64,000 nucleotides of DNA from Parahoeflea alexandrii (GTDB taxonomy: Bacteria; Pseudomonadota; Alphaproteobacteria; Rhizobiales; Rhizobiaceae): positions 682,001-746,000 of the forward strand of contig NZ_JAPWHB010000002.1 of NCBI RefSeq assembly GCF_027214025.1, written 5' to 3'. This document shows positions 1 to 64,000 of this stretch, piece after piece. A model generated the notes under the pieces. It was given only the letters and a program-made list of their open reading frames with translations. It was not told the DNA's origin and made no database searches. The stretch's first letter is position 1. Each line of letters starts with the position of its first letter. Both the position numbers and the translations under genes were made by a program.

Positions 1-418
1 TCTCGATCTTGACGCGGTCGCCCTTGGGATTGGCGACACGGGTGATCTGCATGTCGAAATCGATGGCCGACATGATGCCGTCGCCGAATTCTTCCTGGAT
101 CAGCGTCTTGATCGTCGGCCCGTAGACGCCGACGATTTCGTAGAGCCGGTAGATGCAGGGGTCAGTCGGCACCGCCTGTTCCCAGATCTTGGTCGGGTAT
201 TCCTGCAGCACCAGGGCAGCTTCCTGCGGCAGGCCCATCACCGAGACCATCGCCTCGGCCTTGTCCTTGGGCATGGCGTTCATGCCCATTGCGGCCGAGT
301 GGGTCCAGACCGGCGACATCCCGATCTTCTCGGCGATCTCCTCCCATTTCATGCCGGTCGTCCGCTTGGCCGAGAGGATCATTTCAGTCACGTCTTCCTT
401 GGTCATCATTTTTGCCAT
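1..418 (-). CDS. cynS: cyanase (cyanate hydratase), 3' end cut by window edge
   Basis: Cyanase converts cyanate plus bicarbonate to carbamate, which decays to ammonia and CO2. About 139 of the usual ~156 residues are present; the C-terminus lies beyond base 1. The N-terminal helical domain is followed by the conserved catalytic domain with PTDPCIYRLYE, which holds the family catalytic Arg and Glu, and FGDGIMSAI, which holds the catalytic Ser. The start is the ATG at 418 (MAKMMTKED), 23 bases after the stop of the ATPase gene, so it is the last visible gene of the cyanate uptake operon. An internal ATG pair a few codons later is an alternative start. The identification is firm. Confidence 0.95.
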   Translation of the reverse strand, partial: MAKMMTKEDVTEMILSAKRTTGMKWEEIAEKIGMSPVWTHSAAMGMNAMPKDKAEAMVSVMGLPQEAALVLQEYPTKIWEQAVPTDPCIYRLYEIVGVYGPTIKTLIQEEFGDGIMSAIDFDMQITRVANPKGDRVKIE

Positions 419-441
419 GATGAGGTCTCCTGGTTTGGGTG

Positions 442-1326
442 TTAAACGGCGAGCTTGCTGGGCGCACGGACAGCCGGCGCGGTCTTGTCGATGCGGACCG
501 TCGCCGGCCTGTTCTCGGCGGCATCCGTCGGCCCGGCGAGTTCCTTCGAATGCTTGCCGAGGAACTGCACCAGATGATTGCGGATCGCGTAGTAGTTGGG
601 ATGTTCGACGATCTCGATCCGGCTGCGCGGCCGCGGGATCGTGATCTCGACGGATTCCGCCACGCGCGCAAAGGGTCCGTTGGTCATCAGCAGGATGCGG
701 TCGGCGAGCAGAATGGCCTCATCGATGTCGTGGGTGATCATGAAGACGGTCTGGTTGGTGCCCGCCCAGACCTTGAGCAACTCGTCCTGGATGGTACCGC
801 GCGTCAGCGCATCGAGCGCCCCGAACGGCTCGTCGAGCAGCAACAGCTTCGGGCTGATCGAGAACGCCCGGGCGATCGACACGCGCTGGCGCATGCCGCC
901 CGAAAGCTGGCTCGGCTTGCGGTTGAATACATCCGCGCTCAGCCCGACCATTTCCAGATGCTTCTTCGAGTGATCCAGCACCTGGTCCTTCGACCAGTCC
1001 GGATAGCGGGCGGCGACGGCAAATGTCACGTTCTTGAGCGCGTTGAGCCATGGAAGCAGCGAGTAGTTCTGAAACACCACGCCGCGATCGAGGCTCGGCC
1101 CGGAAACCTCCTTGCCGTCCATGATGACGACGCCCTCGGTGGCCTCGGCCAAACCGGCGAGAATGTTCATGATCGTCGACTTGCCGCAGCCTGAATGGCC
1201 GAGAATGACGACAAACTCGCCGCGCTCGATGCCGAAGCTGGCATTCTCGAAGATCGTGGTCTGGCCGCCCGCTCCGTCCGGGTACCTCTGGCTCAGGCGT
1301 TCAACGCTCAGAAAAGCAGTGCTCAC
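442..1326 (-). CDS. cyanate/nitrate-type ABC transporter ATP-binding protein
   Basis: NrtD/SsuB-type ATPase of 294 aa that would energise the import complex of the two upstream genes. Walker A GHSGCGKST is at about residues 43-51, the Q-loop at VVFQNYSLLPW, the signature LSGGMRQR near 140 and Walker B LLLLDEP near 160, with the H-loop in ITHDIDEA. I chose the GTG at 1326 because a GGAGAG ribosome-binding site sits 6-8 bases upstream, on top of the permease stop codon. A longer open frame to 1383 would run into the permease gene. Genes follow in the order binding protein, permease, ATPase, cyanase, which points to cyanate as substrate; nitrate cannot be excluded from sequence. Confidence 0.9.
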   Translation of the reverse strand: MSTAFLSVERLSQRYPDGAGGQTTIFENASFGIERGEFVVILGHSGCGKSTIMNILAGLAEATEGVVIMDGKEVSGPSLDRGVVFQNYSLLPWLNALKNVTFAVAARYPDWSKDQVLDHSKKHLEMVGLSADVFNRKPSQLSGGMRQRVSIARAFSISPKLLLLDEPFGALDALTRGTIQDELLKVWAGTNQTVFMITHDIDEAILLADRILLMTNGPFARVAESVEITIPRPRSRIEIVEHPNYYAIRNHLVQFLGKHSKELAGPTDAAENRPATVRIDKTAPAVRAPSKLAV

Positions 1327-1336
1327 GGGGTCTCTC

Positions 1337-2170
1337 CTATTCGCTGTAGACGACAAAGCGCTGCAACACGCCGAACATGGCATCGAGCGCCATGCCGACG
1401 ACGCCGATCATCAGGATCGAGAAAATGACCGAGGTGAGATCGAGGTTGTTCCACTCGTTCCAGACATAGTAGCCGATGCCGGTTCCGCCGACCAACATCT
1501 CGGCGGCAACGATCACCAGCCAGGCAATGCCGATGGAAATCCGCATGCCGGTCACGATCGTCGGCGCTGCCGCGGGCAGGATCACCATGAAGGCTGTGCG
1601 CAGCGCGCCCAGTTCATGGGTTCTGGCCACGTTGACCCAGTCCTTGCGCACCCCGGCCACCCCGAAAGCGGTATTGATCAGCATCGGCCAGATCGAGCAG
1701 ATGAAGATCACGAAGATCGCGCTGGTCTCGCTGTCCTGGATGATGAACAGCGCCAGCGGCATCCATGCCAGCGGCGAGATCGGCCTGAGCACCTGGATGA
1801 ACGGGTTGAGCGCCTTGTAGGCGACCGGCGACATGCCGATGAGGAAGCCTAACGGAATGGCGATGAGTGCCGCCAGAAAGTAACCGGCCAGCACGCGGTA
1901 GATCGAGTATCCGATCTGGATGCCGATCCCCTTGTCGTTCGGACCCGCGTCATAGAACGGGTCGCTCAACTGTTCCCAGGCCTTCTCCAGGACCTGGCTC
2001 GGCGGTGGGACGCCGGCCTTCTGCGCGCCGCCGCCGGTCAGGCGCTCATACTCGGTCAGCTCGCCTGCCGCCTTCTGGCCGGGAATGACGGCCTCCCACA
2101 ACAGGAGGCCGGCAAACAGCAGGATGAACGAGAGGAGCGCCGCGCGCTTGTTCACGGACATGTCGGTCAT
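1337..2170 (-). CDS. cyanate/nitrate-type ABC transporter permease
   Basis: Inner-membrane permease of 277 aa in the NrtB/SsuC family. An N-terminal transmembrane helix (about 10-30) is followed by a periplasmic segment and the BPD-transport core of five to six hydrophobic helices. The cytoplasmic EAA-like loop (ELGALRTAFMVILPAAAPTIVTG) contacts the ATPase. It begins 3 bases after the stop of the binding-protein gene and its stop lies 10 bases before the ATPase start, so the three are cotranscribed. The family transports nitrate, nitrite, cyanate, bicarbonate or alkanesulfonates; the adjacent cyanase favours cyanate. Confidence 0.9.
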   Translation of the reverse strand: MTDMSVNKRAALLSFILLFAGLLLWEAVIPGQKAAGELTEYERLTGGGAQKAGVPPPSQVLEKAWEQLSDPFYDAGPNDKGIGIQIGYSIYRVLAGYFLAALIAIPLGFLIGMSPVAYKALNPFIQVLRPISPLAWMPLALFIIQDSETSAIFVIFICSIWPMLINTAFGVAGVRKDWVNVARTHELGALRTAFMVILPAAAPTIVTGMRISIGIAWLVIVAAEMLVGGTGIGYYVWNEWNNLDLTSVIFSILMIGVVGMALDAMFGVLQRFVVYSE

Positions 2171-2173
2171 GCG

Positions 2174-3553
2174 TCAGGCTTTCTTGATTGCAAAGCTCGC
2201 GACGTAGTCTTCCGGCGTCGCGGGATCGAAGGTCTTGCCCATGATGACGTGCGACTTGTAGCTTTCCGCCGGGGCGTCATAGCCCAGATCGGTGAGGATC
2301 TTGCGGGCGTCGGACGCCAGGTACACCTGCTCGGCCACCGCCTTGTAGTCGATATCGCCCTCGATATAGCCCCAGCGTTTCATCTGGGTGAGGATCCAAA
2401 CGCCCATCGAGTGCCAGGGGAACGGGTCAAAATCGATGCGGTCGGGCACTTGCTTCACTTCCCCAAGTCCGTCCGCATAGGTTCCGGTCAGCACCTGCTC
2501 GATGACTTCGACCGGCTGGTTGAGATAGTTGGTCGGCGCGATCGCCGCCGAGATCTCTTTCCGGTTGTCAGGGTTGGAGGCGTATTGCGTGGCGTCGATG
2601 ATCGCCTTGAGCAGCGCCCCGTAAGTGTTGGGCAGCTCGGTGGCAAAGGAGAGCGGTGCTGCGAAGGCACAGCAAGGGTGCCCTTCCCAGATCTCCTTGG
2701 TCAGGATGTGGATGAAGCCGATATTCTCCCACACCGCGCGCTGGTTGAAGGGATCCGGCGACAGGTAGCCATCGAGGTTTCCGGCGCGCAAATTGGCGAC
2801 CATTTCCGGCGGCGGCACGACGCGGATCTGGATGTCGACATCCGGATCGAGACCGTGCTCGGCCACGTAGTAGCGAAGCAGGAAATTGTGCATCGAATAT
2901 TCAAACGGCACGCCGAAGGTGAAGCCCTTCCACTGCTTCGGATCGCGCTTGTCTTTGTGCTCGTTCGACAGCACGATGGCCTGGCCGTTAATGTTCTCGA
3001 CCGCGGGCATGATGTAGGGCTCGGCCACCGAGCCGGCGCCGAGCGTCATTGCCAGCGGCATCGGGGTGAGCATGTGACTGGCGTCGTATTCGCCTGCCAG
3101 CGACTTGTCGCGCGCCACCGCCCAGCCGGCGGTCTTGATGACCTGCGCATTCAGCCCGTAGCGCTCGTAGAAGCCAAGCGGCTGCGCCATGATGATCGGC
3201 GTTGCGCAGGTGATCGGAACGAAGCCGATGTTGAGGTCCGTCTTTTCCGGCTTGCCGAGCGTGTCGAGCAGCGCCGCCTTTGCCTTGTCGATCGGGAAAA
3301 TCGACGCGAGAGCGGCGGCAGCCGTCCCTCCCCCGACCAGACCCATGAAGGAACGGCGGCTGATATCGGAATGCCCGAACACGGACCGGACGATGGCGCT
3401 TTCGATCGCGCGCTCCATCATCGCCTCGCTGGACTGCAAAGTGCTCTCTTCGCGAATGCCGGATGTCGGTGCACAGGCGGAGCATCCGCACTTGGCGCCA
3501 TGCCTGAGATCGGCCTTGCTCGAGAAGGGATCGTTTAGACTTTTGACTGTCAT
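2174..3553 (-). CDS. CmpA/NrtA-family ABC substrate-binding protein, Tat signal
   Basis: Periplasmic anion-binding protein of 459 aa, first gene of the cyanate operon. A Tat signal (SRRSFMGLVGGG) begins only near residue 65, after a long N-terminal extension that holds a short cysteine cluster (CGCSAC near residues 23-28); similar extensions occur in alphaproteobacterial NrtA-like proteins. The mature part has the two-lobed NMT1/CmpA fold with blocks such as GFVPITCATPIIMA and LSPDPFNQRAVW. The ATG at 3553 has GGAG about 7 bases upstream. Ligand (cyanate, nitrate or bicarbonate) is inferred from the cyanase in the same operon. Confidence 0.9.
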   Translation of the reverse strand: MTVKSLNDPFSSKADLRHGAKCGCSACAPTSGIREESTLQSSEAMMERAIESAIVRSVFGHSDISRRSFMGLVGGGTAAAALASIFPIDKAKAALLDTLGKPEKTDLNIGFVPITCATPIIMAQPLGFYERYGLNAQVIKTAGWAVARDKSLAGEYDASHMLTPMPLAMTLGAGSVAEPYIMPAVENINGQAIVLSNEHKDKRDPKQWKGFTFGVPFEYSMHNFLLRYYVAEHGLDPDVDIQIRVVPPPEMVANLRAGNLDGYLSPDPFNQRAVWENIGFIHILTKEIWEGHPCCAFAAPLSFATELPNTYGALLKAIIDATQYASNPDNRKEISAAIAPTNYLNQPVEVIEQVLTGTYADGLGEVKQVPDRIDFDPFPWHSMGVWILTQMKRWGYIEGDIDYKAVAEQVYLASDARKILTDLGYDAPAESYKSHVIMGKTFDPATPEDYVASFAIKKA

Positions 3554-3686
3554 CGGTTTCTCCTGCGATAAATCCTGAGATCAGGTTAGCGGCTCAAACC
3601 CGGAAATCCGCAAAATTCGGGATTCCATCCAGATTCAATAAATTATTGATTTTACTTAAATATCAGGAGTCGCTTCAGGTAAATTA

Positions 3687-3718
3687 ATTACGATTTTTCG
3701 TAATTTACGAAATTTCGT
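3687..3718. promoter_or_regulatory. interlocked inverted repeats in the cyn/regulator intergenic region
   Basis: Three overlapping dyads are visible: ATTACGA (3687-3693) with TCGTAAT (3698-3704); TCGTAA (3698-3703) with TTACGA (3705-3710) around a single T; and the perfect 12-base palindrome ACGAAATTTCGT (3707-3718). They lie 35-66 bases before the regulator start and about 135 bases before the start of the binding-protein gene. This is a good candidate operator or enhancer for the divergent Fis-family regulator. I found no canonical -24/-12 sigma-54 element in 3554-3752 by eye. Confidence 0.5.
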
Positions 3719-3752
3719 TGATTTTTTATGTTGCAGTGCGCAATCTGATGCG

Positions 3753-5615
3753 ATGGAAAACGACACCCCCTTTCTGCACAGCCATGTGCAATCGAGTATC
3801 CTGCCGGCCATCGCGCTCGACACGCACAACGGCCTGATCGTTGCGGCCAATGGCGCCGCCAGCCTGTTGCTCGCCGATGAGCACCTGCGCGGCAAGGATT
3901 TCGCGGCCTTCCTGGTCGGACGCCTGCCGGAACTTATCGTCTTCACGGAAAAGGTCGACCACTACAGGACCAGCTGGACCCGCGACCTGCCGATCGTCAG
4001 CGCCGAGGGACGGGAGATCGCCACGGAAATCCACGGCACCATGATCGGGCATTCCGGTGCAGCCTATCTGGTCATGCAGATCATCGACATGGAGGCTTAC
4101 GACACCCGCTCCCAGAATGTTTCCACCCACAACCTGCACGCCCGGGGGCTGATGGAATGGGACCGGGCGCGCGATTTCTTCCGGGAGATGGAAAACGAGA
4201 ACCGGCTGATCCTCGATGCGGCGGGTGAAGGCATCTACGGCATCAATCTCGAGGGCAAGACCACCTTCGTCAACAATGCCGCCCAGGAGATGCTGGGCTG
4301 GACCAAGGAAGACCTGCTCGGCGAGGACATCCACGCCATGATCCACCATCACCATCTCGACGGCAGGAAATATCCCTCACGCGAATGCCCGATCTACCAT
4401 TCGTTCCGCAACGAACAGGTCAACCGGGTGGAAGACGAGGTGTTCTGGCACAAGAACGGCCGGCCCATCCAGGTGGAATACACCTCCACCCCGATCTACG
4501 ACCAGCAGGTGCTGGCTGGCGCGGTGGTCATCTTCCGCGACGTGTCCGAGCGGCGCGAGAACGAACGCAAGCTGCGCGCGGCGATGGACCAGATCGAGGC
4601 GCTGCGCGAACGGCTCGAGCAGGAAAACGAATATCTGCAGGAAGAGATCCGCAATGTCCGTTCCCACTACGATCTGGCCGGCTCCTCGCCCGCCATCATG
4701 CGGACCCTGGCGCAGATCGAGCTGGTGGCCAAGACCCAGAGCAACGTACTCATCACCGGTGAAGGCGGTACCGGCAAATCGCTGATTGCGTCCGCCATTC
4801 ACAAGTCGAGTTCGCGCGCCCGGCGGCCGATCATCCGCATCAACTGCGCCGGTATTTCCCCCTCGACCTTCGAGAGCGAACTGTTCGGCCATGTCCGCGG
4901 CGCCTTCCAGGGTGCCATCCACGACCGCACCGGCAAGCTGGAAATCGCCAACGGCGGAACGCTGTATCTCGACGAGGTTTCCGAAATCCCGATCGAGCTC
5001 CAGGGCAAGATCCTCAAGACCCTGCAGGAACAATCGCTGGAGCGGCTCGGCGACAACCGCATCAGCAAGATCAATGTGCGCGTCATCGCCTCCTCGAGCA
5101 AGGATCTGACCACCTGCATCAGGAACGGCACGTTTCGCCAGGATCTCTACTTCTATCTCAACGTGTTTCCGATCGAGTGCCAGCCGCTGCGCGAACGCCT
5201 GTCCGACATCCCCGAGCTGACGCAGCACTTCCTCACCCTCGCCTGCGAGCGGCTGAACCTGCAGAAGCCGACGATTACCAAGGCCAATATCCGGCAACTG
5301 CAGGATTATCACTGGCCCGGCAATGTCCGGGAGCTGCAGAACGTGGTCGAGCGCGGGGCCATCCTGTCGCGCGGCGAGAAGCTGATCCTCGACCTGCAGA
5401 AAGGCCCGGGCCGGCCCAGCGCTGCGGAGCACGCCGACATCCTGACCGAACAGCAGATGCATGACTTGCAGGTCAGCAACATCGTCGCCTGCCTGAAACG
5501 ATGCGGCGGCCGCGTTTCCGGGGAAGACGGCGCGGCCCAACTGATGGGCATCAAGCCCACAACGCTCTATTCCCGCATCAAGAAGTTCGGCATCGTCCTG
5601 GACGAAGCCGAGTAG
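3753..5615 (+). CDS. PAS-AAA-Fis enhancer-binding transcriptional regulator
   Basis: Bacterial enhancer-binding protein of 620 aa. A first PAS-like sensor covers about residues 10-115, a second PAS about 150-270 (ENRLILDAAGEGIYGIN), then a coiled coil (about 275-305), a sigma-54-type AAA+ domain (about 309-535) and a Fis-type helix-turn-helix (about 570-615). Walker A is GEGGTGKS near 336 and Walker B is TLYLDEVSE. The sigma-54 contact loop, normally GAFTGA, reads GAFQGA near 382. The gene is divergent from the cyanate operon, so it probably regulates it; the cue sensed by the PAS domains is unknown. The ATG at 3753 has no strong Shine-Dalgarno sequence. Confidence 0.85.
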   Translation: MENDTPFLHSHVQSSILPAIALDTHNGLIVAANGAASLLLADEHLRGKDFAAFLVGRLPELIVFTEKVDHYRTSWTRDLPIVSAEGREIATEIHGTMIGHSGAAYLVMQIIDMEAYDTRSQNVSTHNLHARGLMEWDRARDFFREMENENRLILDAAGEGIYGINLEGKTTFVNNAAQEMLGWTKEDLLGEDIHAMIHHHHLDGRKYPSRECPIYHSFRNEQVNRVEDEVFWHKNGRPIQVEYTSTPIYDQQVLAGAVVIFRDVSERRENERKLRAAMDQIEALRERLEQENEYLQEEIRNVRSHYDLAGSSPAIMRTLAQIELVAKTQSNVLITGEGGTGKSLIASAIHKSSSRARRPIIRINCAGISPSTFESELFGHVRGAFQGAIHDRTGKLEIANGGTLYLDEVSEIPIELQGKILKTLQEQSLERLGDNRISKINVRVIASSSKDLTTCIRNGTFRQDLYFYLNVFPIECQPLRERLSDIPELTQHFLTLACERLNLQKPTITKANIRQLQDYHWPGNVRELQNVVERGAILSRGEKLILDLQKGPGRPSAAEHADILTEQQMHDLQVSNIVACLKRCGGRVSGEDGAAQLMGIKPTTLYSRIKKFGIVLDEAE

Positions 5616-5635
5616 ACGGTCGCCACCGCGACCGT
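5616..5635. other. short hairpin between convergent genes
   Basis: ACGGTCGC (5616-5623) pairs with GCGACCGT (5628-5635) around a 4-base loop, directly after the regulator stop codon. There is no T-tract, so it is not a convincing intrinsic terminator; it may help end or stabilise the transcript. Confidence 0.3.
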
Positions 5636-5664
5636 GCCGGCTTGCGGCTGCAGAGCGGCGGCGC

Positions 5665-6174
5665 TCAGCGCATCAGCTTGCCGATGGGGAAGATGGCGCA
5701 GGTTTCCGTGCCGTGCGCCAGGAGCTTGCCGGAACTGTCCCTGAGATAGGCCTCGGAGGTGGCAATCGTCTTGCCACGGTGCAGGATGCGGCCCTCGCAA
5801 GCGAGCTCCCCCATGTCGGGCAGGATCGGCCGGGTCAGGTTGAGCTTGAACTCCACCGTCGTGTAGCCCTCGCCGGGTTGCAGCGTCGTCATCACGGCGC
5901 AGGCAAGCGCTGAATCCATGATCGTTGCCGCCCAGCCGCCGTGAATGGTGCCAAGCGGGTTGAGATGGTCGACGCCCGGCGTGCCGGTGAAGACGATCAG
6001 CCCCTCCTCTACCGTGGTGAGCCAGAAGTTGAGCGTCCTCGCCATCGCGGCGCCCGGCAGGCGGCCTTCGAGAATGCCCTTCATCACTGACAGGCCGCCT
6101 TCTCTCGCCACCACATCGAGCGGCACGACGCCGGTGAACTGGCCGTTGGCGCGGTTGTTGCTGTCATCCATCAT
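5665..6174 (-). CDS. PaaI-family hotdog thioesterase
   Basis: Predicted acyl-CoA thioesterase of 169 aa with a 4HBT/hotdog core; the substrate is unknown. The central helix region reads [18 protein letters not shown], where HGG and the following Asp are the usual PaaI-type catalytic features, followed by the [13 protein letters not shown] strand. I chose the ATG at 6174 because it overlaps the recO stop as ATGA, with AGGA about 9 bases upstream. It is the last gene of the rsh-to-recO run, apparently by translational coupling; no functional link to recO is implied. Confidence 0.85.
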
Positions 6175-6941
6175 GAAATCGGTTCCTGAAGTGAGGGGGA
6201 AGCAGACGCGTCTTGCGGCATTGCCCGCAAGGCGGCCGTACAAAAACTTTCGCGGCTGATCGGCGGCTCGACGCCGCGTGGTTCGAACACGTGCCGGCCG
6301 AAAAAATAACCGGTCAGCCTGAACGCCTGGTCCAGCATTTCCCGGGTCGTGCAGGCCTGTGTCCGGTCGGGCAGGAAAGCCGGCAACGCCAGCATCCGGT
6401 CAGCCCAGGGACGGCCCGCTTCGGCAGACACCGCCCGGCCCGACTTCGGCGACACGTAGATGAGATCGGTGCGTGCGCCGGTCGCCGCGCAAGTACTCAG
6501 GTCGAGGCCGAAGCCCAGATCCTCAAGCACGGCGAGTTCGAACCGCACATAGAGCGCACCGGCTTCTTCCGGCGTATCCAGGCTGTCGAGAATGATGGCA
6601 AAGGCATCGTGCAGCCGCGGATGGGAATCGCGTTCCGGCAGCAGCCGGAGCAGCGCCGCCATCGCCTGCACGCCGTGCACGCCGATGGCGCTTTCCATCA
6701 GCCGCCCGGCGCGCGCGTTCAGGAGTTCGACCTGGTATTGACCCAGATGCTCGTCGAGCCTGGCGCGCCATACCAGATCCACCGAATTGCCCGGCTGCAG
6801 CACCGGTTGGTGGCGCTTGGAGCGGCCGCCGCGGACGATGCCCAGATGACGGCCATGCGCCTTCGTCATCACCTCGGCGATAACCGAGGTTTCGCCATGC
6901 TTCCTGAGGCCCAGGATGATTCCCTCGTCTCGCCATTCCAT
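6171..6941 (-). CDS. recO: DNA repair protein RecO
   Basis: RecO (256 aa) loads RecA on SSB-coated gaps together with RecF and RecR and anneals single strands. The N-terminal OB-fold begins [19 protein letters not shown], typical of the family, and is followed by the helical domain ([23 protein letters not shown]). The zinc-finger-like C-terminal part is reduced, as in other alphaproteobacteria. The gene begins 17 bases after the era stop and ends in a 4-base overlap with the thioesterase gene. The era-recO order is conserved widely in proteobacteria. Confidence 0.95.
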
Positions 6942-6958
6942 CGCGTGACTTTGCCCGC

Positions 6959-7897
6959 TCAGTGCGGAAATTCAAGTCCCATCTCGCGGTAGCGCTCGGG
7001 ATCGTTGCCCCAGTTCTCGCGAACCTTGACGAACAGGAACAGGTGCACCTTCTGCTCGAGGATCTCGGCGATCTCCTTGCGCGACGCCTGGCCGATCGCC
7101 TTGATGGTCTCGCCCTTGTGGCCAAGCACGATCTTCTTCTGGCTCTCGCGCTCGACATAGATGACCTGCTCGATGCGCACCGAGCCGTCCTTCTTCTCTT
7201 CCCAGCGCTCGGTCTCGACATGCGATGCGTAGGGCAGTTCCTGGTGCAGCCGCAGGAACAGTTTTTCGCGCGTGATCTCGGCGGCCAGCTGCCGCATCGG
7301 CAAGTCGGAAATCTGGTCTTCCGGGTAGTACCACGGCCCTTCCGGCAGCTTTTTCGCCAGGTAGTCCATCAGGTCCTTGCAGCCAGAACCGTTGAGCGCC
7401 GAGATCATGAAGGTCTCGTCGAACTTGACCTTCTCGTGAATGGCCGCCGTCAGCGCCAGCAGCGTGTCGCGCTTGACCTGGTCGATCTTGTTGATCACCA
7501 GGATCTTGTGTCCCTGCCGCTCGGCGAGCGAATCCAGCAGCGCTTCCGCGTCTCCCCTGATGCCGCGTTCGGCGTCGATCAGCACCAGCACCAGGTCGCC
7601 ATCCTTGGCGCCGCCCCAGGCCGTTGTCACCATCGCCCGGTCAAGCCGGCGCTTCGGCGTGAAGATCCCCGGCGTGTCGATGAACACGATCTGGGTCCGG
7701 TCATGGATGGCAATGCCGCGCACGATCGCCCGTGTGGTCTGCACCTTGTGCGAGACGATCGACACCTTGGCGCCGACCAGCTGGTTCATCAGCGTGGATT
7801 TTCCCGCATTCGGAGCGCCGATCAGCGCCACGAAGCCTGAGCGGGTCGGCCCCTGCGGTTCAGCCGGGGGTGCGTCTGTTTCAGGTGTGTCAGTCAT
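6959..7897 (-). CDS. era: GTPase Era
   Basis: Essential GTPase (312 aa) that binds the 3' end of 16S rRNA and checks 30S maturation. The G1 motif GAPNAGKST is at residues 27-35, then G3 DTPGIF, G4 NKID and the C-terminal KH domain ([16 protein letters not shown]). The ATG at 7897 has AGGAAAAG upstream and overlaps the rnc stop by 8 bases; the longer open frame to 8044 lies inside rnc. A proline-rich 20-residue N-terminal tail precedes the GTPase domain. Confidence 0.96.
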
Positions 7898-8615
7898 TTT
7901 CTTTTCCTGCATTTGCCTGCCAGACGCCTTCGCGTTCGAGCACTGCGGTCGCTGCGGCCTGTTCGGCGGCACGCTTGGAGCGGCTGACGCCGCTGGCGGG
8001 CCTGGCCCCCTCGATCTCGACGGCCACCTTGAACACCGGCTCATGGTCGGGGCCGGACCGGTCGGTCACTTTATAGACCGGGGTAACGCCATAACGGGCA
8101 TGGGCCCATTCCTGCAATTCGGTCTTGGCGTCGCGCCGTGCCGCGTCTTCGGCAAAGGCCCGCGGCTTCCAGTGCCTGTGAATGAACGCCCGTGCAGCCT
8201 CGAGCCCAGCATCGAGATAGATCGCGGCAATGATCGATTCCACCACGTCGGCGCGGACATTGAGCATGCGCTTGTCGGCAACCTGCTTGACATCGGCGCC
8301 GGTGCGGATGAACTCATGCAAACCCAGCTCGTCGGCCACTTCACCGCAGGTCTGCGCACTGACAAGCTGGTTGAGGCGCACGGAGAGTTCGCCCTCGCTG
8401 GCCTCGCGGAAATGCTCGAACAGCAATTCCGCCACGCAAAGGCCAAGCACGCGGTCGCCGAGAAACTCGAGCCGCTCGTAATTGCCACCCGCCGGATTGC
8501 GCAGGCTGGAATGGGTCAGCGCCCGCTCCAGCCTTTCGGCATGGGCGAATGTATGGCCGATGCGCTCCTCGACCCGGGCGACGATGTCCGCGACCTTTTT
8601 GGCTGCGCGCTTCAT
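7890..8615 (-). CDS. rnc: ribonuclease III
   Basis: Double-strand-specific endoribonuclease (241 aa) for rRNA and mRNA processing. The catalytic signature ERLEFLGDRVLGL lies in the N-terminal RNase III domain and the metal-binding DVVESIIAAIYLD follows. A double-stranded RNA-binding domain is at the C-terminus (DAKTELQEWAHARYG...SRSKRAAEQAAA). The ATG at 8615 overlaps the lepB stop as ATGA; an in-frame start at 8663 would add 16 residues and is less likely. Confidence 0.96.
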   Translation of the reverse strand: MKRAAKKVADIVARVEERIGHTFAHAERLERALTHSSLRNPAGGNYERLEFLGDRVLGLCVAELLFEHFREASEGELSVRLNQLVSAQTCGEVADELGLHEFIRTGADVKQVADKRMLNVRADVVESIIAAIYLDAGLEAARAFIHRHWKPRAFAEDAARRDAKTELQEWAHARYGVTPVYKVTDRSGPDHEPVFKVAVEIEGARPASGVSRSKRAAEQAAATAVLEREGVWQANAGKEND

Positions 8616-9358
8616 CGCTGCGCTGATTTGAAGAACCGGCCCAACCTGAGGTCGGTCGGCCACTTCCAGATTTCCAGCGGCGATGCATCCTCGGCTATCG
8701 AGAAGAAGATGATCGTTGCGCGGCCGATGAAGTTTTCGAGCGGCACATAGCCAACCTCGAAGCGGCTGTCCTGCGAGTTGTCGCGATTGTCGCCCATCAT
8801 GAAGTAATGGCCTTCGGGAACGACGAATTCACGCGTGTTGTCGCCCGGCGAATTGGGGCTGAGGTCGAGCGTGGTGTAGGTGACGCCATTGGGCAGCGTT
8901 TCCTTGTAGACGGGAACGTCGGTGCCCTGGCTGTAACGTCCTTCCGGCTTGTAGCTGCCGACCAGCTCACGCGGGACCGCCTCGCCATTGATGAAGAGCA
9001 CGCCGTCGGTGACCTGGATCCGGTCGCCCGGAAGCCCGATCACGCGCTTGATGTAGTCGATCTTGGTGTTGCTGGGCAGCCGGAACACCGCAACATCGCC
9101 GCGTTCGGGTTCGCTGCCCCAGATACGGCCGGAAAACAGATCCGGCGAGAACGGGATCGAATATTTGGTGTACCCGTAGGAATATTTCGAAACGAACAGA
9201 TAGTCCCCGACCAGCAGGGTCTCCATCATCGAGCCGGACGGGATGCTGAACGGTTGGAACAACAGGGTACGGATGATCACCGCCAGCAGCAGCGCCTGGG
9301 CGAGCACCTTGATGTTTTCCCAAAGTCCGCTCGAATTGTCTTTTTTGGTATCTGACAC
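8612..9358 (-). CDS. lepB: signal peptidase I
   Basis: Inner-membrane serine protease (248 aa) that removes Sec and Tat signal peptides. One transmembrane helix (about residues 17-34) is followed by the periplasmic catalytic domain. The nucleophile is Ser43 in PSGSMMETLL and the general base is Lys104 in YIKRVIGLPGD; the MGDNRDNSQDSR box is present. It sits between acpS and rnc, the usual rhizobial order, and its stop overlaps the rnc start. Confidence 0.96.
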   Translation of the reverse strand: MSDTKKDNSSGLWENIKVLAQALLLAVIIRTLLFQPFSIPSGSMMETLLVGDYLFVSKYSYGYTKYSIPFSPDLFSGRIWGSEPERGDVAVFRLPSNTKIDYIKRVIGLPGDRIQVTDGVLFINGEAVPRELVGSYKPEGRYSQGTDVPVYKETLPNGVTYTTLDLSPNSPGDNTREFVVPEGHYFMMGDNRDNSQDSRFEVGYVPLENFIGRATIIFFSIAEDASPLEIWKWPTDLRLGRFFKSAQR

Positions 9359-9509
9359 GCGTTGAGTTCCTCGAGGTAGGGCGCGGAAGCGCTTTCTCTA
9401 GCTGTTTGCATCGTTCGCGGCAACACCGCTGGCCAATGTCCTGCAATCTGCTGCCGATATCCCCGCAAACGGATCCGCACAAGGCGGCAATGATGCGGCT
9501 GGCCGGGCG

Positions 9510-9911
9510 TCAGGACCTGGGAAGCGCTTCGATGACCACGAAAGCCTGCGCCAGCGGATAATCATCAGTTATTGTCAAATGAATGGCGCAGATCATGCCC
9601 GCAGGCGTCATGCTGTCGAGATGCTGCGCCGCGCCGCCGCTCAGCTGCATGGTCGGCTTGCCGCCCGGAAGGTTGACCACGCCCATGTCACGCCAGAAAA
9701 CGCCTTTCGACAGCCCGGTGCCGAGCGCCTTGGAACAGGCTTCCTTCGCCGCAAACCGCTTGGCATAGGAAGCCGCGCGCTGTGCCCGGCGATCCGATCT
9801 GGCCCGCTCGACATCGGTAAAGCACCGGTTGGTAAAACGTTCGCCATGGCGTTCGAGGGTTTTCTCGATTCGCCTTATGTCGATAAGGTCGCTGCCAATG
9901 CCGATAATCAC
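9510..9911 (-). CDS. acpS: holo-[acyl-carrier-protein] synthase
   Basis: AcpS (133 aa) transfers 4'-phosphopantetheine from CoA to apo-ACP. The family motifs [13 protein letters not shown] near the N-terminus and [15 protein letters not shown] near residue 55 carry the metal-binding Asp and Glu. The start is the GTG at 9911, overlapping the upstream stop as GTGA; the long open frame to 10115 only reads through the upstream gene. A 150-base gap separates it from lepB. Confidence 0.95.
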
Positions 9912-10519
9912 GCGCGGTTTGCCCTGTCTGCCGTTCGTTCGGAACTTGCCTTGGCCAGTTCCTGGAGCCGCACCCTGGCCCGCTCTGCCAGCCTCGATTT
10001 GCGCCGCGCCTGAAACGCCCGCACAGCCCAGTAGGTGAGAATATAGAAGGCGACGCCGCTGACCACCCCCGGCGGGATCGCACCGATGAGCATCGGCTTG
10101 AGCACCGGCTCCCACAGCTGACTGATATCCAGGTGCCTGAGCAGCGCTTCCAGATTGACGTGTTTCTGATGCGCGCCGGTCTCGATCCCGATCAGCATGT
10201 TGCCGACCTTCAGCGTAAGCGCCCAGATGAAGGGGAACGACAGCGGATTGCCGAAAGCGGTTCCAAGCGCCGCGGCAACCATGTTGCCCGCCAGCAGGTA
10301 GGAGATCGCGAACGCCAGGATGAAATGAAACCCGAGCAGCGGCGTCCAGGACGCAAAAACCCCGGCGGCGACGCCCGCCGCGATTGCGTGAGGTGTCGCC
10401 GTCAGTCGCAGCACGCGCTTGATGAAATACTGGAACGACCGGCCAAACGATCTCCTCGGCCAGAGCGCGGTGCGCAACCGGTCAAAAAATCCCTCGGGTC
10501 TTCGGCGACGAAACAGCAT
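9908..10519 (-). CDS. DUF2062 membrane protein
   Basis: Inner-membrane protein of 203 aa with the DUF2062 domain and no established function. Visible are a basic N-terminus (LFRRRRPEG), the [25 protein letters not shown] motif region typical of DUF2062, and three hydrophobic segments (about 42-70, 75-105, 140-165). The C-terminal 35 residues are basic and charged. It lies between rsh and acpS as in many rhizobia, and its stop overlaps the acpS start. Confidence 0.88.
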
Positions 10520-10718
10520 CTGGTGTCCGTATATCGCTCCTTTTGTGTCAGCTCTAAGTCAGCGCGACAACAAAACTCAAAAAGCGCTCTTGTTCCTTTG
10601 TCTTCGAAGGCCAGTCTGCCCGCCAACAGCGAAGAACTGGTAAAGGCCCGCTCCAAAATTCCGCCCTGCGCCAAACCACGGGCGCAGAGCAGCCTGACGC
10701 GCAGCCCGCCGGCGCGGG

Positions 10719-12959
10719 CTAGTGATAGATCCGCTCGACGGTGGAAACAGATTCGAGCGCCTTCAGCTGGGTGATCAGCTGGTTGAGGTGTTTGAGATCC
10801 CAAACCTGAAGGTCGATCAGCATCTCGGTGAAATCGGCGGCAACGCGGACCATGGTCAGGTTCTGGATATTGGTCTCGCTGGTCGCAATCGTCTGAGACA
10901 CTTCGGCCAGTGTTCCCGGCGCGTTGATCGCGGTCACCAGGATGCGGGCTGGAAAGCGGTTCTTGTTGTTCTCGTCGATATCCCAGCGGATATCGATCCA
11001 GCGGTTTGGTTCGTCGTCGAACTTTGTCAGTTCCGGCGACTGGATCGGATAGATCGTGATACCGGCGCCTGTTTCCAGAATGCCGACGATCCGGTCGCCC
11101 GGCACCGCGCCGCCGGGGCCGAACTTGACCACCGAATTGTCATCCATACCGCGGATCGGCATTGCATCCATGTCCGGATCAGGCCCGATGCGCCGCGACG
11201 CCTTGGTGGTTTTCTGGGTTTTTCCAAGCCCGGGGAGCTTGAAGATCAGCCCTGCCGCGCTGCGCAGGTTGAACCAGCCCTCGTCGGCAGGCTTGCGCGG
11301 CGACACCCGGGTCTCTTGGTGATTGGGGTAGATCGCCCGGAAAACGTCATCCGACGCCAGTTCGCCCCGCCCGACGGCTGTCAGCACGTCCTCGACATCC
11401 TTGTGTCCCAACCGGTGCAGCACCGGCTTGAGGCCATCCTTCGACAACGGTTTTCCCGCCCGCGTGAAAGTGCGCTCGAGGATGCGCATGCCAAGGCCGG
11501 AATATTGCTTGCGCACCGCGGCCTTGGTCGCCCGGCGGATTGCCGCCCGCGCCTTGCCGGTGACGACGATCTCTTCCCAGGCCGGCGGCGGAACCTGGAC
11601 GCCGGAGCGGAGGATTTCCACCTCGTCGCCGTTGGCGAGCCGCGTGACCAACGGCATGATCCGGCCATTGATCTTGGCGCCGACGCAGGTGTCGCCGATG
11701 TCGGTGTGCACCGCATAGGCGAAATCGATCGGTGTCGCCCCGCGCGGCAGGGCGATGAGCTGGCCTTTCGGCGTGAAACAGAACACCTGGTCCTGGAACA
11801 GCTCCAGCTTGGTATGCTCGAGGAAGTCTTCCGGATTGTCGCCGACCGAGAGCGCTTCGATGGTCTGGCGCAGCCAGGAATAGGCCCTGGAATCCTTGGA
11901 CAGCACCACCGCTTCTTCGCTCGAGGCGGAATCCTTGTACAGTGCATGCGCCGCCACGCCGCGTTCGGCGATGTCCTGCATCATGCGCGTGCGGATCTGC
12001 AGTTCGACGCGCTGCCTTGAGGGTCCGACAATCGTGGTGTGGATCGAGCGGTAATCATTCTGTTTGGGCGTCGAGATATAGTCCTTGAACCGTCCCGGGA
12101 CCACCGACCAGCGCATGTGCACGATGCCGAGCGCCCGGTAGCAGTCGGCCTCGGTGTCGACGACGATGCGGAAGCCGAACACGTCGGAGAGCTGTTCGAA
12201 CGACAGCGACTTCGACTGCATCTTGCGGAACACCGAATAGGCCTTCTTCTGCCGGCCCTTGACCTGCGCCTTCAGCCCTTCCTGCTTGAACAGTGCCGAC
12301 AGTTCGTCCTCGATGGTATGGATCAGGTCGCGATTGCGCTCGGAGAGTTCCGCCAGCTTGCCGGTGACCGTATCATAGGCTTCCTGGTTGATGTTCTTGA
12401 ATGCGAGCTCCTCGAGCTCCTCGCGCATTTCCTGCATGCCCATGCGCCCGGCCAGCGGCGCATAGATATCCATGGTTTCCTCGGCGATACGGGCGCGCTT
12501 TTCTGGCGGCACGTGTTCGAGGGTACGCATATTGTGCAGCCGGTCGGCCAGTTTGACCAGAAGCACGCGCACATCGTCTGATATGGCCAGCAGCAGCTTG
12601 CGCAGGTTCTCGGCCTGCTTGGCCCGCTTGGTGACAAGATCGAGCTTCTTGATCTTGGTCAGCCCTTCGACGAGACGGCCGATGTCCTCGCCGAACAGCT
12701 CGTCAATCTCGGCGCGCGTGGCCGAAGTGTCCTCGATCGTGTCATGCAGCAGCGCCACGGCGATGGTTGATTCATCAAGCCGCATTTCGGTCAGGATCGC
12801 CGCCACCTCCAGGGGATGGGAGATATAGGGATCGCCGCTGGCACGCGTTTGCTTGCCATGTTTCTGCATGGCGTAAACATAAGCCTTGTTCAGCAGGGCC
12901 TCGTTGGCATCCGGCTTGTATTTTTGCACGCGCTCCACGAGCTCGTACTGACGCATCAT
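10719..12959 (-). CDS. rsh: bifunctional (p)ppGpp synthetase/hydrolase (RelA/SpoT homolog)
   Basis: The single long Rsh of alphaproteobacteria (746 aa), which makes and degrades the stringent-response alarmone. The N-terminal HD hydrolase domain holds HDTIEDT, the synthetase domain follows (GRFKDYISTPKQNDYRSIH), then the TGS domain (FCFTPKGQLIALPRGATP), the helical region and a C-terminal ACT domain. The ATG at 12959 (MMRQYELVERV) has GGAG about 10 bases upstream. It lies downstream of rpoZ, the normal partner, with a terminator-like hairpin between them. Confidence 0.95.
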   Translation of the reverse strand: MMRQYELVERVQKYKPDANEALLNKAYVYAMQKHGKQTRASGDPYISHPLEVAAILTEMRLDESTIAVALLHDTIEDTSATRAEIDELFGEDIGRLVEGLTKIKKLDLVTKRAKQAENLRKLLLAISDDVRVLLVKLADRLHNMRTLEHVPPEKRARIAEETMDIYAPLAGRMGMQEMREELEELAFKNINQEAYDTVTGKLAELSERNRDLIHTIEDELSALFKQEGLKAQVKGRQKKAYSVFRKMQSKSLSFEQLSDVFGFRIVVDTEADCYRALGIVHMRWSVVPGRFKDYISTPKQNDYRSIHTTIVGPSRQRVELQIRTRMMQDIAERGVAAHALYKDSASSEEAVVLSKDSRAYSWLRQTIEALSVGDNPEDFLEHTKLELFQDQVFCFTPKGQLIALPRGATPIDFAYAVHTDIGDTCVGAKINGRIMPLVTRLANGDEVEILRSGVQVPPPAWEEIVVTGKARAAIRRATKAAVRKQYSGLGMRILERTFTRAGKPLSKDGLKPVLHRLGHKDVEDVLTAVGRGELASDDVFRAIYPNHQETRVSPRKPADEGWFNLRSAAGLIFKLPGLGKTQKTTKASRRIGPDPDMDAMPIRGMDDNSVVKFGPGGAVPGDRIVGILETGAGITIYPIQSPELTKFDDEPNRWIDIRWDIDENNKNRFPARILVTAINAPGTLAEVSQTIATSETNIQNLTMVRVAADFTEMLIDLQVWDLKHLNQLITQLKALESVSTVERIYH

Positions 12960-12983
12960 CGGAATGGCACTCCAAAACAAGAA

Positions 12984-13012
12984 AATGCGCCGAATCGAAC
13001 GACCGGCGCATT
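12984..13012 (-). terminator. intrinsic terminator or attenuator between rpoZ and rsh
   Basis: On the minus strand AATGCGCCG and CGGCGCATT form a 9-base stem with an 11-base loop, followed by a TTCTT tract. It lies about 80 bases after the rpoZ stop and 25 bases before the rsh start, so it may reduce read-through into rsh. Confidence 0.6.
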
Positions 13013-13091
13013 GCGTAGCATCAGCTGTCTATCGGCCTCTCGACCGGCTGCCGCCAATTCGTTGCAAATCGGCAGGCAATCGATCAGACGA

Positions 13092-13493
13092 TCAATAGTC
13101 GTCGCTTTTTTCCGGCGGCACAAGCCCCTCGATGCCTGCAAGCAGTTCTTCTTCCGACATCGAGCCGAACGACACCGCTTCCGGCTGGTCGTCTTCGACG
13201 ACGGTCTCTTCGGTAGCATCGCCGGTCTGCAGGTAACGCTCCGGATCGGGCTCCGGCTCGTCAACTTCGACATGCTTCTGCAGCGAGTGGATGAGGTCTT
13301 CCTTCAGATCACCGGGAGACAGGGTCTCGTCGGCGATTTCCCGCAAGGCAACGACCGGATTCTTGTCGTTGTCGCGGGGGATCGTGATCTGGCCGCCCTG
13401 GGAGATCTGGCGGGCGCGATGGCTGGCAAGCAATACCAGTTCAAAACGATTATCAACCTTGTCGATGCAATCTTCGACTGTGACGCGGGCCAT
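13092..13493 (-). CDS. rpoZ: RNA polymerase omega subunit
   Basis: Omega (133 aa) helps assemble beta-prime into RNA polymerase. The N-terminus [24 protein letters not shown] and ARQISQG are diagnostic. An acidic C-terminal tail, typical of alphaproteobacterial omega, makes it longer than the 91-aa E. coli protein. The ATG at 13493 has AAGGA about 9 bases upstream; the longer frame to 13544 lacks this. It starts the leftward housekeeping run. Confidence 0.95.
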
Positions 13494-13892
13494 TGCCTGT
13501 CCTTTACAAACTGCTATGGGGGAGTTTGTCCATGCGATAAACACATTGTGTGGCTAATTCAAGTCCTTTGCGCCAAAAGCTCCGTTTCAGCACAAAAACC
13601 GTCTCGCCGATATACGTCGCAATAAACCTTGAAACAGACCTTACCTATAGAACCTTTGCGTTAGCAGCAAGGATTCTTTAGCAGCCATGCATAAGTATCA
13701 AGGCCCAGACCCTTGAAATATGAGACCAACCGCCGCATTTGGTTCCACCTCACGATTTATTGAGTCGTGGAACAGTAGGATAATGGTACTTGTATGGCTT
13801 TTAAAAAGTTCGAGATCGATCTAAATTGGCCCTACAGAAGCCAGACTTGCCTTCAGTTGCGACAGAGGGCTTCTTTGAAAGGAAGATCATAA
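13494..13892. promoter_or_regulatory. 400-base divergent intergenic region, rpoZ and NYN gene
   Basis: No gene is recognised here. The region must hold the leftward rpoZ promoter and the rightward promoter of the NYN gene. A dyad GTTCCAC...GTGGAAC is visible at about 13742-13772. I cannot assign -35/-10 boxes with confidence. Confidence 0.4.
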
Positions 13893-14480
13893 GTGTTTGA
13901 TCCAAGAGAGAAAATTGCGCTTTTTATTGACGGGGCGAATCTTTATGCGGCGTCTAAAAGCCTGAATTTCGACATCGACTACCGGAAGTTGCTGAAGGCA
14001 TTTCAATCCCGCGGGTATTTGTTGCGCGCTTATTATTACACCGCGTTGATTGAGGATCAGGAATATTCGTCAATCCGCCCGTTGATCGATTGGCTCGATT
14101 ACAATGGGTATAAAGTAGTTACCAAGCCAGCAAAAGAATTTACCGACTCCATGGGCCGCCGGAAGATCAAGGGCAACATGGACATCGAGCTCGCCATCGA
14201 CGCCATGGAGCAATCCGACGTGGTCGATCATCTGGTGATTTTTTCTGGCGATGGCGATTTCACCTCCCTGGTCGAGGCGCTTCAGCGCAAGGGCCGCAAG
14301 GTCACCGTGGTGTCCTCCCTCCTGTCACAGCCGCCGATGATTGCCGATGACCTGCGCCGCCAGGCTGACTACTTCATCGATCTGACCAGCCTGAAATCGG
14401 AGATAGGACGCGAGCCATCGGAACGCCCGCAGCGCGCTTATGCTCCTGCGGCAGAGGAAGAAGACGAATTCGAGGATTGA
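13893..14480 (+). CDS. NYN-domain (LabA/DUF88-like) protein
   Basis: Predicted metal-dependent RNase-like protein (195 aa) of the NYN/PIN-like fold. The acidic positions are visible in ALFIDGANLY (about 10-18), GNMDIELAIDAM and IFSGDGDFTSLVEAL. The C-terminal 20 residues are acidic and probably disordered. The start is a GTG at 13893 with AAAGGAAG about 8 bases upstream. Orthologs sit next to rpoZ/smpB in rhizobia. The RNA target is unknown. Confidence 0.88.
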   Translation: MFDPREKIALFIDGANLYAASKSLNFDIDYRKLLKAFQSRGYLLRAYYYTALIEDQEYSSIRPLIDWLDYNGYKVVTKPAKEFTDSMGRRKIKGNMDIELAIDAMEQSDVVDHLVIFSGDGDFTSLVEALQRKGRKVTVVSSLLSQPPMIADDLRRQADYFIDLTSLKSEIGREPSERPQRAYAPAAEEEDEFED

Positions 14481-15175
14481 TTGGCGAACTGGCGGTGTCT
14501 CGCCAGACCGTCCGCCACAACGAGCCGGATCACGATTGCACACTGTGCCCGCGGCTCAGGCGTTTCGCACTCGACAACCGCAAGGCGTTTCCCGGATGGC
14601 ACAACGGGCCTGTTGAGACGTGGTATCCACTGCAAGGCCCGGGCGCGGTAAATCTGTTGATCGTCGGGCTGGCGCCAGGCTTGCGAGGCGCAAATCGTAC
14701 CGGCATTCCCTTCACGGGCGACGAGTCGGGCACGCTTCTGTATGAAACTCTGGCCAGACACGGTTTCGCCGAGAACGGCCTTCACTCAGGCTCAACCGAC
14801 CGGCCACTGCTGCAGGGCACTGCGATCACCAATGCGGTTCGCTGTGTTCCGCCGCAGAACAAACCGCTTGGAGCCGAAATCAACACCTGCCGGGGATTTC
14901 TCGTGGCAACGATCTCGCGATTGCCCGGCCTCAAGGTCATCGTCACCCTGGGCAGGATTTCTCATGAAAGCACCATACGCGCGCTCGGCGGCAAAGCAGC
15001 CCGGCACCCGTTTGCACATGCCGCGGAAACCGAAGCGAGCGGCGTCCACGTCATTTCGAGCTATCACTGCTCACGCTACAACACCAACACCGGTCGCCTG
15101 ACACAAGAAATGTTCGATATGGTCTTTGAAAAGGCGGCCAGAGCGATCGGTCCCGGACCGGAACCGCTGGCCTGA
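14477..15175 (+). CDS. type-5-like uracil-DNA glycosylase (Fe-S)
   Basis: Predicted uracil-DNA glycosylase (232 aa) of the UDGb/family-5 type. Motif A reads GLAPGLRGANRTGIPFTGD. Four cysteines fit the iron-sulfur ligands: two in DCTLCPRL, one in RCVPP and one in NTCRGFL. The C-terminal active-site loop reads HCSRYNTNTGRLT; most relatives have HPSP at its start, so the Pro-to-Cys change is a mild oddity. The open frame begins at a TTG overlapping the NYN stop; a GTG at 14495 is an alternative. It converges with smpB, 12 bases away. Confidence 0.85.
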   Translation: MIGELAVSRQTVRHNEPDHDCTLCPRLRRFALDNRKAFPGWHNGPVETWYPLQGPGAVNLLIVGLAPGLRGANRTGIPFTGDESGTLLYETLARHGFAENGLHSGSTDRPLLQGTAITNAVRCVPPQNKPLGAEINTCRGFLVATISRLPGLKVIVTLGRISHESTIRALGGKAARHPFAHAAETEASGVHVISSYHCSRYNTNTGRLTQEMFDMVFEKAARAIGPGPEPLA

Positions 15176-15187
15176 CTGGTCCTGGGG

Positions 15188-15670
15188 TTACCCGCGATCC
15201 CGCAGCAACCTCGATTTGTCCCGGTTCCAGTCGCGTTCCTTTTGGCTTTCGCGCTTGTCGTGGAGCTTCTTGCCGCGCGCCAGCGCCAGCAACAGCTTGG
15301 CCCGGCCCTTGTCGTTGAAATAGATCTTCAGCGGCACCAGCGTCATGCCATCGCGCTGCACCGCCTGGCCCAGCCTTGCGATCTCGCGGGCCTTGAGCAG
15401 GATCTTGCGCCGCCGCCGCGGCTCATGATTGAAGCGGTTGGCCTGCAGATATTCCGGAACGTAGGAATTGATCAGCCACATCTCGCCGCCTTCCTCGTTG
15501 GCGTAGGATTCGGCGATGTTGGCCTTGCCCTCCCGAAGCGACTTCACTTCGGTGCCGCCCAGCACCAGGCCAGCCTCGATGGTGTCGACGATCTCGTAGT
15601 TGAAGCGCGCCTTGCGGTTTTCAGCCACGACCTTGCCGTGCTGGGATTTGTCTTCCTTTTTCGGAGCCAT
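15188..15670 (-). CDS. smpB: SsrA-binding protein SmpB
   Basis: SmpB (160 aa) carries tmRNA to stalled ribosomes for trans-translation. The family core is clear: [32 protein letters not shown] and [25 protein letters not shown], with a basic C-terminal tail ([21 protein letters not shown]). It starts 2 bases after the dapA stop, the usual alphaproteobacterial pair. The partner tmRNA gene is not in this window. Confidence 0.96.
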
Positions 15671-15672
15671 GA

Positions 15673-16554
15673 TCAGCCCGCCACGCCCGCCTGAGCAAGC
15701 GCCGCGTCAAGCAAGGCCGCTGTCCCCGGTTCAACCGTGGTCAGGGGCGAGCGTACGACATTCTTGATCAGGCCCATCTTGGCCAGGCAATACTTGGTTC
15801 CGGCCACGCCGGGCTCGTGGAAGATCGCCTTGTGCAGCGGCATCAGCCGGTCAAGCATGGTGAGTGCTGCGGCGTAATCGCCGCGTAGGGTCGCTTCCTG
15901 GAACTCGACGCATTCGCGCGGCGCCACATTGGCGGTCACCGAGATGCAGCCGACGCCGCCATGCACGTTGAAGCCGAGCGCGGTGGGATCCTCGCCCGAC
16001 AGCTGGATGAAGTCCTTGCCGCAGGCCATCCGTTGTTCGGGCACCCGGGCGAGATTTCCGGTCGCATCCTTGACGCCGACGATGTTGGAGAAATCACGGG
16101 CAAGCGCCGCCATTGTCTCTACCGACATGTCGATCACCGAGCGTGGCGGGATATTGTAGATGATGATCGGCAGGCTGATCGCCTCGGCCACGGCCTTGAA
16201 GTGCTGATAAAGCCCCTTCTGCGTCGGCTTGTTGTAGTAGGGCGTGACCACCAGCACGGCATCCGCCCCGGCCTTTTCCGCGTGAACCGCAAGTTCGATC
16301 GATTCAGCGGTGTTGTTGGATCCGGCCCCGGCCACAACCGGAACCCGGCCCGCCGCCACTTCGACGCACAGTTCCACCACCCGCTTGTGCTCGGCATGGG
16401 TCAGCGTCGGGGATTCGCCCGTGGTGCCGACGGGTACAAGCCCGTGGCTGCCGGCCTTGATCATCCGCTCGACATGGCTTGCAAAGCCATCCTCGTCCAC
16501 CGCGCCATTTTCGGTGAAAGGGGTAATGAGGGCCGGAAGGGAACCCTTGAACAT
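15673..16554 (-). CDS. dapA: 4-hydroxy-tetrahydrodipicolinate synthase
   Basis: DapA (293 aa) condenses pyruvate with aspartate semialdehyde in lysine and diaminopimelate synthesis. The TIM-barrel shows [16 protein letters not shown] with the active-site Tyr and the Schiff-base Lys in GVKDATG. I chose the ATG at 16554 ([13 protein letters not shown]) with GGAG 7 bases upstream. It is followed by smpB in one operon and is divergent from the lytic transglycosylase gene. Confidence 0.95.
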
Positions 16555-16914
16555 GCTGATCTCCAAAAACTGTCACTAGACGCCCGCCGGGCGCATTCAT
16601 TCGCCTGTACCGCAGGCGATACAGGAAATAACGGCGACGGAAAAGCCTTGCTCGGCACCTCGGAGCGCTTTTGCGTTGTTTGGAGGCCGTAAACCGCCAA
16701 TTCGCCATGCCTGCCGCAGATTACCCGCAATTATGTCGGAACAATGCATTCGGGCGAGTTCGGGCGAGCTTGATAAGCTTTTCTTAACTCTTGCTTCACG
16801 GGCTTCTGGTAGCACAAGGCAAGCGCTTGAGAATTCCGGATCATCGCTCGGCGCGCGCGCACGGGATGGTTCGTTGACCGCAGACAGGGATATTAAATCG
16901 GACAGAAGGCCATA
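16555..16914. promoter_or_regulatory. divergent intergenic region, dapA and slt
   Basis: About 360 bases without a credible gene. It should contain both promoters. A small direct repeat TTCGGGCGAG occurs twice in tandem near 16750-16772, and an AAGCTTTTCTTAA stretch follows. No promoter boxes assigned. Confidence 0.35.
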
Positions 16915-18963
16915 ATGCCAAAAACCGCTCTCGCGACACTGATTGTGCTTTCCACCGCGCTGGTCGGCATTACATCCGCCGCGCCGCTGCCCTCCGGTTC
17001 AATCCCCCTGCCCGTGCCAAGGCCCGATGCTGCCGCCGCCGAAACCAGCCCGCCATCCGCATCGACACCCCGGGCCGCACCGGCAAGCCGAACCCTTCAA
17101 TCCGGCCTGCAGGCGCTTGGCGACCGGGATGCCGGCCTTGCGCGTGCTATCCGTGATGCGATGCCGCGCGATACGCTTGACCGTCACATCCTGAGCTGGG
17201 CGATTGCCCTGTCCGGAATGGAAGGCGTGCCGGCGGCGGAAATTGCCGATGCGGAAGCCGAATTGAAGGGCTGGCCCGGCCTGGCGTCGCTTCCACGCCT
17301 TTACGAGAATGCCCTGTTTTACGAAAAGCCGTCGGCACAGAAGGCACTTGCGGCCTTTGGCGACAAGCAGCCCGAAACGCCAAAGGGCGCGATCACCCTC
17401 GTCCGGGCCCTGATGGAGACCGGCGACACCAAACGCGCACGCGCCATTGCCAAGAGCTTCTGGCGCACGGAGCTCATGCAGGACCGGGACGCGGAGATTT
17501 TCCTGCGCGAGTTCGACAACCTGCTCACCAAGGCGGATCATTTCCGCCGGATGGAAATGCTGCTCTACCGCGATCGCGTCAACGACGCCAAAACCCTTTC
17601 CAGTAAGGCCGAAGCCCAGTCGCTTTACCGTGCCTGGGCCGCCGTGATCCGCAATCCGGCAAAGGCCTCGGGCGCAATCAAGGCTGTCGACAAATCCTGG
17701 CACGACACGCCCGCCTATCTCTACCTGCGCATTCGCCAATTGCGCGAACTCGACCGCAACAAGCAGGCCGCGGCCCTTCTTGCCAGGATGCCCCGGGACC
17801 CTGCCCTGCTGGTCGACCCGGACGAGTGGTGGGTGGAAGCGCGCGTGGTCAGCCGTGGCCTCTACGAGAAAGGCGACGCAAAGGGAGCCTACAAGCTCGC
17901 GGCAGCCCATCTCGCCCAGAGCCCCGAAGCCATCGCCGAGGCAGAATTCCACGCAGGTTGGTACGCGCTCAGGGGATTGAAGGACGCCAGAGCCGCCACC
18001 AGGCACTTTGCCGCCATCCTGGCCGTGGCCAGCGGCCAGATTTCGACCGCGCGTGCCCACTACTGGCTCGGTCGCGCGGCGGAAGCCGGAGCCGGCGGCA
18101 AGCCGGCCGAGCATTATGCAAGGGCGGCGAACTACCCCTCGACATTCTACGGGCAACTCGCCAGCGCCAAGCTCGACCGCAAGTCGCTTGCGATCACCTA
18201 CCCGCAGCCATCCGGGCAGGATCGCGCCAAGTTTGCCGCACGGGAAGCCGTGCAGGCAATCCGCAAGCTGGAAGACGCCGGCATGCAGTGGCGCGCCGAC
18301 ATCCTCTACCGCGCCCTTGCCGCCGAACTCGACAGTCCGGGCGAACTGGCCATTCTCGCGGCGATGGCGGAAAAGCGAGGCGAGCACCAGATATCATTGC
18401 AGATTGGAAAGGTCGCCTGGAACCGCGGTCTTGATGTGGCAGCGCTTGCCTATCCGCTCGGCGCGGTCCCGGCCGGCGCCAACATCAACGGATCCGGCAA
18501 GGCGCTGGCCTATTCGATCGCCCGCCAGGAAAGCGCGTTCAACAAGGCCGCGATCTCACCTGCCAACGCCCGCGGGCTGTTGCAGATCCTGCCCGGAACC
18601 GCCAAGGCGGTCGCCGCACGCCATGGCCTGCCCTATTCGAAAGACCGCCTGACAAGCGACGCCGGCTACAATGCGACCCTGGGCGCCCATTTTCTCGGCG
18701 AACAGATCAGCGAGTTCGGCGGATCCTACATCCTGACCTTTATCGCCTACAATGCCGGCCCGAGCCGGGTGCCGCAGTGGATCAAGCGCTTTGGCGATCC
18801 GCGCGGGCGGCCGCTTGACGAGGTCATCGACTGGATCGAGATGATCCCGTTCACCGAAACCCGTCATTACGTGCAGCGCGTCATGGAAAACTACCAGATC
18901 TACAAGGTCCGGCTCGGCCAGCCGGGCAACATCGAGACCGATCTCAGGCTCGGCCGCCGATGA
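16915..18963 (+). CDS. slt: soluble lytic murein transglycosylase
   Basis: Periplasmic enzyme (682 aa) that cleaves the MurNAc-GlcNAc bond of peptidoglycan, forming 1,6-anhydro ends. A Sec signal peptide covers about residues 1-23 and a Pro/Ala-rich linker follows. A long helical superhelix precedes the C-terminal SLT domain from about residue 530, with the catalytic Glu in YSIARQESAFN and the motifs ARGLLQILPGTA and AYNAGPSRV. Size and order match Slt70 homologs. The ATG at 16915 is clear, although the Shine-Dalgarno is weak. Confidence 0.92.
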   Translation: MPKTALATLIVLSTALVGITSAAPLPSGSIPLPVPRPDAAAAETSPPSASTPRAAPASRTLQSGLQALGDRDAGLARAIRDAMPRDTLDRHILSWAIALSGMEGVPAAEIADAEAELKGWPGLASLPRLYENALFYEKPSAQKALAAFGDKQPETPKGAITLVRALMETGDTKRARAIAKSFWRTELMQDRDAEIFLREFDNLLTKADHFRRMEMLLYRDRVNDAKTLSSKAEAQSLYRAWAAVIRNPAKASGAIKAVDKSWHDTPAYLYLRIRQLRELDRNKQAAALLARMPRDPALLVDPDEWWVEARVVSRGLYEKGDAKGAYKLAAAHLAQSPEAIAEAEFHAGWYALRGLKDARAATRHFAAILAVASGQISTARAHYWLGRAAEAGAGGKPAEHYARAANYPSTFYGQLASAKLDRKSLAITYPQPSGQDRAKFAAREAVQAIRKLEDAGMQWRADILYRALAAELDSPGELAILAAMAEKRGEHQISLQIGKVAWNRGLDVAALAYPLGAVPAGANINGSGKALAYSIARQESAFNKAAISPANARGLLQILPGTAKAVAARHGLPYSKDRLTSDAGYNATLGAHFLGEQISEFGGSYILTFIAYNAGPSRVPQWIKRFGDPRGRPLDEVIDWIEMIPFTETRHYVQRVMENYQIYKVRLGQPGNIETDLRLGRR

Positions 18964-19039
18964 GACCTGTCGCATCGCAGCGAAAATAGGTTATAGGCTT
19001 GATCCTGAAGCGAAACCGACGAAGAGCAGGATCGGACCC

Positions 19040-19993
19040 ATGGCGAACGGGAAATCTGGAGCGAACGGAAACGCTGGCGCTGCCGGCACGATGGAACACG
19101 ACGGACATGAAAGCGTGTTTTTCTCCGCCAGCGACGGTCTTCGGTTGCACGCCGCCGATTATGGCCGCCACGATCCCGCCACCCGGGATCGCCTGCCTGT
19201 CGTCTGCCTGCCAGGCCTGACCCGCAACACAAGGGATTTCGACGATCTTGCCCGGCTGCTGTCGACCGATCCGAAAGCGCCCCGGCGCGTGGTCAGCTTC
19301 GATTACCGCGGACGCGGGCGCTCCGGCTGGGACAAGGATCCGGCGCGCTACACGATCATCGTCGAGGCCGAAGATGTGCTCAGCGGCATGGCGGCACTGG
19401 GGATCGAGCACGCGATTTTCGTCGGCACCTCACGCGGCGGACTGATCATGCATGTTCTGGCCGCCATGCGCCCCGGTGTCATGGCCGCAGGCGTTCTCAA
19501 CGACATCGGGCCGGTGATCGAAGGCGCTGGTCTGGCCCAGATCAAGGCCTATCTGTCGCGGATGCCACAGCCGAAAAGCTGGGCGGATGCCGCGCAGATC
19601 CTGGCCGAAGCCCATTCGAAGAGCTTCCCGGCCCTCAGCGAAACGGACTGGATGGATTTTGCCCGGGCGATCTACATGGAAAAGGACGGCCGGCTGGTGG
19701 CTGACTTCGATCCGGCGCTGCTTCACGGCCTCGCCGGCGTCGATCTCAGCACGCCCCTGCCAACTCTATGGCCGCAGTTCGAGGGGCTGGGTGGCATGCC
19801 GCTTCTGGCGCTGCGTGGGGAACACTCCACATTGCTCTCGTCCGAGACGTTGATCGAAATGAAGAACCGCGTCCCTTCGCTCCAGACCGAAACGATCCGG
19901 GGACACGGTCACGCCCCGATCCTGCACCTGTCGGGCATTCCCGATATCCTGACGAAGTTCTTCGCCTCCGTCGACAAGCAACGCCGCCACTGA
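19040..19993 (+). CDS. alpha/beta-fold hydrolase
   Basis: Predicted hydrolase of 317 aa with unknown substrate. The oxyanion region VVCLPGLTRNTRDFDDL, the nucleophile elbow GTSRGG near residue 135, and GHGHAP near residue 293 supplying the His give a complete Ser-Asp/Glu-His triad. The strand SFDYRGRGRSGWD is typical of the family. The first 17 residues are Gly/Ala-rich; an ATG at 19091 (MEHDGHES) may be the real start. It follows slt after a 76-base gap and may form a separate unit. Confidence 0.82.
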   Translation: MANGKSGANGNAGAAGTMEHDGHESVFFSASDGLRLHAADYGRHDPATRDRLPVVCLPGLTRNTRDFDDLARLLSTDPKAPRRVVSFDYRGRGRSGWDKDPARYTIIVEAEDVLSGMAALGIEHAIFVGTSRGGLIMHVLAAMRPGVMAAGVLNDIGPVIEGAGLAQIKAYLSRMPQPKSWADAAQILAEAHSKSFPALSETDWMDFARAIYMEKDGRLVADFDPALLHGLAGVDLSTPLPTLWPQFEGLGGMPLLALRGEHSTLLSSETLIEMKNRVPSLQTETIRGHGHAPILHLSGIPDILTKFFASVDKQRRH

Positions 19994-20041
19994 ACGGCTC
20001 GCGCCTGCTGCGACGCGGATCGCGGAAAGCGACGGCGGCTT

Positions 20042-20818
20042 CTATGTCTTGCCGCCGCGCTTGGATTTGGTATCGGCGGAACTGGCGACTTCGCCCTTGG
20101 CGACGCGCTTGGCGAAATCCGTCGAACCGCCCTTGGCGAGGATCTTCGCCTGGCTCACCCATTGCTCCCGCTCGATCCGGCCGGCAAACGACAATTGCTC
20201 GGCGAACTCTGCCTGCTGCCTCTTCGTCCAGGCCGCAATCTGCGCGAAACTGTTGATTCCCGCAGCATTCAGCTTTGCTTCGATCTGCGGGCCGATCCCC
20301 TTGATTTGCTTGAGATTATCAGGTGAAGCAGCCGCTGAAGGACTGGTCTTTTGTGCCTTCTGTTTCGTCGCCGCTGGTTTGGCGGCCACCGGCCTTTCAG
20401 CCTTTGCCTTCGCTGGCTGAGCGCTTGTTGCCCGTGTCCTGGAAGCCGTGGCCTTCGCCGCCGCCGGCTTGCCCGCCCGCGATTTGGCGGCTTTCAGTTT
20501 GGATGCCTTCTTGGCCAAGGGAGGGGTCGCATCGGCCGGAGTGCCGGCGGCCACGGATGCCGATTTCTCCGCCGCTTGCGGCTGCGAAGCCAGGGCCGAC
20601 GGCGGTTGCGGGGTGGTTTCTGGCTCGTAATGCGGTGTTGGCGCCGCAAGTTCGCCGGCAGTCACGGTCCTCGCAGCACCTTCATGGGTGACGGCTGCCG
20701 CGGCGCCCGAATGATGCCGCGAACCGCCCAGCCGGCCTTTGAGCCAGCATCCGAACAGGCATCCCAAGCCAAATGCAACGGCCATGAAAACCGCAACCTG
20801 CAAAACAAACATGGTCAT
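20042..20818 (-). CDS. membrane-anchored helix-hairpin-helix protein
   Basis: Protein of 258 aa with one N-terminal transmembrane helix (about 5-27), a 130-residue Ala/Lys/Pro-rich linker of histone-like composition, and a C-terminal helix-hairpin-helix domain (DNLKQIKGIGPQIEAKLNAAG, continuing to about residue 230). The last domain resembles the COG3743 group linked by name to flap-endonuclease-like HhH proteins and also found in respiratory chain proteins. It follows the 32-aa microprotein and OmpA/BON gene on the same strand. Function unknown; DNA or protein binding is only inferred. Confidence 0.75.
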   Translation of the reverse strand: MTMFVLQVAVFMAVAFGLGCLFGCWLKGRLGGSRHHSGAAAAVTHEGAARTVTAGELAAPTPHYEPETTPQPPSALASQPQAAEKSASVAAGTPADATPPLAKKASKLKAAKSRAGKPAAAKATASRTRATSAQPAKAKAERPVAAKPAATKQKAQKTSPSAAASPDNLKQIKGIGPQIEAKLNAAGINSFAQIAAWTKRQQAEFAEQLSFAGRIEREQWVSQAKILAKGGSTDFAKRVAKGEVASSADTKSKRGGKT

Positions 20819-20849
20819 CTCAGCCCCTCCCGATCAGCTGCCGCCGCAC

Positions 20850-20948
20850 TCAACTGCGCACACGGCCACAGGTCTTCCATCCCACCAGCCCGCCAACGAC
20901 AAACGCCACCAGCAGCCAAAACCAAAGATGTGTGAACATGTACCACAT
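20850..20948 (-). CDS. 32-aa single-pass membrane microprotein
   Basis: Short open frame encoding MWYMFTHLWFWLLVAFVV followed by GGLVGWKTCGRVRS. A strong ribosome-binding site GGAGG lies 6-7 bases before the ATG at 20948. The product would be one transmembrane helix with a short basic cytoplasmic tail. It lies 26 bases after the OmpA/BON stop and 31 bases before the helix-hairpin-helix gene, all on the minus strand, so it looks like the middle gene of a three-gene unit. I recognise no family; coding is inferred from the ribosome-binding site, composition and spacing. Confidence 0.65.
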   Translation of the reverse strand: MWYMFTHLWFWLLVAFVVGGLVGWKTCGRVRS

Positions 20949-20974
20949 TAGTCCCTCCATGGGCCGATGGCCCG

Positions 20975-22741
20975 TCAGTTGAGGACGCGAAACTCGATCC
21001 GGCGGTTTGCCGCCTTGCCCTCGTCCGTTTCATTGCTTGCAAGCGGGCGGCTTTCACCATGACCGATGGCGACCAGCCGGTCCGCCGCTATCCCCGCTGC
21101 CGTCATGAAGTCGACCACCGCCTTGGCCCGCCGGTCGGACAGGGCCAGGTTGTCGGCGTCCGAGCCATCCGAATCCGTATGGCCGGATATTTCCAGGCGG
21201 GTCCGGCCGCATTGCCGCGCGATCCGCGCAATCCGGTCCAGGAACCCGTAGGAATGGTCCTGAATGGCCGCCTCCCCGGTCTCGAACAGGATGGTGTTTG
21301 AAGCCGTCAGCCGGTTGAGTTCGGCCTGGCAGGCATCGGGGTTCAGTTCATCCCCCCCGTCGCTGCCGGGCGAGACTGCTGCTTCACCGGAAAATCCTGC
21401 CGGAAGCTCCTCGGCCATCAAGCGGGCAACCTGCCGCGAGCCCGCCTCGTTGAGCGCGGACCCGCTGATTGAAACCGTCCCGTCCGCGATGCTGGCTTCG
21501 GCTTGATCGAGCCGGCTCAGTGCCTGAAGCGCTGTGACGGCGGCCTCCTCGAAGCTGTCAGGGGCGCCTGGAGCAATCTCGAGCATATCGTTTATCTTTA
21601 TGGAGCCGAATTTCAGGCGGGCCAGCTCGACAATCCGGGTGTGGAACGCCTCATCTGGAACAAATCCGCTGAGCTCAAGTTCCGGTCCGCTCAGATGCGC
21701 CGTCCAGGTATACGAGGCGCCGGGCGCCAGCCCGATATCCGCGGTTCCAAGCACCAGCCCGCCCTGCAACCTGTTGGCCAGAATGTCCTGAATGCCGCGA
21801 AACGCCTCCACATCGCTCGCCTCACCGGAAAGATCGAGCCTACCTTCCGTAACGGTCACGGTTCCGGCGGTCATCTTGCCCAGCGCGGTCAACGCAGTTT
21901 CTGTGGCCGCCATCCAGTCGACACCATCGGGCACGCCGGTGGCGTACCGCATCCGGTCGTCTGCCCCCTGGTCTCCGCCGATCGAACCGGCGCGCGCCAT
22001 GATCGCTTCGCGGATCTCGCCACCCGGCACATAGCCGCTGACGACAATCCCGTCCGCGGCCTTCGTGGCGGACCAGGAATACTCTCCGGTCGCGGCGGCG
22101 GGTGTAATCTCGACAGAACTCACGATACCGGCCGACGGAGGTACCAGCGACAGCGCGGCCAAGGCCGCCTCGTGATCGTCGGGATTGAGCGCCTGCCCGG
22201 TAATATCCATCGTACGGTCGGTGATGCTCATCGACCCCGTCGAGAACCGCGAAAATACGGACAATCCATAGCCGGCGAGCGAAACCAGGCCTGTCGGAGC
22301 GCCGCGTGCGAGATTCATCTGGTCGGACAGCGCGATGCCCGGCAACAACCCGGTCAGTGTGGAGATGATGTCGGCGCGTGCGGTTTCATTGGGGACAAAT
22401 CCGCTCAGGACGATGCCGTTGGGCGTTTTCTCCGCGGACAACCGGTAGGGCTTTTCCTCGGGCAACAGAACCGAAGCATCACTGACATCACGTACGCCGT
22501 AGACATTGCGCGCAATGGACAGGGCATCCTTACGGCTCTCCTCGTCCGGCGCCAGGCCGGTCAGTGTGAGATCGCGGCCCTTGATCAGCACCTGCGCCCA
22601 GGCATGATCGGTCCGGAGCGCCGATATTGTGCGTGATTGCAGGTCCGCCTCGATCGAGCCGGCAGTGAACCAGATCGCCAGCGCCGAAAGGCACGCCACG
22701 GCAGCCAGGCCGGGCCAAATCCAAAGCTTGATGTTTTGCAT
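20975..22741 (-). CDS. OmpA-family protein with BON-like repeats
   Basis: Envelope protein of 588 aa. An N-terminal transmembrane or signal helix (about 7-27) is followed by BON-like modules and at least three diverged internal repeats marked by SGFVP, SGYVP and SGFVP, then a C-terminal OmpA peptidoglycan-binding domain (about 475-588; NTILFETGEAAI, LEISGHTDSDG, NRRIEFRVLN). The architecture recalls BON-OmpA proteins such as mycobacterial ArfA, but no transport role can be claimed. It is first in a unit with the microprotein and the helix-hairpin-helix gene. Confidence 0.85.
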   Translation of the reverse strand: MQNIKLWIWPGLAAVACLSALAIWFTAGSIEADLQSRTISALRTDHAWAQVLIKGRDLTLTGLAPDEESRKDALSIARNVYGVRDVSDASVLLPEEKPYRLSAEKTPNGIVLSGFVPNETARADIISTLTGLLPGIALSDQMNLARGAPTGLVSLAGYGLSVFSRFSTGSMSITDRTMDITGQALNPDDHEAALAALSLVPPSAGIVSSVEITPAAATGEYSWSATKAADGIVVSGYVPGGEIREAIMARAGSIGGDQGADDRMRYATGVPDGVDWMAATETALTALGKMTAGTVTVTEGRLDLSGEASDVEAFRGIQDILANRLQGGLVLGTADIGLAPGASYTWTAHLSGPELELSGFVPDEAFHTRIVELARLKFGSIKINDMLEIAPGAPDSFEEAAVTALQALSRLDQAEASIADGTVSISGSALNEAGSRQVARLMAEELPAGFSGEAAVSPGSDGGDELNPDACQAELNRLTASNTILFETGEAAIQDHSYGFLDRIARIARQCGRTRLEISGHTDSDGSDADNLALSDRRAKAVVDFMTAAGIAADRLVAIGHGESRPLASNETDEGKAANRRIEFRVLN

Positions 22742-22867
22742 GAAATCTCCGCCAGACCTTTGCCGACGGCAAGCCTATCACCGCTGCCCGAGCGAGGCCA
22801 AGCCTAAAGCGGAACGGGCCTCACCCCACAGGCTGGCGAAAGGCACCCATGCCTGAAATGCAGGCAC

Positions 22868-22898
22868 TAAAAAACCCGGCAGCCAAAGCTGCCGGGTT
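22868..22898 (-). terminator. intrinsic terminator of the porin gene
   Basis: AACCCGGCAGC (22873-22883) pairs with GCTGCCGGGTT (22888-22898) around a 4-base loop. Read on the minus strand it is followed by six T, 25 bases after the porin stop. Confidence 0.9.
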
Positions 22899-22922
22899 CC
22901 ATCAGATCAAACCGAGGTTTGA

Positions 22923-23996
22923 TTAGAATGTGCGACGGACCCACATGAAGCCGCTTGCAGTGTTGGTCTTCACGCCGGTGTAGGTGCGCGAAGTACCCCA
23001 GTTACCTTCAAGACGGACGTCCAGGCCCTGAACGGGTTCCCAAGTAAGCGCACCCTCTACGAGGTGAGCGTTCTTGACGGTACCGCCCTTGGCAGCCGAG
23101 AAGCCATCAAAGTACTGGTAACCGAGAGTCGCACCCACAGTGTCGGTGATCGCCTGGGTGTAGCCGATGGCACCGGACCACTGAGCAACTTCGTTGGTAA
23201 GAATGCCAACCGCGCCAGGCATCGGCATGCCATAGGCGCCGACGATCTTGCTGGAGTAGAAACCACCGATGCGGACCTGACCGCCGGTAGCAGCAACGTC
23301 AAACTGAACGCCAGCCTTGACGCCGGTCGAACGGAGGGTCTCGTCGTAACCGACATGCACGAATGCACCGCCCCAGCCCTGGGTTACGCCCAGAACGCCG
23401 ACGACGTCAGGAGTCCAGTTGAGCGAAGGGTTGGCGTCATGCTCGAGAACCACAGCTGCGTACCATGCACCAGCGTCGTAGCGATAACCGAGCTGCTGAC
23501 GCTGCTGGTAACCGTACACACCGCCGGCATCGGTCTGGATGAAGCCCCAGTTGCCAACGCCGCCGCCGTAAAGAGCTGCGAATGCCGATTCGGTGTAACC
23601 CATGAACAGGCCGCCGAGCCGGATAACAGCCTGGTCGGTAACGACAGGAGCATCAAACGTGTTGGTTGTGTTGCCCGAGTTGGACTGCAGACGAATGTAG
23701 CTCTGCAGGGTGCCCAGTTCAGTTTCCGAACGTGCATCAAAGTTGATGCGAGCGCGGGTGTTCTGAGTGTAACCGGCGGTGCCCTTGGTTGCAGTCACGC
23801 GGAAGCGGACATAACCGTTGATGTTCAGGCAAGTCTCGGTGCCCGGGATGTAGAAGAAGCCGGTGCCGAAAGCGTCGCAAACGCGGACGTATTCAACGGG
23901 CTCGGGCTCAGCTGCAACGATAGCGTCTGCAGCGCGTGCGCCGGAAACAGCAACGAGAGCTGCTGCGGAGCCGATGAGAAGGCTCTTAATGTTCAT
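22923..23996 (-). CDS. RopA/Omp2-family outer-membrane porin
   Basis: Trimeric general porin of rhizobia and Brucella (357 aa). The signal peptide MNIKSLLIGSAAALVAVSG-ARA is followed by the family block VEYVRVCDAFGTGFFYIPGTETC, with its cysteine pair, and amphipathic beta strands to a C-terminal Phe (VRRTF) as required for BAM recognition. The ATG at 23996 has GGAGG about 7 bases upstream. It is monocistronic with a strong terminator. The first 85 bases around its start are duplicated in inverted orientation at 24697-24781. Confidence 0.93.
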   Translation of the reverse strand: MNIKSLLIGSAAALVAVSGARAADAIVAAEPEPVEYVRVCDAFGTGFFYIPGTETCLNINGYVRFRVTATKGTAGYTQNTRARINFDARSETELGTLQSYIRLQSNSGNTTNTFDAPVVTDQAVIRLGGLFMGYTESAFAALYGGGVGNWGFIQTDAGGVYGYQQRQQLGYRYDAGAWYAAVVLEHDANPSLNWTPDVVGVLGVTQGWGGAFVHVGYDETLRSTGVKAGVQFDVAATGGQVRIGGFYSSKIVGAYGMPMPGAVGILTNEVAQWSGAIGYTQAITDTVGATLGYQYFDGFSAAKGGTVKNAHLVEGALTWEPVQGLDVRLEGNWGTSRTYTGVKTNTASGFMWVRRTF

Positions 23997-24016
23997 TTCT
24001 GACCTCCAGTCAAAAG
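23932..24016 (-). repeat. 85-base inverted repeat, copy A (porin leader)
   Basis: The ribosome-binding site, start codon and signal-peptide coding region of the porin. By direct comparison it is identical over 85 bases to 24697-24781 on the opposite strand. Identity stops sharply on both sides. Confidence 0.95.
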
Positions 24017-24696
24017 TTAATGGTCTGGGTTGTCGCTGAAGGACAGTATTCTCTGTCCCATCCCCACAATGGAAGAAGACAGGCGGGTAATCGCCGTGGC
24101 TTCGAAAGTGAACATACTCACCGGAGCAGACCGCGCAACGCAGATCGCTCCCACCGAAGGCTCCTCCGCATGCCTTCACCTCCCCCTGTTGCACAAATGA
24201 CACGAAATCTTCGCCCGCAGCCCGATTTGTTTACCCTTCGTTAGGAACTCCGGGTCGTCTCCGGACGAACCGAGGCCCGCTTGAGGCAGTTTGGCGGCCT
24301 TATCCCGGTTGATTTGCAGCTTCTGGAAGCGATTCCCAGGCCACTTGCCCACCTGTCCACGATTCGCGCCGACTAGTTCCCGGACCCCGGCAAGCGATTG
24401 CCGGCAGGGTTTCGAACCCGGCCCGGGGCAACCCTGACCCCGGCTCTCATGAGTTCCATACGCACTCTTATACATGCCTCTTATATAGAGACCTGCAGCG
24501 GCAAGGCAGCCGCACTCCACCTCCCAAAAAGCATGAGTAAAGGCAATTTGCTGCCATCCGCCACACTCGGGAGGGCACTTGGCGAAAAGACCTTCGTTCG
24601 GAACGGCTGACATCAGCAGAAACACGCCCACGAGACATCGAAACCCATTAGTTAACAATATCAATATTTTAAAGAGCTCAAGTGGCCGCCGTTTGT
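24017..24696. other. 680-base region between the inverted repeats
   Basis: Holds the porin promoter region next to copy A and otherwise no gene I can support. A minus-strand open frame through 24176-24838 exists but runs antisense over the repeat and has no recognisable domain. At 24405-24421 the minus strand reads CCGGGTTCGAAACCCTG, which resembles a tRNA T-arm, but no full cloverleaf was found. The region may be remnant element DNA. Confidence 0.4.
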
Positions 24697-24781
24697 CTTT
24701 TGACTGGAGGTCAGAAATGAACATTAAGAGCCTTCTCATCGGCTCCGCAGCAGCTCTCGTTGCTGTTTCCGGCGCACGCGC
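24697..24781 (+). repeat. 85-base inverted repeat, copy B (porin leader)
   Basis: Perfect copy of the porin Shine-Dalgarno, ATG and signal-peptide codons, in inverted orientation relative to the porin gene and about 680 bases from it. At 24782 the sequence changes to integrase-like coding. Confidence 0.95.
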
Positions 24782-25232
24782 AGCCCAGGCGCTTGATCTG
24801 GCACGTGCTTTTGGCGGCAGCGGCCCATTTTCAACCATTTCCTATCCGAACTTCAAATACAACTGGAACCAGACCCGCAAGGAAAACGGCTTTTCCGATG
24901 ATCCACACATGGTGCCGCATATCCTGCGTCACACATGCGCGTCCCGGCTGGTTCAAGCGGGCATCGACTTGAGACGCGTGCAGACTTTCCTCGGGCACCA
25001 GACAATTCAGATGACCCTGCGTTATGCCCACCTGGCCACCAACGATCTTGACCAGTGCGCCATAGCTCTCGATGCGGCAAACATGGCGGCCGTCACCAAG
25101 TCGCAGTCCCGTGCGAATTCAAGCCATTCAGAGCAAACCAATGGCTTTAAGCAAGCGTCAAAGGCGGCGGCCGAAAAGGGAGAAGCCGGCGCGAAGAGAC
25201 CAGGCGCAGGCGCGATGCCGGCAGGGAACTGA
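24717..25232 (+). pseudogene. porin leader fused to truncated tyrosine recombinase
   Basis: Open frame of 171 aa: residues 1-22 are the porin signal peptide, then from about residue 50 the catalytic end of a phage-type integrase. HILRHTCASRL carries the His-x-x-Arg box, LGHQTIQMTLRYAHL carries the His/Trp-position and the Tyr nucleophile. The N-terminal DNA-binding domains and the first catalytic Arg are missing, so recombinase activity is not expected. It keeps a good ribosome-binding site from the porin copy, and translation would send the fragment to the Sec pathway. I read it as a recombination scar with a broken integrase. Confidence 0.8.
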
Positions 25233-25323
25233 CGCCGGTGCCATACCTGTTGAGGACAATGATGGAATCCTGCCTGAATTGCAGTTGATTACACAGCCAT
25301 GCTGGGGTAACAGACCACACGAC

Positions 25324-25413
25324 GGAGAGGTGGCCGAGTGGTCGAAGGCGCTCCCCTGCTAAGGGAGTATACCCGGAAGGGTATCGAGGGTTCGAATCCC
25401 TTCCTCTCCGCCA
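25324..25413 (+). tRNA. tRNA-Ser(GCT)
   Basis: Full class II cloverleaf with encoded CCA. Acceptor GGAGAGG pairs with CCTCTCC; the anticodon stem CTCCC/GGGAG encloses loop CTGCTAA with anticodon GCT at 25358-25360; a long variable arm (TACCCGGAAGGGTA) and T-arm GAGGGTTCGAATCCCTT follow. The long variable arm confirms serine. Its 5' end is 91 bases from the integrase remnant. Confidence 0.97.
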
Positions 25414-25791
25414 TTTCGTTTTAATCGTCATCCGTGGCAGCCAGCACCTTGTCGGGCTGGCAGTCTGCACCGTTCGAAAGCCCTGATTCCGCGCCATGGC
25501 AACGGGGTTGCGATGACCACGCCGATGCGGCCTCGCGGTATTCGGCCCTGGTTATGCCCAAGGGTTCGAAGGGGTTGCGGATGACCATGGCCCGGCCCCT
25601 CTGACAATGCCTCGCAGTCTCCGTCAGTCCGTGAACGGGAGCCGATTTCCGGGTCATGGGCAGCCGGAAACATTCGGAATGCATGCGCGCGGCCCGGTCA
25701 GCGCCAACATCGGGATCCGCCGTGGCGGGCCGCCTTCCCCGGCACTCGAAGCTGCAAACCCGCGAGAGGCAGCGACAGTGGCCGGATTGCC
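25414..25791. other. 380-base region after tRNA-Ser with no clear gene
   Basis: No recognisable gene. A 55-codon minus-strand frame (25421-25588, MVIRNPFEPLGITRAEYREA...) exists but has only a weak ribosome-binding site and no known relative. Two similar stretches, GGGGTTGCGATGACCA near 25504 and GGGGTTGCGGATGACCA near 25571, suggest a short degenerate duplication. I found no exact copy of the tRNA 3' end. Confidence 0.4.
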
Positions 25792-26778
25792 CTAGACTGT
25801 TTCCCAGCCGTCATGCACCGCCGCGCGGTAGACCGCATCGATGAATTTCTGGTTGAGCATCGACTGCTCAAGGGTGAAGACCTCTTCTTCCCCGCCTCGC
25901 GCCTTGCGGACGAAGGCCTCGGCCTGAAGCCGGTATTGCCTGACGCCCGGGAATCGGAAGATCTGCGCTTCCTCGTGATCGGCATTGTGCAGGGTGACGA
26001 CCGGATGACCGTAGTCTCCCGCATTGAAGGGCGCGGTGACTTCGATAAAGCCCTTTTCGCCGTGAAACACCATCAATTGCCTGAGCGCCATCTGGGTCGA
26101 GCAATAGAAGCTCATCTCGAAATCGCCGAAATCCGCCTTGACGCTGGCGTAGATGTCGGTGCCGAACCCCGGATCGCGTTCGACCACGGCCTGCACCCGG
26201 AGCGGTTCCCGGCCGGTTGCAAACCGTGTCGAGACCGTCGGGTAGACGCCGATGTCCGGCAGGCCGCCTCCCCCCAGTTCCGGCTTGTTGCGCATGTTGT
26301 CCGGGTCGGTGTTGAAATAGGAAAAGGCGCCCTGCACGTGGCGCAGGCGGCCGATGGCGCCATTGCCGATCAGGTCACGGACTTTGCGCCATTGCGGGTG
26401 ATAGGTCACCATGAAGGCTTCGCAGACCAGCACGTTGTTCGCATCGCGTGCCGCAATCAGCGGCGCAATTTCATCCGCATGCAGGGCGATCGGCTTTTCG
26501 CAGAGCACGTGCTTGCCGGCCTGGGCAGCTTTGATCGACCATTCGATGTGCTGCGATGTCGGCAACGGGATATAGACGCCATCCACCTCGTCCGAGGCGA
26601 TGAGGCCTTCATAGGACCAGAAGGCGAGCGGTGCGCCGAAACGGTCGGCCAGTTCGCGGGCGCGGGCATGGTCGCGGCTGGCGATCGCGGTAACCACGCC
26701 GTTCTCCGAATCCTGCAATTGCGGGATCACCTGCTCGCGGCCGATCCTGGCGGTCGACAATATTCCCCATCTGAACAT
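25792..26778 (-). CDS. Gfo/Idh/MocA-family oxidoreductase
   Basis: NAD(P)-dependent sugar or polyol dehydrogenase (328 aa). The N-terminal Rossmann fold begins [12 protein letters not shown], and CEKPIAL carries the conserved Lys-Pro of the family. The C-terminal alpha/beta domain contains [12 protein letters not shown] with the substrate-binding Asp. It is the last gene of a leftward operon with a ribose-type ABC importer, so it probably acts on the imported sugar or cyclitol. The exact substrate is unknown. Confidence 0.88.
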
Positions 26779-26911
26779 GTAGCTTGCTCCTTATACTTGA
26801 CGCTCATGACCGGTGGCGCTGACCGGAGCGGTAGCGCACTCCGCTTTCCGCCCCTGAAACCTCAACACCGGCTCTCTGTCGTTGTATCCGCTTGCCCAGG
26901 CATGGTGGCCG

Positions 26912-27904
26912 TCATCGCTTTGCGCTGTCTTCAAGCGCCGACATGGCAATTTGCTGGCGGCGGGCCTCGCGGTACCGGGAAAACTGCGTGTCAGCGATAA
27001 CCCCGGCCAGAATGACGCTGCCCATGACGGCGAAATTGAGCGAGGACGGAATGCCCAGAAGGTTGACCAGGTTCTGCAGCACCTGCAGCAGGATCACCCC
27101 GAGCACCACGCCGACGATCGATCCCTCGCCGCCGCGCAGCGAAAAGCCGCCCAGCACCGCGGCCGCGATGCCGTAGAGCTCATAGAAATTGCCATGCGAG
27201 GACGGCTGCACCGAGCGGGTGTACATGGCGAAGAACACCGCCGAGATGCCGGTGAGAAAGGCGCAGAGCACATAGGCCTGGATGATGACGCGGTCGGTGT
27301 TGATGCCGGAATAGCGCGCGGCTTCCACATTCTTGCCGACCGCGAACAGGTGCCGGCCAAAGACCGTGCGGTGCAGCAGGAACCAGGCGACGACGGCCAC
27401 CAGCGCGAAGGCGATCACCGAATGCGGCACGCCGGCGGTGCGGCCCGAAACAAGGAACTCAAGCGTCGGAAAATTCGATCCGAATGTGAAGCCGGCGGTG
27501 CCGTCATTGGTGTAAAATCGCGCAACGCCGCGATAGATCAGCAGGCCACACAGCGTGACCACAAAAGGCTGCAGCTTCAGCCGGGTGATCAGCCAGCCGT
27601 GCAGAAGGCCGATGAAGACCGAGAGCACCAGGACGACCGCCAGCGCCATCGGCCAGGGCACGCCGAAGCTGGCGATCAGGTCGACGAAGATGACGCCCAG
27701 CAGCGCAATCACCGACCCGATAGACAGTTCGATGCCGGCGGTGACGATGACGAAGGCCTCGGCGATCGAAAACAGCCCGAACAAGCCGATCAGGTTGGCC
27801 GTGTTGGCCAGGTTGATCGGCGACAGAAACCGCGGATTGACCATGGCGACGATCGCGCCGACGGTGATGACAAGCGTGGCAAGGCCAATGTCTTTCTTCT
27901 GCAT
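26912..27904 (-). CDS. sugar ABC transporter permease (RbsC/FrcC type)
   Basis: Inner-membrane permease (330 aa) of the BPD_transp_2 family with about nine hydrophobic segments. The family block ELSIGSVIALLGVI is near residue 60 and VLGGFSLRGGEGSIVGVVLG is in the C-terminal third. I chose the ATG at 27904 (MQKKDIGLATLVI); the longer frame to 28003 would overlap the ATPase gene. It sits 20 bases after the ATPase stop. Confidence 0.9.
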   Translation of the reverse strand: MQKKDIGLATLVITVGAIVAMVNPRFLSPINLANTANLIGLFGLFSIAEAFVIVTAGIELSIGSVIALLGVIFVDLIASFGVPWPMALAVVLVLSVFIGLLHGWLITRLKLQPFVVTLCGLLIYRGVARFYTNDGTAGFTFGSNFPTLEFLVSGRTAGVPHSVIAFALVAVVAWFLLHRTVFGRHLFAVGKNVEAARYSGINTDRVIIQAYVLCAFLTGISAVFFAMYTRSVQPSSHGNFYELYGIAAAVLGGFSLRGGEGSIVGVVLGVILLQVLQNLVNLLGIPSSLNFAVMGSVILAGVIADTQFSRYREARRQQIAMSALEDSAKR

Positions 27905-27924
27905 GTCTGTTCTTTCTATTCCAC

Positions 27925-29430
27925 CTATTCCACGGCGAGCCGGAGAATGTTTTCCTCGGTCAGTTCCGTCCGGCTCAGGATCCCGCTGATCCGCCCGCGG
28001 CACATCACGGCAACCCGGTCCGAGATGCCGATCACTTCTTCCATGTCCGACGAGATCATCAGGATCGCCACGCCCTGCCCCGCCAGTTCCTGCATCAGGT
28101 GGTAGACTTCCGCCTTGGCGCCGACATCAATGCCACGGGTTGGCTCGTCCAGGATGATCAGCTTGGGGTTCATCGCCAGCCATTTGGCCAGAACCACCTT
28201 TTGCTGGTTGCCGCCCGAAAGCTCCGCCACTGCGCGGTTAAGGCCCGACGCCTTGATCTGGAGTTTCTTTCTCGACTCCTCGGCCAGCCCGGTCACCGCC
28301 CCGGCATCGACAAATCCCCGCCTGGCCAGTGCCGCGTGGCTCGGCATCGCAATGTTTTCCATCACCGCGAAATCGAGAAACAGGCCCTCGCCCTTCCGAT
28401 CCTCCGGCACCAGGCAGATCCCGGCGGCGATCGCGGCCGGAACGGAGTTGCCCGGAAGCGGCTGTCCGTCCATCTCGATGCTTCCGCCCTCGATCCGGTC
28501 AATGCCGAATATGGCCCGTGCAAGTTCGGTCCGCCCAGCACCGACCAGCCCCGCAAGGCAGGTGATCTCTCCGGCGCGCAGGCAGAGGTCCAGGCTCTGG
28601 TGCGGATAGGTACTGGTGCGCAGCGCCTTGATCTCCAGCACCGGCTTGCCCGCCACATTGTCGGATTTCTCGTAGAACTGGCTGACATCGCGCCCGATCA
28701 TCATCCGGACCATCGTGTCCTTGTCGATCTCGCTCCGGGACAATTCACCCGCATTGCGGCCGTCACGCAGCACAACGACGCGGTCGGCCACGTCGGCGAT
28801 TTCAGCCAGCCTGTGGGTGATGAACAGCACGGCCACGCCGTCGGCGCGCAGTTTCCTGATGACTTCGAGCAGCCGGTTGGTCTCCGACAGGGTCAGGCTT
28901 GACGTCGGCTCATCGAGGATCAGAAGGCGCAAGTTGATCGAAAGGGCACGCGCGATCTCGAGCAATTGCTGGTCGGCCAGCGAGAGCTCGGATACGGCAT
29001 CCCTCGGTCCGAAGCGGGTACCCAGCATTTCAAGGATCGGCGCCACTTTCTCCTGCATCGCGGCCTGGTCGAGAAAGCCGAAAAAGCCGTGCCGCATCTC
29101 CCGGCCAAGCAGCACGTTTGCCGTGACGTCGAGATTGGAAAAGGGATTGAGTTCCTGGTGGACGAGCGCGATTCCCAGTTGGTTGACGCCCGCCGGCGTA
29201 AGATGGCTTGCCTCCTGCCCGTCAATGACAATTCGGCCTTCGTCTGGGGCGACGGCGCCGCTGATGATCTTCATTAATGTGGATTTGCCGGCGCCGTTCT
29301 CTCCGATCAGACCGACGACCTCTCCACCACGGATGCTCATGGCGATATCGTTGAGCGCGATGGCGCCCGGATAGACCTTGGTGATCCCGGCAAGTTCTAT
29401 CGATATATGCTTGCCTGCTTGTTGGGTCAT
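27925..29430 (-). CDS. sugar ABC transporter ATP-binding protein (RbsA type, two domains)
   Basis: Double ATPase of 501 aa for a carbohydrate importer. The first nucleotide-binding domain has Walker A GENGAGKST and signature LSLADQQLLEIARAL; the second has the degenerate Walker A region AGLVGAGRTELARA usual for RbsA and signature LSGGNQQKVVLAKWL with Walker B LIILDEPTRGIDVGAK. The ATG at 29430 has GGAAG upstream. It follows the binding-protein gene after two stem-loops. Confidence 0.92.
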   Translation of the reverse strand: MTQQAGKHISIELAGITKVYPGAIALNDIAMSIRGGEVVGLIGENGAGKSTLMKIISGAVAPDEGRIVIDGQEASHLTPAGVNQLGIALVHQELNPFSNLDVTANVLLGREMRHGFFGFLDQAAMQEKVAPILEMLGTRFGPRDAVSELSLADQQLLEIARALSINLRLLILDEPTSSLTLSETNRLLEVIRKLRADGVAVLFITHRLAEIADVADRVVVLRDGRNAGELSRSEIDKDTMVRMMIGRDVSQFYEKSDNVAGKPVLEIKALRTSTYPHQSLDLCLRAGEITCLAGLVGAGRTELARAIFGIDRIEGGSIEMDGQPLPGNSVPAAIAAGICLVPEDRKGEGLFLDFAVMENIAMPSHAALARRGFVDAGAVTGLAEESRKKLQIKASGLNRAVAELSGGNQQKVVLAKWLAMNPKLIILDEPTRGIDVGAKAEVYHLMQELAGQGVAILMISSDMEEVIGISDRVAVMCRGRISGILSRTELTEENILRLAVE

Positions 29431-29460
29431 CGTTCTTCCAGATGAGAATGTGGGATCTGG

Positions 29461-29521
29461 AGGCTGCACGAGTACCGGGAAGTCAGCTCGTGCAGCCTGA
29501 ACAGAGTATTGGAGTACTCTG
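29461..29521 (-). other. two stem-loops between binding-protein and ATPase genes
   Basis: AGGCTGCACGAG (29461-29472) pairs perfectly with CTCGTGCAGCCT (29487-29498). A second stem, CAGAGTA (29502-29508) with TACTCTG (29515-29521), abuts the binding-protein stop. No T-tract follows on the minus strand; this looks like an mRNA-stabilising or partial-termination element that raises binding-protein yield. Confidence 0.65.
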
Positions 29522-29522
29522 C

Positions 29523-30470
29523 TTATCCGCCGATGCGGGCTTTCAGCTCCGCCTCGAAGGCATCGACATTGTCCTTGCCGATCTTTTTCGTCGGGACGAT
29601 GATAAGGCCGTCAGCCGGGATCTGCGACTTGTCGCCTTCCAGGTAGGCGGCCATCAGCTTCATGCCCTGGTATCCCCACTGGTAGGGATCCTGCACCACG
29701 GTACCGGCGAAGCTGCCCTCGCGAACGGCGCCGAGCGTGATCGGATCCTCGTCGAAACCGATCACCGTGATCTCGCCCAGCTTGCCGGCGGCCTGCAGCG
29801 CTTCATAGATCTTGGGCGGATTGTAGGAATAGAACCCGACCATGCAGTTGATGTCCGGATTGGCAGCCAGGACGTCGTCGACATTGGAGCGTGCCCGGGC
29901 AAAATCGACATCGTCGCCGCGCACGTCGACCAGTTCGATGCCCTTGCCTTCCACCGCCTGCCGGAAGCCGGCGATGCGCTCGACGGCGTTGTCGGCGCCG
30001 AGAAAGCCGACGAAGCCCATGCATTTGCCGCCATTCGGCAGGGCTTCCACGGCGATCTCGCCTGCCTGCACGCCGGCTGCCGTGTTGGACGAGCCGAGAT
30101 AGGCGATGCGGTTGCTGTCGGGAGCGTCACTGTCGGTGGTAAACAGCGGCACCTGGGCGGCGATCCGGTTGAACGCATCGATCGAGTTCTTCGGATCGGC
30201 CGACGAAATCATGATCGCGTCGGTTCCCGCAGCCACCAGGTCGTCCATCAGGGCATTCTGTAGCGCAGCGGTGCCCTGGGCCGGATAACGAAACTGCAGC
30301 TCATAGCCTGGAAGCTCGGCCTGGGCCGCCTTCACGCCGGCTTCCGACAGTTTCCAGAAATCGGACGCCGCATTGACCACGAAAGCCAGCGCCGGCTTTT
30401 CCTGTGCAAAGGCGCCGCTGGCTGCCAGCACGACGCCCGCAGTCAGAAGTATCGACTTGAGATTGTACAT
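29523..30470 (-). CDS. sugar ABC transporter substrate-binding protein (RbsB type)
   Basis: Periplasmic binding protein of 315 aa (Peripla_BP_4 fold). The Sec signal peptide ends at ASGAFA-QE (about residue 22). Blocks such as DAIMISSADPKNSIDAFNRI and VIGFDEDPITLGAVREG are typical of the ribose/fructose/inositol group. First gene of the operon that continues with ATPase, permease and Gfo/Idh/MocA oxidoreductase. Ligand unknown, probably a pentose, hexose or polyol. Confidence 0.9.
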   Translation of the reverse strand: MYNLKSILLTAGVVLAASGAFAQEKPALAFVVNAASDFWKLSEAGVKAAQAELPGYELQFRYPAQGTAALQNALMDDLVAAGTDAIMISSADPKNSIDAFNRIAAQVPLFTTDSDAPDSNRIAYLGSSNTAAGVQAGEIAVEALPNGGKCMGFVGFLGADNAVERIAGFRQAVEGKGIELVDVRGDDVDFARARSNVDDVLAANPDINCMVGFYSYNPPKIYEALQAAGKLGEITVIGFDEDPITLGAVREGSFAGTVVQDPYQWGYQGMKLMAAYLEGDKSQIPADGLIIVPTKKIGKDNVDAFEAELKARIGG

Positions 30471-30534
30471 GATTTTCCTCCCCGCAGCCCTTGTTCCTCC
30501 AAGGCCGCTGTTAAGTCAGTTCGATTGGGTGCGC

Positions 30535-30552
30535 AGTTAATATTATTACTAA
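30535..30552. promoter_or_regulatory. AT-rich element, copy 1 (promoter of sugar operon 1)
   Basis: On the minus strand it reads TTAGTAATAATATTAACT. Sixteen of 18 bases match the element at 32674-32691. It lies about 65 bases upstream of the binding-protein start, where an operator is expected; the nearby LacI-family gene is the likely reader. Confidence 0.55.
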
Positions 30553-30617
30553 TACGTACCGATGAAGGGGAACGACGGGGCGGCTCTTTCAAACCAACCC
30601 CATCGCCCTCGGGAGAC

Positions 30618-31610
30618 CTAGTTGTCGGCGCAGAAGCCGGGATCTTCCTGGTTGCAAACGTCAAGCCCGGTGAACAGCGGATCATCCACGGTCTCGCCGT
30701 TGATAAGCTGGATCATCACATCCGGCGCCTTGTAGCCCATTTCGAACGGACGCTGCCCGACTTGGGAATGGCTGCGGCCATCACGGAAGGCCTGCGTCTG
30801 CGGCGGCAGGGTGTCGCCGGCGATGATGATCAGCTCCTTGCTCTTGAGCTTGTCCATCACCTGGTCGGTCACCTGGGCATAGGCTTGCGGCGCAAACTGG
30901 GCCCAGCCACCGATCAGGATGAAGGCATCAAGATCCGGATTTGCGGTGAACACATCCGACATCTGCTGGTTGGCAAGATCGGCCTGATCGTTGGTGAAGA
31001 CCGGGCACCCCTCGATCTCCGCCCAGCCGCCCTGGCCGGTCAGGCGGTCGATGCCCTTCTCGCCGGACGCGGTGTCACGGAAACCTTGCGCGCGAGCATT
31101 GATGTTGTCGGCAGCGACATTGCCGAGCTGCAGGCAGACCGTCCCGCCGTCAGGCTTGAGCGCGCTCGCCTGTTCAGCCATTTTCACGCCCATCAGGTAG
31201 TTGTCAGTGCCCAGATAGGTCTTGCGCAGATCGCGGTCCGCCTCAAGGAAATCGGCATCGACCGTCATCACCGGAACAGTCGGCGCAATCGACCGGATGC
31301 GGTTTGCCATGGCCGGCGCGTTCGACGGCGAAATGGCGATTGCCGCGACACCGCGGGTCAAGAGATCGTCAACTATCTGCACTTCGCCGGCCTCGTCGGC
31401 CGACGATGCCGGACCGGTGTAGAGACATTCATACTCACTGTCCGCGTTCTCGGACATCCACTTCTTGCACCCCAGATTGATCTGCTCGAAGAAAGGGTTG
31501 TCCAGTCCCTTGACGACGATCGCCAAGATCTTCTTGTCCTGCGCGGCGGCAGAACCCGCCGCCAGCGTCATCACTGACAGGGCCGTCATGGCCAACAGTT
31601 TCATTTTCAT
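30618..31610 (-). CDS. second sugar ABC substrate-binding protein
   Basis: Periplasmic binding protein of 330 aa. The signal peptide ends at GSAAA-QD (about residue 23). It has the Peripla_BP_4 pattern (ILAIVVKGLDNPFFEQIN, AIAISPSNAPAMANRI) and six cysteines in the mature part, including ECLYTG, VCLQLG, EGCPVF and VCNQEDPGFC at the C-terminus, which could form disulfides. The ATG at 31610 has GGAGGAGAG upstream. It lies downstream of the epimerase on the minus strand, while its probable ATPase and permease are divergent at 32793-34536. Confidence 0.88.
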   Translation of the reverse strand: MKMKLLAMTALSVMTLAAGSAAAQDKKILAIVVKGLDNPFFEQINLGCKKWMSENADSEYECLYTGPASSADEAGEVQIVDDLLTRGVAAIAISPSNAPAMANRIRSIAPTVPVMTVDADFLEADRDLRKTYLGTDNYLMGVKMAEQASALKPDGGTVCLQLGNVAADNINARAQGFRDTASGEKGIDRLTGQGGWAEIEGCPVFTNDQADLANQQMSDVFTANPDLDAFILIGGWAQFAPQAYAQVTDQVMDKLKSKELIIIAGDTLPPQTQAFRDGRSHSQVGQRPFEMGYKAPDVMIQLINGETVDDPLFTGLDVCNQEDPGFCADN

Positions 31611-31651
31611 AATTCTCTCTCCTCCACTGAAAACCGGCCGGGCCTCCTGCC

Positions 31652-32632
31652 TTAGCCGGGATACCAAACCACGCGCGGGTCGTTGTCCTCGCGTTCGTAT
31701 GCAAAGGCGCGATCGGCGAGCTCCTCCAGCCCCACCTCCGGCGCCCATCCGAGCACCATCCGCGCCTTTGAATTGTCGAGCCAGTTGCTGTGAAAAGGCG
31801 TGTCGATCTCGATCGGTTCCAGGTCCTTGCTGGCCTTGAGCACCTTGCCGACGACGCCGTAATCGACCGGCTGGTCCATCGATATGTTGAAAAGCTGACC
31901 CTGCGCCCGCGGATTGCCGATCGTGGCCAGGATTGCCGAAACCAGATCGTCGACATGGACGAAATTCCGCTTCAGGTAATCGCCGTTGACATCGCGCAAT
32001 ACGGGCACGTAGCGGCCATTCCGGTAACGATGCAAAACGGCCTCATCGACAATCTCGGTCCACCGAGGTCCGCCGAACTGGCTGTCGCCGAAATCAAGCG
32101 CGAAGCGGAAATCATCCTTTTCCATGATCCACGGCGCGCGCAACGTCGACCAGTTGACCCCATACTGGATGCCGTATTGCTCCAGCATGGTCTCTTCCAG
32201 CACCTTGGTCAGCGCGTAGCAGCCCGGATAGGCCTTGCGCACCGAGGCCTCGGTGATCGGCTCGTCATAGGGCTGAAAGATGTGACCAACCACGCAATCG
32301 CCGCTGAGCAGGATGAACTGACGCGCCTGCACCGACCTGCGGAATTCTTCCAGCAGATGAAAAAGCCCCTTCAGGGCCACATCGAAGACCAGGTCCGGCG
32401 ATTCCTTGACCGCGGCGAGATGCACCACATGGGTCACGCCCGCCATCGCCTCGGCGATCACGGCCTCGTCGGAGAGCGAGCCGGAAACAATGGAAAGACG
32501 CGCGCGCGGCTCAACGAACCTGTTGTGGCACAGCGCGACGACCTCCCAGTCGGCAAAACGGGAGTCGGCGAGGAACGCAGGAATGAACACCTGCCCCACC
32601 TTTCCCGCAGCGCCCGTCACCAGCAGTCTCAT
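31652..32632 (-). CDS. NAD-dependent epimerase/dehydratase (extended SDR)
   Basis: Extended short-chain dehydrogenase (326 aa). The nucleotide motif GAAGKVG is at residues 7-13, the active-site Tyr and Lys are in YALTK near 143-147 and a Ser precedes them in ILLSGD. RNFVHVDDLVSAIL near 215-230 is the usual C-terminal binding region. It starts the leftward unit with the second sugar-binding protein, so it likely converts the imported sugar. The product and exact reaction are not predictable. Confidence 0.85.
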   Translation of the reverse strand: MRLLVTGAAGKVGQVFIPAFLADSRFADWEVVALCHNRFVEPRARLSIVSGSLSDEAVIAEAMAGVTHVVHLAAVKESPDLVFDVALKGLFHLLEEFRRSVQARQFILLSGDCVVGHIFQPYDEPITEASVRKAYPGCYALTKVLEETMLEQYGIQYGVNWSTLRAPWIMEKDDFRFALDFGDSQFGGPRWTEIVDEAVLHRYRNGRYVPVLRDVNGDYLKRNFVHVDDLVSAILATIGNPRAQGQLFNISMDQPVDYGVVGKVLKASKDLEPIEIDTPFHSNWLDNSKARMVLGWAPEVGLEELADRAFAYEREDNDPRVVWYPG

Positions 32633-32673
32633 CCATTTCCTCCATCCCGTATCAAAACTTGCCCAAACAATAT

Positions 32674-32691
32674 TTACTAATAATATTAAGT
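32674..32691. promoter_or_regulatory. AT-rich element, copy 2 (divergent epimerase/ATPase promoter)
   Basis: Reads TTACTAATAATATTAAGT on the plus strand, 16 of 18 bases as in 30535-30552. It lies in the 160-base divergent intergenic region. AT-rich sequence continues to about 32725 and probably includes promoter boxes for the ATPase operon. Confidence 0.55.
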
Positions 32692-32792
32692 CAAGCTATT
32701 AGTCATACTATATGCTAGAATGCGCTCAGGAGGAGTGAGGTGGGCGGTTCATTGACGGCACACCCATAGGGCGAACCCGACGAGGAGGAACA

Positions 32793-33533
32793 ATGTCGCG
32801 GCTTGTAATTACTGGACTATCAAAGAACTTTGGGGCGATTCAGGCGCTGTCAGGCGTGTCGCTATCCATTGAACCGGGAGAAGTCCTCGGCCTGATGGGC
32901 GACAACGGGGCGGGCAAATCCACCCTGGTCAAGATCATTGCCGGCAACTTCCGGCCATCGGCCGGCAACATCCGGATCGATGGAGAGGAGATGGATTTCC
33001 ACAGGCCGATCGATGCCCAGCGTGCCGGCATTGCCATGGTCTACCAGGACCTGGCTCTGAGCGACAATCTCACTGCCGCGTCCAACGTGTTCCTCGGAAG
33101 AGAGCCCATGCGCAGGCTCGGCCCGTTCAAGTACATCGACTACAAGCACATGAACACGGTTTCGGCGGAGCTGTTCAAGCAGCTCAAATCGGAAACCAGG
33201 CCACGCGACCTCGTGCGGAAAATGTCCGGAGGCCAGCGTCAGGCAGTCGCCATCGCGCGCACGCTGCTCTCCGAACCGAAGATCGTCATGATGGATGAAC
33301 CCACGGCCGCCATTTCCGTGCGCCAGGTCGCCGAAGTGCTCGATCTGATCCGCCGGCTGCGCGACCGCGGCATCAGCGTCATCCTCATCAGCCACAGAAT
33401 GCCGGATGTCTTCAGCGTGTCGGACAGGATTGCCGTTCTGCGCCGTGGTGAACTGGTCAGCAGCAAGGCAGCGGCCCAGTCATCACCCGAAGAAGTAACC
33501 GGTCTCATAACCGGCGCCATCGACGCCGCCTGA
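32793..33533 (+). CDS. sugar ABC transporter ATP-binding protein (FrcA type, single domain)
   Basis: Single-domain ATPase of 246 aa, like FrcA of the rhizobial fructose importer and unlike the two-domain RbsA. Walker A GDNGAGKST is near residue 37-45, signature MSGGQRQAVAIAR near 145 and Walker B VMMDEPTAAISV near 168. GAGGAGGAA precedes the ATG at 32793. It forms a rightward unit with the permease and LacI gene and probably works with the binding protein at 30618-31610. Confidence 0.9.
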   Translation: MSRLVITGLSKNFGAIQALSGVSLSIEPGEVLGLMGDNGAGKSTLVKIIAGNFRPSAGNIRIDGEEMDFHRPIDAQRAGIAMVYQDLALSDNLTAASNVFLGREPMRRLGPFKYIDYKHMNTVSAELFKQLKSETRPRDLVRKMSGGQRQAVAIARTLLSEPKIVMMDEPTAAISVRQVAEVLDLIRRLRDRGISVILISHRMPDVFSVSDRIAVLRRGELVSSKAAAQSSPEEVTGLITGAIDAA

Positions 33534-33546
33534 AAGGAACACGACA

Positions 33547-34536
33547 ATGACGACACTCGATGACATCATCGGCAGGTCACAGCACGAAAGCCTGTTCTCC
33601 CGCATCAAGCGGCTTCCGGTCTTCTGGGTTTTCACCGCGGCTCTGCTTGCCTGCCTGGCGCTCACCCTGATGACCGATACCTTCGCCAGCGAACGCAACC
33701 TGTTCAACGTCGCCCGCAATTTCGCCTTTGTCGCCATCATTGCCATCGGCATGACGGCGGTGATTGCATCCGGCGGAATCGATCTTTCCGTCGGTTCCTC
33801 GGTCGTGCTCAGCGCCATGGTGATCAGCGTTGCCATGTCGAGCGGCTTGTCGTTCTGGATCTCGGCCATTCTCGCGCTCGGCGCCGCGCTCGCCGTTGGA
33901 CTTTTCAACGGCATCCTGATCGCCTATGCGGGGATGCCGGCCTTTGTCGTCACGCTGGGGACCCTGTCGGCTGCCCGGTCCCTCGCCATGGTCCTGTCCG
34001 ACAACAAGATGATCTGGGAGTTCGGACCCGATCACGACATCCTGCTCTGGGTCGGTGGCGGCTCAACATTCGGCCTTCCCCACCCGCTCTATGTTCTCAC
34101 CGTGCTGACGATTGTCATGTCGCTGGCGTTCAAGTGGACCCGCTGGGGACAGCATCTTTTCGCCATCGGCAGCAACGAGAACGCCGCTGTGCTGACCGGG
34201 ATCGCGGTCAAGCCGCTCAAGGTCAGCATCTACATGTTCTCCGCCTTCACTGCAGGACTGGCGGGCATCCTGATGGCCGGCTGGCTTGGCAGCGTCACCA
34301 CCAATCTCGGCCAGGCAATGGAGCTCACGGTCATTGCCGCCGCCGTCATCGGAGGCGCCAACCTCGCCGGTGGCGAAGGAACCGCATTCGGAGCCGTCGT
34401 CGGCGCCCTGTTGATAGAGGTTATCCGCAACTCCCTCATCTTGCTCGGCATCTCGACTTTCTGGCAGGGAATGTTCATAGGTACCTTCATCATCGTTGCT
34501 GTGGCATTCGACCGATTCCGGAATTTCCGATCATAG
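33547..34536 (+). CDS. sugar ABC transporter permease (FrcC/RbsC type)
   Basis: Permease of 329 aa with eight to ten hydrophobic helices. GGIDLSVGSSVVLSAMVI near residue 77 and VIGGANLAGGEGTAFGAVVGALL near 275 are family hallmarks. The start is 13 bases after the ATPase stop with AAAGGA upstream. Partner of the FrcA-like ATPase. Confidence 0.9.
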   Translation: MTTLDDIIGRSQHESLFSRIKRLPVFWVFTAALLACLALTLMTDTFASERNLFNVARNFAFVAIIAIGMTAVIASGGIDLSVGSSVVLSAMVISVAMSSGLSFWISAILALGAALAVGLFNGILIAYAGMPAFVVTLGTLSAARSLAMVLSDNKMIWEFGPDHDILLWVGGGSTFGLPHPLYVLTVLTIVMSLAFKWTRWGQHLFAIGSNENAAVLTGIAVKPLKVSIYMFSAFTAGLAGILMAGWLGSVTTNLGQAMELTVIAAAVIGGANLAGGEGTAFGAVVGALLIEVIRNSLILLGISTFWQGMFIGTFIIVAVAFDRFRNFRS

Positions 34537-34560
34537 GTTGAAGTGAAGTTTGGGGGCGCC

Positions 34561-35583
34561 ATGGCACGCATCATGGAGAATGCCTTGAAACCAACAATGA
34601 TGGATGTCGCCGCCCGGGCGGGCGTGTCGCAGGCAACGGTATCCCTGATCCTCAATGGAAGTTCGGGAGCCCGTTTCAGCGAGGCGACGCGCAAGAAAGT
34701 GATGGATGCGGTCAATGAGCTTGGCTATCGGCTTCCCAACCGGTCGATAGCCACCGATCCGTCGGACAGCAGCGTCATTGCGTTCATCACGGACGAGCTG
34801 ACGACCGACCCGTGGATGGCGCTGGCGTTCGAAGGCGCCCGCGAAAAGGCGCTCGAGCTGGGCGTTATCGTCACGCTCGGCATTTTCCGAGCCGGCGAGG
34901 ATCCGAATGAGGACGTGTTTTCGCTGTGCCAGCGGCAACCGCTTCTGGGCTACATTTTCGGCACCATCCTGACCCGCAAGATCGACCCGCCAGCCGCTCT
35001 TTTCAAAATACCCTCGGTTCTCGTCAACTGCTACGACCAGAACCGGGGCCTGCCGTCAATTCTGCCGGGCGACGTTGCCGGTGGCCGCGCGGCGACCGAA
35101 AGGCTGATCCAGGCCGGCCGGCGCAGGATCGGGCTGATCAATGGCCAGGATGGCCTCGACAATCCGCGCGACCGTTTGCGCGGCTACAAGCAGGCGCTGG
35201 CGAGCAACGATTTCACCTTCGATGCCGAGCTGGTGCGATACGGAAACTGGGAACCGTCCTCGGGATACTCGGAAACCCATGCGCTGATGGATCTGGCCAA
35301 CCCGCCGGACGCAATCTTCTGCGCCAACGACCTGATGGCGCTCGGCTGCATCGAGGCGCTCAAGGAACGCGGCAAGTCCATTCCCGGCGATGTTTCGGTA
35401 ATCGGCTTTGACAATCGCGACATAGCCCAGTTCATTCGCCCTCCCCTGACAACCCTGCATCTGCCGATGTTCGAAATGGGCGCGATGGCTGTGGAGATGA
35501 TCCACGACATCGCCGGCGGGCTGAAGAGCAGCCACGATCAGCTCAAGGTCGAATGCCCGATCATCGAGCGGGAATCCGTCTAG
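34561..35583 (+). CDS. LacI-family transcriptional regulator
   Basis: Regulator of 340 aa. The N-terminal LacI helix-turn-helix reads TMMDVAARAGVSQATVSLIL (about 12-31) with the hinge helix following; the sugar-binding core ends with SVIGFDNRDIAQFIRPPLTT. I chose the ATG at 34561, preceded by GGGGG; an in-frame GTG at 34543 would add six residues. Third gene of the rightward sugar operon, so it probably controls this importer, and possibly the first sugar operon through the shared AT-rich element. Confidence 0.85.
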   Translation: MARIMENALKPTMMDVAARAGVSQATVSLILNGSSGARFSEATRKKVMDAVNELGYRLPNRSIATDPSDSSVIAFITDELTTDPWMALAFEGAREKALELGVIVTLGIFRAGEDPNEDVFSLCQRQPLLGYIFGTILTRKIDPPAALFKIPSVLVNCYDQNRGLPSILPGDVAGGRAATERLIQAGRRRIGLINGQDGLDNPRDRLRGYKQALASNDFTFDAELVRYGNWEPSSGYSETHALMDLANPPDAIFCANDLMALGCIEALKERGKSIPGDVSVIGFDNRDIAQFIRPPLTTLHLPMFEMGAMAVEMIHDIAGGLKSSHDQLKVECPIIERESV

Positions 35584-35628
35584 TCTTGACAGCGCTCAGG
35601 CGACATCCGGCCGCGCGCCGCCTTGCTC

Positions 35629-36570
35629 TCAGCGCAGCCCCGTGCGGCTTGCATAGAGAGGCCTGAGCAGGATCGGCGTCAGATACATCGGGATCTGGTA
35701 GCAGCCGATGAACAGCAGCAGCGGGTCGGTGATGGCGGCGGGAAGGGCGACCAGGAAAAGCGCGATGTTGCGGTTTCCCGCGATGATCGACCAGGCCACC
35801 CGCGAGTGCTCATGGCCACGCCCGCCGGTCAGCATGTAGGCGGCGATCTGTAGCGAGAAATTGATCGCGAACGCGGCCGCCAGCGTCAGCCCGACCAATC
35901 CCGGCGTTTGCACGATCGCCGGTCCCAGCGCCGACATCAGACCAACCACCAGCACCGCCATCAGCAGCGCCGACACCCCGTCGATCACCCCCAGCGTCTC
36001 GATCGAGGGCTGCGGGAAAAACCGTTGCCGGATCACGAAGGCCACCGCCGAGGAGCAGCCGATTAAAAGCAACAGCTTGCCCGACGCCAGCGCGATGGCG
36101 CCGAGCGAGCCGAATATCGGCCAGGCCAGAAACACCGGCGCCACCGTCAGCGGCAGCAGCGCCACGCCGGCAATCATCAATCTGAGCGCCGGCGCCGGAT
36201 CGTGTCCGGTCATGATGGTCAGGTTGGGGCTGCCGGAAATCGAGGGAGCAGCAGCCATCAGCACCATAGCGGTGGCAAGTGTCCCGTCCCAGCCAAGGGT
36301 AAGGAAAGCGCCTGCCAGCACCAGCGGCAGCAGCAACTGGTAGAGAGCCACCAGCCGCAACGAGATGTGAATGTCTGCCAGGCTGCCACGCGCCGCCGAC
36401 GGCCCGATGCGAAGCGCCGCCACCCCCAGCATGCAGGCAACCAGTTCCGGCAACACGCCCCGCACCGTGCCGGCAAGGCCCGGCAACAGGATGCCGGCAA
36501 CCAGGCCGGCGATCAGGACCAGGCGGCCGTGGCGGGCCGTCGCAATCAGCAGCCGACTGAGAGCGCCCAT
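35629..36570 (-). CDS. BASS-family (bile acid:sodium symporter-like) membrane protein
   Basis: Integral membrane protein (313 aa) with about nine to ten hydrophobic segments. APSISGSPNLTIMTGHDPAPALRLM and SIIAGNRNIALFLVALP resemble the crossover regions of the SBF/BASS fold. Members carry organic anions with sodium. Its start overlaps the TauE/SafE stop by one base, so it is the last gene of the leftward transport and catabolism operon. The substrate is unknown. Confidence 0.75.
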   Translation of the reverse strand: MGALSRLLIATARHGRLVLIAGLVAGILLPGLAGTVRGVLPELVACMLGVAALRIGPSAARGSLADIHISLRLVALYQLLLPLVLAGAFLTLGWDGTLATAMVLMAAAPSISGSPNLTIMTGHDPAPALRLMIAGVALLPLTVAPVFLAWPIFGSLGAIALASGKLLLLIGCSSAVAFVIRQRFFPQPSIETLGVIDGVSALLMAVLVVGLMSALGPAIVQTPGLVGLTLAAAFAINFSLQIAAYMLTGGRGHEHSRVAWSIIAGNRNIALFLVALPAAITDPLLLFIGCYQIPMYLTPILLRPLYASRTGLR

Positions 36571-37313
36571 CAGCTCAGCCCCCGCACGATCAGGATCACC
36601 GCCGCGATCCCGGAGATCGCCATCAGCGCCGGGCGGAACCGGCTGTCGAGACGCCCGCCGATGCGGCGTGCAGCCCAGATTCCGACCAGCATCGGCGGCA
36701 CCATCGCCAGCGCCAGATAGATATCCCCCACATGCGCCCAGCCGCTCAGCGCCAGCCCGGCGAGCGAGGCCGCGCAGCCGAACGCAAAGAACGCCGACAG
36801 CGTCGGTCGCGCCTCACCCGGCTTGCGATCCTGGTAGATCAGCGCCAGCGGCGGCGCGCCGACCGAGGTGATGGTGCCCATCAGCCCCGAAAGCCAACCC
36901 ATCGACATCAGGCTGAAGCCCGAGAACCGCCAACGCCAGCCGCCGAGCGAGAGAATGACGGCAATCCCCACCATGATGCCGAATACCAGCATGAAGGCCT
37001 TGCGGTCGACCAGTTGCGACAGCACAAGCGCGCCGCAGGCCACGCCGATCAGCCGCCCGGCGATGCCGATTCCGACTTCCGGCCAGATGATCGAGCCGCG
37101 CTCCCGCCAGCCGCCCATGCTGGCCGTCACCATACCGATGATCAGCGTCGGCACCGGCACCAGGTGCGGGTCGATCAGGGCCAGTAGTGGCGCGGCAGTC
37201 AAGCCGAATCCCATGCCGAGACCCGCCTGCACGACGCTTGCGGCCGCGACTATGACAAAGACAGCCAGCAGCAGCCAAGGCTGGTCGGAAAGAGGGAAGC
37301 CGCCGGATATCAC
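36570..37313 (-). CDS. TauE/SafE-family anion exporter
   Basis: Membrane protein of 247 aa with about eight hydrophobic helices and two TauE/SafE halves (GFGLTAAPLLALIDPHLVP near the N-terminus, SGLMGTITSVGAPPLALIY in the second half). Relatives export sulfite, sulfoacetate or other organic anions. It is placed between TRAP genes and the BASS gene and so may remove an anionic by-product of the pathway. The link to sulfonates is inference. Confidence 0.85.
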   Translation of the reverse strand: MISGGFPLSDQPWLLLAVFVIVAAASVVQAGLGMGFGLTAAPLLALIDPHLVPVPTLIIGMVTASMGGWRERGSIIWPEVGIGIAGRLIGVACGALVLSQLVDRKAFMLVFGIMVGIAVILSLGGWRWRFSGFSLMSMGWLSGLMGTITSVGAPPLALIYQDRKPGEARPTLSAFFAFGCAASLAGLALSGWAHVGDIYLALAMVPPMLVGIWAARRIGGRLDSRFRPALMAISGIAAVILIVRGLS

Positions 37314-37351
37314 TTAGGGCGCTCCGTTTCTGGAGAGATCCATGAAGCGCA

Positions 37352-38665
37352 TTACCTCGCGGCGGTCTGGCGAATGTTATCGGGCAGCCAGGTTGCAAGA
37401 TCCGGGAAGGCAATCAGCACGAACACCATCAGCACCATGATCAGGAACATCGGAAAGGCCGCGCGCGAGATAAAACTCATCTCGTGTCCGGTCATGCCCT
37501 GGAGCACGAACAGGTTGAAGCCGATCGGTGGGGTGATCTGCGCCATTTCCACCACGACGACGATGAAGATCCCGAACCAGATGATGTCGATCCCGGCCTG
37601 GCGGATCATCGGTTCGACCACGGCGATGGTCAGCACCACCGACGAGATTCCGTCGAGGAAGCAGCCGATGATGATGTAGAACACCAGGAGCGCCATCAAG
37701 AGCTCGAGCCGGGTGAGTTCGAGCGAGCCGATCCATTCGGCCAGCGCCCGCGGCAATCCGGTAAAGCCCATCGAAAGCGACAGGAACGCCGCCCCCGACA
37801 GGATCAGCGCGATCATCGCCGATGTGCGCATGGCCCCCATCAGGCTCTCGATGAAGGTGGTCCAGCTGAGCGATCCCTGCGCGATGGCGAGCAGCATGGC
37901 GCCGATCACCCCGATGGCGGCAGCTTCGGTCGCCGTTGCATAGCCCAGATACATCGATCCGATCACCGCCGCGATCAGCAGCAGCACCGGGATCAGGAAC
38001 CGGGAATTGGCAAGTTTCTCGCCAAACGACATCCGCGGTTCTTCCGCCGGGTTGTAATTGCTCGAGAATTTCGAATAGAGCCCGACATAGGCCATGAACA
38101 TCAGCGCCAGGATCAGGCCGGGAACAATGCCGGCCATGAACAGCTTGGTGATCGATTCATTGATCGTCACGCCATAGACAATCAGCGTCAGCGACGGCGG
38201 GATCATCAGGCCCAGCGTCGCCGCTCCCGCCAGCGTGCCGATCACCATGTGCTCGGGGTAGTCCCTCTTGCGCAGTTCCGGGATCGACATCTTGCCCACG
38301 GTGGTCAGCGTCGCCGCCGACGAACCCGAAACAGCGGCGAACACGGTGCAGCCGACCACATTGGTGTGCAGCAGCCCGCCCGGCAGCCGCGCCATCCAGG
38401 GCGACAGGCCGCGAAACATGTCCTCCGACAGCCGCGTCCGGAACAGGATCTCCCCCATCCAGATGAACAGCGGCAAGGCGGTCAGCGACCATGACGAGGC
38501 CGAGCGCCAGATGATGGTCATCATGGCGTCGCCGGCAGGGCGCAGCGTAAACAGTTCCATTCCCAGCCAGGCGACGCCAAGCAGCGCCAGCCCAACCCAG
38601 ACCCCGGTCCCCAGCAGCAGGAACAGGACAAAAAGAAAAACGATGATCGGTGCAATCTCAGCCAT
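37352..38665 (-). CDS. dctM: TRAP transporter large permease (DctM)
   Basis: Large membrane subunit (437 aa, about 12 helices) of a tripartite sodium-dependent importer. Conserved blocks include AAVSGSSAATLTTVGKMSIPELRKRDYPE, GTLAGAATLGLMIPPSLTLIVYG and QITPPIGFNLFVLQG. It follows the small permease gene by 8 bases. Works with 38674-39213 and 39273-40247. Confidence 0.92.
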   Translation of the reverse strand: MAEIAPIIVFLFVLFLLLGTGVWVGLALLGVAWLGMELFTLRPAGDAMMTIIWRSASSWSLTALPLFIWMGEILFRTRLSEDMFRGLSPWMARLPGGLLHTNVVGCTVFAAVSGSSAATLTTVGKMSIPELRKRDYPEHMVIGTLAGAATLGLMIPPSLTLIVYGVTINESITKLFMAGIVPGLILALMFMAYVGLYSKFSSNYNPAEEPRMSFGEKLANSRFLIPVLLLIAAVIGSMYLGYATATEAAAIGVIGAMLLAIAQGSLSWTTFIESLMGAMRTSAMIALILSGAAFLSLSMGFTGLPRALAEWIGSLELTRLELLMALLVFYIIIGCFLDGISSVVLTIAVVEPMIRQAGIDIIWFGIFIVVVVEMAQITPPIGFNLFVLQGMTGHEMSFISRAAFPMFLIMVLMVFVLIAFPDLATWLPDNIRQTAAR

Positions 38666-38673
38666 GGTTCGCC

Positions 38674-39213
38674 CTACTCCGCATGGCTCTGCTCGACCAG
38701 ATCAGACCCGATGTTGTCGCGTCTGGTCGCAAGCAGCGTGATCAGATTGTCGGCAAAGCAGACCGCCAGCAGCACCGCGCCGATCGCCATCGGCGTCTGC
38801 ACAATCCACAGTGGCGTGGCGTCCTGACCCTGGCTCACATCATTGAGCTTTCGCGACCAGTAGACAAGCTTGACGGCATACCAGGCAAGATAGCTCGATG
38901 CCGCCGTCCCGATGATCATGCACCAGACTTCGCCCCAGAAACGGTGTCGTCCGAGCGCTGTGAGAAACAGGTTGACGCGGATATGGACGCCGCGGTTGAG
39001 CCCGTGGGCAAAGGCCAGGAACGAGGCCGACGCCATCAGGTAGCCGGCATATTCAGAAAGGCCGGGCACCGAGATCCCCATCCAGCGGGTGGTCATCTGC
39101 GCAACGATCACCAGCAGGATCGCCAGCAGGCAGAACGCCGCGACATAGCCGGCAAAATCATAGACGGCGTCAAGTGCGCGCCTGACGGGATGTTTGTCGA
39201 CTGCAGTTGCCAT
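38674..39213 (-). CDS. dctQ: TRAP transporter small permease (DctQ)
   Basis: Small membrane subunit of 179 aa with four hydrophobic helices. Conserved features are TTRWMGISVPGLSEYAGYLMASASFLAFAH and NRGVHIRVNLF. The ATG at 39213 (MATAVDKHP) is preferred with GGGGGCAGG upstream; an in-frame ATG at 39243 would lie inside the intercistronic hairpin. Confidence 0.88.
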   Translation of the reverse strand: MATAVDKHPVRRALDAVYDFAGYVAAFCLLAILLVIVAQMTTRWMGISVPGLSEYAGYLMASASFLAFAHGLNRGVHIRVNLFLTALGRHRFWGEVWCMIIGTAASSYLAWYAVKLVYWSRKLNDVSQGQDATPLWIVQTPMAIGAVLLAVCFADNLITLLATRRDNIGSDLVEQSHAE

Positions 39214-39229
39214 GCCCTGCCCCCAAAAC

Positions 39230-39255
39230 GCGGGCGCCCGCATCCGGGCGCCCGC
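39230..39255 (-). other. GC stem-loop between dctP and dctQ
   Basis: GCGGGCGCCCG (39230-39240) pairs perfectly with CGGGCGCCCGC (39245-39255) around CATC. No T-tract. It lies between the binding-protein stop and the small-permease start. Confidence 0.65.
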
Positions 39256-39272
39256 TGGTTATCTGACCTGGA

Positions 39273-40247
39273 TTACATCGCCTTGTAGGCGTCGACGATG
39301 GCCTTGCCCTTGTCGCCGGCGGACTTGATCCACTCCTCGGTCATGATCGCGCCGTAGCCCTGCAGGTCGGACTTGAACTGATCGCTCGGACCGCTGACGG
39401 ACATGCCGTTTTCGGCAAGCGTCTTGAGATAGCCGCTGGTCAGTTCGCGCGACTTGGCTTCGCCGGCCGCTTCCGCGGTCGCGCCGCAGTCCATGATCGC
39501 CTTCTTGCCGGCCGCGTCGAGGCCGTTGTAGGCGTCCTTGTTGACGAACACGGTGTTGCGCGGCAGCCAGGCCTGGACGTCATAGAAATGCGTCAGGCTT
39601 TCCCAGACCTTCGAATCCACACCGGTCGATCCCGAAGATATGAAGGATTCCGCCACGCCGGTGGCCAGCGCCTGGCTCAGTTCGGCGGCCTCGATCTGCA
39701 CCGGCACCATGCCGGCAAGCTCGGCGATCCGTGCGGTCGCCGCGTTGTAGGCGCGGAACTTGACGCCGCTCAAATCAGCTGCCGAATTGACTTCCTTCTT
39801 CATGTAAAAACCCTGCGGCGGCCACGGCACGGAATAGACATAGACAAGGTTCTGCTCGTCGAGCGCCGCAGCGACGGTCTCCTTCGCGGCCTTCAGCAAT
39901 TTGGCGGAATCATCAAACGACGTCGCCAGGAACGGCACAGAATCGTAACCGAAGAGCGGGTTCTCGTTGGCATGAGCCGACAGCAGCCGTTCGCCGATCG
40001 GCGCCTGGCCGGTCTGCACTGCGCGCTTGATGTCGTTGCCGCTGAACAGCGACCCGCCCGGGTGGGTCACGATTTCGGTTGCGCCGCCGGTTGCATCAGT
40101 CACGCATTTGGCAAAGGCTGCACCGTTCTCGGAATGAAAATTGCTGGCCGGATAGGCCATCGGCATATCCCATTTGTCGGCATGCGCGGCGGTGGCGCCG
40201 GTGGCCAGAACGGCAACTGCGCCAAGTAGTTTCACGATCGTCTTCAT
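39273..40247 (-). CDS. dctP: TRAP transporter solute-binding protein (DctP)
   Basis: Periplasmic binding protein (324 aa). The signal peptide ends at TAAHA-DK (about residue 23). The DctP fold shows MAYPASNFHSENGAAFAKCV, GVKFRAYNAATARIAELAG with the conserved carboxylate-binding Arg, and a C-terminal helix. GGGAGAA precedes the ATG at 40247. Genes for a TPP enzyme and a D-amino-acid dehydrogenase-like protein are upstream in the same operon, so an amino or keto acid is a possible ligand. Confidence 0.9.
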   Translation of the reverse strand: MKTIVKLLGAVAVLATGATAAHADKWDMPMAYPASNFHSENGAAFAKCVTDATGGATEIVTHPGGSLFSGNDIKRAVQTGQAPIGERLLSAHANENPLFGYDSVPFLATSFDDSAKLLKAAKETVAAALDEQNLVYVYSVPWPPQGFYMKKEVNSAADLSGVKFRAYNAATARIAELAGMVPVQIEAAELSQALATGVAESFISSGSTGVDSKVWESLTHFYDVQAWLPRNTVFVNKDAYNGLDAAGKKAIMDCGATAEAAGEAKSRELTSGYLKTLAENGMSVSGPSDQFKSDLQGYGAIMTEEWIKSAGDKGKAIVDAYKAM

Positions 40248-40292
40248 GGCATTCTCCCTGTTGAAAAGCTCGTTGGCTGGTTGATGCTGCAT

Positions 40293-41561
40293 CTATCCTG
40301 ATTGAAAACGCGACGGCGCGTAAGGCGACATATCGAAATTCGGAGTTCGTCCGGAAATCATCTGGGCAATCATCCGGCCCGTTTTCGGCCCGCCCGTCAA
40401 GCCGACATGGTGATGGCCAAATCCCATGAAGGCGCCGCGCATGACCGGCGACTCCCCGATAACCGGGATCGAATCCGCCGGGGCCGGACGATGCCCCATC
40501 CATTCGGTCTTGTGCTTCCAGCTGATGCCGGGAATGGCGGCCCTGATGTTTTTCTCCAGAAGTTGGAGCGGCGCCTTCGACGGCGGCGCGTCCAGTCCGC
40601 CGAACTCGACGATGCCTGCAAGCCGCAGCCGGCCGTCCATCGGCGTGGCAACAAATTTGCCCGACGCGATCATCACCGGCGAACGCGGCATGATGCTCGG
40701 CTCCCACAATTCCAGATGATAGCCGCGCTCGCTTTCAAGCGGCACCCTGAGACCGAGCTGGCCGGCCAGCGGTCCGGACCATACACCCGCCGCAAGCACC
40801 ACCGCGTCGCAGGCAACCGTTTCGCCGCCGGCACGTACGCCGCTCACCTTGCCGCCGTCCTCGACAATGGCCTCGGCATGGGTTTCGATCAACCGGCCGC
40901 CCGACGCCATCACGTGAGCGCCCAACGCCTTGACATAGGCTCCAGGGTCCGAGATCCGCCCATGATCGCCAAGCCGCACCGCAAAACCCTGCTCGGGTCC
41001 GAACGCCGGATCGAAGCTCTTGAACGCAGACCCCTCCAGTTCCTCCCACTTGAAACCGTGCGCCTTGCGGATCGACCAGCCGAAGGCGTCGCCCTCGAAA
41101 TGCGCGCGGTCGCGGTAGAGAAACAGGTAGTCGTCCGGCTTGACCCAGGCTTCGGCGCCGGTGCCTGCCGAAAGCGCCTGGTGCTCGCCCAGGCTGTCGC
41201 CGACCAGCGGCGCCATCGCGGCAGCGATGCGTTTTGTGTCCGTTGCATTGGCATGGCCGAGATACCTGATCAGCCAGGGCGCCAGTTTCGGCAGATAGGA
41301 CCATTTGAGAAACAGCGGCTGCCCCGGGTCGAGCAGCATGGCGGGCGCCTTGCGCAGCAAGCCCGGCGCGGTCACAGGCACGATCGAGCAGGAGGCCAGC
41401 ACGCCGCCATTGCCGTAGCTCGCGCCTTCGCCGATCCCCTTGCCGTCGATCAGGATCACCTTGTGCCCGTCGCGCTGCAGCCAGATCGCGGTCGAGACGC
41501 CGACGATCCCGGCGCCGATAATGGCGATCGTCTTGCTTTCCGCATTCGCTGCGTCACTCAT
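40293..41561 (-). CDS. FAD-dependent D-amino-acid dehydrogenase-like oxidoreductase
   Basis: DAO/DadA-family flavoprotein of 422 aa. The dinucleotide motif IGAGIVGVSTAIWL is near residue 15, with the acidic strand end ILID; WMGHRPAPADSIPVIGES and GFGHHHVGLTGGP near the C-terminus form the FAD site. Such enzymes oxidise D-amino acids to 2-oxo acids. The ATG at 41561 overlaps the TPP-enzyme stop as ATGA. Substrate unknown; the divergent racemase-family gene fits amino-acid catabolism. Confidence 0.85.
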   Translation of the reverse strand: MSDAANAESKTIAIIGAGIVGVSTAIWLQRDGHKVILIDGKGIGEGASYGNGGVLASCSIVPVTAPGLLRKAPAMLLDPGQPLFLKWSYLPKLAPWLIRYLGHANATDTKRIAAAMAPLVGDSLGEHQALSAGTGAEAWVKPDDYLFLYRDRAHFEGDAFGWSIRKAHGFKWEELEGSAFKSFDPAFGPEQGFAVRLGDHGRISDPGAYVKALGAHVMASGGRLIETHAEAIVEDGGKVSGVRAGGETVACDAVVLAAGVWSGPLAGQLGLRVPLESERGYHLELWEPSIMPRSPVMIASGKFVATPMDGRLRLAGIVEFGGLDAPPSKAPLQLLEKNIRAAIPGISWKHKTEWMGHRPAPADSIPVIGESPVMRGAFMGFGHHHVGLTGGPKTGRMIAQMISGRTPNFDMSPYAPSRFQSG

Positions 41562-43255
41562 GCCACCCACTCCGAGACAGGCGCAGCCGCTTCATGCAGG
41601 GGTTGGGATATGACGTCGACCAGCGTCGGCCCGTCATGGGCCAGCGCCTGGCGCAGGACTGCCTCCAGTTCACCGGGATTTTCGACCCGCCAGGACTTGA
41701 CGCCGAACGCGCTTGCCACGGCGGCATGGTCGGTGCGGTTGAAATCGACATTGTAGAAGCGCGCACCAAAGCCGGCATTCTGCCCGGCCTTGATCCAGCC
41801 GAAGGTCGCGTTGGAAAACACGATGCAGGTGATCGGCATCCGGTAGCGCACCAGCGTTTCCAGTTCGCCGCAACAGAATCCGAACGAGCCGTCCCCCATC
41901 ACCGCGACGGTTTTCGCCGCAGGCCGGCCGACATGAGCACCCATCGCGGCTGCGAGCGCGTAGCCGAGCGCGCCGTGAGCCCGGTTGGTGATGAAATTGC
42001 GGCCGGCGCGGGGCCAACGATAATGTGCCGAGAAGTATGGACACGGCGTGCCCGGATCGGCCACGACGATGGCGTCGTCGTCGAGCAGCCTGGAAAGCGT
42101 CGCCACCACCCTTTCCGGCCGGATCGGGGTCTCGTTGCTCGCTGCCAGCGGAGCGAATTCCGCGAGTTTGGCGTCCCATGCGGCCTTTGCCCGGCGAATG
42201 CCGCCCTGCGCGGTCAGACCGGCCTCGGCCTCGAGCGCATCGGCAAGAGCCGCGGTCGCCAGCCGCGCATCGGCGCAGATGGCGACCGCGGTCGGATAAT
42301 TGGCGCCGATCACCATGGCATCGCTGTCGATGTGAATGATGGTCTTGTCCTTGCCAGGCGACCGCCAGCGCTCGGTGGTCACCGAACCAGCGCGGCAGCC
42401 GATGAACAGCACCACGTCGGCCCCGTCGATCACCGCGCGCGTCGCCGGATTGCCGCCGTTGGAGCCAACGACGCCAACTGCCAGCGGATCGGTTTCGGCA
42501 AGAGCCCCCTGCCCCGAAACAGTGGTCGCAACCGGCAGCTCGATGAGATCCGCAAGCCGCTTGAGTTCGGCAAAAGCTCCGGCAATGACCGGTCCGCCGC
42601 CACAGATCGCCACCGCCGATTTCGCATTCTTCAGGATCTCTACCGCTTCCGCGATAGCGTCCAGATCCGGACCGGCGGGCTCGGACGGGTAGCTGCAATG
42701 CCGCTCCTCGGCCCATATCTCCGCGGGATCCGTCTCCGATTTCTGCGTATTGAACGGCAACGCCAGATGCACCGCGCCCGGCCGGCCGGTTGTCATCGCG
42801 CGGAACGCCTGCCGCACCATCGCCGGCAACCGCGCCGCGTCATCAAGCGAGGCGTTCCACTTGGTGACCGGACGGAACAGCGCCGTCTGATCGAGCTCCG
42901 TCAGTGGATAGCGGCCACGCGAGGTGGTGGCAACGTCGCTGGTGATCGCCAGCACCGGAACCGAGCTCTCGTTGGCTTCGACCACACCGGGCAGCATGTA
43001 AGTCGCCCCGCCTCCGGACGGACCTTCACAGACGCCGGGCTTTCCGGTGACACGGGCATAGCCGTCCGCCATATAGGCGGCATGGCGCTCGTCGCGGGTG
43101 AGAAAATGCCTGATCCCGTGGTCCTGACGCGCCAGCACGTCATAAAGCGGCAGGCTGGTATCGCCGCAAAGACCGAACACATCGGTTACCTTGTAGGCCT
43201 TGAGCATCCGGATCAGGGCTTCGGCGCCAACCATCTGGTTTGTTGTCTCTTGCAC
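41558..43255 (-). CDS. thiamine-pyrophosphate enzyme (acetolactate synthase-like)
   Basis: TPP-dependent enzyme of 565 aa, related to acetolactate synthase and 2-oxo-acid decarboxylases. The N-terminal Pyr domain has the cofactor-activating Glu in RDERHAAYMADGYAR; the middle domain is Rossmann-like; the PP domain has the metal site GDGSF...SNATFGW. FAD-binding ALS features are weak. I chose the GTG at 43255 with AAGGCAGG upstream, giving MQETTNQMVGAEALIRM; ATG 43234 is possible. The reaction is unknown; decarboxylation of the keto acid made by the next gene is an inference. Confidence 0.82.
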   Translation of the reverse strand: MQETTNQMVGAEALIRMLKAYKVTDVFGLCGDTSLPLYDVLARQDHGIRHFLTRDERHAAYMADGYARVTGKPGVCEGPSGGGATYMLPGVVEANESSVPVLAITSDVATTSRGRYPLTELDQTALFRPVTKWNASLDDAARLPAMVRQAFRAMTTGRPGAVHLALPFNTQKSETDPAEIWAEERHCSYPSEPAGPDLDAIAEAVEILKNAKSAVAICGGGPVIAGAFAELKRLADLIELPVATTVSGQGALAETDPLAVGVVGSNGGNPATRAVIDGADVVLFIGCRAGSVTTERWRSPGKDKTIIHIDSDAMVIGANYPTAVAICADARLATAALADALEAEAGLTAQGGIRRAKAAWDAKLAEFAPLAASNETPIRPERVVATLSRLLDDDAIVVADPGTPCPYFSAHYRWPRAGRNFITNRAHGALGYALAAAMGAHVGRPAAKTVAVMGDGSFGFCCGELETLVRYRMPITCIVFSNATFGWIKAGQNAGFGARFYNVDFNRTDHAAVASAFGVKSWRVENPGELEAVLRQALAHDGPTLVDVISQPLHEAAAPVSEWVA

Positions 43256-43377
43256 CAACGCCTGCCTTACGCTTGACCGCCCCGAAGCGCGCATCTTGTG
43301 AAGCCGGCGAAGCTGTGTCAACAGATTCCCTCGAGCCCTCAAAATCTATCGGTTTGATTTAGCGAAAGGAATGCAGC

Positions 43378-44094
43378 TTGAGCGCGAAGGTCAAAGGCGG
43401 GAAGTCGATTTACGGCGCATCGGTCGGGATCCTCATGCTGGACGCCCAGTTCCCGCGCATTCCCGGCGACATGGGCAATGCCACCACCTGGCCGTTCCCT
43501 GTGCTCTACCGCGTGGTCCGGAACGCCACCCCCGATCTCGTCGTCCGCAAGGGTGCCACCGGAACTCTCGACGCCTTCATTGAGGCCGGCCGCGACCTGG
43601 TACGCGACGGCGCAGACGGCATCACCACCAATTGCGGTTTCCTCTCCCTGTTCCAGGCGGAACTCTCGGACGCCCTGCGGGTGCCGGTGGCGACCTCGTC
43701 GCTGATGCAGGTTGACCTGGTCAACCGCCTGCTGCCGCCGGGCAAGAAGGCCGGCATCCTGACCATTTCGGCCTCGACGCTGACACCCCGGCATCTCGCC
43801 GCGGCCGGCGTCCCCGAATCCACGCCGGTCGGCTCCACCGAGGGCGGGCGCGAGTTCACACGTGCAATCCTCGGCAACGAACTCGAGCTCGATGTCGACC
43901 TGGCCCGCCAGGACAACATCGAGGCCGCATTGGCGTTGTGCGCGAGCCATCCCGACATCGGCGCACTCGTGCTCGAGTGCACCAACATGGTCCCCTATGC
44001 CGCCGACATCCGTGCCGCAACCGGTCTGCCGGTGTTCTCAATCGAGACCTTCGTCAGCTGGTTCCAGTCGAGCCTGGTGCCGCGCCGCTACTGA
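43378..44094 (+). CDS. aspartate/glutamate racemase-family protein
   Basis: Protein of 238 aa in the Asp/Glu/hydantoin racemase superfamily. The two catalytic cysteines are in TTNCGF (about residue 82) and LECTNM (about 199). It could be an amino-acid racemase, hydantoin racemase, or maleate isomerase- or decarboxylase-like enzyme. The best start is a TTG at 43378 with AAAGGA 8 bases upstream; an ATG at 43371 is out of frame. Divergent from the TPP-enzyme operon with only about 120 bases between. Confidence 0.8.
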   Translation: MSAKVKGGKSIYGASVGILMLDAQFPRIPGDMGNATTWPFPVLYRVVRNATPDLVVRKGATGTLDAFIEAGRDLVRDGADGITTNCGFLSLFQAELSDALRVPVATSSLMQVDLVNRLLPPGKKAGILTISASTLTPRHLAAAGVPESTPVGSTEGGREFTRAILGNELELDVDLARQDNIEAALALCASHPDIGALVLECTNMVPYAADIRAATGLPVFSIETFVSWFQSSLVPRRY

Positions 44095-44605
44095 TGGAAG
44101 CCGCCGTCTTGTGCGGGCGCTTCAGGTCCCGATCAGCAAGTACGCAATAGTCTAATCCCGGGCCATCCGATTTGATTTCTGCCGTAGTGCGGCGCGGCCA
44201 AAGTGATTCTCCGGCAAGCCCATGTAAAAATGCCGCGCCGCATCCTAAAGTCTAACGAGAAGGCAAATACTCTATGTCGCGATGGACGATTGAGCTGTCG
44301 TGAACGCGCCCTGCAGAAATTTCCGAAAGGCGGTTAAAACAGCGGCAGGTTCCCATGGAGGGATCTAAATCGGGACGGACCAGGCGAGATTCGATACATT
44401 TAAAGGCCTTTGCGGCCCCACCGGAGCCAGTTTCCGAACGCCTGCCGCCAACGCGCCTCAGGCCATGGCCGGCAATGGATTGCATGAATATACAATAGTC
44501 TAATGGCATCCGAACGCCGGTCATGTTTGTCTTGAGACTGCTATTCGCGTAGCTATGGTGGCAAGACTGGGAGGTCTTGTCCGTTCCACTCCAGGGAGGA
44601 TTTTC
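44095..44605. promoter_or_regulatory. long leader/promoter region of the liv-type operon
   Basis: 510 bases with no credible gene. CAATAGTCTAAT occurs twice (44145-44156 and 44493-44504), and a third AGTCTAA is at 44249-44255. An 11-base inverted repeat TGCGGCGCGGC (44188-44198) / GCCGCGCCGCA (44232-44242) lies between and may terminate the racemase transcript. The second full repeat is about 100 bases before the binding-protein start. Confidence 0.5.
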
Positions 44606-45949
44606 ATGACTAAGTTCCAGATCAATCGTCGTTCGCTGATCAAGTCAGGCGCCGCCATCGGCGCCGGCCTTGCGCTGCCAACGATCTTTACCAGCTCGGC
44701 CCGTGCGTATTTGAACGAGCCGAAGGGCGGCACCGTCACGCTCGGCTTCAACGTTCCGCAGACCGGCCCCTATGCTGACGAGGGCCTGGATGAATTGCGC
44801 GCCCAGGAGCTGGCTGTCCAGCACCTGAACGGCGAAGGCGACGGCGGCATGCTCAACACCTTCTCGTCGAAGGCTCTGAAGGGCAACGGCATTTTGGGCA
44901 AAAAAGTCCAGTTCGTCTCGGGCGACACACAGACCAAGTCTGACGCGGCACGTGCATCGGCCAAGTCGATGATCGAAAAAGACGGCGCCATCATGATCAA
45001 CGGCGGATCGTCCTCGGGTGTGGCCGTGGCCGTGCAGGGTCTCTGCCAGGAAGCCGGCGTGATCTTCATGGCCGGCCTGACCCACTCCAACGACACCACC
45101 GGCAAGGACAAGAAGCGCAACGGTTTCCGTCACTTCTTCAACGCCTACATGTCGGGCGCTGCTCTCGCTCCTGTGCTGGCAAAGGCTTACGGTACCGATC
45201 GCCGCGCCTACCACCTGACCGCAGACTACACTTGGGGCTGGACGCAGCAGGAATCGATCGCGACCGCGACCGAAGCCATGGGCTGGGAAACCGTCAACAA
45301 CGTGCTCACGCCGCTGGCTTCGACCGACTTCTCGTCCTACATCGCTCCGGTCCTCAACTCCGGCGCCGACGTGCTGATCCTGAACCACTACGGCGGCAAC
45401 ATGGTCAACTCGCTGACCAACGCGGTGCAGTTCGGCCTGCGCGACAAGATGGTCAACGGCAAGCAGTTCGAGATCATCGTTCCGCTCTACTCCGAACTGA
45501 TGGCGGCCGGTGCGGGCGCCAACGTGCGCGGGGTGTATGGTTCGATGAACTGGAACTGGCAGCTGCAGGACGAAGGCTCCAAGGCCTTCGTGAAGTCCTT
45601 CGGCGAAAAGTACGGCCGCCCGCCTTCGAACTCCGCGCACACCTGCTACGTCCAGACGCTGCTTTATGCGGATGCCTGCGAGCGGGCCGGAACCTTTGAT
45701 CCCTGCGGCGTCGTTGACGCACTCGAAGGCTTCGAGTTCGACGGCATGGGCAACGGTCCGACCCTCTACCGTGCCGACGACCACCAGTGCTTCAAGGACG
45801 TGCTGGTCATGAAGGGCACCGACAACCCGACCAACGAATACGACACGCTGGAAATTGTCGAAGTGACGCCGCGTGCGCAGGTCGAATATGCTCCGGATCA
45901 CCCGATGTTTGCCGGTGGCGATCTCGGCGCGTGCAACTCGGGCGCATAA
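44606..45949 (+). CDS. livJ: branched-chain-amino-acid-type ABC substrate-binding protein, Tat signal
   Basis: Periplasmic type I binding protein of 447 aa. A twin-arginine signal (NRRSLIKSGAAIGAGLALP) starts at residue 7. The fold begins VTLGFNVPQTGPYADEG, typical of the HAAT/urea/amide group, and mature cysteines (GLCQEAG, ADACERAG, DPCGVV, HQCFKD, LGACNSGA) may form disulfides. GGGAGGA precedes the ATG at 44606. First gene of a five-gene importer; ligand may be an amino acid, amide or an aromatic acid given the catabolic locus next door. Confidence 0.88.
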   Translation: MTKFQINRRSLIKSGAAIGAGLALPTIFTSSARAYLNEPKGGTVTLGFNVPQTGPYADEGLDELRAQELAVQHLNGEGDGGMLNTFSSKALKGNGILGKKVQFVSGDTQTKSDAARASAKSMIEKDGAIMINGGSSSGVAVAVQGLCQEAGVIFMAGLTHSNDTTGKDKKRNGFRHFFNAYMSGAALAPVLAKAYGTDRRAYHLTADYTWGWTQQESIATATEAMGWETVNNVLTPLASTDFSSYIAPVLNSGADVLILNHYGGNMVNSLTNAVQFGLRDKMVNGKQFEIIVPLYSELMAAGAGANVRGVYGSMNWNWQLQDEGSKAFVKSFGEKYGRPPSNSAHTCYVQTLLYADACERAGTFDPCGVVDALEGFEFDGMGNGPTLYRADDHQCFKDVLVMKGTDNPTNEYDTLEIVEVTPRAQVEYAPDHPMFAGGDLGACNSGA

Positions 45950-45965
45950 GCCACTCCACAAGTTT

Positions 45966-45996
45966 GCCGCGCCGCCTCATGGCGGCGCGGCTTTCT
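45966..45996 (+). terminator. stem-loop with short T-tract after livJ
   Basis: GCCGCGCCGCC (45966-45976) pairs perfectly with GGCGGCGCGGC (45981-45991) around TCAT, followed by TTTCT. It should cause partial termination after the binding-protein gene, so the permease and ATPase genes are transcribed less. Confidence 0.75.
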
Positions 45997-46059
45997 ACTT
46001 GAATTGGGACTAGAGCCGTCGCGCCCCTCGCGCGCGGTTTTATCGATGCGGGCTTCACT

Positions 46060-47091
46060 ATGGACGCAATCATTCTCCAGATTCTGAACGGTCTCGACAA
46101 AGGCAGCGCCTATGCCCTGATCGCGCTCGGACTGACACTCATTTTCGGCACCCTGGGCGTGGTCAACTTCGCCCACGGTGCCCTGTTCATGCTCGGCTCC
46201 TTCTGTGCCGTCACGCTTCAGAAAATCCTGTCGCTGTCCTTCACGGTGGAAGATCCGACCCAGAAGGACTTCCTGGGCAACCCCCTGAAAGTCGATACGC
46301 CCTACATCGTCAGCTGGTTTGGCGATGCGACCGGCAACGCTATTCTCAATTGGTCGGTCCCACTGGCCATATTGTTCGCCATACCCGTCATGCTGCTGGT
46401 CGGCTATGTGATGGAACGCGGCCTGATCAAGCATTTCTACAAGCGCCCCCATGCCGATCAGATCCTCGTCACCTTCGGCCTGGCCATCGTCATTCAGGAA
46501 ATCGTCAAGTATTTCTACGGCGCCAACCCGATCCCGACACCGGCTCCGGACATGTTCCGCGGCTCTCTTGATTTCGGCGTGCTCATCGGCTTCGCCCAGA
46601 ACGAGATCATCTATCCGTATTGGCGGCTTGTGTACTTCCTGTTCTCGGCAGTCATTATCAGCGCGGTCTTCGCCTTCCTGCGCTTCACCACATTCGGCAT
46701 GGTGGTTCGGGCCGGCATGGCCGACCGCGAGACCGTCGGCCTGCTCGGCATCAACATCGACAAGCGCTTCACCATCATGTTCGGCATCGCGGCCGCCGTG
46801 GCTGGCCTTGCCGGCGTCATGTACGCACCGATCAACTCGCCGAACTACCACATGGGCATGGACTTCCTGGTGCTGTCCTTCGTCGTGGTTGTCGTCGGCG
46901 GCATGGGTTCGCTGCCGGGCGCTGTCCTGGCCGGTTTCCTGCTCGGCATTCTCGAAAGCTTCGCCTCGATGAACGAGGTCAAGTCGATCATCCCGGGCAT
47001 CGACCAAATCATCATCTATTTTGTTGCAATCATCATCCTTTTGACCCGCCCGCGCGGTCTTATGGGTCGCAAAGGCGTGATGGAGGAATAA
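46060..47091 (+). CDS. livH: branched-chain-amino-acid-type ABC permease LivH
   Basis: Permease of 343 aa with about eight hydrophobic helices. NGLDKGSAYALIALGLTLIFGTLGVVNFAHG at the N-terminus and GGMGSLPGAVLAGFLLGILES near the C-terminus are the LivH hallmarks. Slightly longer than E. coli LivH because of an inserted segment at about residues 60-95. It is followed by livM after 3 bases. Confidence 0.92.
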   Translation: MDAIILQILNGLDKGSAYALIALGLTLIFGTLGVVNFAHGALFMLGSFCAVTLQKILSLSFTVEDPTQKDFLGNPLKVDTPYIVSWFGDATGNAILNWSVPLAILFAIPVMLLVGYVMERGLIKHFYKRPHADQILVTFGLAIVIQEIVKYFYGANPIPTPAPDMFRGSLDFGVLIGFAQNEIIYPYWRLVYFLFSAVIISAVFAFLRFTTFGMVVRAGMADRETVGLLGINIDKRFTIMFGIAAAVAGLAGVMYAPINSPNYHMGMDFLVLSFVVVVVGGMGSLPGAVLAGFLLGILESFASMNEVKSIIPGIDQIIIYFVAIIILLTRPRGLMGRKGVMEE

Positions 47092-47094
47092 TCC

Positions 47095-48300
47095 ATGCTG
47101 GGTCTGAGTAAGAAAGACACTACCTTTCTCCTCGTCGTTATTTTTCTGACGTTGGCGACACCGATTCTGCTTCAGCCGTTCCCCGAAAGCTCGGCGCTGG
47201 CGCAGTTCAACGCCGGGTATCCGGATCTGATGCAGCGTTTCGCGATCTTCGGAATTTTCGCGATCGGCTTCAACATCCTCTTCGGCCTGACCGGCTACCT
47301 TTCCTTCGGCCATGCCGCCTTCCTGGGTGTCGGATCCTACTCCGTCGTCTGGATGTACAAGCTGCTGAACTACAACGTGGTGCCGGGCCTTGTCCTTGCC
47401 ATCATCATGTCCGGTCTGTTTGCCCTCTTCATCGGCTACATCTCGCTGCGCCGCTCGGGGATCTACTTCTCGATCCTCACCTTGGCATTCGCGCAGATGT
47501 CGTTCAACCTAGCCTACTCGGTGCTGACACCGCTGACCAATGGCGAAACCGGCCTGCAGGTCTACAACAACGACCCGCAGGTGCTGATGAGCGAAGGCAG
47601 CCCGACCTCGCCACACTTCTTCGGCATCGTCATGAACGAAGCCACGAAGGTGGATGTCGGCGGTTGGCAGTTCACGTTCAGCAACGGTTATTACTTCTGC
47701 GCCATCATCGCCATCATTGTGTTCTATCTGTCGCTGCGGATCTTCCGTTCGCCATTCGGCATCATGCTGCGGGCGATCAAGACCAACCAGACCCGGATGA
47801 ACTACACCGGCCTCAATCCCCGTCCCTACACGCTTGCAGCCTTTGTGATCTCCGGAATGTACGCGGGTCTTGCCGGCGGATTGCTAGCCGCGATGGATCC
47901 GCTCGCCGGCGCCGAGCGCATGCAGTGGACGGCCTCGGGCGAAGTGGTGCTGATGACCATCCTCGGCGGTGCGGGCACGCTCATGGGTCCGGTGCTTGGC
48001 GCGGGGTTCATCAAGTACTTCGAAAACATCTTCTCCAAGATCAACGACAACATCCTGCACAGCTGGTTCTCGGCACTTCCCGATGGGCTGGAAGACTTCG
48101 TTGTCTTCGTCTTCCATCCCTTCATCGGCAAGGGCTGGAACCTGACGCTCGGTCTGCTGTTCATGCTGGTCGTCATCTTCCTGCCCGGTGGCCTGATCGA
48201 GGGCGGAACCCGGATCTGGAACGCGATTACCGGCAAGAACCGGAAGAAGAAGCGCGAAGATGCCGCGCATCACCCCAAGCCCACCAGCCACGTCAACTGA
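47095..48300 (+). CDS. livM: branched-chain-amino-acid-type ABC permease LivM
   Basis: Permease of 401 aa. [31 protein letters not shown] and [20 protein letters not shown] are typical, with eight to nine helices and a basic C-terminal tail ([15 protein letters not shown]). It forms the channel with LivH. Confidence 0.92.
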
Positions 48301-48318
48301 TCCGCGGAGATATCAGAT

Positions 48319-49073
<755 letters not shown>

Positions 49074-49077
<4 letters not shown>

Positions 49078-49862
49078 GCCAGCTCGAACTCGACAGGGGC
49101 GTTGCAAACAACGACCGCCCCGATTTCTCGAAAAACGCCAACCATGCCGCAACCGCGCCGGCTTTTCTCGCGGTGCACGACATCCACGCCTATTACGGCG
49201 AGAGCTACATCGTGCAGGGCGTCAGCTTCAACGTCCATGAGGGCGAGATTCTCGCCCTGCTCGGCCGCAACGGCGCCGGCAAGACCTCGACGCTGCGCGC
49301 CATCGCCCAGATCGGCTCGCCGATGATGACCCACGGCGAGGTCTGGCTGGACCACCAGCCGCTGCACCGGATGAGCTCGCACGAGGCGTCCCGCGCCGGC
49401 CTGTCGCTGGTTCCAGAAGACCGCCGCATCATTCCCGGACTGACGGTCGAGGAGAACATCCAACTGGCCCAGATCGCGCCGCCGATCGGCTGGTCGATCG
49501 AGCGGATTTATGAGCTGTTTCCACGCCTCGGCGAACGCCGCAAGCAGGAAGGGGTGACCCTGTCGGGCGGCGAGCAGCAAATGCTGTCGATCGGCCGTGC
49601 ACTCGCCCGCGACATCAAGGTGCTCCTCCTCGACGAGCCTTACGAAGGTCTCGCGCCCGTCATCGTCGACGAGATCGAAAAGACGCTGAACATCATCAAG
49701 CAGCAGGGCATCACCACGATCCTGGTCGAGCAGAACGCCGTCCGCGCCCTGAAACTCGCCGATCGTGCGGTGATCCTGGAATCGGGCGGAGTCGTGTACG
49801 ACGGCACCGCCAAGGAAGTGCTGGAGAACGAGCAGCTGCGCCACGATTACCTGGCGATCTGA
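49074..49862 (+). CDS. livF: branched-chain-amino-acid-type ABC ATPase LivF
   Basis: ATPase of 262 aa. A 25-residue N-terminal extension precedes the domain; Walker A GRNGAGKTS near 65, signature LSGGEQQMLSIGRAL, Walker B VLLLDEPYEGLAP. The last gene of the operon, followed by a clear terminator. Confidence 0.92.
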
Positions 49863-49922
49863 CAGGCACCAAATCCGGTGGTTCAGACCGGGCGCTGCCG
49901 ATGTGATCCTTCGGACAACAAC

Positions 49923-49949
49923 CAAATCGCGCCTTCCGGGCGCGATTTG
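49923..49949 (+). terminator. hairpin terminator after livF
   Basis: CAAATCGCGCC (49923-49933) pairs with GGCGCGATTTG (49939-49949) around a 5-base loop, with TTTG/TTTCC following. Placed 60 bases after the livF stop, before the convergent SDR gene; it can serve both strands. Confidence 0.8.
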
Positions 49950-49981
49950 TTTCCGCGGAGTCCGGCGGCGAGCCCGCCCGC

Positions 49982-50707
49982 CTACAGGTTGATCATGCCG
50001 ATGCTGGTGCCACCGCAGACATAGAGTGTCTGCCCGGTGACAAAGCCGCTCGACGGATCGCAGAAGAACAGGAACGCATTGCTGACATCGTCGACCGATC
50101 CCAGCCGTCCGACCGGGATCCTGTTGGCAAGATCTGCCTCGCGGTCGCTGCCTTTCGGGATGATGCCCCAGAAATTGTCGGTCTGGATCGGCCCCGGCGC
50201 CACCACATTGACGGTGATGCCATGCGGCGCCAGTTCCAGCGCCCAGGTCCGCGCCATGCCGATCATCCCGGCCTTGGTGGCGGAATAGGCAGTGCGCGTC
50301 GGCACGCCAAGCGCCGCGCGCGAGCCGTTGAACATCACCCGGCCGAATTTCTTCGCCTTCATCGACGGCAGGAAGCCCTGCAGCAGCATCAGCGCCGATC
50401 CAAGGTGCAGTTGCGCCAGACCGGTGATGTCCTCCGGCTTGGCCTCTTCCACCAGGTTGGGCCAGATCAGGCCCGCATTGTGAACGAAGTGGGTGACGGC
50501 ATGGTCGGCGACGATGCGGGAGGTGGCGGCTTTCACCGCCTCCGCATCGAGCAGATCGCATTCCAGGCTGACGAGCCGCTCATGCTCCCACTCAGGCGCA
50601 TTACGCGACAGGTTGATCACCGTGTAGCCGCGCTCGAGCAGTTTGCCGGCCAGGTCCGCGCCGATCCCCTTGGACGCGCCGGTGATGACGGCGGTGTATT
50701 CGCTCAT
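49982..50707 (-). CDS. SDR-family oxidoreductase (3-oxoacyl-reductase-like)
   Basis: Classical short-chain dehydrogenase (241 aa). TGASKGIG near residue 9, NAG near 77, active-site YSATK near 140 and VNVVAPGPI are intact, so the enzyme should be active with NAD(P). The ATG at 50707 overlaps the cyclase-gene stop as ATGA and has GGAG upstream. Last gene of the eight-gene leftward Rieske operon; it may oxidise or reduce a hydroxy or dihydrodiol intermediate. Confidence 0.88.
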   Translation of the reverse strand: MSEYTAVITGASKGIGADLAGKLLERGYTVINLSRNAPEWEHERLVSLECDLLDAEAVKAATSRIVADHAVTHFVHNAGLIWPNLVEEAKPEDITGLAQLHLGSALMLLQGFLPSMKAKKFGRVMFNGSRAALGVPTRTAYSATKAGMIGMARTWALELAPHGITVNVVAPGPIQTDNFWGIIPKGSDREADLANRIPVGRLGSVDDVSNAFLFFCDPSSGFVTGQTLYVCGGTSIGMINL

Positions 50708-51501
50708 GCTCTTTCTCCAGAACCTGTCCGTACGGGCACCAGCGCCAGCACCCTGAGCGGGCTGCCGGTGCCGCCCTTGATCTTCAGCGGCGGCGCGATC
50801 AGCATCGCGCCCGTCGGCGGCAGCCGGTCGAGATTGGATAGGCATTGCAGCCCGTACTTTCCCGCCCCATGGAGCAGGTAATGCGCCGGATAGGGTGGCG
50901 AGTAATGCGACCCCTGCCCCGCATCGGTGCCAACCGTCTCGGTTCCGAAGCCGCGAATATCCCTGGCCAGCAAGGCCTCGATCGCCGCTGGAGTGGGCCC
51001 CGGTGAATGCGGCCCGTCGTCAGCCATGTTGAGATACTCGGCGCCGCGCCGTTTCGACCAGTCTGTGCGCATCAGCACCCAGCTGTCCGCCGGAATCGGG
51101 CCATGCTCGGCCTCCCAGGCGTCGATGATCTCCGGCGTCAGCTCGAAATCATCGTTGCGCGCAGCACCTTCGGAGCAATCGATCACCACCACCGGCCCGA
51201 CGAAAACCGAGGGATCGATTTCATCGACAGCGCCATTGGCGACGTCGCGGCCCGACACCCAGTGGATCGGCGCATCGAAATGCGTGCCGGTATGTTCGTT
51301 CATCGAGATATTGTGCCATTTCCATGCCGGCCCACGGCCGTCATAGGCAGAGACTTCCTCCATCCGGAACCGGGCGCACTGGCCGAATTCCGGCGGCAGC
51401 ACAATCACCGGGAAATCCGGATCCAGCGTGTGGGTCAGATCGACAATTTCAACCGAGCCGTCAGCAAGTGCCGCGGCAAGTCCTTCGAGTGGATTGCTCA
51501 T
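50704..51501 (-). CDS. cyclase-family metal-dependent hydrolase
   Basis: Protein of 265 aa in the cyclase/kynurenine-formamidase family. The metal site HTGTHFDAPIHW is near residue 70, with DLTHTL near the N-terminus and a C-terminal hydrophobic block. Relatives hydrolyse arylformamides or act in degradation of aromatics and isatin. Its start overlaps the DUF35-SDR stop by one base. Substrate unknown. Confidence 0.85.
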   Translation of the reverse strand: MSNPLEGLAAALADGSVEIVDLTHTLDPDFPVIVLPPEFGQCARFRMEEVSAYDGRGPAWKWHNISMNEHTGTHFDAPIHWVSGRDVANGAVDEIDPSVFVGPVVVIDCSEGAARNDDFELTPEIIDAWEAEHGPIPADSWVLMRTDWSKRRGAEYLNMADDGPHSPGPTPAAIEALLARDIRGFGTETVGTDAGQGSHYSPPYPAHYLLHGAGKYGLQCLSNLDRLPPTGAMLIAPPLKIKGGTGSPLRVLALVPVRTGSGERA

Positions 51502-52745
51502 CAGGCCCCTCCCGCCAGTTCACGTTCCAGAACCTTGGGATCACGCCGCCAGCGCTCCTCCAGATCTTTCGCGACATCTCCGCAATAGACATCCTCGAGC
51601 CCTTCGCAGAGCGCTTCGACGATGGACTTGGAGAGTACTTTCGGCGCCACTTTCGGCGGTGGCAGCGGTTGATGCCATTCGTCATCGGTCGGCCCGGCAA
51701 AGACATTGATCACCCTGAGTCCCGAAGCGCGGAACTCGGCCCTCAGCGTCTGGCTGATCGACAGCGCCGCCGCCTGGCTGGCCGAAAACGCGCCATACTG
51801 CGGGTCAGCCGACAGGGCGTGCACCGACAGGAGATTGACGAAGGCAACGGCGGAATTGACGCCGTCAGCGGTGCGCGACGCCATCCCCGGGCCGAAGGCC
51901 TGCGCCAGCCGCATCAGCCCCAGCGCATTGATCTCGAATTCTTCACGCGCGAACACCGTGTCGGAGCCGAGCACGCCACCGGGCCGCACATGCCGCGCGG
52001 TGTTGATCAGGATATCGGTCTTGCCGCCGATCTCTGCCGCCAGTTTCTTCACCGACGACGGGTCGGAAACATCGAGCGGCATCACCGACACCCGCTCCAG
52101 CGCAGCGATCGCCGCATGATCCGAGCCGCGCCGCCAGCTTTCGGACTCCCCGACAAAGATGTGCGACGCGCCCGCTTTCAGCAGCGCCTCGATCAGAGGC
52201 CCTGTCGCCGGCGACCTGATGTCGGTGATCAGCACCCGCCGGTGTTTCGGGTGCGCGGTGAGCTCGCGCAATTGCGGATCGTCCTCCATGTCGGGACTCC
52301 TTTCCTGGGGCAGAGCGATCATCACGCCCTGTCCGGCCTTGTCGAGCTTGAGATCCATGCGAATTGTGTCGCCACGGCCGACATCGCCGTGCAGATGGCA
52401 CAGAACCGTCGGCCCGGCCGCGAGCCGCACCAGGCCGGAACGCCACGGCAGCCGCTCGCGGTAATAGGGATCGGGCGAGGCGTGAATGCGGGTCTCGGCG
52501 ATCACCGTTCCGTCCCGCGCCGTCTCGCGCCAGGCGAGATCAACCGAGAGGCAGGTGCAGCATGCATCGCGCGGCGGATACTGGACAGTTCCGCACGCTT
52601 CGCAATGCTGCAGCGAAAACACGCCCCGCGCCGCGGCGGACGTCAGCCCCAGCGCCGCCCGCGAACGCATCTGCGGCGGCAGTGTCGGCACCATCTGGCG
52701 CAGTTGCGGGTTTTTCTTTTGCGGCGGCAGAAGCTTTTCGGTCAT
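51501..52745 (-). CDS. DUF35 (Zn-ribbon/OB-fold) protein fused to a degenerate SDR domain
   Basis: Two-domain protein of 414 aa. Residues about 35-150 form a DUF35 module with zinc-ribbon cysteines C48, C51, C62 and C65 and an OB-fold. Residues about 165-400 form an SDR-like domain in which the glycine motif is absent (TDIRSPATGP) and the catalytic Tyr and Lys are replaced (FSASQ at 320-324 instead of YSASK). The SDR part is thus probably not a dehydrogenase. DUF35 proteins pair with thiolase-fold partners, and such a gene lies immediately upstream with a 4-base overlap. Confidence 0.85.
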   Translation of the reverse strand: MTEKLLPPQKKNPQLRQMVPTLPPQMRSRAALGLTSAAARGVFSLQHCEACGTVQYPPRDACCTCLSVDLAWRETARDGTVIAETRIHASPDPYYRERLPWRSGLVRLAAGPTVLCHLHGDVGRGDTIRMDLKLDKAGQGVMIALPQERSPDMEDDPQLRELTAHPKHRRVLITDIRSPATGPLIEALLKAGASHIFVGESESWRRGSDHAAIAALERVSVMPLDVSDPSSVKKLAAEIGGKTDILINTARHVRPGGVLGSDTVFAREEFEINALGLMRLAQAFGPGMASRTADGVNSAVAFVNLLSVHALSADPQYGAFSASQAAALSISQTLRAEFRASGLRVINVFAGPTDDEWHQPLPPPKVAPKVLSKSIVEALCEGLEDVYCGDVAKDLEERWRRDPKVLERELAGGA

Positions 52746-53911
52746 GCACCCTCTCCCGTCAGGATCGTCGCCGATGAACACAAGCCCCGGTCGTAATTGA
52801 TCATCCCGAACCCCGACACCATCGCGGTCCGGGCCTTGGCAACCTGCGTGCCGCCGGCCTGGCCGGTGACCTGCCTGATCGCCTCGACCAGCCCGAGATA
52901 ACCGCCGGCGGCGCCCGCCTGCCCGGCAGACAGCTGCCCGCCCGAGGTGTTGTGCGGAAAGTCGCCGGTGATCGTCAGGTCGTGTTCGCGCACGAAGCGC
53001 GCTCCCTCGCCCTTGGCGCAAAACCCCAGATCCTCGAACTGCATCATCGAGATCACCGGGTAATCATCATAGGTCTGCAGCAGATCTATGGCTTCAGGCC
53101 CGCAACCCGCCATCCCGTAGAGCTCGTCGATGTCCATCGCCCAGCCGCCGCGCAGCTGAACCGGGTCCTCGGGAAAGGCGTTGTGCCGCTCGATCGTGGC
53201 CGAGATCCTCGCATAGGCGAGACCGCGCTTCTGCGCCTCCTCCTCACGCATCACCAGAAAGCCTTCGGCGCCTGCGCAGGGCATGACGCAATCGAACAGT
53301 CCGAACGGTTCGGAAATCGGCCGGGCGGAGAGATATTGCTCAAGCGTGAGCGGCGATTTCATCATGGCGTTGGGATAGTTCAGCGCATTGGCGCGCTGGG
53401 CCACCGCGATGCGGCCGAAGTCCTCGCGCGTCACCCCGTACTCGGCCATGTAGGCGTCAGCGATCAGCGCGAAACTGGCATTCGGCCCGCCCGATCCGTA
53501 GGGATAGGAGGCATCCATCGCAAAGCGCGAGAACGAAGACAGCAGCTGCCGGAAACTGTCGATCCGGTTGGCATCCCCGGCAATGCAGGCGACCACGTCG
53601 ACGTCACCGACCTGCACCGCGCGCGCGGCACGCCTCAGCGCCACCACCCCGCTGGCGCCGCCCATCGGAATGCTGTCAAGCCATCGCGGACTCACTCCCA
53701 GATGCTGGGTCAGCCCCACAGGCGTGTCGGGAAACAGCGTGAAACTGGAGACCGAGAACCCGTCCAGCTCCCGCGGTGAAAGCCCCGCCACTTCGAGCGT
53801 CTGCTTCAGCGCACGCGCGATCCACCAGTGCGCGGTTTCCTGCGAATAACGGACATAGGGCACCGAGACAGGCGCGGTCAAAACCACCCCGTCGTAACTC
53901 TGCCGCTTCAC
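52742..53911 (-). CDS. thiolase-fold protein lacking thiolase catalytic residues (Ltp2-like)
   Basis: Thiolase/SCP2-like protein of 389 aa. The nucleophile-Cys site reads GGASG (residues 84-88) with no Cys, and the GHP box reads GQAGAAG, so the catalytic His is also missing. NTSGGQLS is kept. This pattern, with the DUF35 partner next to it, resembles the steroid side-chain retro-aldolase Ltp2/ChsH2 rather than a thiolase. The GTG at 53911 overlaps the ligase stop as GTGA. A C-C lyase role on an acyl-CoA is inference. Confidence 0.82.
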   Translation of the reverse strand: MKRQSYDGVVLTAPVSVPYVRYSQETAHWWIARALKQTLEVAGLSPRELDGFSVSSFTLFPDTPVGLTQHLGVSPRWLDSIPMGGASGVVALRRAARAVQVGDVDVVACIAGDANRIDSFRQLLSSFSRFAMDASYPYGSGGPNASFALIADAYMAEYGVTREDFGRIAVAQRANALNYPNAMMKSPLTLEQYLSARPISEPFGLFDCVMPCAGAEGFLVMREEEAQKRGLAYARISATIERHNAFPEDPVQLRGGWAMDIDELYGMAGCGPEAIDLLQTYDDYPVISMMQFEDLGFCAKGEGARFVREHDLTITGDFPHNTSGGQLSAGQAGAAGGYLGLVEAIRQVTGQAGGTQVAKARTAMVSGFGMINYDRGLCSSATILTGEGA

Positions 53912-55551
53912 GCTGCCGTCCGCTTCTTCATGCCGCGAGTGTCTACCGTTGCCGGGTCCTGCACAAGCCTCTCGGCCAGCTCCTTGAGTTCCCGGCGCTG
54001 GATTTTCTGTGTCGATGTCAGTGGCAGGGCGTCGACAAAGGCGACATAGCCCGGCGCCTTGTAATAGGCGAGCTGCCCCAGGCACCAGCCGACAATCTCG
54101 AGGGCCAGCGCCTCGCCCGGCTCGCCGTCCACTTTCAGGCAGGCAAACACCTCGTCCCCGCGCACCGGATCGGCCACCGCCGCAACCGCGGCGGCCTTGA
54201 CCGCCGGATGCCGCATCAGCGCCGATTCGACTTCGACAGCGGCGATGTTCTCGCCCGATCGACGGATCACGTTCTTCTTGCGGTCGACGAAGAATATCGA
54301 GCCGTCTGCTTCCCGGCGGACGATGTCGCCGGTGTGAAACCAGCTGTCCGCCCAGGCTTCATCGGTGGCGTCAGCGTTCTTGAAATAGCCTGCGAAAAAT
54401 CCGCGGCGGGGATCCCTGCCCGCATGCCGGACCAGCAGCTCGCCCGGTCCGCTTTGGCTCACATAGCCGTCTGTATCGACGATCCGCGCCTCGAGTTCCG
54501 GCCCGGGCTTGCCCAGGCAGCTCTCGCCCACCCGGCGCGGCAGCCGGTTGGCGCAGATCACCGCCCCCGCACCGGTTTCCGTCATGGCCCAGGCCTCAAC
54601 CAGCGGAAAGCCGAAGCGGGCCTCGAATGCCGCATGGAGTTTCGGATCGACGCCTGCACCGAACCCGAACCGGACTGCATGGTCCCTGTCCGACTGCGCC
54701 TCCGGCGCGCCCATCAGCATCGACGGCATGACGCCGAGATAATGCAGGCATGTGGCACCGCTTTCGCGCACGCTGCGCCACCAGCTCGACGGATGAAACC
54801 GGTCGAGCACGGTCAGGCAGCCGCCGACGGCGACCATCGCCATGAAGGAATAGGCCATGGCGTTCATGTGAAAGATCGGCAGCGGCGTGATCATCCGCTC
54901 GCCACCGGTCGTCAGTGCGCAAAGCCCCCCGGCATTGGCATACCAGCGTCCGGCTTCAAGAAAATAGGTGTTGGTCAGTATGCAGCCCTTGGGGCTGCCG
55001 GTGGTGCCGGAGGTATAGAGCAGCGCTGCTTCCATCTCCTCGCCACCCAGTTCCTCGCCGCCCTCGTCTACGCGCAGCGCAACCGGCCCCGCTGTGCCGG
55101 GCTGGGGCACCGGATCCCCCGGCGCGATTACCGGAACCGAAAGCCCGGCTTCCCGGGCCGCAGCGGCGAGACCATCGCAACGATCCGCAAGCGCCACGAT
55201 CAGCGAAGGCTCAGAGTGTCCCGCCATATAGGTGAGTTCCGAATGCCTCAAGTCCGGATTGACCGGAACCACGGAGGCGCCGATCCGGTTGAGCGCAAGC
55301 AGCCAGACAAAAAACTGCGGCCGGTTTTCCAGAAGCAGCATGACCCGGAATCCCGGGCCATAGCCTTTCTGTTGCAGCGCCGCCGCAAGTTCCGTGACTT
55401 GCTCCTGTGCCTGCCGGTAGCTCGTCTCGCCGGGTTCGATGCCGTAGATCGCGGCCGTCTCCGCCATGACGTTGAACACGGGACGGTCCGGATAAAGCCC
55501 GGCGCTGGCGGCAAAGGCCTGCCAGATGGTCTGGGTTCCCGGCTCGATCAT
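53908..55551 (-). CDS. AMP-forming acyl-CoA ligase
   Basis: ANL-superfamily ligase of 547 aa. The P-loop is LLYTSGTTGSPKG near residue 180, EAWAMTETGA near 320 is the A5 motif, WFHTGDIVRREADG near 405 and the catalytic Lys lies in TSTQKIQRRELK near 520. It should activate a carboxylic acid to the CoA thioester that feeds the thiolase-like and SDR proteins. Overlaps the dioxygenase beta gene by 4 bases. Substrate unknown. Confidence 0.92.
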   Translation of the reverse strand: MIEPGTQTIWQAFAASAGLYPDRPVFNVMAETAAIYGIEPGETSYRQAQEQVTELAAALQQKGYGPGFRVMLLLENRPQFFVWLLALNRIGASVVPVNPDLRHSELTYMAGHSEPSLIVALADRCDGLAAAAREAGLSVPVIAPGDPVPQPGTAGPVALRVDEGGEELGGEEMEAALLYTSGTTGSPKGCILTNTYFLEAGRWYANAGGLCALTTGGERMITPLPIFHMNAMAYSFMAMVAVGGCLTVLDRFHPSSWWRSVRESGATCLHYLGVMPSMLMGAPEAQSDRDHAVRFGFGAGVDPKLHAAFEARFGFPLVEAWAMTETGAGAVICANRLPRRVGESCLGKPGPELEARIVDTDGYVSQSGPGELLVRHAGRDPRRGFFAGYFKNADATDEAWADSWFHTGDIVRREADGSIFFVDRKKNVIRRSGENIAAVEVESALMRHPAVKAAAVAAVADPVRGDEVFACLKVDGEPGEALALEIVGWCLGQLAYYKAPGYVAFVDALPLTSTQKIQRRELKELAERLVQDPATVDTRGMKKRTAA

Positions 55552-56027
55552 GGCAGCAGCTGGATGTTGCGGAAGGCCGCGTCGCAGTTGAGGATGTCGA
55601 CCCGCTTGTTGGCGATCCGGAGCTTGCCGTCAACCAGCGCGAGTTCGTGCCGCGCGGTCAGCGCCAGCAGGAACTGCTCGTCAAGCCGGGTCTCAACATA
55701 ATGCATGAAGGTCTTGGTCACGAAGGTTCCGGCGGCCTCGTCGATCTCGTCGACAAACGGACGCTGGATGACGTGATGACACCGGCTCTTGGGCTTCTGA
55801 GAGAAGGTGCGCGCCCCGTTGAGCCGCTCGACCCGCAATTTCAGCATGAACAGGTCTTCATACATCAGCGAGGTCACGTTCAGCGGATCGGTCTGGTTGT
55901 AATCGAGCGGCATCCAGTAGTGGCCATCCTTGAGCCACAGCGCGAGCCATTCATCGTAGCGCCCTTCATCGAGCATGCGCACTTCTTCATAGATGAAGTC
56001 GATCAGCTGATCCTTGGAAACACTCAT
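55548..56027 (-). CDS. ring-hydroxylating oxygenase, small (beta) subunit
   Basis: Protein of 159 aa with the SnoaL-like cone fold of Rieske oxygenase beta subunits. EVRMLDEGRYDEWLALWLKDGHYWMPL near the N-terminus and the C-terminal strands (ALVDGKLRIANKRVDIL) are typical. Structural partner of the alpha subunit in an (alpha-beta)3 complex; the genes overlap by 4 bases. Confidence 0.9.
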   Translation of the reverse strand: MSVSKDQLIDFIYEEVRMLDEGRYDEWLALWLKDGHYWMPLDYNQTDPLNVTSLMYEDLFMLKLRVERLNGARTFSQKPKSRCHHVIQRPFVDEIDEAAGTFVTKTFMHYVETRLDEQFLLALTARHELALVDGKLRIANKRVDILNCDAAFRNIQLLP

Positions 56028-57367
56028 TCCGCAGCCTCCCGGACATCGTCCATGTCAGAAATCATGAACTTGACCCAGGCATCGAACTGGTTGCGCATCT
56101 GCCGCTCCGTGGTGCCGTTTTCGACCTTTTCCTCGCTGAAGTCCTCATCCTCCTGGTAGAGCCGCTGGATGTTGACCCATTCCATTCCGTCAGACTGCAA
56201 CCCCTCCTGCGCCCGCTCGTACATTTCCAGATCGTCATGCCCGACGATCGACGTCGGCGCGTTGATCATGCGGTTGTACATCGCGGTGCGCGCGGTCAGC
56301 TGCTCGGGCCCGTCGACGAGGCGGTAGATGTAGCTCTCCACCAGCGTCTTGTCCGCCGCCAGCGGAATGAAAACGCGAAGCTGCTGGATCGGCCCCTTGA
56401 TCATGATGTTGGGGAAATAGACCGTGTTGTGGCGGTTTTCGCCCAGGATTGCTTTGGCCTTTTCCTCGCCATAGGCCTCGACCATCTTCTCCATGTATCC
56501 GGGAATGGCCGAGTAGTTGGAGTGGATCGAATGATGCACGCCGGTGTGGCCATGGCCGTTCGGCCAGGTCCGGATGCCCATGTTCTCGAAGAACTCGTAG
56601 GGCGACATGAAGGGTGCGATGATCTCCATTGCCGGCGGCAACGGCGTGCCTTCCGGCATGTCGAGTTCTTCCCACAGCTTGACCGCGGTACCGGCCGAAC
56701 TCTCGTGCGCCACCATCGGATGGCAGGTGTCGGTCTGGTTCTCGACCAGCATTTTCCAGTTGCAGTGATGCATGTATCTGAGCGGCGGCCCGGCGACCTC
56801 GAGCCTGCCCGCAGGCGAGCGGTCGACCATGTTGTCGATCGAAGACAGCGAACCGTCGAAGTACTCCTCGAACGAGATCCCGGTTTCGGCCAGGCGGCAG
56901 AAGATGAAGCCGCGGTAGTTCCTGACTTCACCTACGGCCTTCATGCCCTTGCCACTGTCGCTTTTGTCAAAGCCGGTGTTCTCGTAGCCCTTCTTAAGCG
57001 GGATCGCCAAGAGGCAGCCGTCGGTCTTGAAGGACCAGGCATGATAGGGACAGCGGAAGAACTTGCCGGTGTTGCCGGCCCTGTCGATGACGATCTTCGT
57101 GCCCTTGTGCGGGCAGCGATTGTGCAGCACATGCACCTCGCCGTCGCTGTGGCGAACCTGTATGACCGGCTGGTCACCCACTTGCGTGGAGAAATAGTCG
57201 CCCTTGTTCGGCGTCTGGCTTTCATGCCCGACAAACACCCACGCATTGGCAAACAGGTGCTTCATCTCGAGCTTGTAGATTTCCGGATCAATGTAGACGT
57301 CGCGATGGACCTCGTTGCCGCGAAAAAGGTCCCTGATCGCAGCCGGATTGTCTGAATATCGTGCCAT
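56024..57367 (-). CDS. Rieske ring-hydroxylating oxygenase, large (alpha) subunit
   Basis: Oxygenase of 447 aa. The [2Fe-2S] Rieske ligands are C85/H87 (RCPHKG) and C106/H109 (RCPYHAW). The mononuclear iron site has H216 and H221 with the bridging Asp D213 (ENQTDTCHPMVAH). Length, beta subunit and VanB-type reductase indicate a two- to three-component aromatic oxygenase, possibly in the benzoate/salicylate/anthranilate group. The substrate cannot be read from sequence. It begins 10 bases after the reductase stop. Confidence 0.92.
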   Translation of the reverse strand: MARYSDNPAAIRDLFRGNEVHRDVYIDPEIYKLEMKHLFANAWVFVGHESQTPNKGDYFSTQVGDQPVIQVRHSDGEVHVLHNRCPHKGTKIVIDRAGNTGKFFRCPYHAWSFKTDGCLLAIPLKKGYENTGFDKSDSGKGMKAVGEVRNYRGFIFCRLAETGISFEEYFDGSLSSIDNMVDRSPAGRLEVAGPPLRYMHHCNWKMLVENQTDTCHPMVAHESSAGTAVKLWEELDMPEGTPLPPAMEIIAPFMSPYEFFENMGIRTWPNGHGHTGVHHSIHSNYSAIPGYMEKMVEAYGEEKAKAILGENRHNTVYFPNIMIKGPIQQLRVFIPLAADKTLVESYIYRLVDGPEQLTARTAMYNRMINAPTSIVGHDDLEMYERAQEGLQSDGMEWVNIQRLYQEDEDFSEEKVENGTTERQMRNQFDAWVKFMISDMDDVREAAE

Positions 57368-57377
57368 TCCTACCTCC

Positions 57378-58352
57378 CTATAGATCGAGCACGAGGCGGG
57401 CGGATTTCGCCCGGCTCACGCAAATCTGCATGACTTTGCCTTCAGCCTTCTCGGCATCGCTGAGCACCACATCGCGGTGATCGGGCTCGCCCGCGATCAC
57501 CTCGGTCTGACAGATCCCGCAATCGCCGCGCAGACAGTCGTGAATGAGTTCGACGCCGCCTGCCTCGAGCACATCGATGATGGTCTTTCCGACCGGGATC
57601 TCGAAGACCTCGCCGGTCGCCCGGATCTCGACCTCGAAGGCCCTGTCACCAGCCTGCTCGGCGGCCGAGGCAAACAGTTCGAAATGGATCCGGTCCGGTG
57701 TAACGCCTGCCGCCTCCATCGCCGATTTCACCGCCTCGATCATGCCCTTGGGGCCGCAGACATAAACGTGCTCTTCCGGGCCGACTGATGCGGCCAGCGC
57801 GGCAATGTTCAACGCGGTTTCGGGCTGGTCATCGAAATGCAGGGTCAGTTGATCGCCAAACGCCTGTTCCAGCTCGTCCCGGTAGGCCATCGCCGCGCTG
57901 GTCCGTCCGGCATAGTGGAAGCGGAACGGAGTTTCATCGTGCTTGAGCGCGTTTGCCATGCTGACGATCGGCGTGACGCCGATGCCGCCGGCAATCAGCA
58001 GCGCCGGCTTGCCCGCAACCAGCGGAAAATCGTTGCCCGGCGGCAGGGCCAGGACCTCGTCATCAATAGCAAGATCGTGCATGTACCGCGACCCGCCGGT
58101 ACTCTGCGCCTCGAGCTGGACTGCAAATCGGTACCGGCCGACGCCGCTGCCCGGTGACACAGGCTCGAAATCGACGAGCGAATAGGACCGCTCTCCGGCC
58201 GGCAAACTGAACTTGACGTGAGCCCCGGGCGTGTAGCCGGCAAGCGCCCCACCGTCACTGCGGACAAATTCCAGCTGCCGAACGGTTTCCGTCAGCATGC
58301 GGGCAGACGCGACTTTCAATTTGACCGGCTCAAGCACTTCCCAGATCTCCAT
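57378..58352 (-). CDS. PDR/VanB-family oxygenase reductase
   Basis: Flavin-iron-sulfur reductase (324 aa), electron donor for the oxygenase. An FMN/FAD domain (RSYSLVDF near 53) and NAD domain (IAGGIGVTPIVSM near 118) are followed by a C-terminal plant-type [2Fe-2S] ferredoxin with C-x4-C-x2-C (DCLRGDCGIC) and the last Cys in MQICVSRA. The ATG at 58352 is the likely start; no strong ribosome-binding site is visible. First gene of the leftward operon. Confidence 0.88.
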   Translation of the reverse strand: MEIWEVLEPVKLKVASARMLTETVRQLEFVRSDGGALAGYTPGAHVKFSLPAGERSYSLVDFEPVSPGSGVGRYRFAVQLEAQSTGGSRYMHDLAIDDEVLALPPGNDFPLVAGKPALLIAGGIGVTPIVSMANALKHDETPFRFHYAGRTSAAMAYRDELEQAFGDQLTLHFDDQPETALNIAALAASVGPEEHVYVCGPKGMIEAVKSAMEAAGVTPDRIHFELFASAAEQAGDRAFEVEIRATGEVFEIPVGKTIIDVLEAGGVELIHDCLRGDCGICQTEVIAGEPDHRDVVLSDAEKAEGKVMQICVSRAKSARLVLDL

Positions 58353-58359
58353 TGCCAAG

Positions 58360-58375
58360 AAACATGAATTTTCAT
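58360..58375. promoter_or_regulatory. candidate MarR operator in reductase/MarR intergenic region
   Basis: AAACATGAA followed by the dyad ATGAA-TT-TTCAT (58364-58375). It lies just upstream of the reductase start, and the AAACATG core recurs (as CATGTTT) in the tandem repeats at 58986-59022 before the TRAP genes. Confidence 0.45.
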
Positions 58376-58454
58376 ATAAATCTTGTCAAGAGGTTTTTGT
58401 TGAAGATACACGAAGGGGATGCGATGAAAGCTCCCCTGAGAGCGCGGAATCCGG

Positions 58455-58970
58455 ATGAACAAGACAATCGAAAACCCCAACGACCCTTTTGTCCCAAACT
58501 ACCTGCTCTATCTTCTGGCGGCGGCAAGCGAGGCGGCAAGCGCGCGCTTTCACAGTCACGTTCGCACCCGCGGGCTGCGCGTTCCCGAGTGGCGCGTCAT
58601 GGCCTGCCTGACCGATACCGATGGCTCCATGGTCACCGAACTGGCGCGTTACGCCATGATCGAACAATCGCGCCTGACAAAGATTATCATCCAGATGGAT
58701 GCCCGCGGCCTGGTCAGCCGCCGAAGCGATCCGAAGGACGGTCGCCGCGTGCGGGTGTTCCTCACGCCGCAGGGGCGGACTCTTGCCGATGAACTGGTTG
58801 CGGACGCGAGAGCCCATGAACTGGAATTGCTCAAATCGTTCCACGGCGGCGATGGCACCGAAATCAAGGACACGTTGCGGGCATTGATCCGCCATCTCGA
58901 ATCCGACCAGTCCGGTCAAGGCGACAATACTGTTTCGCTCGCCAGAAACGCCGAAACTGCAGATTCATGA
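58455..58970 (+). CDS. MarR-family transcriptional regulator
   Basis: Winged-helix regulator of 171 aa. The core LRVPEWRVMACL, VTELARYAMIEQSRLTKIIIQM and the wing RRSDPKDGRRVRVFLTPQG are typical of MarR. It is divergent from the dioxygenase operon and followed by the TRAP genes, so it probably represses both, responding to an aromatic or acyl-CoA ligand. The ribosome-binding site is weak. Confidence 0.88.
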   Translation: MNKTIENPNDPFVPNYLLYLLAAASEAASARFHSHVRTRGLRVPEWRVMACLTDTDGSMVTELARYAMIEQSRLTKIIIQMDARGLVSRRSDPKDGRRVRVFLTPQGRTLADELVADARAHELELLKSFHGGDGTEIKDTLRALIRHLESDQSGQGDNTVSLARNAETADS

Positions 58971-58985
58971 AAAAGATGGATAGAT

Positions 58986-59022
58986 GACATTGCATGTTTT
59001 TATATGATATTGCATGTTTCTA
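58986..59022. promoter_or_regulatory. tandem 17-base repeats before the TRAP operon
   Basis: GACATTGCATGTTTTTA (58986-59002) and GATATTGCATGTTTCTA (59006-59022) differ at two positions and are spaced exactly 20 bases apart, about two helical turns. They lie 50-90 bases before the TRAP binding-protein start and are a likely binding site for the adjacent MarR protein. Confidence 0.6.
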
Positions 59023-59074
59023 GCGTCAAGGTCAGAAGATGACTATCTGACCGTCACTCACCGGGAGGAAGTGC

Positions 59075-60097
59075 ATGAAAAAGTTTGGGACCCTAATGGC
59101 AAGCACGATGCTGGCGGTTGGCTTTTCCGCCTCAGCAATGGCTGCGGACATCAATCTGACCATTTCAAGCTGGCTGCCGCCATCACATCCGATCAATGTC
59201 GACATGCTCGAGGGCCTCGTCGACATGATGGAAGAAGCCACTGACGGCAAGGTCAGCGGCGAGATCAAGTTGGGCCTTGCCCCCCCGCCGGCGCAGATGG
59301 ACCTGATTCTTGATGGTGCCGCCGATATTACCATCATCTTCAACGGCTACCAGCCGGGACGTTTCGTAGGCACCAAGCTGATCGAGCTTCCGGGCTATGA
59401 AGGCAATGCCGAAGCCGCATCCGTCGCCTATTGGCAGGCCCACGAGAAGTACCTGGCCAAGCTCGACGAGTTCAAGGGCACCAAGGTCATCGCGCTGACC
59501 ACCCATGGCCCCGGCCAGATCCACTCCAACAAGCCAGTCAACACCCTGGCCGATCTCAATGGCCTCAAGACCCGCCTCGGCGGCGGCGTTTCGGCCGATG
59601 TCGGCGCCGAACTCGGCCTGATCGGCATACAGGTGCCAGCTCCGAAGGTCTACGAGACGCTGTCTTCGGGCGCGGCCGACGCGGTTGCCATGAACATGGG
59701 CGAACGCCTCAGCTTCAAGCTCAACGAAGTCGCCAAGAATGTCTACGAAATGCCGGGCGGCTTCTACCGCGGCGCCTTTGCCGTGCTCATGAGCGAAGAC
59801 AAGTTCAACTCGATGCCTGACGATGTGAAGGCAGCGCTTGAATCAAAGGTCTTCGGTGAGCCCGCTTCCAAGATGATGGGCATCGCCTGGGACAAGAGCG
59901 ACGAAGCCGCACGCGAAGCCACCCTCGCCGCCGGTGACAACAAGATCGTCACCGCCAGCGAAGAGGACCAGGCCAAGTTCGCTGAAATGGCTGCGCGGGT
60001 GCGCACCAAGGTCCTCGCCGAGATCTCGGCGCTGGGGATCGATGCAGACGCCGCCCACGAAATGGTGGCATCGACAATGGCATCCTACGGCAAGTAA
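59075..60097 (+). CDS. dctP: TRAP transporter solute-binding protein (second system)
   Basis: Periplasmic protein of 340 aa. The signal peptide ends near SAMA-AD (residue 24). TISSWLPPSHPINVDMLEGL and LNGLKTRLGGGVSADVGAELG hold the typical DctP helix and the carboxylate-binding Arg. GGGAGGA precedes the ATG at 59075. It is unrelated in detail to the first TRAP binding protein and likely brings the substrate of the Rieske operon into the cell. Confidence 0.9.
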   Translation: MKKFGTLMASTMLAVGFSASAMAADINLTISSWLPPSHPINVDMLEGLVDMMEEATDGKVSGEIKLGLAPPPAQMDLILDGAADITIIFNGYQPGRFVGTKLIELPGYEGNAEAASVAYWQAHEKYLAKLDEFKGTKVIALTTHGPGQIHSNKPVNTLADLNGLKTRLGGGVSADVGAELGLIGIQVPAPKVYETLSSGAADAVAMNMGERLSFKLNEVAKNVYEMPGGFYRGAFAVLMSEDKFNSMPDDVKAALESKVFGEPASKMMGIAWDKSDEAAREATLAAGDNKIVTASEEDQAKFAEMAARVRTKVLAEISALGIDADAAHEMVASTMASYGK

Positions 60098-60103
60098 TAT
60101 CGT

Positions 60104-60133
60104 TGCGGGGGCATGCACCGCCCTGCCCCCGCA
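60104..60133 (+). other. GC stem-loop between dctP and dctQ (second TRAP system)
   Basis: TGCGGGGGCA (60104-60113) pairs perfectly with TGCCCCCGCA (60124-60133) around 10 bases. It is 7 bases after the binding-protein stop, the same position as in the first TRAP operon. No T-tract. Confidence 0.65.
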
Positions 60134-60156
60134 CACCCGCCTGCAAGGAGCCTTTC

Positions 60157-60663
60157 ATGAAATCCTTCGCCAGATTGCTGAACCGGTTGACGGAGTTGCC
60201 GATGCTCCTCGCCGCGGTAACCCTGTTCATCCTGATGGTGCTGACATTTGCCGATGTCATCATGCGCTCCACCTTCTCGGCCCCCATCGAGGCGGCCACC
60301 GAACTCACCCGCATCGCCATGGCGGTGATCGTCTTTGCCTCGCTGCCGGTTGTGTCCGGCCGCGCCGAGCATATCGTTGTCGACCTGCTCGATCCGATCT
60401 TCCTGCGCGCCGGCATCAAGCGCATTCTCGACGGGCTGATCATGCTGATCTGCGGCATTCTGTTGGTCTGGCCCGCCATGCGGTCGTTTGATCTGGCCAA
60501 CCGCGCCAGGAGTTACGGCGATCTGACCGAATATCTCTCGATCCCGGTGTTCTACATCACTTGGTTCATCGCCTTCATGACGCTGGTCACCGCAATCACG
60601 ATGGCGCTGCGCGGCATGGTGACTCTCTTCAAGCCAGACCTTCTCCGAGGCGCACATGATTGA
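60157..60663 (+). CDS. dctQ: TRAP transporter small permease (second system)
   Basis: Protein of 168 aa with four hydrophobic helices. TFADVIMRSTFSAPIEAATELTRIAMAVIVF and GRAEHIVVDLL are the DctQ marks. The ATG at 60157 has AAGGAG 6 bases upstream. It overlaps the large-permease gene by 8 bases. Confidence 0.9.
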   Translation: MKSFARLLNRLTELPMLLAAVTLFILMVLTFADVIMRSTFSAPIEAATELTRIAMAVIVFASLPVVSGRAEHIVVDLLDPIFLRAGIKRILDGLIMLICGILLVWPAMRSFDLANRARSYGDLTEYLSIPVFYITWFIAFMTLVTAITMALRGMVTLFKPDLLRGAHD

Positions 60664-61969
60664 ATCCATCATCGGTTTTGCCGCAGTGCTGCTTCTGGTG
60701 CTGCTGCGGATGCCCATTGCCTTTGCCATGGCCATCGTCGGCATGGCCGGCATGACCTACGAAACCAATTTCACCGCGGCGATCTCGCTGGTGTCCCGGC
60801 TGATCATCGACACCAGCCAGGATTACGGGCTTTCCGTGGTGCCGCTGTTCATCCTGATGGGCCTGTTCGTCAACAAGGGCGGCATCAGCCGCGAACTCTA
60901 CCAGGTCTCCAACGCCTTTCTCGGCCATTTCCGCGGCGGCCTCGCAATGGCCACCATTGCCGCCTGCGGCGGCTTTGCCGCCATCTGCGGCTCGTCGCTC
61001 GCCACCGCCGCCACCATGTCCAAGGTGGTGATGCCGGAAATGCGAAAACTCGGCTATTCCGATGAGCTGTCCTCGGCTTCGATCGCCGCCGGTGGAACGC
61101 TGGGGATCCTGATCCCTCCATCAGTCATCCTGGTGATCTATGGCCTGCTCACCGAAACCTCGATCGGCAAGCTGTTCATCGCCGGCATCATTCCCGGCAT
61201 CCTCGGCATCGTGTTCTACCTGGTGGCCGTACAAATCTCGGTCTTCCGCAATCCCGCGGCCGGTCCGGCCGGCCGGCGCTTCAGCCTCGGCGAGAAAATG
61301 CAGGCCCTGCGCGGGGTCTGGTCGGTGCTCTTGCTGTTCTTCCTGGTGATCGGCGGACTCTACGGCGCGCTCGATTTCTGGCCGCTCCACCTCACCTTCT
61401 CCCCCACGGAAGCCGCGGGCATGGGCGCCATGGGCGCTTTCTTGATCGCCCTGTTCCGCGGATCACTGTCGGTCGGCGAGACAATGACCGTTCTCAAGGA
61501 AACCGCCTCCACCACCGCGCAGCTGTTCAGCGTTCTCATCGGCGCCTGGATCTTCTCCAACTTCGTCAACTACGCAGGCCTGCCCGAAGGCCTCAAGGAG
61601 ATGATCGTCAGCGCCGACCTGTCGCCCTGGCTCGTGATGACGGTGATCCTCCTGATCTATGTGGCGCTCGGCTGCGTGTTTGAGAGCCTCTCCATGCTGC
61701 TCCTGACCGTACCGATCTTCTTCCCGATCGTTGTCGGGCTCGGCTACGACCCGGTCTGGTTCGGCATTGTCGTCGTGGTGGTGACCGAAATCAGCCTGAT
61801 CACCCCGCCGGTCGGCCTCAACGTCTTCATCCTGAAGAGCGTCGTCGGCGACATCTCGGTCGGGACCATCTTCAAGGGCGTCACGCCATTCTGGATGATG
61901 GACATCGTCAGGCTGCTGATCCTTGTGCTGTTTCCCTGGCTGGTGCTGTTCCTGCCCTCGCAGATGTAG
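60656..61969 (+). CDS. dctM: TRAP transporter large permease (second system)
   Basis: Protein of 437 aa with about 12 helices. AAICGSSLATAATMSKVVMPEMRKLGYS, GTLGILIPPSVILVIYG and ISLITPPVGLNVFILKS are DctM hallmarks. Works with the two upstream genes. Confidence 0.92.
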   Translation: MIESIIGFAAVLLLVLLRMPIAFAMAIVGMAGMTYETNFTAAISLVSRLIIDTSQDYGLSVVPLFILMGLFVNKGGISRELYQVSNAFLGHFRGGLAMATIAACGGFAAICGSSLATAATMSKVVMPEMRKLGYSDELSSASIAAGGTLGILIPPSVILVIYGLLTETSIGKLFIAGIIPGILGIVFYLVAVQISVFRNPAAGPAGRRFSLGEKMQALRGVWSVLLLFFLVIGGLYGALDFWPLHLTFSPTEAAGMGAMGAFLIALFRGSLSVGETMTVLKETASTTAQLFSVLIGAWIFSNFVNYAGLPEGLKEMIVSADLSPWLVMTVILLIYVALGCVFESLSMLLLTVPIFFPIVVGLGYDPVWFGIVVVVVTEISLITPPVGLNVFILKSVVGDISVGTIFKGVTPFWMMDIVRLLILVLFPWLVLFLPSQM

Positions 61970-62090
61970 AACGCACACCGGCGATACGGTGAGTGAATCC
62001 CGATGAAAATGCAGGCTTACCGGAGGTTGGCACCACCCTCCGGACCAACGGCTTGCCGCTTTCGCTTGACCTCACCCGGCCATCGGACTA

Positions 62091-62114
62091 TTTTTTGAGT
62101 AGACACTCAAAAAA
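62091..62114. promoter_or_regulatory. perfect palindrome before the second Rieske gene
   Basis: TTTTTTGAGT (62091-62100) and ACTCAAAAAA (62105-62114) form a 10-base perfect dyad with a 4-base spacer, 12 bases before the start codon. The TTGAGT half-sites resemble TetR-type operators. A regulator bound here would block initiation; none is encoded directly beside it in this window. Confidence 0.6.
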
Positions 62115-62125
62115 ATAGGTGCCCG

Positions 62126-63328
62126 ATGAACCGCCACGTCTCAAATCGTGATATTTCGATCCCCGAGAACTGGGACCGGCGTGGCCTTCCCGGGTGGACC
62201 TATCACAGCGACGCCTTTCTCGAACTCGAGAAGCAGGAGATCTTCCGCAAGCACTGGCAGATCGCCTGTCATGTCTCGGACCTGCCGGACCCAGGCGACT
62301 ACACCGCCTTCGACATGTGCGGCGAGCGGGCGCTGGTGCTGCGCGGCACCGATGGCGAGGTCCGCGCCTTCCACAACATGTGCCGTCACCGCGGCGCCCG
62401 CGTCGTTGCCGATGAACACGGCTCCTGCAAGGGCGCGCTCGTCTGTCCCTTCCACGGGTGGGTCTACAATCTCGACGGCACCCTGCGTGGCGCGGCACGG
62501 CCCAAATCCTTCCCCGACCTCGACAAGGTCGAGTTCGGCCTGCAGCCGCTCGAGGCCGAAGTCTGGAACGGCTTCGTCTTCGTCCGCTTCGAAAAGGGCC
62601 CGCAAGGCTCGGTGGCCGAACTGTTCCAGCCCTTCGCCGAGGAAATCGCCCATTTCAACATCGCCGACATGGTGCCGAGCGGCGAGATCTGGACGATGGT
62701 TTCCAAGGTCAACTGGAAATCCGTTCGCGACGTCGACAATGAAGGCTACCACGTGGCGCTGGCCCACCCGGCGCTGCAGGATCTCTACGGCCGCTCCTAC
62801 TACGATGAGCCGTTCGTCAACGGCATCTCCAGATCCTATGCCGAATGCAACGAGAACGGCCGGCGCTGGAGCGTGCGGAATTATCTCAAGGCCATGCAGC
62901 CGCGCCCCGGCATGCCGGATTACCTTGAGCGCGCCTGGGTCTATTACGGCATGTTCCCTAATGCCGTCATCGCCGTCACGCCGGAACTCGCGCAGTTCTA
63001 CCAGGAGTTCCCGCTCTCGACCGGCGAAACCTTGCTGCGCGGCTCGATCTACCGCTACCGCGACGAGACCCGGCAACAGACCGTCGCCCGCAAGCTTGCC
63101 GCCCGCATCGACTACGAGACCATGGGCGAGGATGTGCGGCTGACCGAATGGTCGAACGAGGCGATGAGCTCAAGCGCCTTCCAGGGCTTCTATCTCTCCG
63201 ATCTGGAATACGGCGTACGCAGCCATCACGATCATATCCGCGCAACCCTTCCGGTCAGCACGCTCGACGAGCGCCCGAAGGAAGACGAGATTGCCGCGCT
63301 GAACTCCGAGATGACGATCGATTTCTGA
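62126..63328 (+). CDS. Rieske (2Fe-2S) oxygenase, single alpha-type subunit
   Basis: Oxygenase of 400 aa. Rieske ligands C86/H88 (MCRHRG) and C107/H110 (CPFHGW); the mononuclear iron site is in VDNEGYHVALAHP. No beta subunit or reductase lies beside it, so it is probably of the demethylase/monooxygenase kind that borrows a reductase, for example the glycine-betaine/stachydrine group; the VanB-like reductase upstream could serve. AGGTG precedes the ATG at 62126. Confidence 0.88.
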   Translation: MNRHVSNRDISIPENWDRRGLPGWTYHSDAFLELEKQEIFRKHWQIACHVSDLPDPGDYTAFDMCGERALVLRGTDGEVRAFHNMCRHRGARVVADEHGSCKGALVCPFHGWVYNLDGTLRGAARPKSFPDLDKVEFGLQPLEAEVWNGFVFVRFEKGPQGSVAELFQPFAEEIAHFNIADMVPSGEIWTMVSKVNWKSVRDVDNEGYHVALAHPALQDLYGRSYYDEPFVNGISRSYAECNENGRRWSVRNYLKAMQPRPGMPDYLERAWVYYGMFPNAVIAVTPELAQFYQEFPLSTGETLLRGSIYRYRDETRQQTVARKLAARIDYETMGEDVRLTEWSNEAMSSSAFQGFYLSDLEYGVRSHHDHIRATLPVSTLDERPKEDEIAALNSEMTIDF

Positions 63329-63344
63329 TCTCCTCCGGACGGCG

Positions 63345-63398
63345 TCACAAAAGCTACACCCGCCTGGCGGTTGCCTCGGGCGGGTGTTGCTTTTGTGA
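63345..63398. terminator. long bidirectional hairpin between convergent genes
   Basis: Positions 63345-63364 (TCACAAAAGC-T-ACACCCGCC) pair with 63379-63398 (GGCGGGTGT-T-GCTTTTGTGA): a 20-base stem with one T-T mismatch. It separates the convergent Rieske and aminotransferase genes and has T-rich arms in both directions. Confidence 0.75.
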
Positions 63399-63427
63399 TC
63401 TTACGACCGTTTGTCTCCGGCGCGGTG

Positions 63428-64000
63428 TCAGCCCTGCCAAATTCCTTCCTGGCGCAGGTCGCGCATGGTCCGCGAGATCCCCTCGTGCAGGATCCCGGCC
63501 ATGGTGTCGATCTGCTCGCGGCTGATCACCAGCGGCGGCGACATCACGCACATGTGCACCAGCGGCCGCACCAGAAGGCCAAGCTCCTGGCAGTGCCGGT
63601 CAATGCGCACACCGACTTCGGTATCAAGCCGGATCGGATTGTGGCTTTCCCGGTCCGCGACGCACTCGATGCACGCCATGAGCCCCATGCCGCGCACCTC
63701 GCCGACAAGTTCCAGCTCTTCCAGCCCTTTCATCTTCTCATGAAAATAGGGCGTGATCTCGCGCGCATGCTCGAGCAGCTCATCTTCGAGTATGTCGAGG
63801 TTCTTCAAGGCCACCGCACAGCCGATCGGATGGCTGGAATAGGTCAGGCCATGCGCGTACATCGCCTCGGGATGGTTGGAGGCGCGAAGGCTTGCAAGCA
63901 GCCGGTCCGACACCACCATGCCGCCCAGCGGGAAATAGCCGGATGTGACCCCCTTGGCGAAGGTGATGATGTCCGGCACCACGTCGAAACAGCTCTCGGA
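63428..64000 (-). CDS. class III aminotransferase, 5' part cut by window edge
   Basis: C-terminal 190 residues of a PLP enzyme of the omega-amino-acid:pyruvate / acetylornithine aminotransferase family (usual length 430-460). The PLP Lys lies in ITFAKGVTSGY; PLGGMVVSD, HGLTYSSHPIGCAVAL and EVRGMGLMACIE follow. The N-terminal half is beyond base 64000. It likely transfers the amino group of a beta-alanine-, taurine- or polyamine-type substrate; which one cannot be told. Confidence 0.9.
   Translation of the reverse strand, partial: SESCFDVVPDIITFAKGVTSGYFPLGGMVVSDRLLASLRASNHPEAMYAHGLTYSSHPIGCAVALKNLDILEDELLEHAREITPYFHEKMKGLEELELVGEVRGMGLMACIECVADRESHNPIRLDTEVGVRIDRHCQELGLLVRPLVHMCVMSPPLVISREQIDTMAGILHEGISRTMRDLRQEGIWQG

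Follow-up and report, generated by a model that had tools for sequence, protein, structure and literature searches.

A thiolase-fold protein and a DUF35–SDR fusion of the iad auxin-degradation operon as a probable acyl-CoA retro-aldolase

Within the window, the 64,000-nucleotide stretch of Parahoeflea alexandrii DNA analyzed here, two adjoining genes are, judged by their sequences, iadG and iadH of the iad operon for degradation of the auxin indole-3-acetic acid. Their products very probably constitute an acyl-CoA retro-aldolase acting on dioxindole-3-acetyl-CoA, a reaction that we infer together with its residue roles and its protein complex. The identity and order of the genes, the loss of both thiolase and SDR motifs, the kinship of IadG with the steroid aldolases Sal and Ltp2, and the adjacency to a proven isatin hydrolase are directly evident. 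In the available text of the published work, the side-chain removal step of the anthranilate route of auxin breakdown has so far been assigned from gene annotations, and no aldolase role for IadG or IadH was found in the open-licence PMC papers searched. If true, a retro-aldolase assignment would fill this gap and correct the ketothiolase/alcohol dehydrogenase scheme, extend the reach of DUF35-dependent thiolase-fold aldolases beyond steroids, and make YDDY a third active-site solution to the retro-aldol cleavage of acyl-CoA substrates. What is new is the assignment of the enzyme, its YDDY site, and the pseudo-SDR found throughout the family.

The operon of this marine bacterium comprises eight genes, all on the minus strand, in the order C-D-E-F-G-H-I-J. 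The first, iadC (57378..58358), encodes the reductase of the Rieske system, with NAD-binding and 2Fe-2S domains (Pfam NAD_binding_1 and Fer2). It is followed by iadD (56024..57367), the oxygenase alpha subunit, which scores 576 bits against 9o71, the crystal structure of Variovorax IadD, and by iadE (55548..56027), the beta subunit (5e-43 to chain 7yls_A, whose sequence is also present in 9o71). An AMP-forming acyl-CoA ligase, iadF (53908..55551; Pfam AMP-binding, 2.7e-64), precedes iadG (52742..53911; 389 residues) and iadH (51501..52745; 414 residues), which overlap each other by 4 bp. The series is completed by the isatin hydrolase gene iadI (50704..51501; 1.2e-144 to isatin hydrolase A, 5nnb) and by iadJ (49982..50707), an intact SDR dehydrogenase according to NCBIfam SDR models. 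The same order was recovered for Variovorax paradoxus (IadC–IadK2) from the IMG gene numbers given in the available text of PMC10374108, and the same fusion is found in Variovorax-type genomes. The earlier note had placed the pair in a non-steroid, Rieske-linked pathway, which the iad route bears out. A steroid degradation setting was rejected, as a Pfam scan covering seven of the operon's proteins, along with one frame from outside the operon, turned up no MaoC or other obvious steroid-type protein among those seven; for the eighth, IadJ, NCBIfam models were used. Also discarded was a dioxygenase pathway of the benzoate or anthranilate type, the NCBIfam matches to those families being sub-cutoff and 9o71 a far better match.

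The proposed route begins with the Rieske oxygenase IadCDE and the dehydrogenase IadJ, which would convert indole-3-acetate to dioxindole-3-acetate, a conversion put forward on the basis of Variovorax tracing data; IadF would then form dioxindole-3-acetyl-CoA. IadG–IadH would cleave the thioester to isatin and acetyl-CoA by a retro-aldol reaction, and IadI would open the isatin ring to isatinate. Thiolysis is not available for dioxindole-3-acetyl-CoA, because its C3 is a quaternary carbon that cannot be turned into a β-ketone. The first steps are disputed: the text available for PMC10374108 names 2-oxindole-3-acetate as the IadCDE product. As far as the accessible portion of a 2025 preprint describes it, Variovorax deletions and gene transfer established that the iad set makes anthranilate from auxin; iadG and iadH, labelled ketothiolase and alcohol dehydrogenase, are needed, and single deletion of iadF, iadG, iadH or iadI lowers anthranilate and lets C10H9NO4 build up (PMC12633357). 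The IadI of the window contains GLQC and HTGTHFDAPIH, the latter fitting HxG[T/A]HxDxPxH, both motifs being those reported for isatin hydrolases in the available part of PMC6117287. In Roseibium aggregatum, the IadI encoded directly after iadH is identical, in 252 of 252 residues compared, to crystallized LaIHA, which hydrolyses isatin with a Km of 16 μM (PMC6117287, in the same part). With an isatin hydrolase encoded directly after iadH, the preceding step should yield isatin. The formulas agree: isatin, C8H5NO2, plus water gives C8H7NO3, the formula that the preprint, in its accessible portion, places after IadI (PMC12633357), so that isatin fits as the IadI substrate; dioxindole, C8H7NO2, plus water would give C8H9NO3.

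The active site of IadG resembles that of an aldolase rather than a thiolase. The earlier note had described a thiolase-like protein devoid of catalytic Cys and His, with GGASG and GQAGAAG in their places, and alignment to solved thiolases upholds this: within these motifs (residues 84–88 and 330–336) and at the HDAF site, the nucleophilic Cys is Gly85, the HDAF His is Tyr281, and the GHP His is Gln331. None of the three hallmarks of a degradative thiolase (nucleophilic Cys, HDxF His, GHP His) is present; instead, the thiolase fold is combined with the YDxx Tyr base of retro-aldolases, here YDDY (281–284). The best-matching thiolase-like proteins of the fetched loci, 123 distinct sequences, have Gly85 in 122 cases and YDDY in 121; the exceptions are two paralogs belonging to the same genome as the window, L069 (YDSF) and L070 (Cys and HDAF). 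The mechanism residues of Sal, Y302, Q347, Q352, and G89, correspond to Y281, Q326, Q331, and G85 of IadG, each in 121 or 122 of the 123 rows. By analogy, Tyr281 would abstract the proton of the C3 hydroxyl, the bond between ring C3 and the side-chain CH2 would break to release isatin, and the acetyl-CoA enolate would be protonated by Asp283 or by a proton relay via Gln326/Gln331. The known catalytic acid, Cys304 in Sal or Tyr344 in Ltp2, is absent from IadG, which has Asp283 and, at the Tyr344 place, Gln331; IadG is therefore a third active-site variant, neither Sal nor Ltp2. Two features count against a retro-aldolase: replacement of Sal Cys304 by Ala, Ser or His abolishes activity, and Sal Gln161, proposed for the oxyanion hole, is Pro143 in IadG.

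Kinship points the same way. By sequence, the solved relatives of IadG are Sal (9.7e-50), then 4u4e, then Ltp2; by fold, the nearest are Sal (9myr, 8.3e-26) and Ltp2 (6ok1, 2.0e-24). In the tree, IadG groups with Sal, Ltp2, 4u4e, and L069 (100/99), apart from BbsB, 7yvy, and L070. Against this, true thiolases score nearly as well by fold (7pxp, TM 0.82 vs. 0.84 for Sal), 4u4e is an entry named only thiolase, the best NCBIfam model is one named acetyl-CoA acetyltransferase (below its cut-off), and the long branches of Sal, Ltp2, and BbsB leave the exact sister of IadG unsure. Taken with the aldolase Sal as closest solved relative and Ltp2 nearby, the sequences nonetheless lend good support to the acyl-CoA C–C lyase suggested in the earlier note.

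Sal–Shy, the bile-acid side-chain aldolase of Comamonas testosteroni, shares with IadG the Gly in place of the thiolase Cys, the YDxY Tyr base, and two mechanism glutamines, and its DUF35 partner is likewise fused to another enzyme-type domain. The differences lie in the motif (YDCY in Sal), in the fused domain (a working MaoC hydratase in Shy, a pseudo-SDR in IadH), in the zinc site (Cys3His in Sal–Shy, four Cys in IadH), and in the product, a steroid aldehyde for Sal–Shy and, as predicted, isatin for IadG–IadH. Ltp2–ChsH2, the steroid C3 side-chain aldolase, also combines a thiolase fold, a Tyr base (YDHF), and a DUF35 partner, and it cuts at a hydroxyl-bearing ring carbon (C17-OH), like the reaction proposed for IadG. 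Its His296 corresponds to Asp283 of IadG and its catalytic acid Tyr344 to Gln331, a place equated in the Sal paper; its steroid context contrasts with the iad operon, in which no steroid-type genes were seen. The benzoylsuccinyl-CoA thiolase BbsAB (7pxp) has the same SCP2-type thiolase fold, and BbsA, the partner of BbsB, is a DUF35-type zinc subunit. BbsB, however, has HDAF where IadG has YDDY and lies outside the Sal/Ltp2/IadG group.

A search of 297 family genomes, the survey that the earlier note had called for, found the DUF35–SDR fusion in 34 further genomes at 38–79% identity. The open frame and its conservation dispose of a decayed or mis-assembled gene. Wherever the locus had room, the thiolase-like gene adjoined the fusion gene (116/116), and iadI adjoined iadH in 114 of 117 such loci. 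Where there was room upstream, iadC was located in 77 of 99 loci and iadD in 91 of 109; the 18 lacking a linked IadD count against the auxin reading. At loci of the L059, L062, and L159 type, the ten proteins scanned (transporter parts, an alpha/beta hydrolase, an aldehyde dehydrogenase, and an SDR) included no replacement for the Rieske oxygenase. Such modules without IadD, present in several genomes, together with the modest identity (~56%) of the window IadD to Variovorax-type copies and a second related module in the same genome (L067, on contig C31), could be taken to mean that the retro-aldolase of this marine genome acts on another 3-hydroxyacyl-CoA, for example one formed from some other or substituted indole acid instead of plain auxin. 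This is unlikely: the eight iad genes are all present and in order, and the adjoining hydrolase is very close to LaIHA, which is active on isatin. Three genomes whose IadD is 94–95% identical to the crystallized Variovorax protein share this gene order, the fusion, and the YDDY motif; genomes L181 and L191 are not the closest to 9o71.

In the preferred assignment, in which IadG–IadH cleaves dioxindole-3-acetyl-CoA, the DUF35 part of IadH would bind an IadG dimer as in Sal–Shy and Ltp2–ChsH2, and its SDR part would be a pseudoenzyme retained for structure or docking. As the earlier note had read it, IadH joins a zinc-ribbon/OB module (~34–148) to an SDR-like domain (~166–395): Pfam finds zf-ChsH2 (7.4e-9), OB_ChsH2_C (1.4e-10), and adh_short (7.9e-14) in a single open frame. 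The module is of the DUF35/ChsH2 type, OB domain included, with zinc Cys 48, 51, 62, and 65 in 122 of 123 rows; the sole row with none of the four, L072, is a stand-alone-type SDR. The novelty attributed to the fusion does not stand, since DUF35 fused to short-chain-type Rossmann domains was already listed in 2010, in the available text of PMC2954200. At locus L068, a DUF35 module without SDR lies beside a thiolase-like protein 66% identical.

The description of a dead SDR holds, with one correction. The fold of a classical SDR is there (AlphaFold2 model, pLDDT 84.9; TM 0.90 to the target for NADP-bound 5u4s) and its motifs are gone, with TDIRSPATG (174–182) at the TGxxxGxG site and FSASQ (320–324) at the YxxxK site. 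The glycine motif is kept in none of the 122 aligned fusions, Variovorax-type copies included. The loss of YxxxK is less even: Tyr is kept in 17, Lys in 15, and both in one (L190), so the erosion of the dehydrogenase has been uneven across the fusions. All 15 Lys-keeping fusions come from the family of Variovorax-type genomes, whose IadH has TDGKTETGQ and FSASK where the window has FSASQ. The dehydrogenase domain thus probably no longer works. That it remains active or binds NAD(P) through unusual residues is distinctly unlikely, even with the retained fold, the scattered Lys and Tyr, Asp225 conserved at 98% and Asn248 at 100%, and the example of L072, which has LSASK (Leu for Tyr) and retains its glycine motif, so that Tyr loss alone need not abolish cofactor binding. 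Of the stretches tested, the glycine loop has the lowest conservation (mean 0.57, the domain averaging 0.705), and 95% of random sets equal or exceed it. IadJ of the same operon, in contrast, retains both TGxxxGxG and YxxxK without exception in the 97 distinct rows of at least 50% identity.

A scaffold role for the SDR remnant is plausible, and the SDR helices and substrate loop have weak conservation trends only (9–10% of random sets as high). Conceivably, though with low probability, IadH is a hub: its DUF35 end would hold IadG, its pseudo-SDR end would pair with IadJ or dock IadI, and dioxindole-3-acetyl-CoA and isatin would be passed between enzymes, a retired pathway enzyme having turned connector.

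The published roles differ from the retro-aldolase proposed here. The preprint has IadG as ketothiolase and IadH as alcohol dehydrogenase removing the side chain reductively with IadF to give C8H7NO2, on which IadI then acts, and in its accessible portion C8H7NO2 (the formula of dioxindole), not isatin, builds up when iadI is missing as well as in a strain that expresses iadCDEFGH_JK2 (PMC12633357); Variovorax cultures, in the text available for PMC9613470, contain both dioxindole and isatin. This scheme is very improbable, given that the thiolase Cys/His set is entirely missing from IadG, the glycine motif is gone from every aligned IadH, the sequence of IadI marks it as an isatin hydrolase, and dioxindole hydrolysis cannot yield C8H7NO3. 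The retro-aldolase assignment must assume, for its part, that C8H7NO2 arises by side reduction of isatin.

The core set is shared by Variovorax-type genomes and by genera that are marine or related to rhizobia, among them Hoeflea, Sulfitobacter, Roseibium, Ruegeria, Nitratireductor, and Mesorhizobium, and so it is relevant to how bacteria of plants, and perhaps of algae, turn over the hormone. Elsewhere in the window, a ThDP enzyme (41558–43342), a candidate isatinate decarboxylase, had no relative of at least 38% identity in either fetched locus set. A divergent MarR-family regulator (58455..58970, plus strand; Pfam MarR, 7.7e-10) lies upstream of iadC and has relatives in 66 fetched loci, counted over two overlapping locus sets.

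The window comes from a 5.5 Mb genome, where it is part of contig 21, and carries, on the minus strand, eight genes in the order reductase, Rieske alpha subunit, Rieske beta subunit, acyl-CoA ligase, thiolase-like protein, DUF35–SDR fusion, PF04199 hydrolase and SDR. Starting with the Rieske alpha gene, each gene runs 1 to 4 bp into the next by its coordinates, which favors a single transcript; a MarR gene (58455–58970, plus strand) lies divergently upstream. This eight-gene set is the iad operon for degradation of indole-3-acetic acid. Its Rieske alpha subunit matches 9o71 (576 bits), named as V. paradoxus IadDE in the accessible text of PMC12633357, and its gene order is that of Variovorax, where the gene numbers visible in PMC10374108 give C, D, E, F, G, H-I-J. 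The identities of iadG and iadH were checked in neighborhoods fetched from genomes of another proteobacterial family. In three loci of one genus (L184, L188 and L158), IadD is 94–95% identical to the crystallized Variovorax IadD, the iad genes follow the order of the window, IadH is fused and 53% identical to ours, and IadG carries VQTYDDYPVI. The closest named relative of IadH in GTDB is from Hoeflea alexandrii (93%), which makes the window most likely Hoeflea DNA.

IadG (52742–53911, minus strand, 389 aa) adopts a thiolase fold devoid of thiolase catalytic residues. Alignment with solved thiolases places Gly85 at the nucleophilic Cys, Tyr281 at the His of HDAF, and Gln331 at the His of GHP, bearing out the earlier note's reading of a thiolase-like protein lacking Cys and His. 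The YDDY motif, together with Gln326 and Gln331, is kept in 121 of 123 distinct rows, the two exceptions being paralogs from the same genome, L069 (YDSF, no Cys) and L070 (Cys, HDAF, GHP); three rows carry a Cys two places past Gly85, that is, off the thiolase position. In the steroid side-chain retro-aldolase Sal, as described in the consulted part of PMC12329534, Tyr302 serves as base and Cys304 as acid, assisted by Gln347 and Gln352, while Gly replaces the thiolase Cys and Gly89 contacts the substrate hydroxyl. Mapped through printed alignments, where chain and paper numbering differ by 24, Sal Tyr302, Cys304, Gln347, Gln352 and Gly89 correspond to IadG Tyr281, Asp283, Gln326, Gln331 and Gly85. 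Two differences stand out: Asp283 occupies the place of the acid Cys304, and Sal Gln161 becomes Pro143. The best structural match to an AlphaFold2 model of IadG (pLDDT 84.3, pTM 0.90) is Sal (8.3e-26), then the retro-aldolase Ltp2 (2.0e-24). BbsB and other true thiolases come next and reach comparable TM scores, so the predicted fold alone is not decisive. A 24-row tree unites IadG with Sal, Ltp2, 4u4e and L069 (100/99), leaves BbsB, 7yvy and L070 outside this group, and gives IadG a clade of its own (99/99); a number of the references sit on long branches, and the precise sister of IadG is uncertain.

Its partner IadH (51501–52745, minus strand, 414 aa) retains the zinc cysteines in 122 of 123 rows, the sole exception (L072) being an SDR with TGANRGIG and LSASK. 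The absence of a glycine motif from the SDR domain, claimed earlier for this one protein, extends to the family: TGxxxGxG occurs in 0/122 fusions. The SDR Tyr is present in 17 and the Lys in 15, both only in L190, and all 15 Lys rows (L158, L179–L192) come from the family of Variovorax-type genomes. In IadJ, by contrast, which is the operon's other SDR, none of the five motif residues is lost in 97/97 rows of at least 50% identity, or in 101/101 with weaker matches included. The IadH SDR fold is nonetheless retained (5u4s, TM 0.90 to target). Conservation of its glycine loop falls below that of 95% of sets drawn at random from the SDR positions, and the two long helices and substrate loop lie slightly above the rest, a weak trend that 9–10% of random sets match. 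Candidate roles for this pseudo-SDR are scaffold, dimer partner and docking site. At one locus (L068), an unfused DUF35 protein of 143 aa sits beside an IadG with 66% identity and YDDY. Contrary to the earlier note, the fusion itself is not new, since DUF35–Rossmann fusions were noted in 2010 (PMC2954200). Previous work has also described the iad operon with its genes and shown that these are needed. An aldolase role for IadG–IadH was not found in the literature searched; the accessible portions of PMC12633357, PMC10374108, PMC9613470, PMC8383072 and PMC11321319 contain no description of the YDDY active site or of a family-wide pseudo-SDR, and a search of PMC11630574 gave no hits.

The PF04199 hydrolase, IadI, has a match of 1.2e-144 to isatin hydrolase A (5nnb). 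The Roseibium aggregatum gene (L101) immediately 3′ of iadH is identical to the crystallized enzyme, LaIHA, over the 252 residues compared. LaIHA hydrolyses isatin with a Km of 16 uM (PMC6117287, in part). Neighbors were counted across 121 distinct fusion loci, excluding partial proteins, duplicates, L071 and L072. The pairing that the earlier note saw at this one locus holds throughout, with a thiolase-like gene directly upstream of the fusion in 116/116 loci with room. Isatin hydrolase lies directly downstream in 114/117 (misses: L182, L065 and L066), an upstream acyl-CoA ligase (at least 40% identity) in 99/111, and an upstream Rieske alpha subunit (at least 50% identity) in 91/109. These counts therefore delineate a stable core of IadG, IadH and isatin hydrolase, usually with the ligase, and a variable oxygenase. 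In Labrenzia sp. DG1229 (L116, ~8263–9017), the isatin hydrolase gene matches as two pieces in different frames, either a frameshift or a sequencing error.

The beta carbon of dioxindole-3-acetyl-CoA bears a tertiary hydroxyl and cannot be oxidized to a ketone, and thiolysis is therefore closed. Retro-aldol cleavage would convert this thioester to isatin and acetyl-CoA, thereby supplying what the next enzyme, isatin hydrolase, requires; Ltp2 acts on a comparable substrate hydroxyl, at C17. Dioxindole-3-acetate is proposed as the product of IadCDE plus IadJ in Variovorax (PMC12633357, accessible text), and the consulted part of PMC10374108 gives the IadCDE product as 2-oxindole-3-acetate. The preprint PMC12633357 instead casts IadG as a ketothiolase and IadH as an alcohol dehydrogenase, with reductive removal yielding C8H7NO2, and puts C8H7NO3 downstream of IadI. 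C8H7NO3 equals isatin plus water, whereas dioxindole plus water would be C8H9NO3; we thus infer that C8H7NO2 is a side product of isatin reduction. Dioxindole and isatin are both reported from Variovorax cultures (PMC9613470, in part). Deletion of iadF, G, H or I causes C10H9NO4 to build up in each case (PMC12633357, as accessible), phenotypes compatible with both schemes; that of iadH indicates that IadH is needed.

A linked IadD is absent from 18/109 loci with room; L059, L062 and L054 exemplify the core without a linked Rieske oxygenase. Fifteen genomes with no IadD in the fetched stretch were searched, 14 of these 18 plus one with an unfused DUF35 (G018). In four, the contig bearing iadH also has an IadD relative, at a distance of about 14–34 kb (three of the four belong to one genus), and the search at 1e-60 found none in the other 11, where the module would either be fed by another oxygenase or receive dioxindole-3-acetate by uptake.

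Beside iadC lies a TRAP transporter set (59075–61969, plus strand). Because relatives of its binding protein DctP (at least 38% identity) occur near iad in 28 fetched loci, in two overlapping sets, it is a candidate auxin importer of marine carriers. A branched-chain-type ABC transporter set (44555–49862, plus strand) converges with iadJ; close relatives of its binding protein lie near iad in only two fetched loci. A ThDP enzyme of acetolactate synthase/benzoylformate decarboxylase type (41558–43342, minus strand) could decarboxylate isatinate, and a second Rieske alpha subunit (62126–63328, plus strand) has glycine betaine monooxygenase as its nearest model, below cut-off; neither has relatives by iad in other fetched loci. 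A second module in the genome of the window (L067, contig C31:1–12000, genes 508–5692, minus strand) comprises an SDR, an acyl-CoA ligase, an IadG-like protein (56–57% to IadG, YDDY present) and a DUF35 protein that ends in an SDR far more eroded than that of IadH. It stands at the start of contig 31, which ends just past the set. Contig C66 of the same genome holds two more thiolase-fold genes near DUF35 matches, the aldolase-like L069 and the thiolase-like L070.
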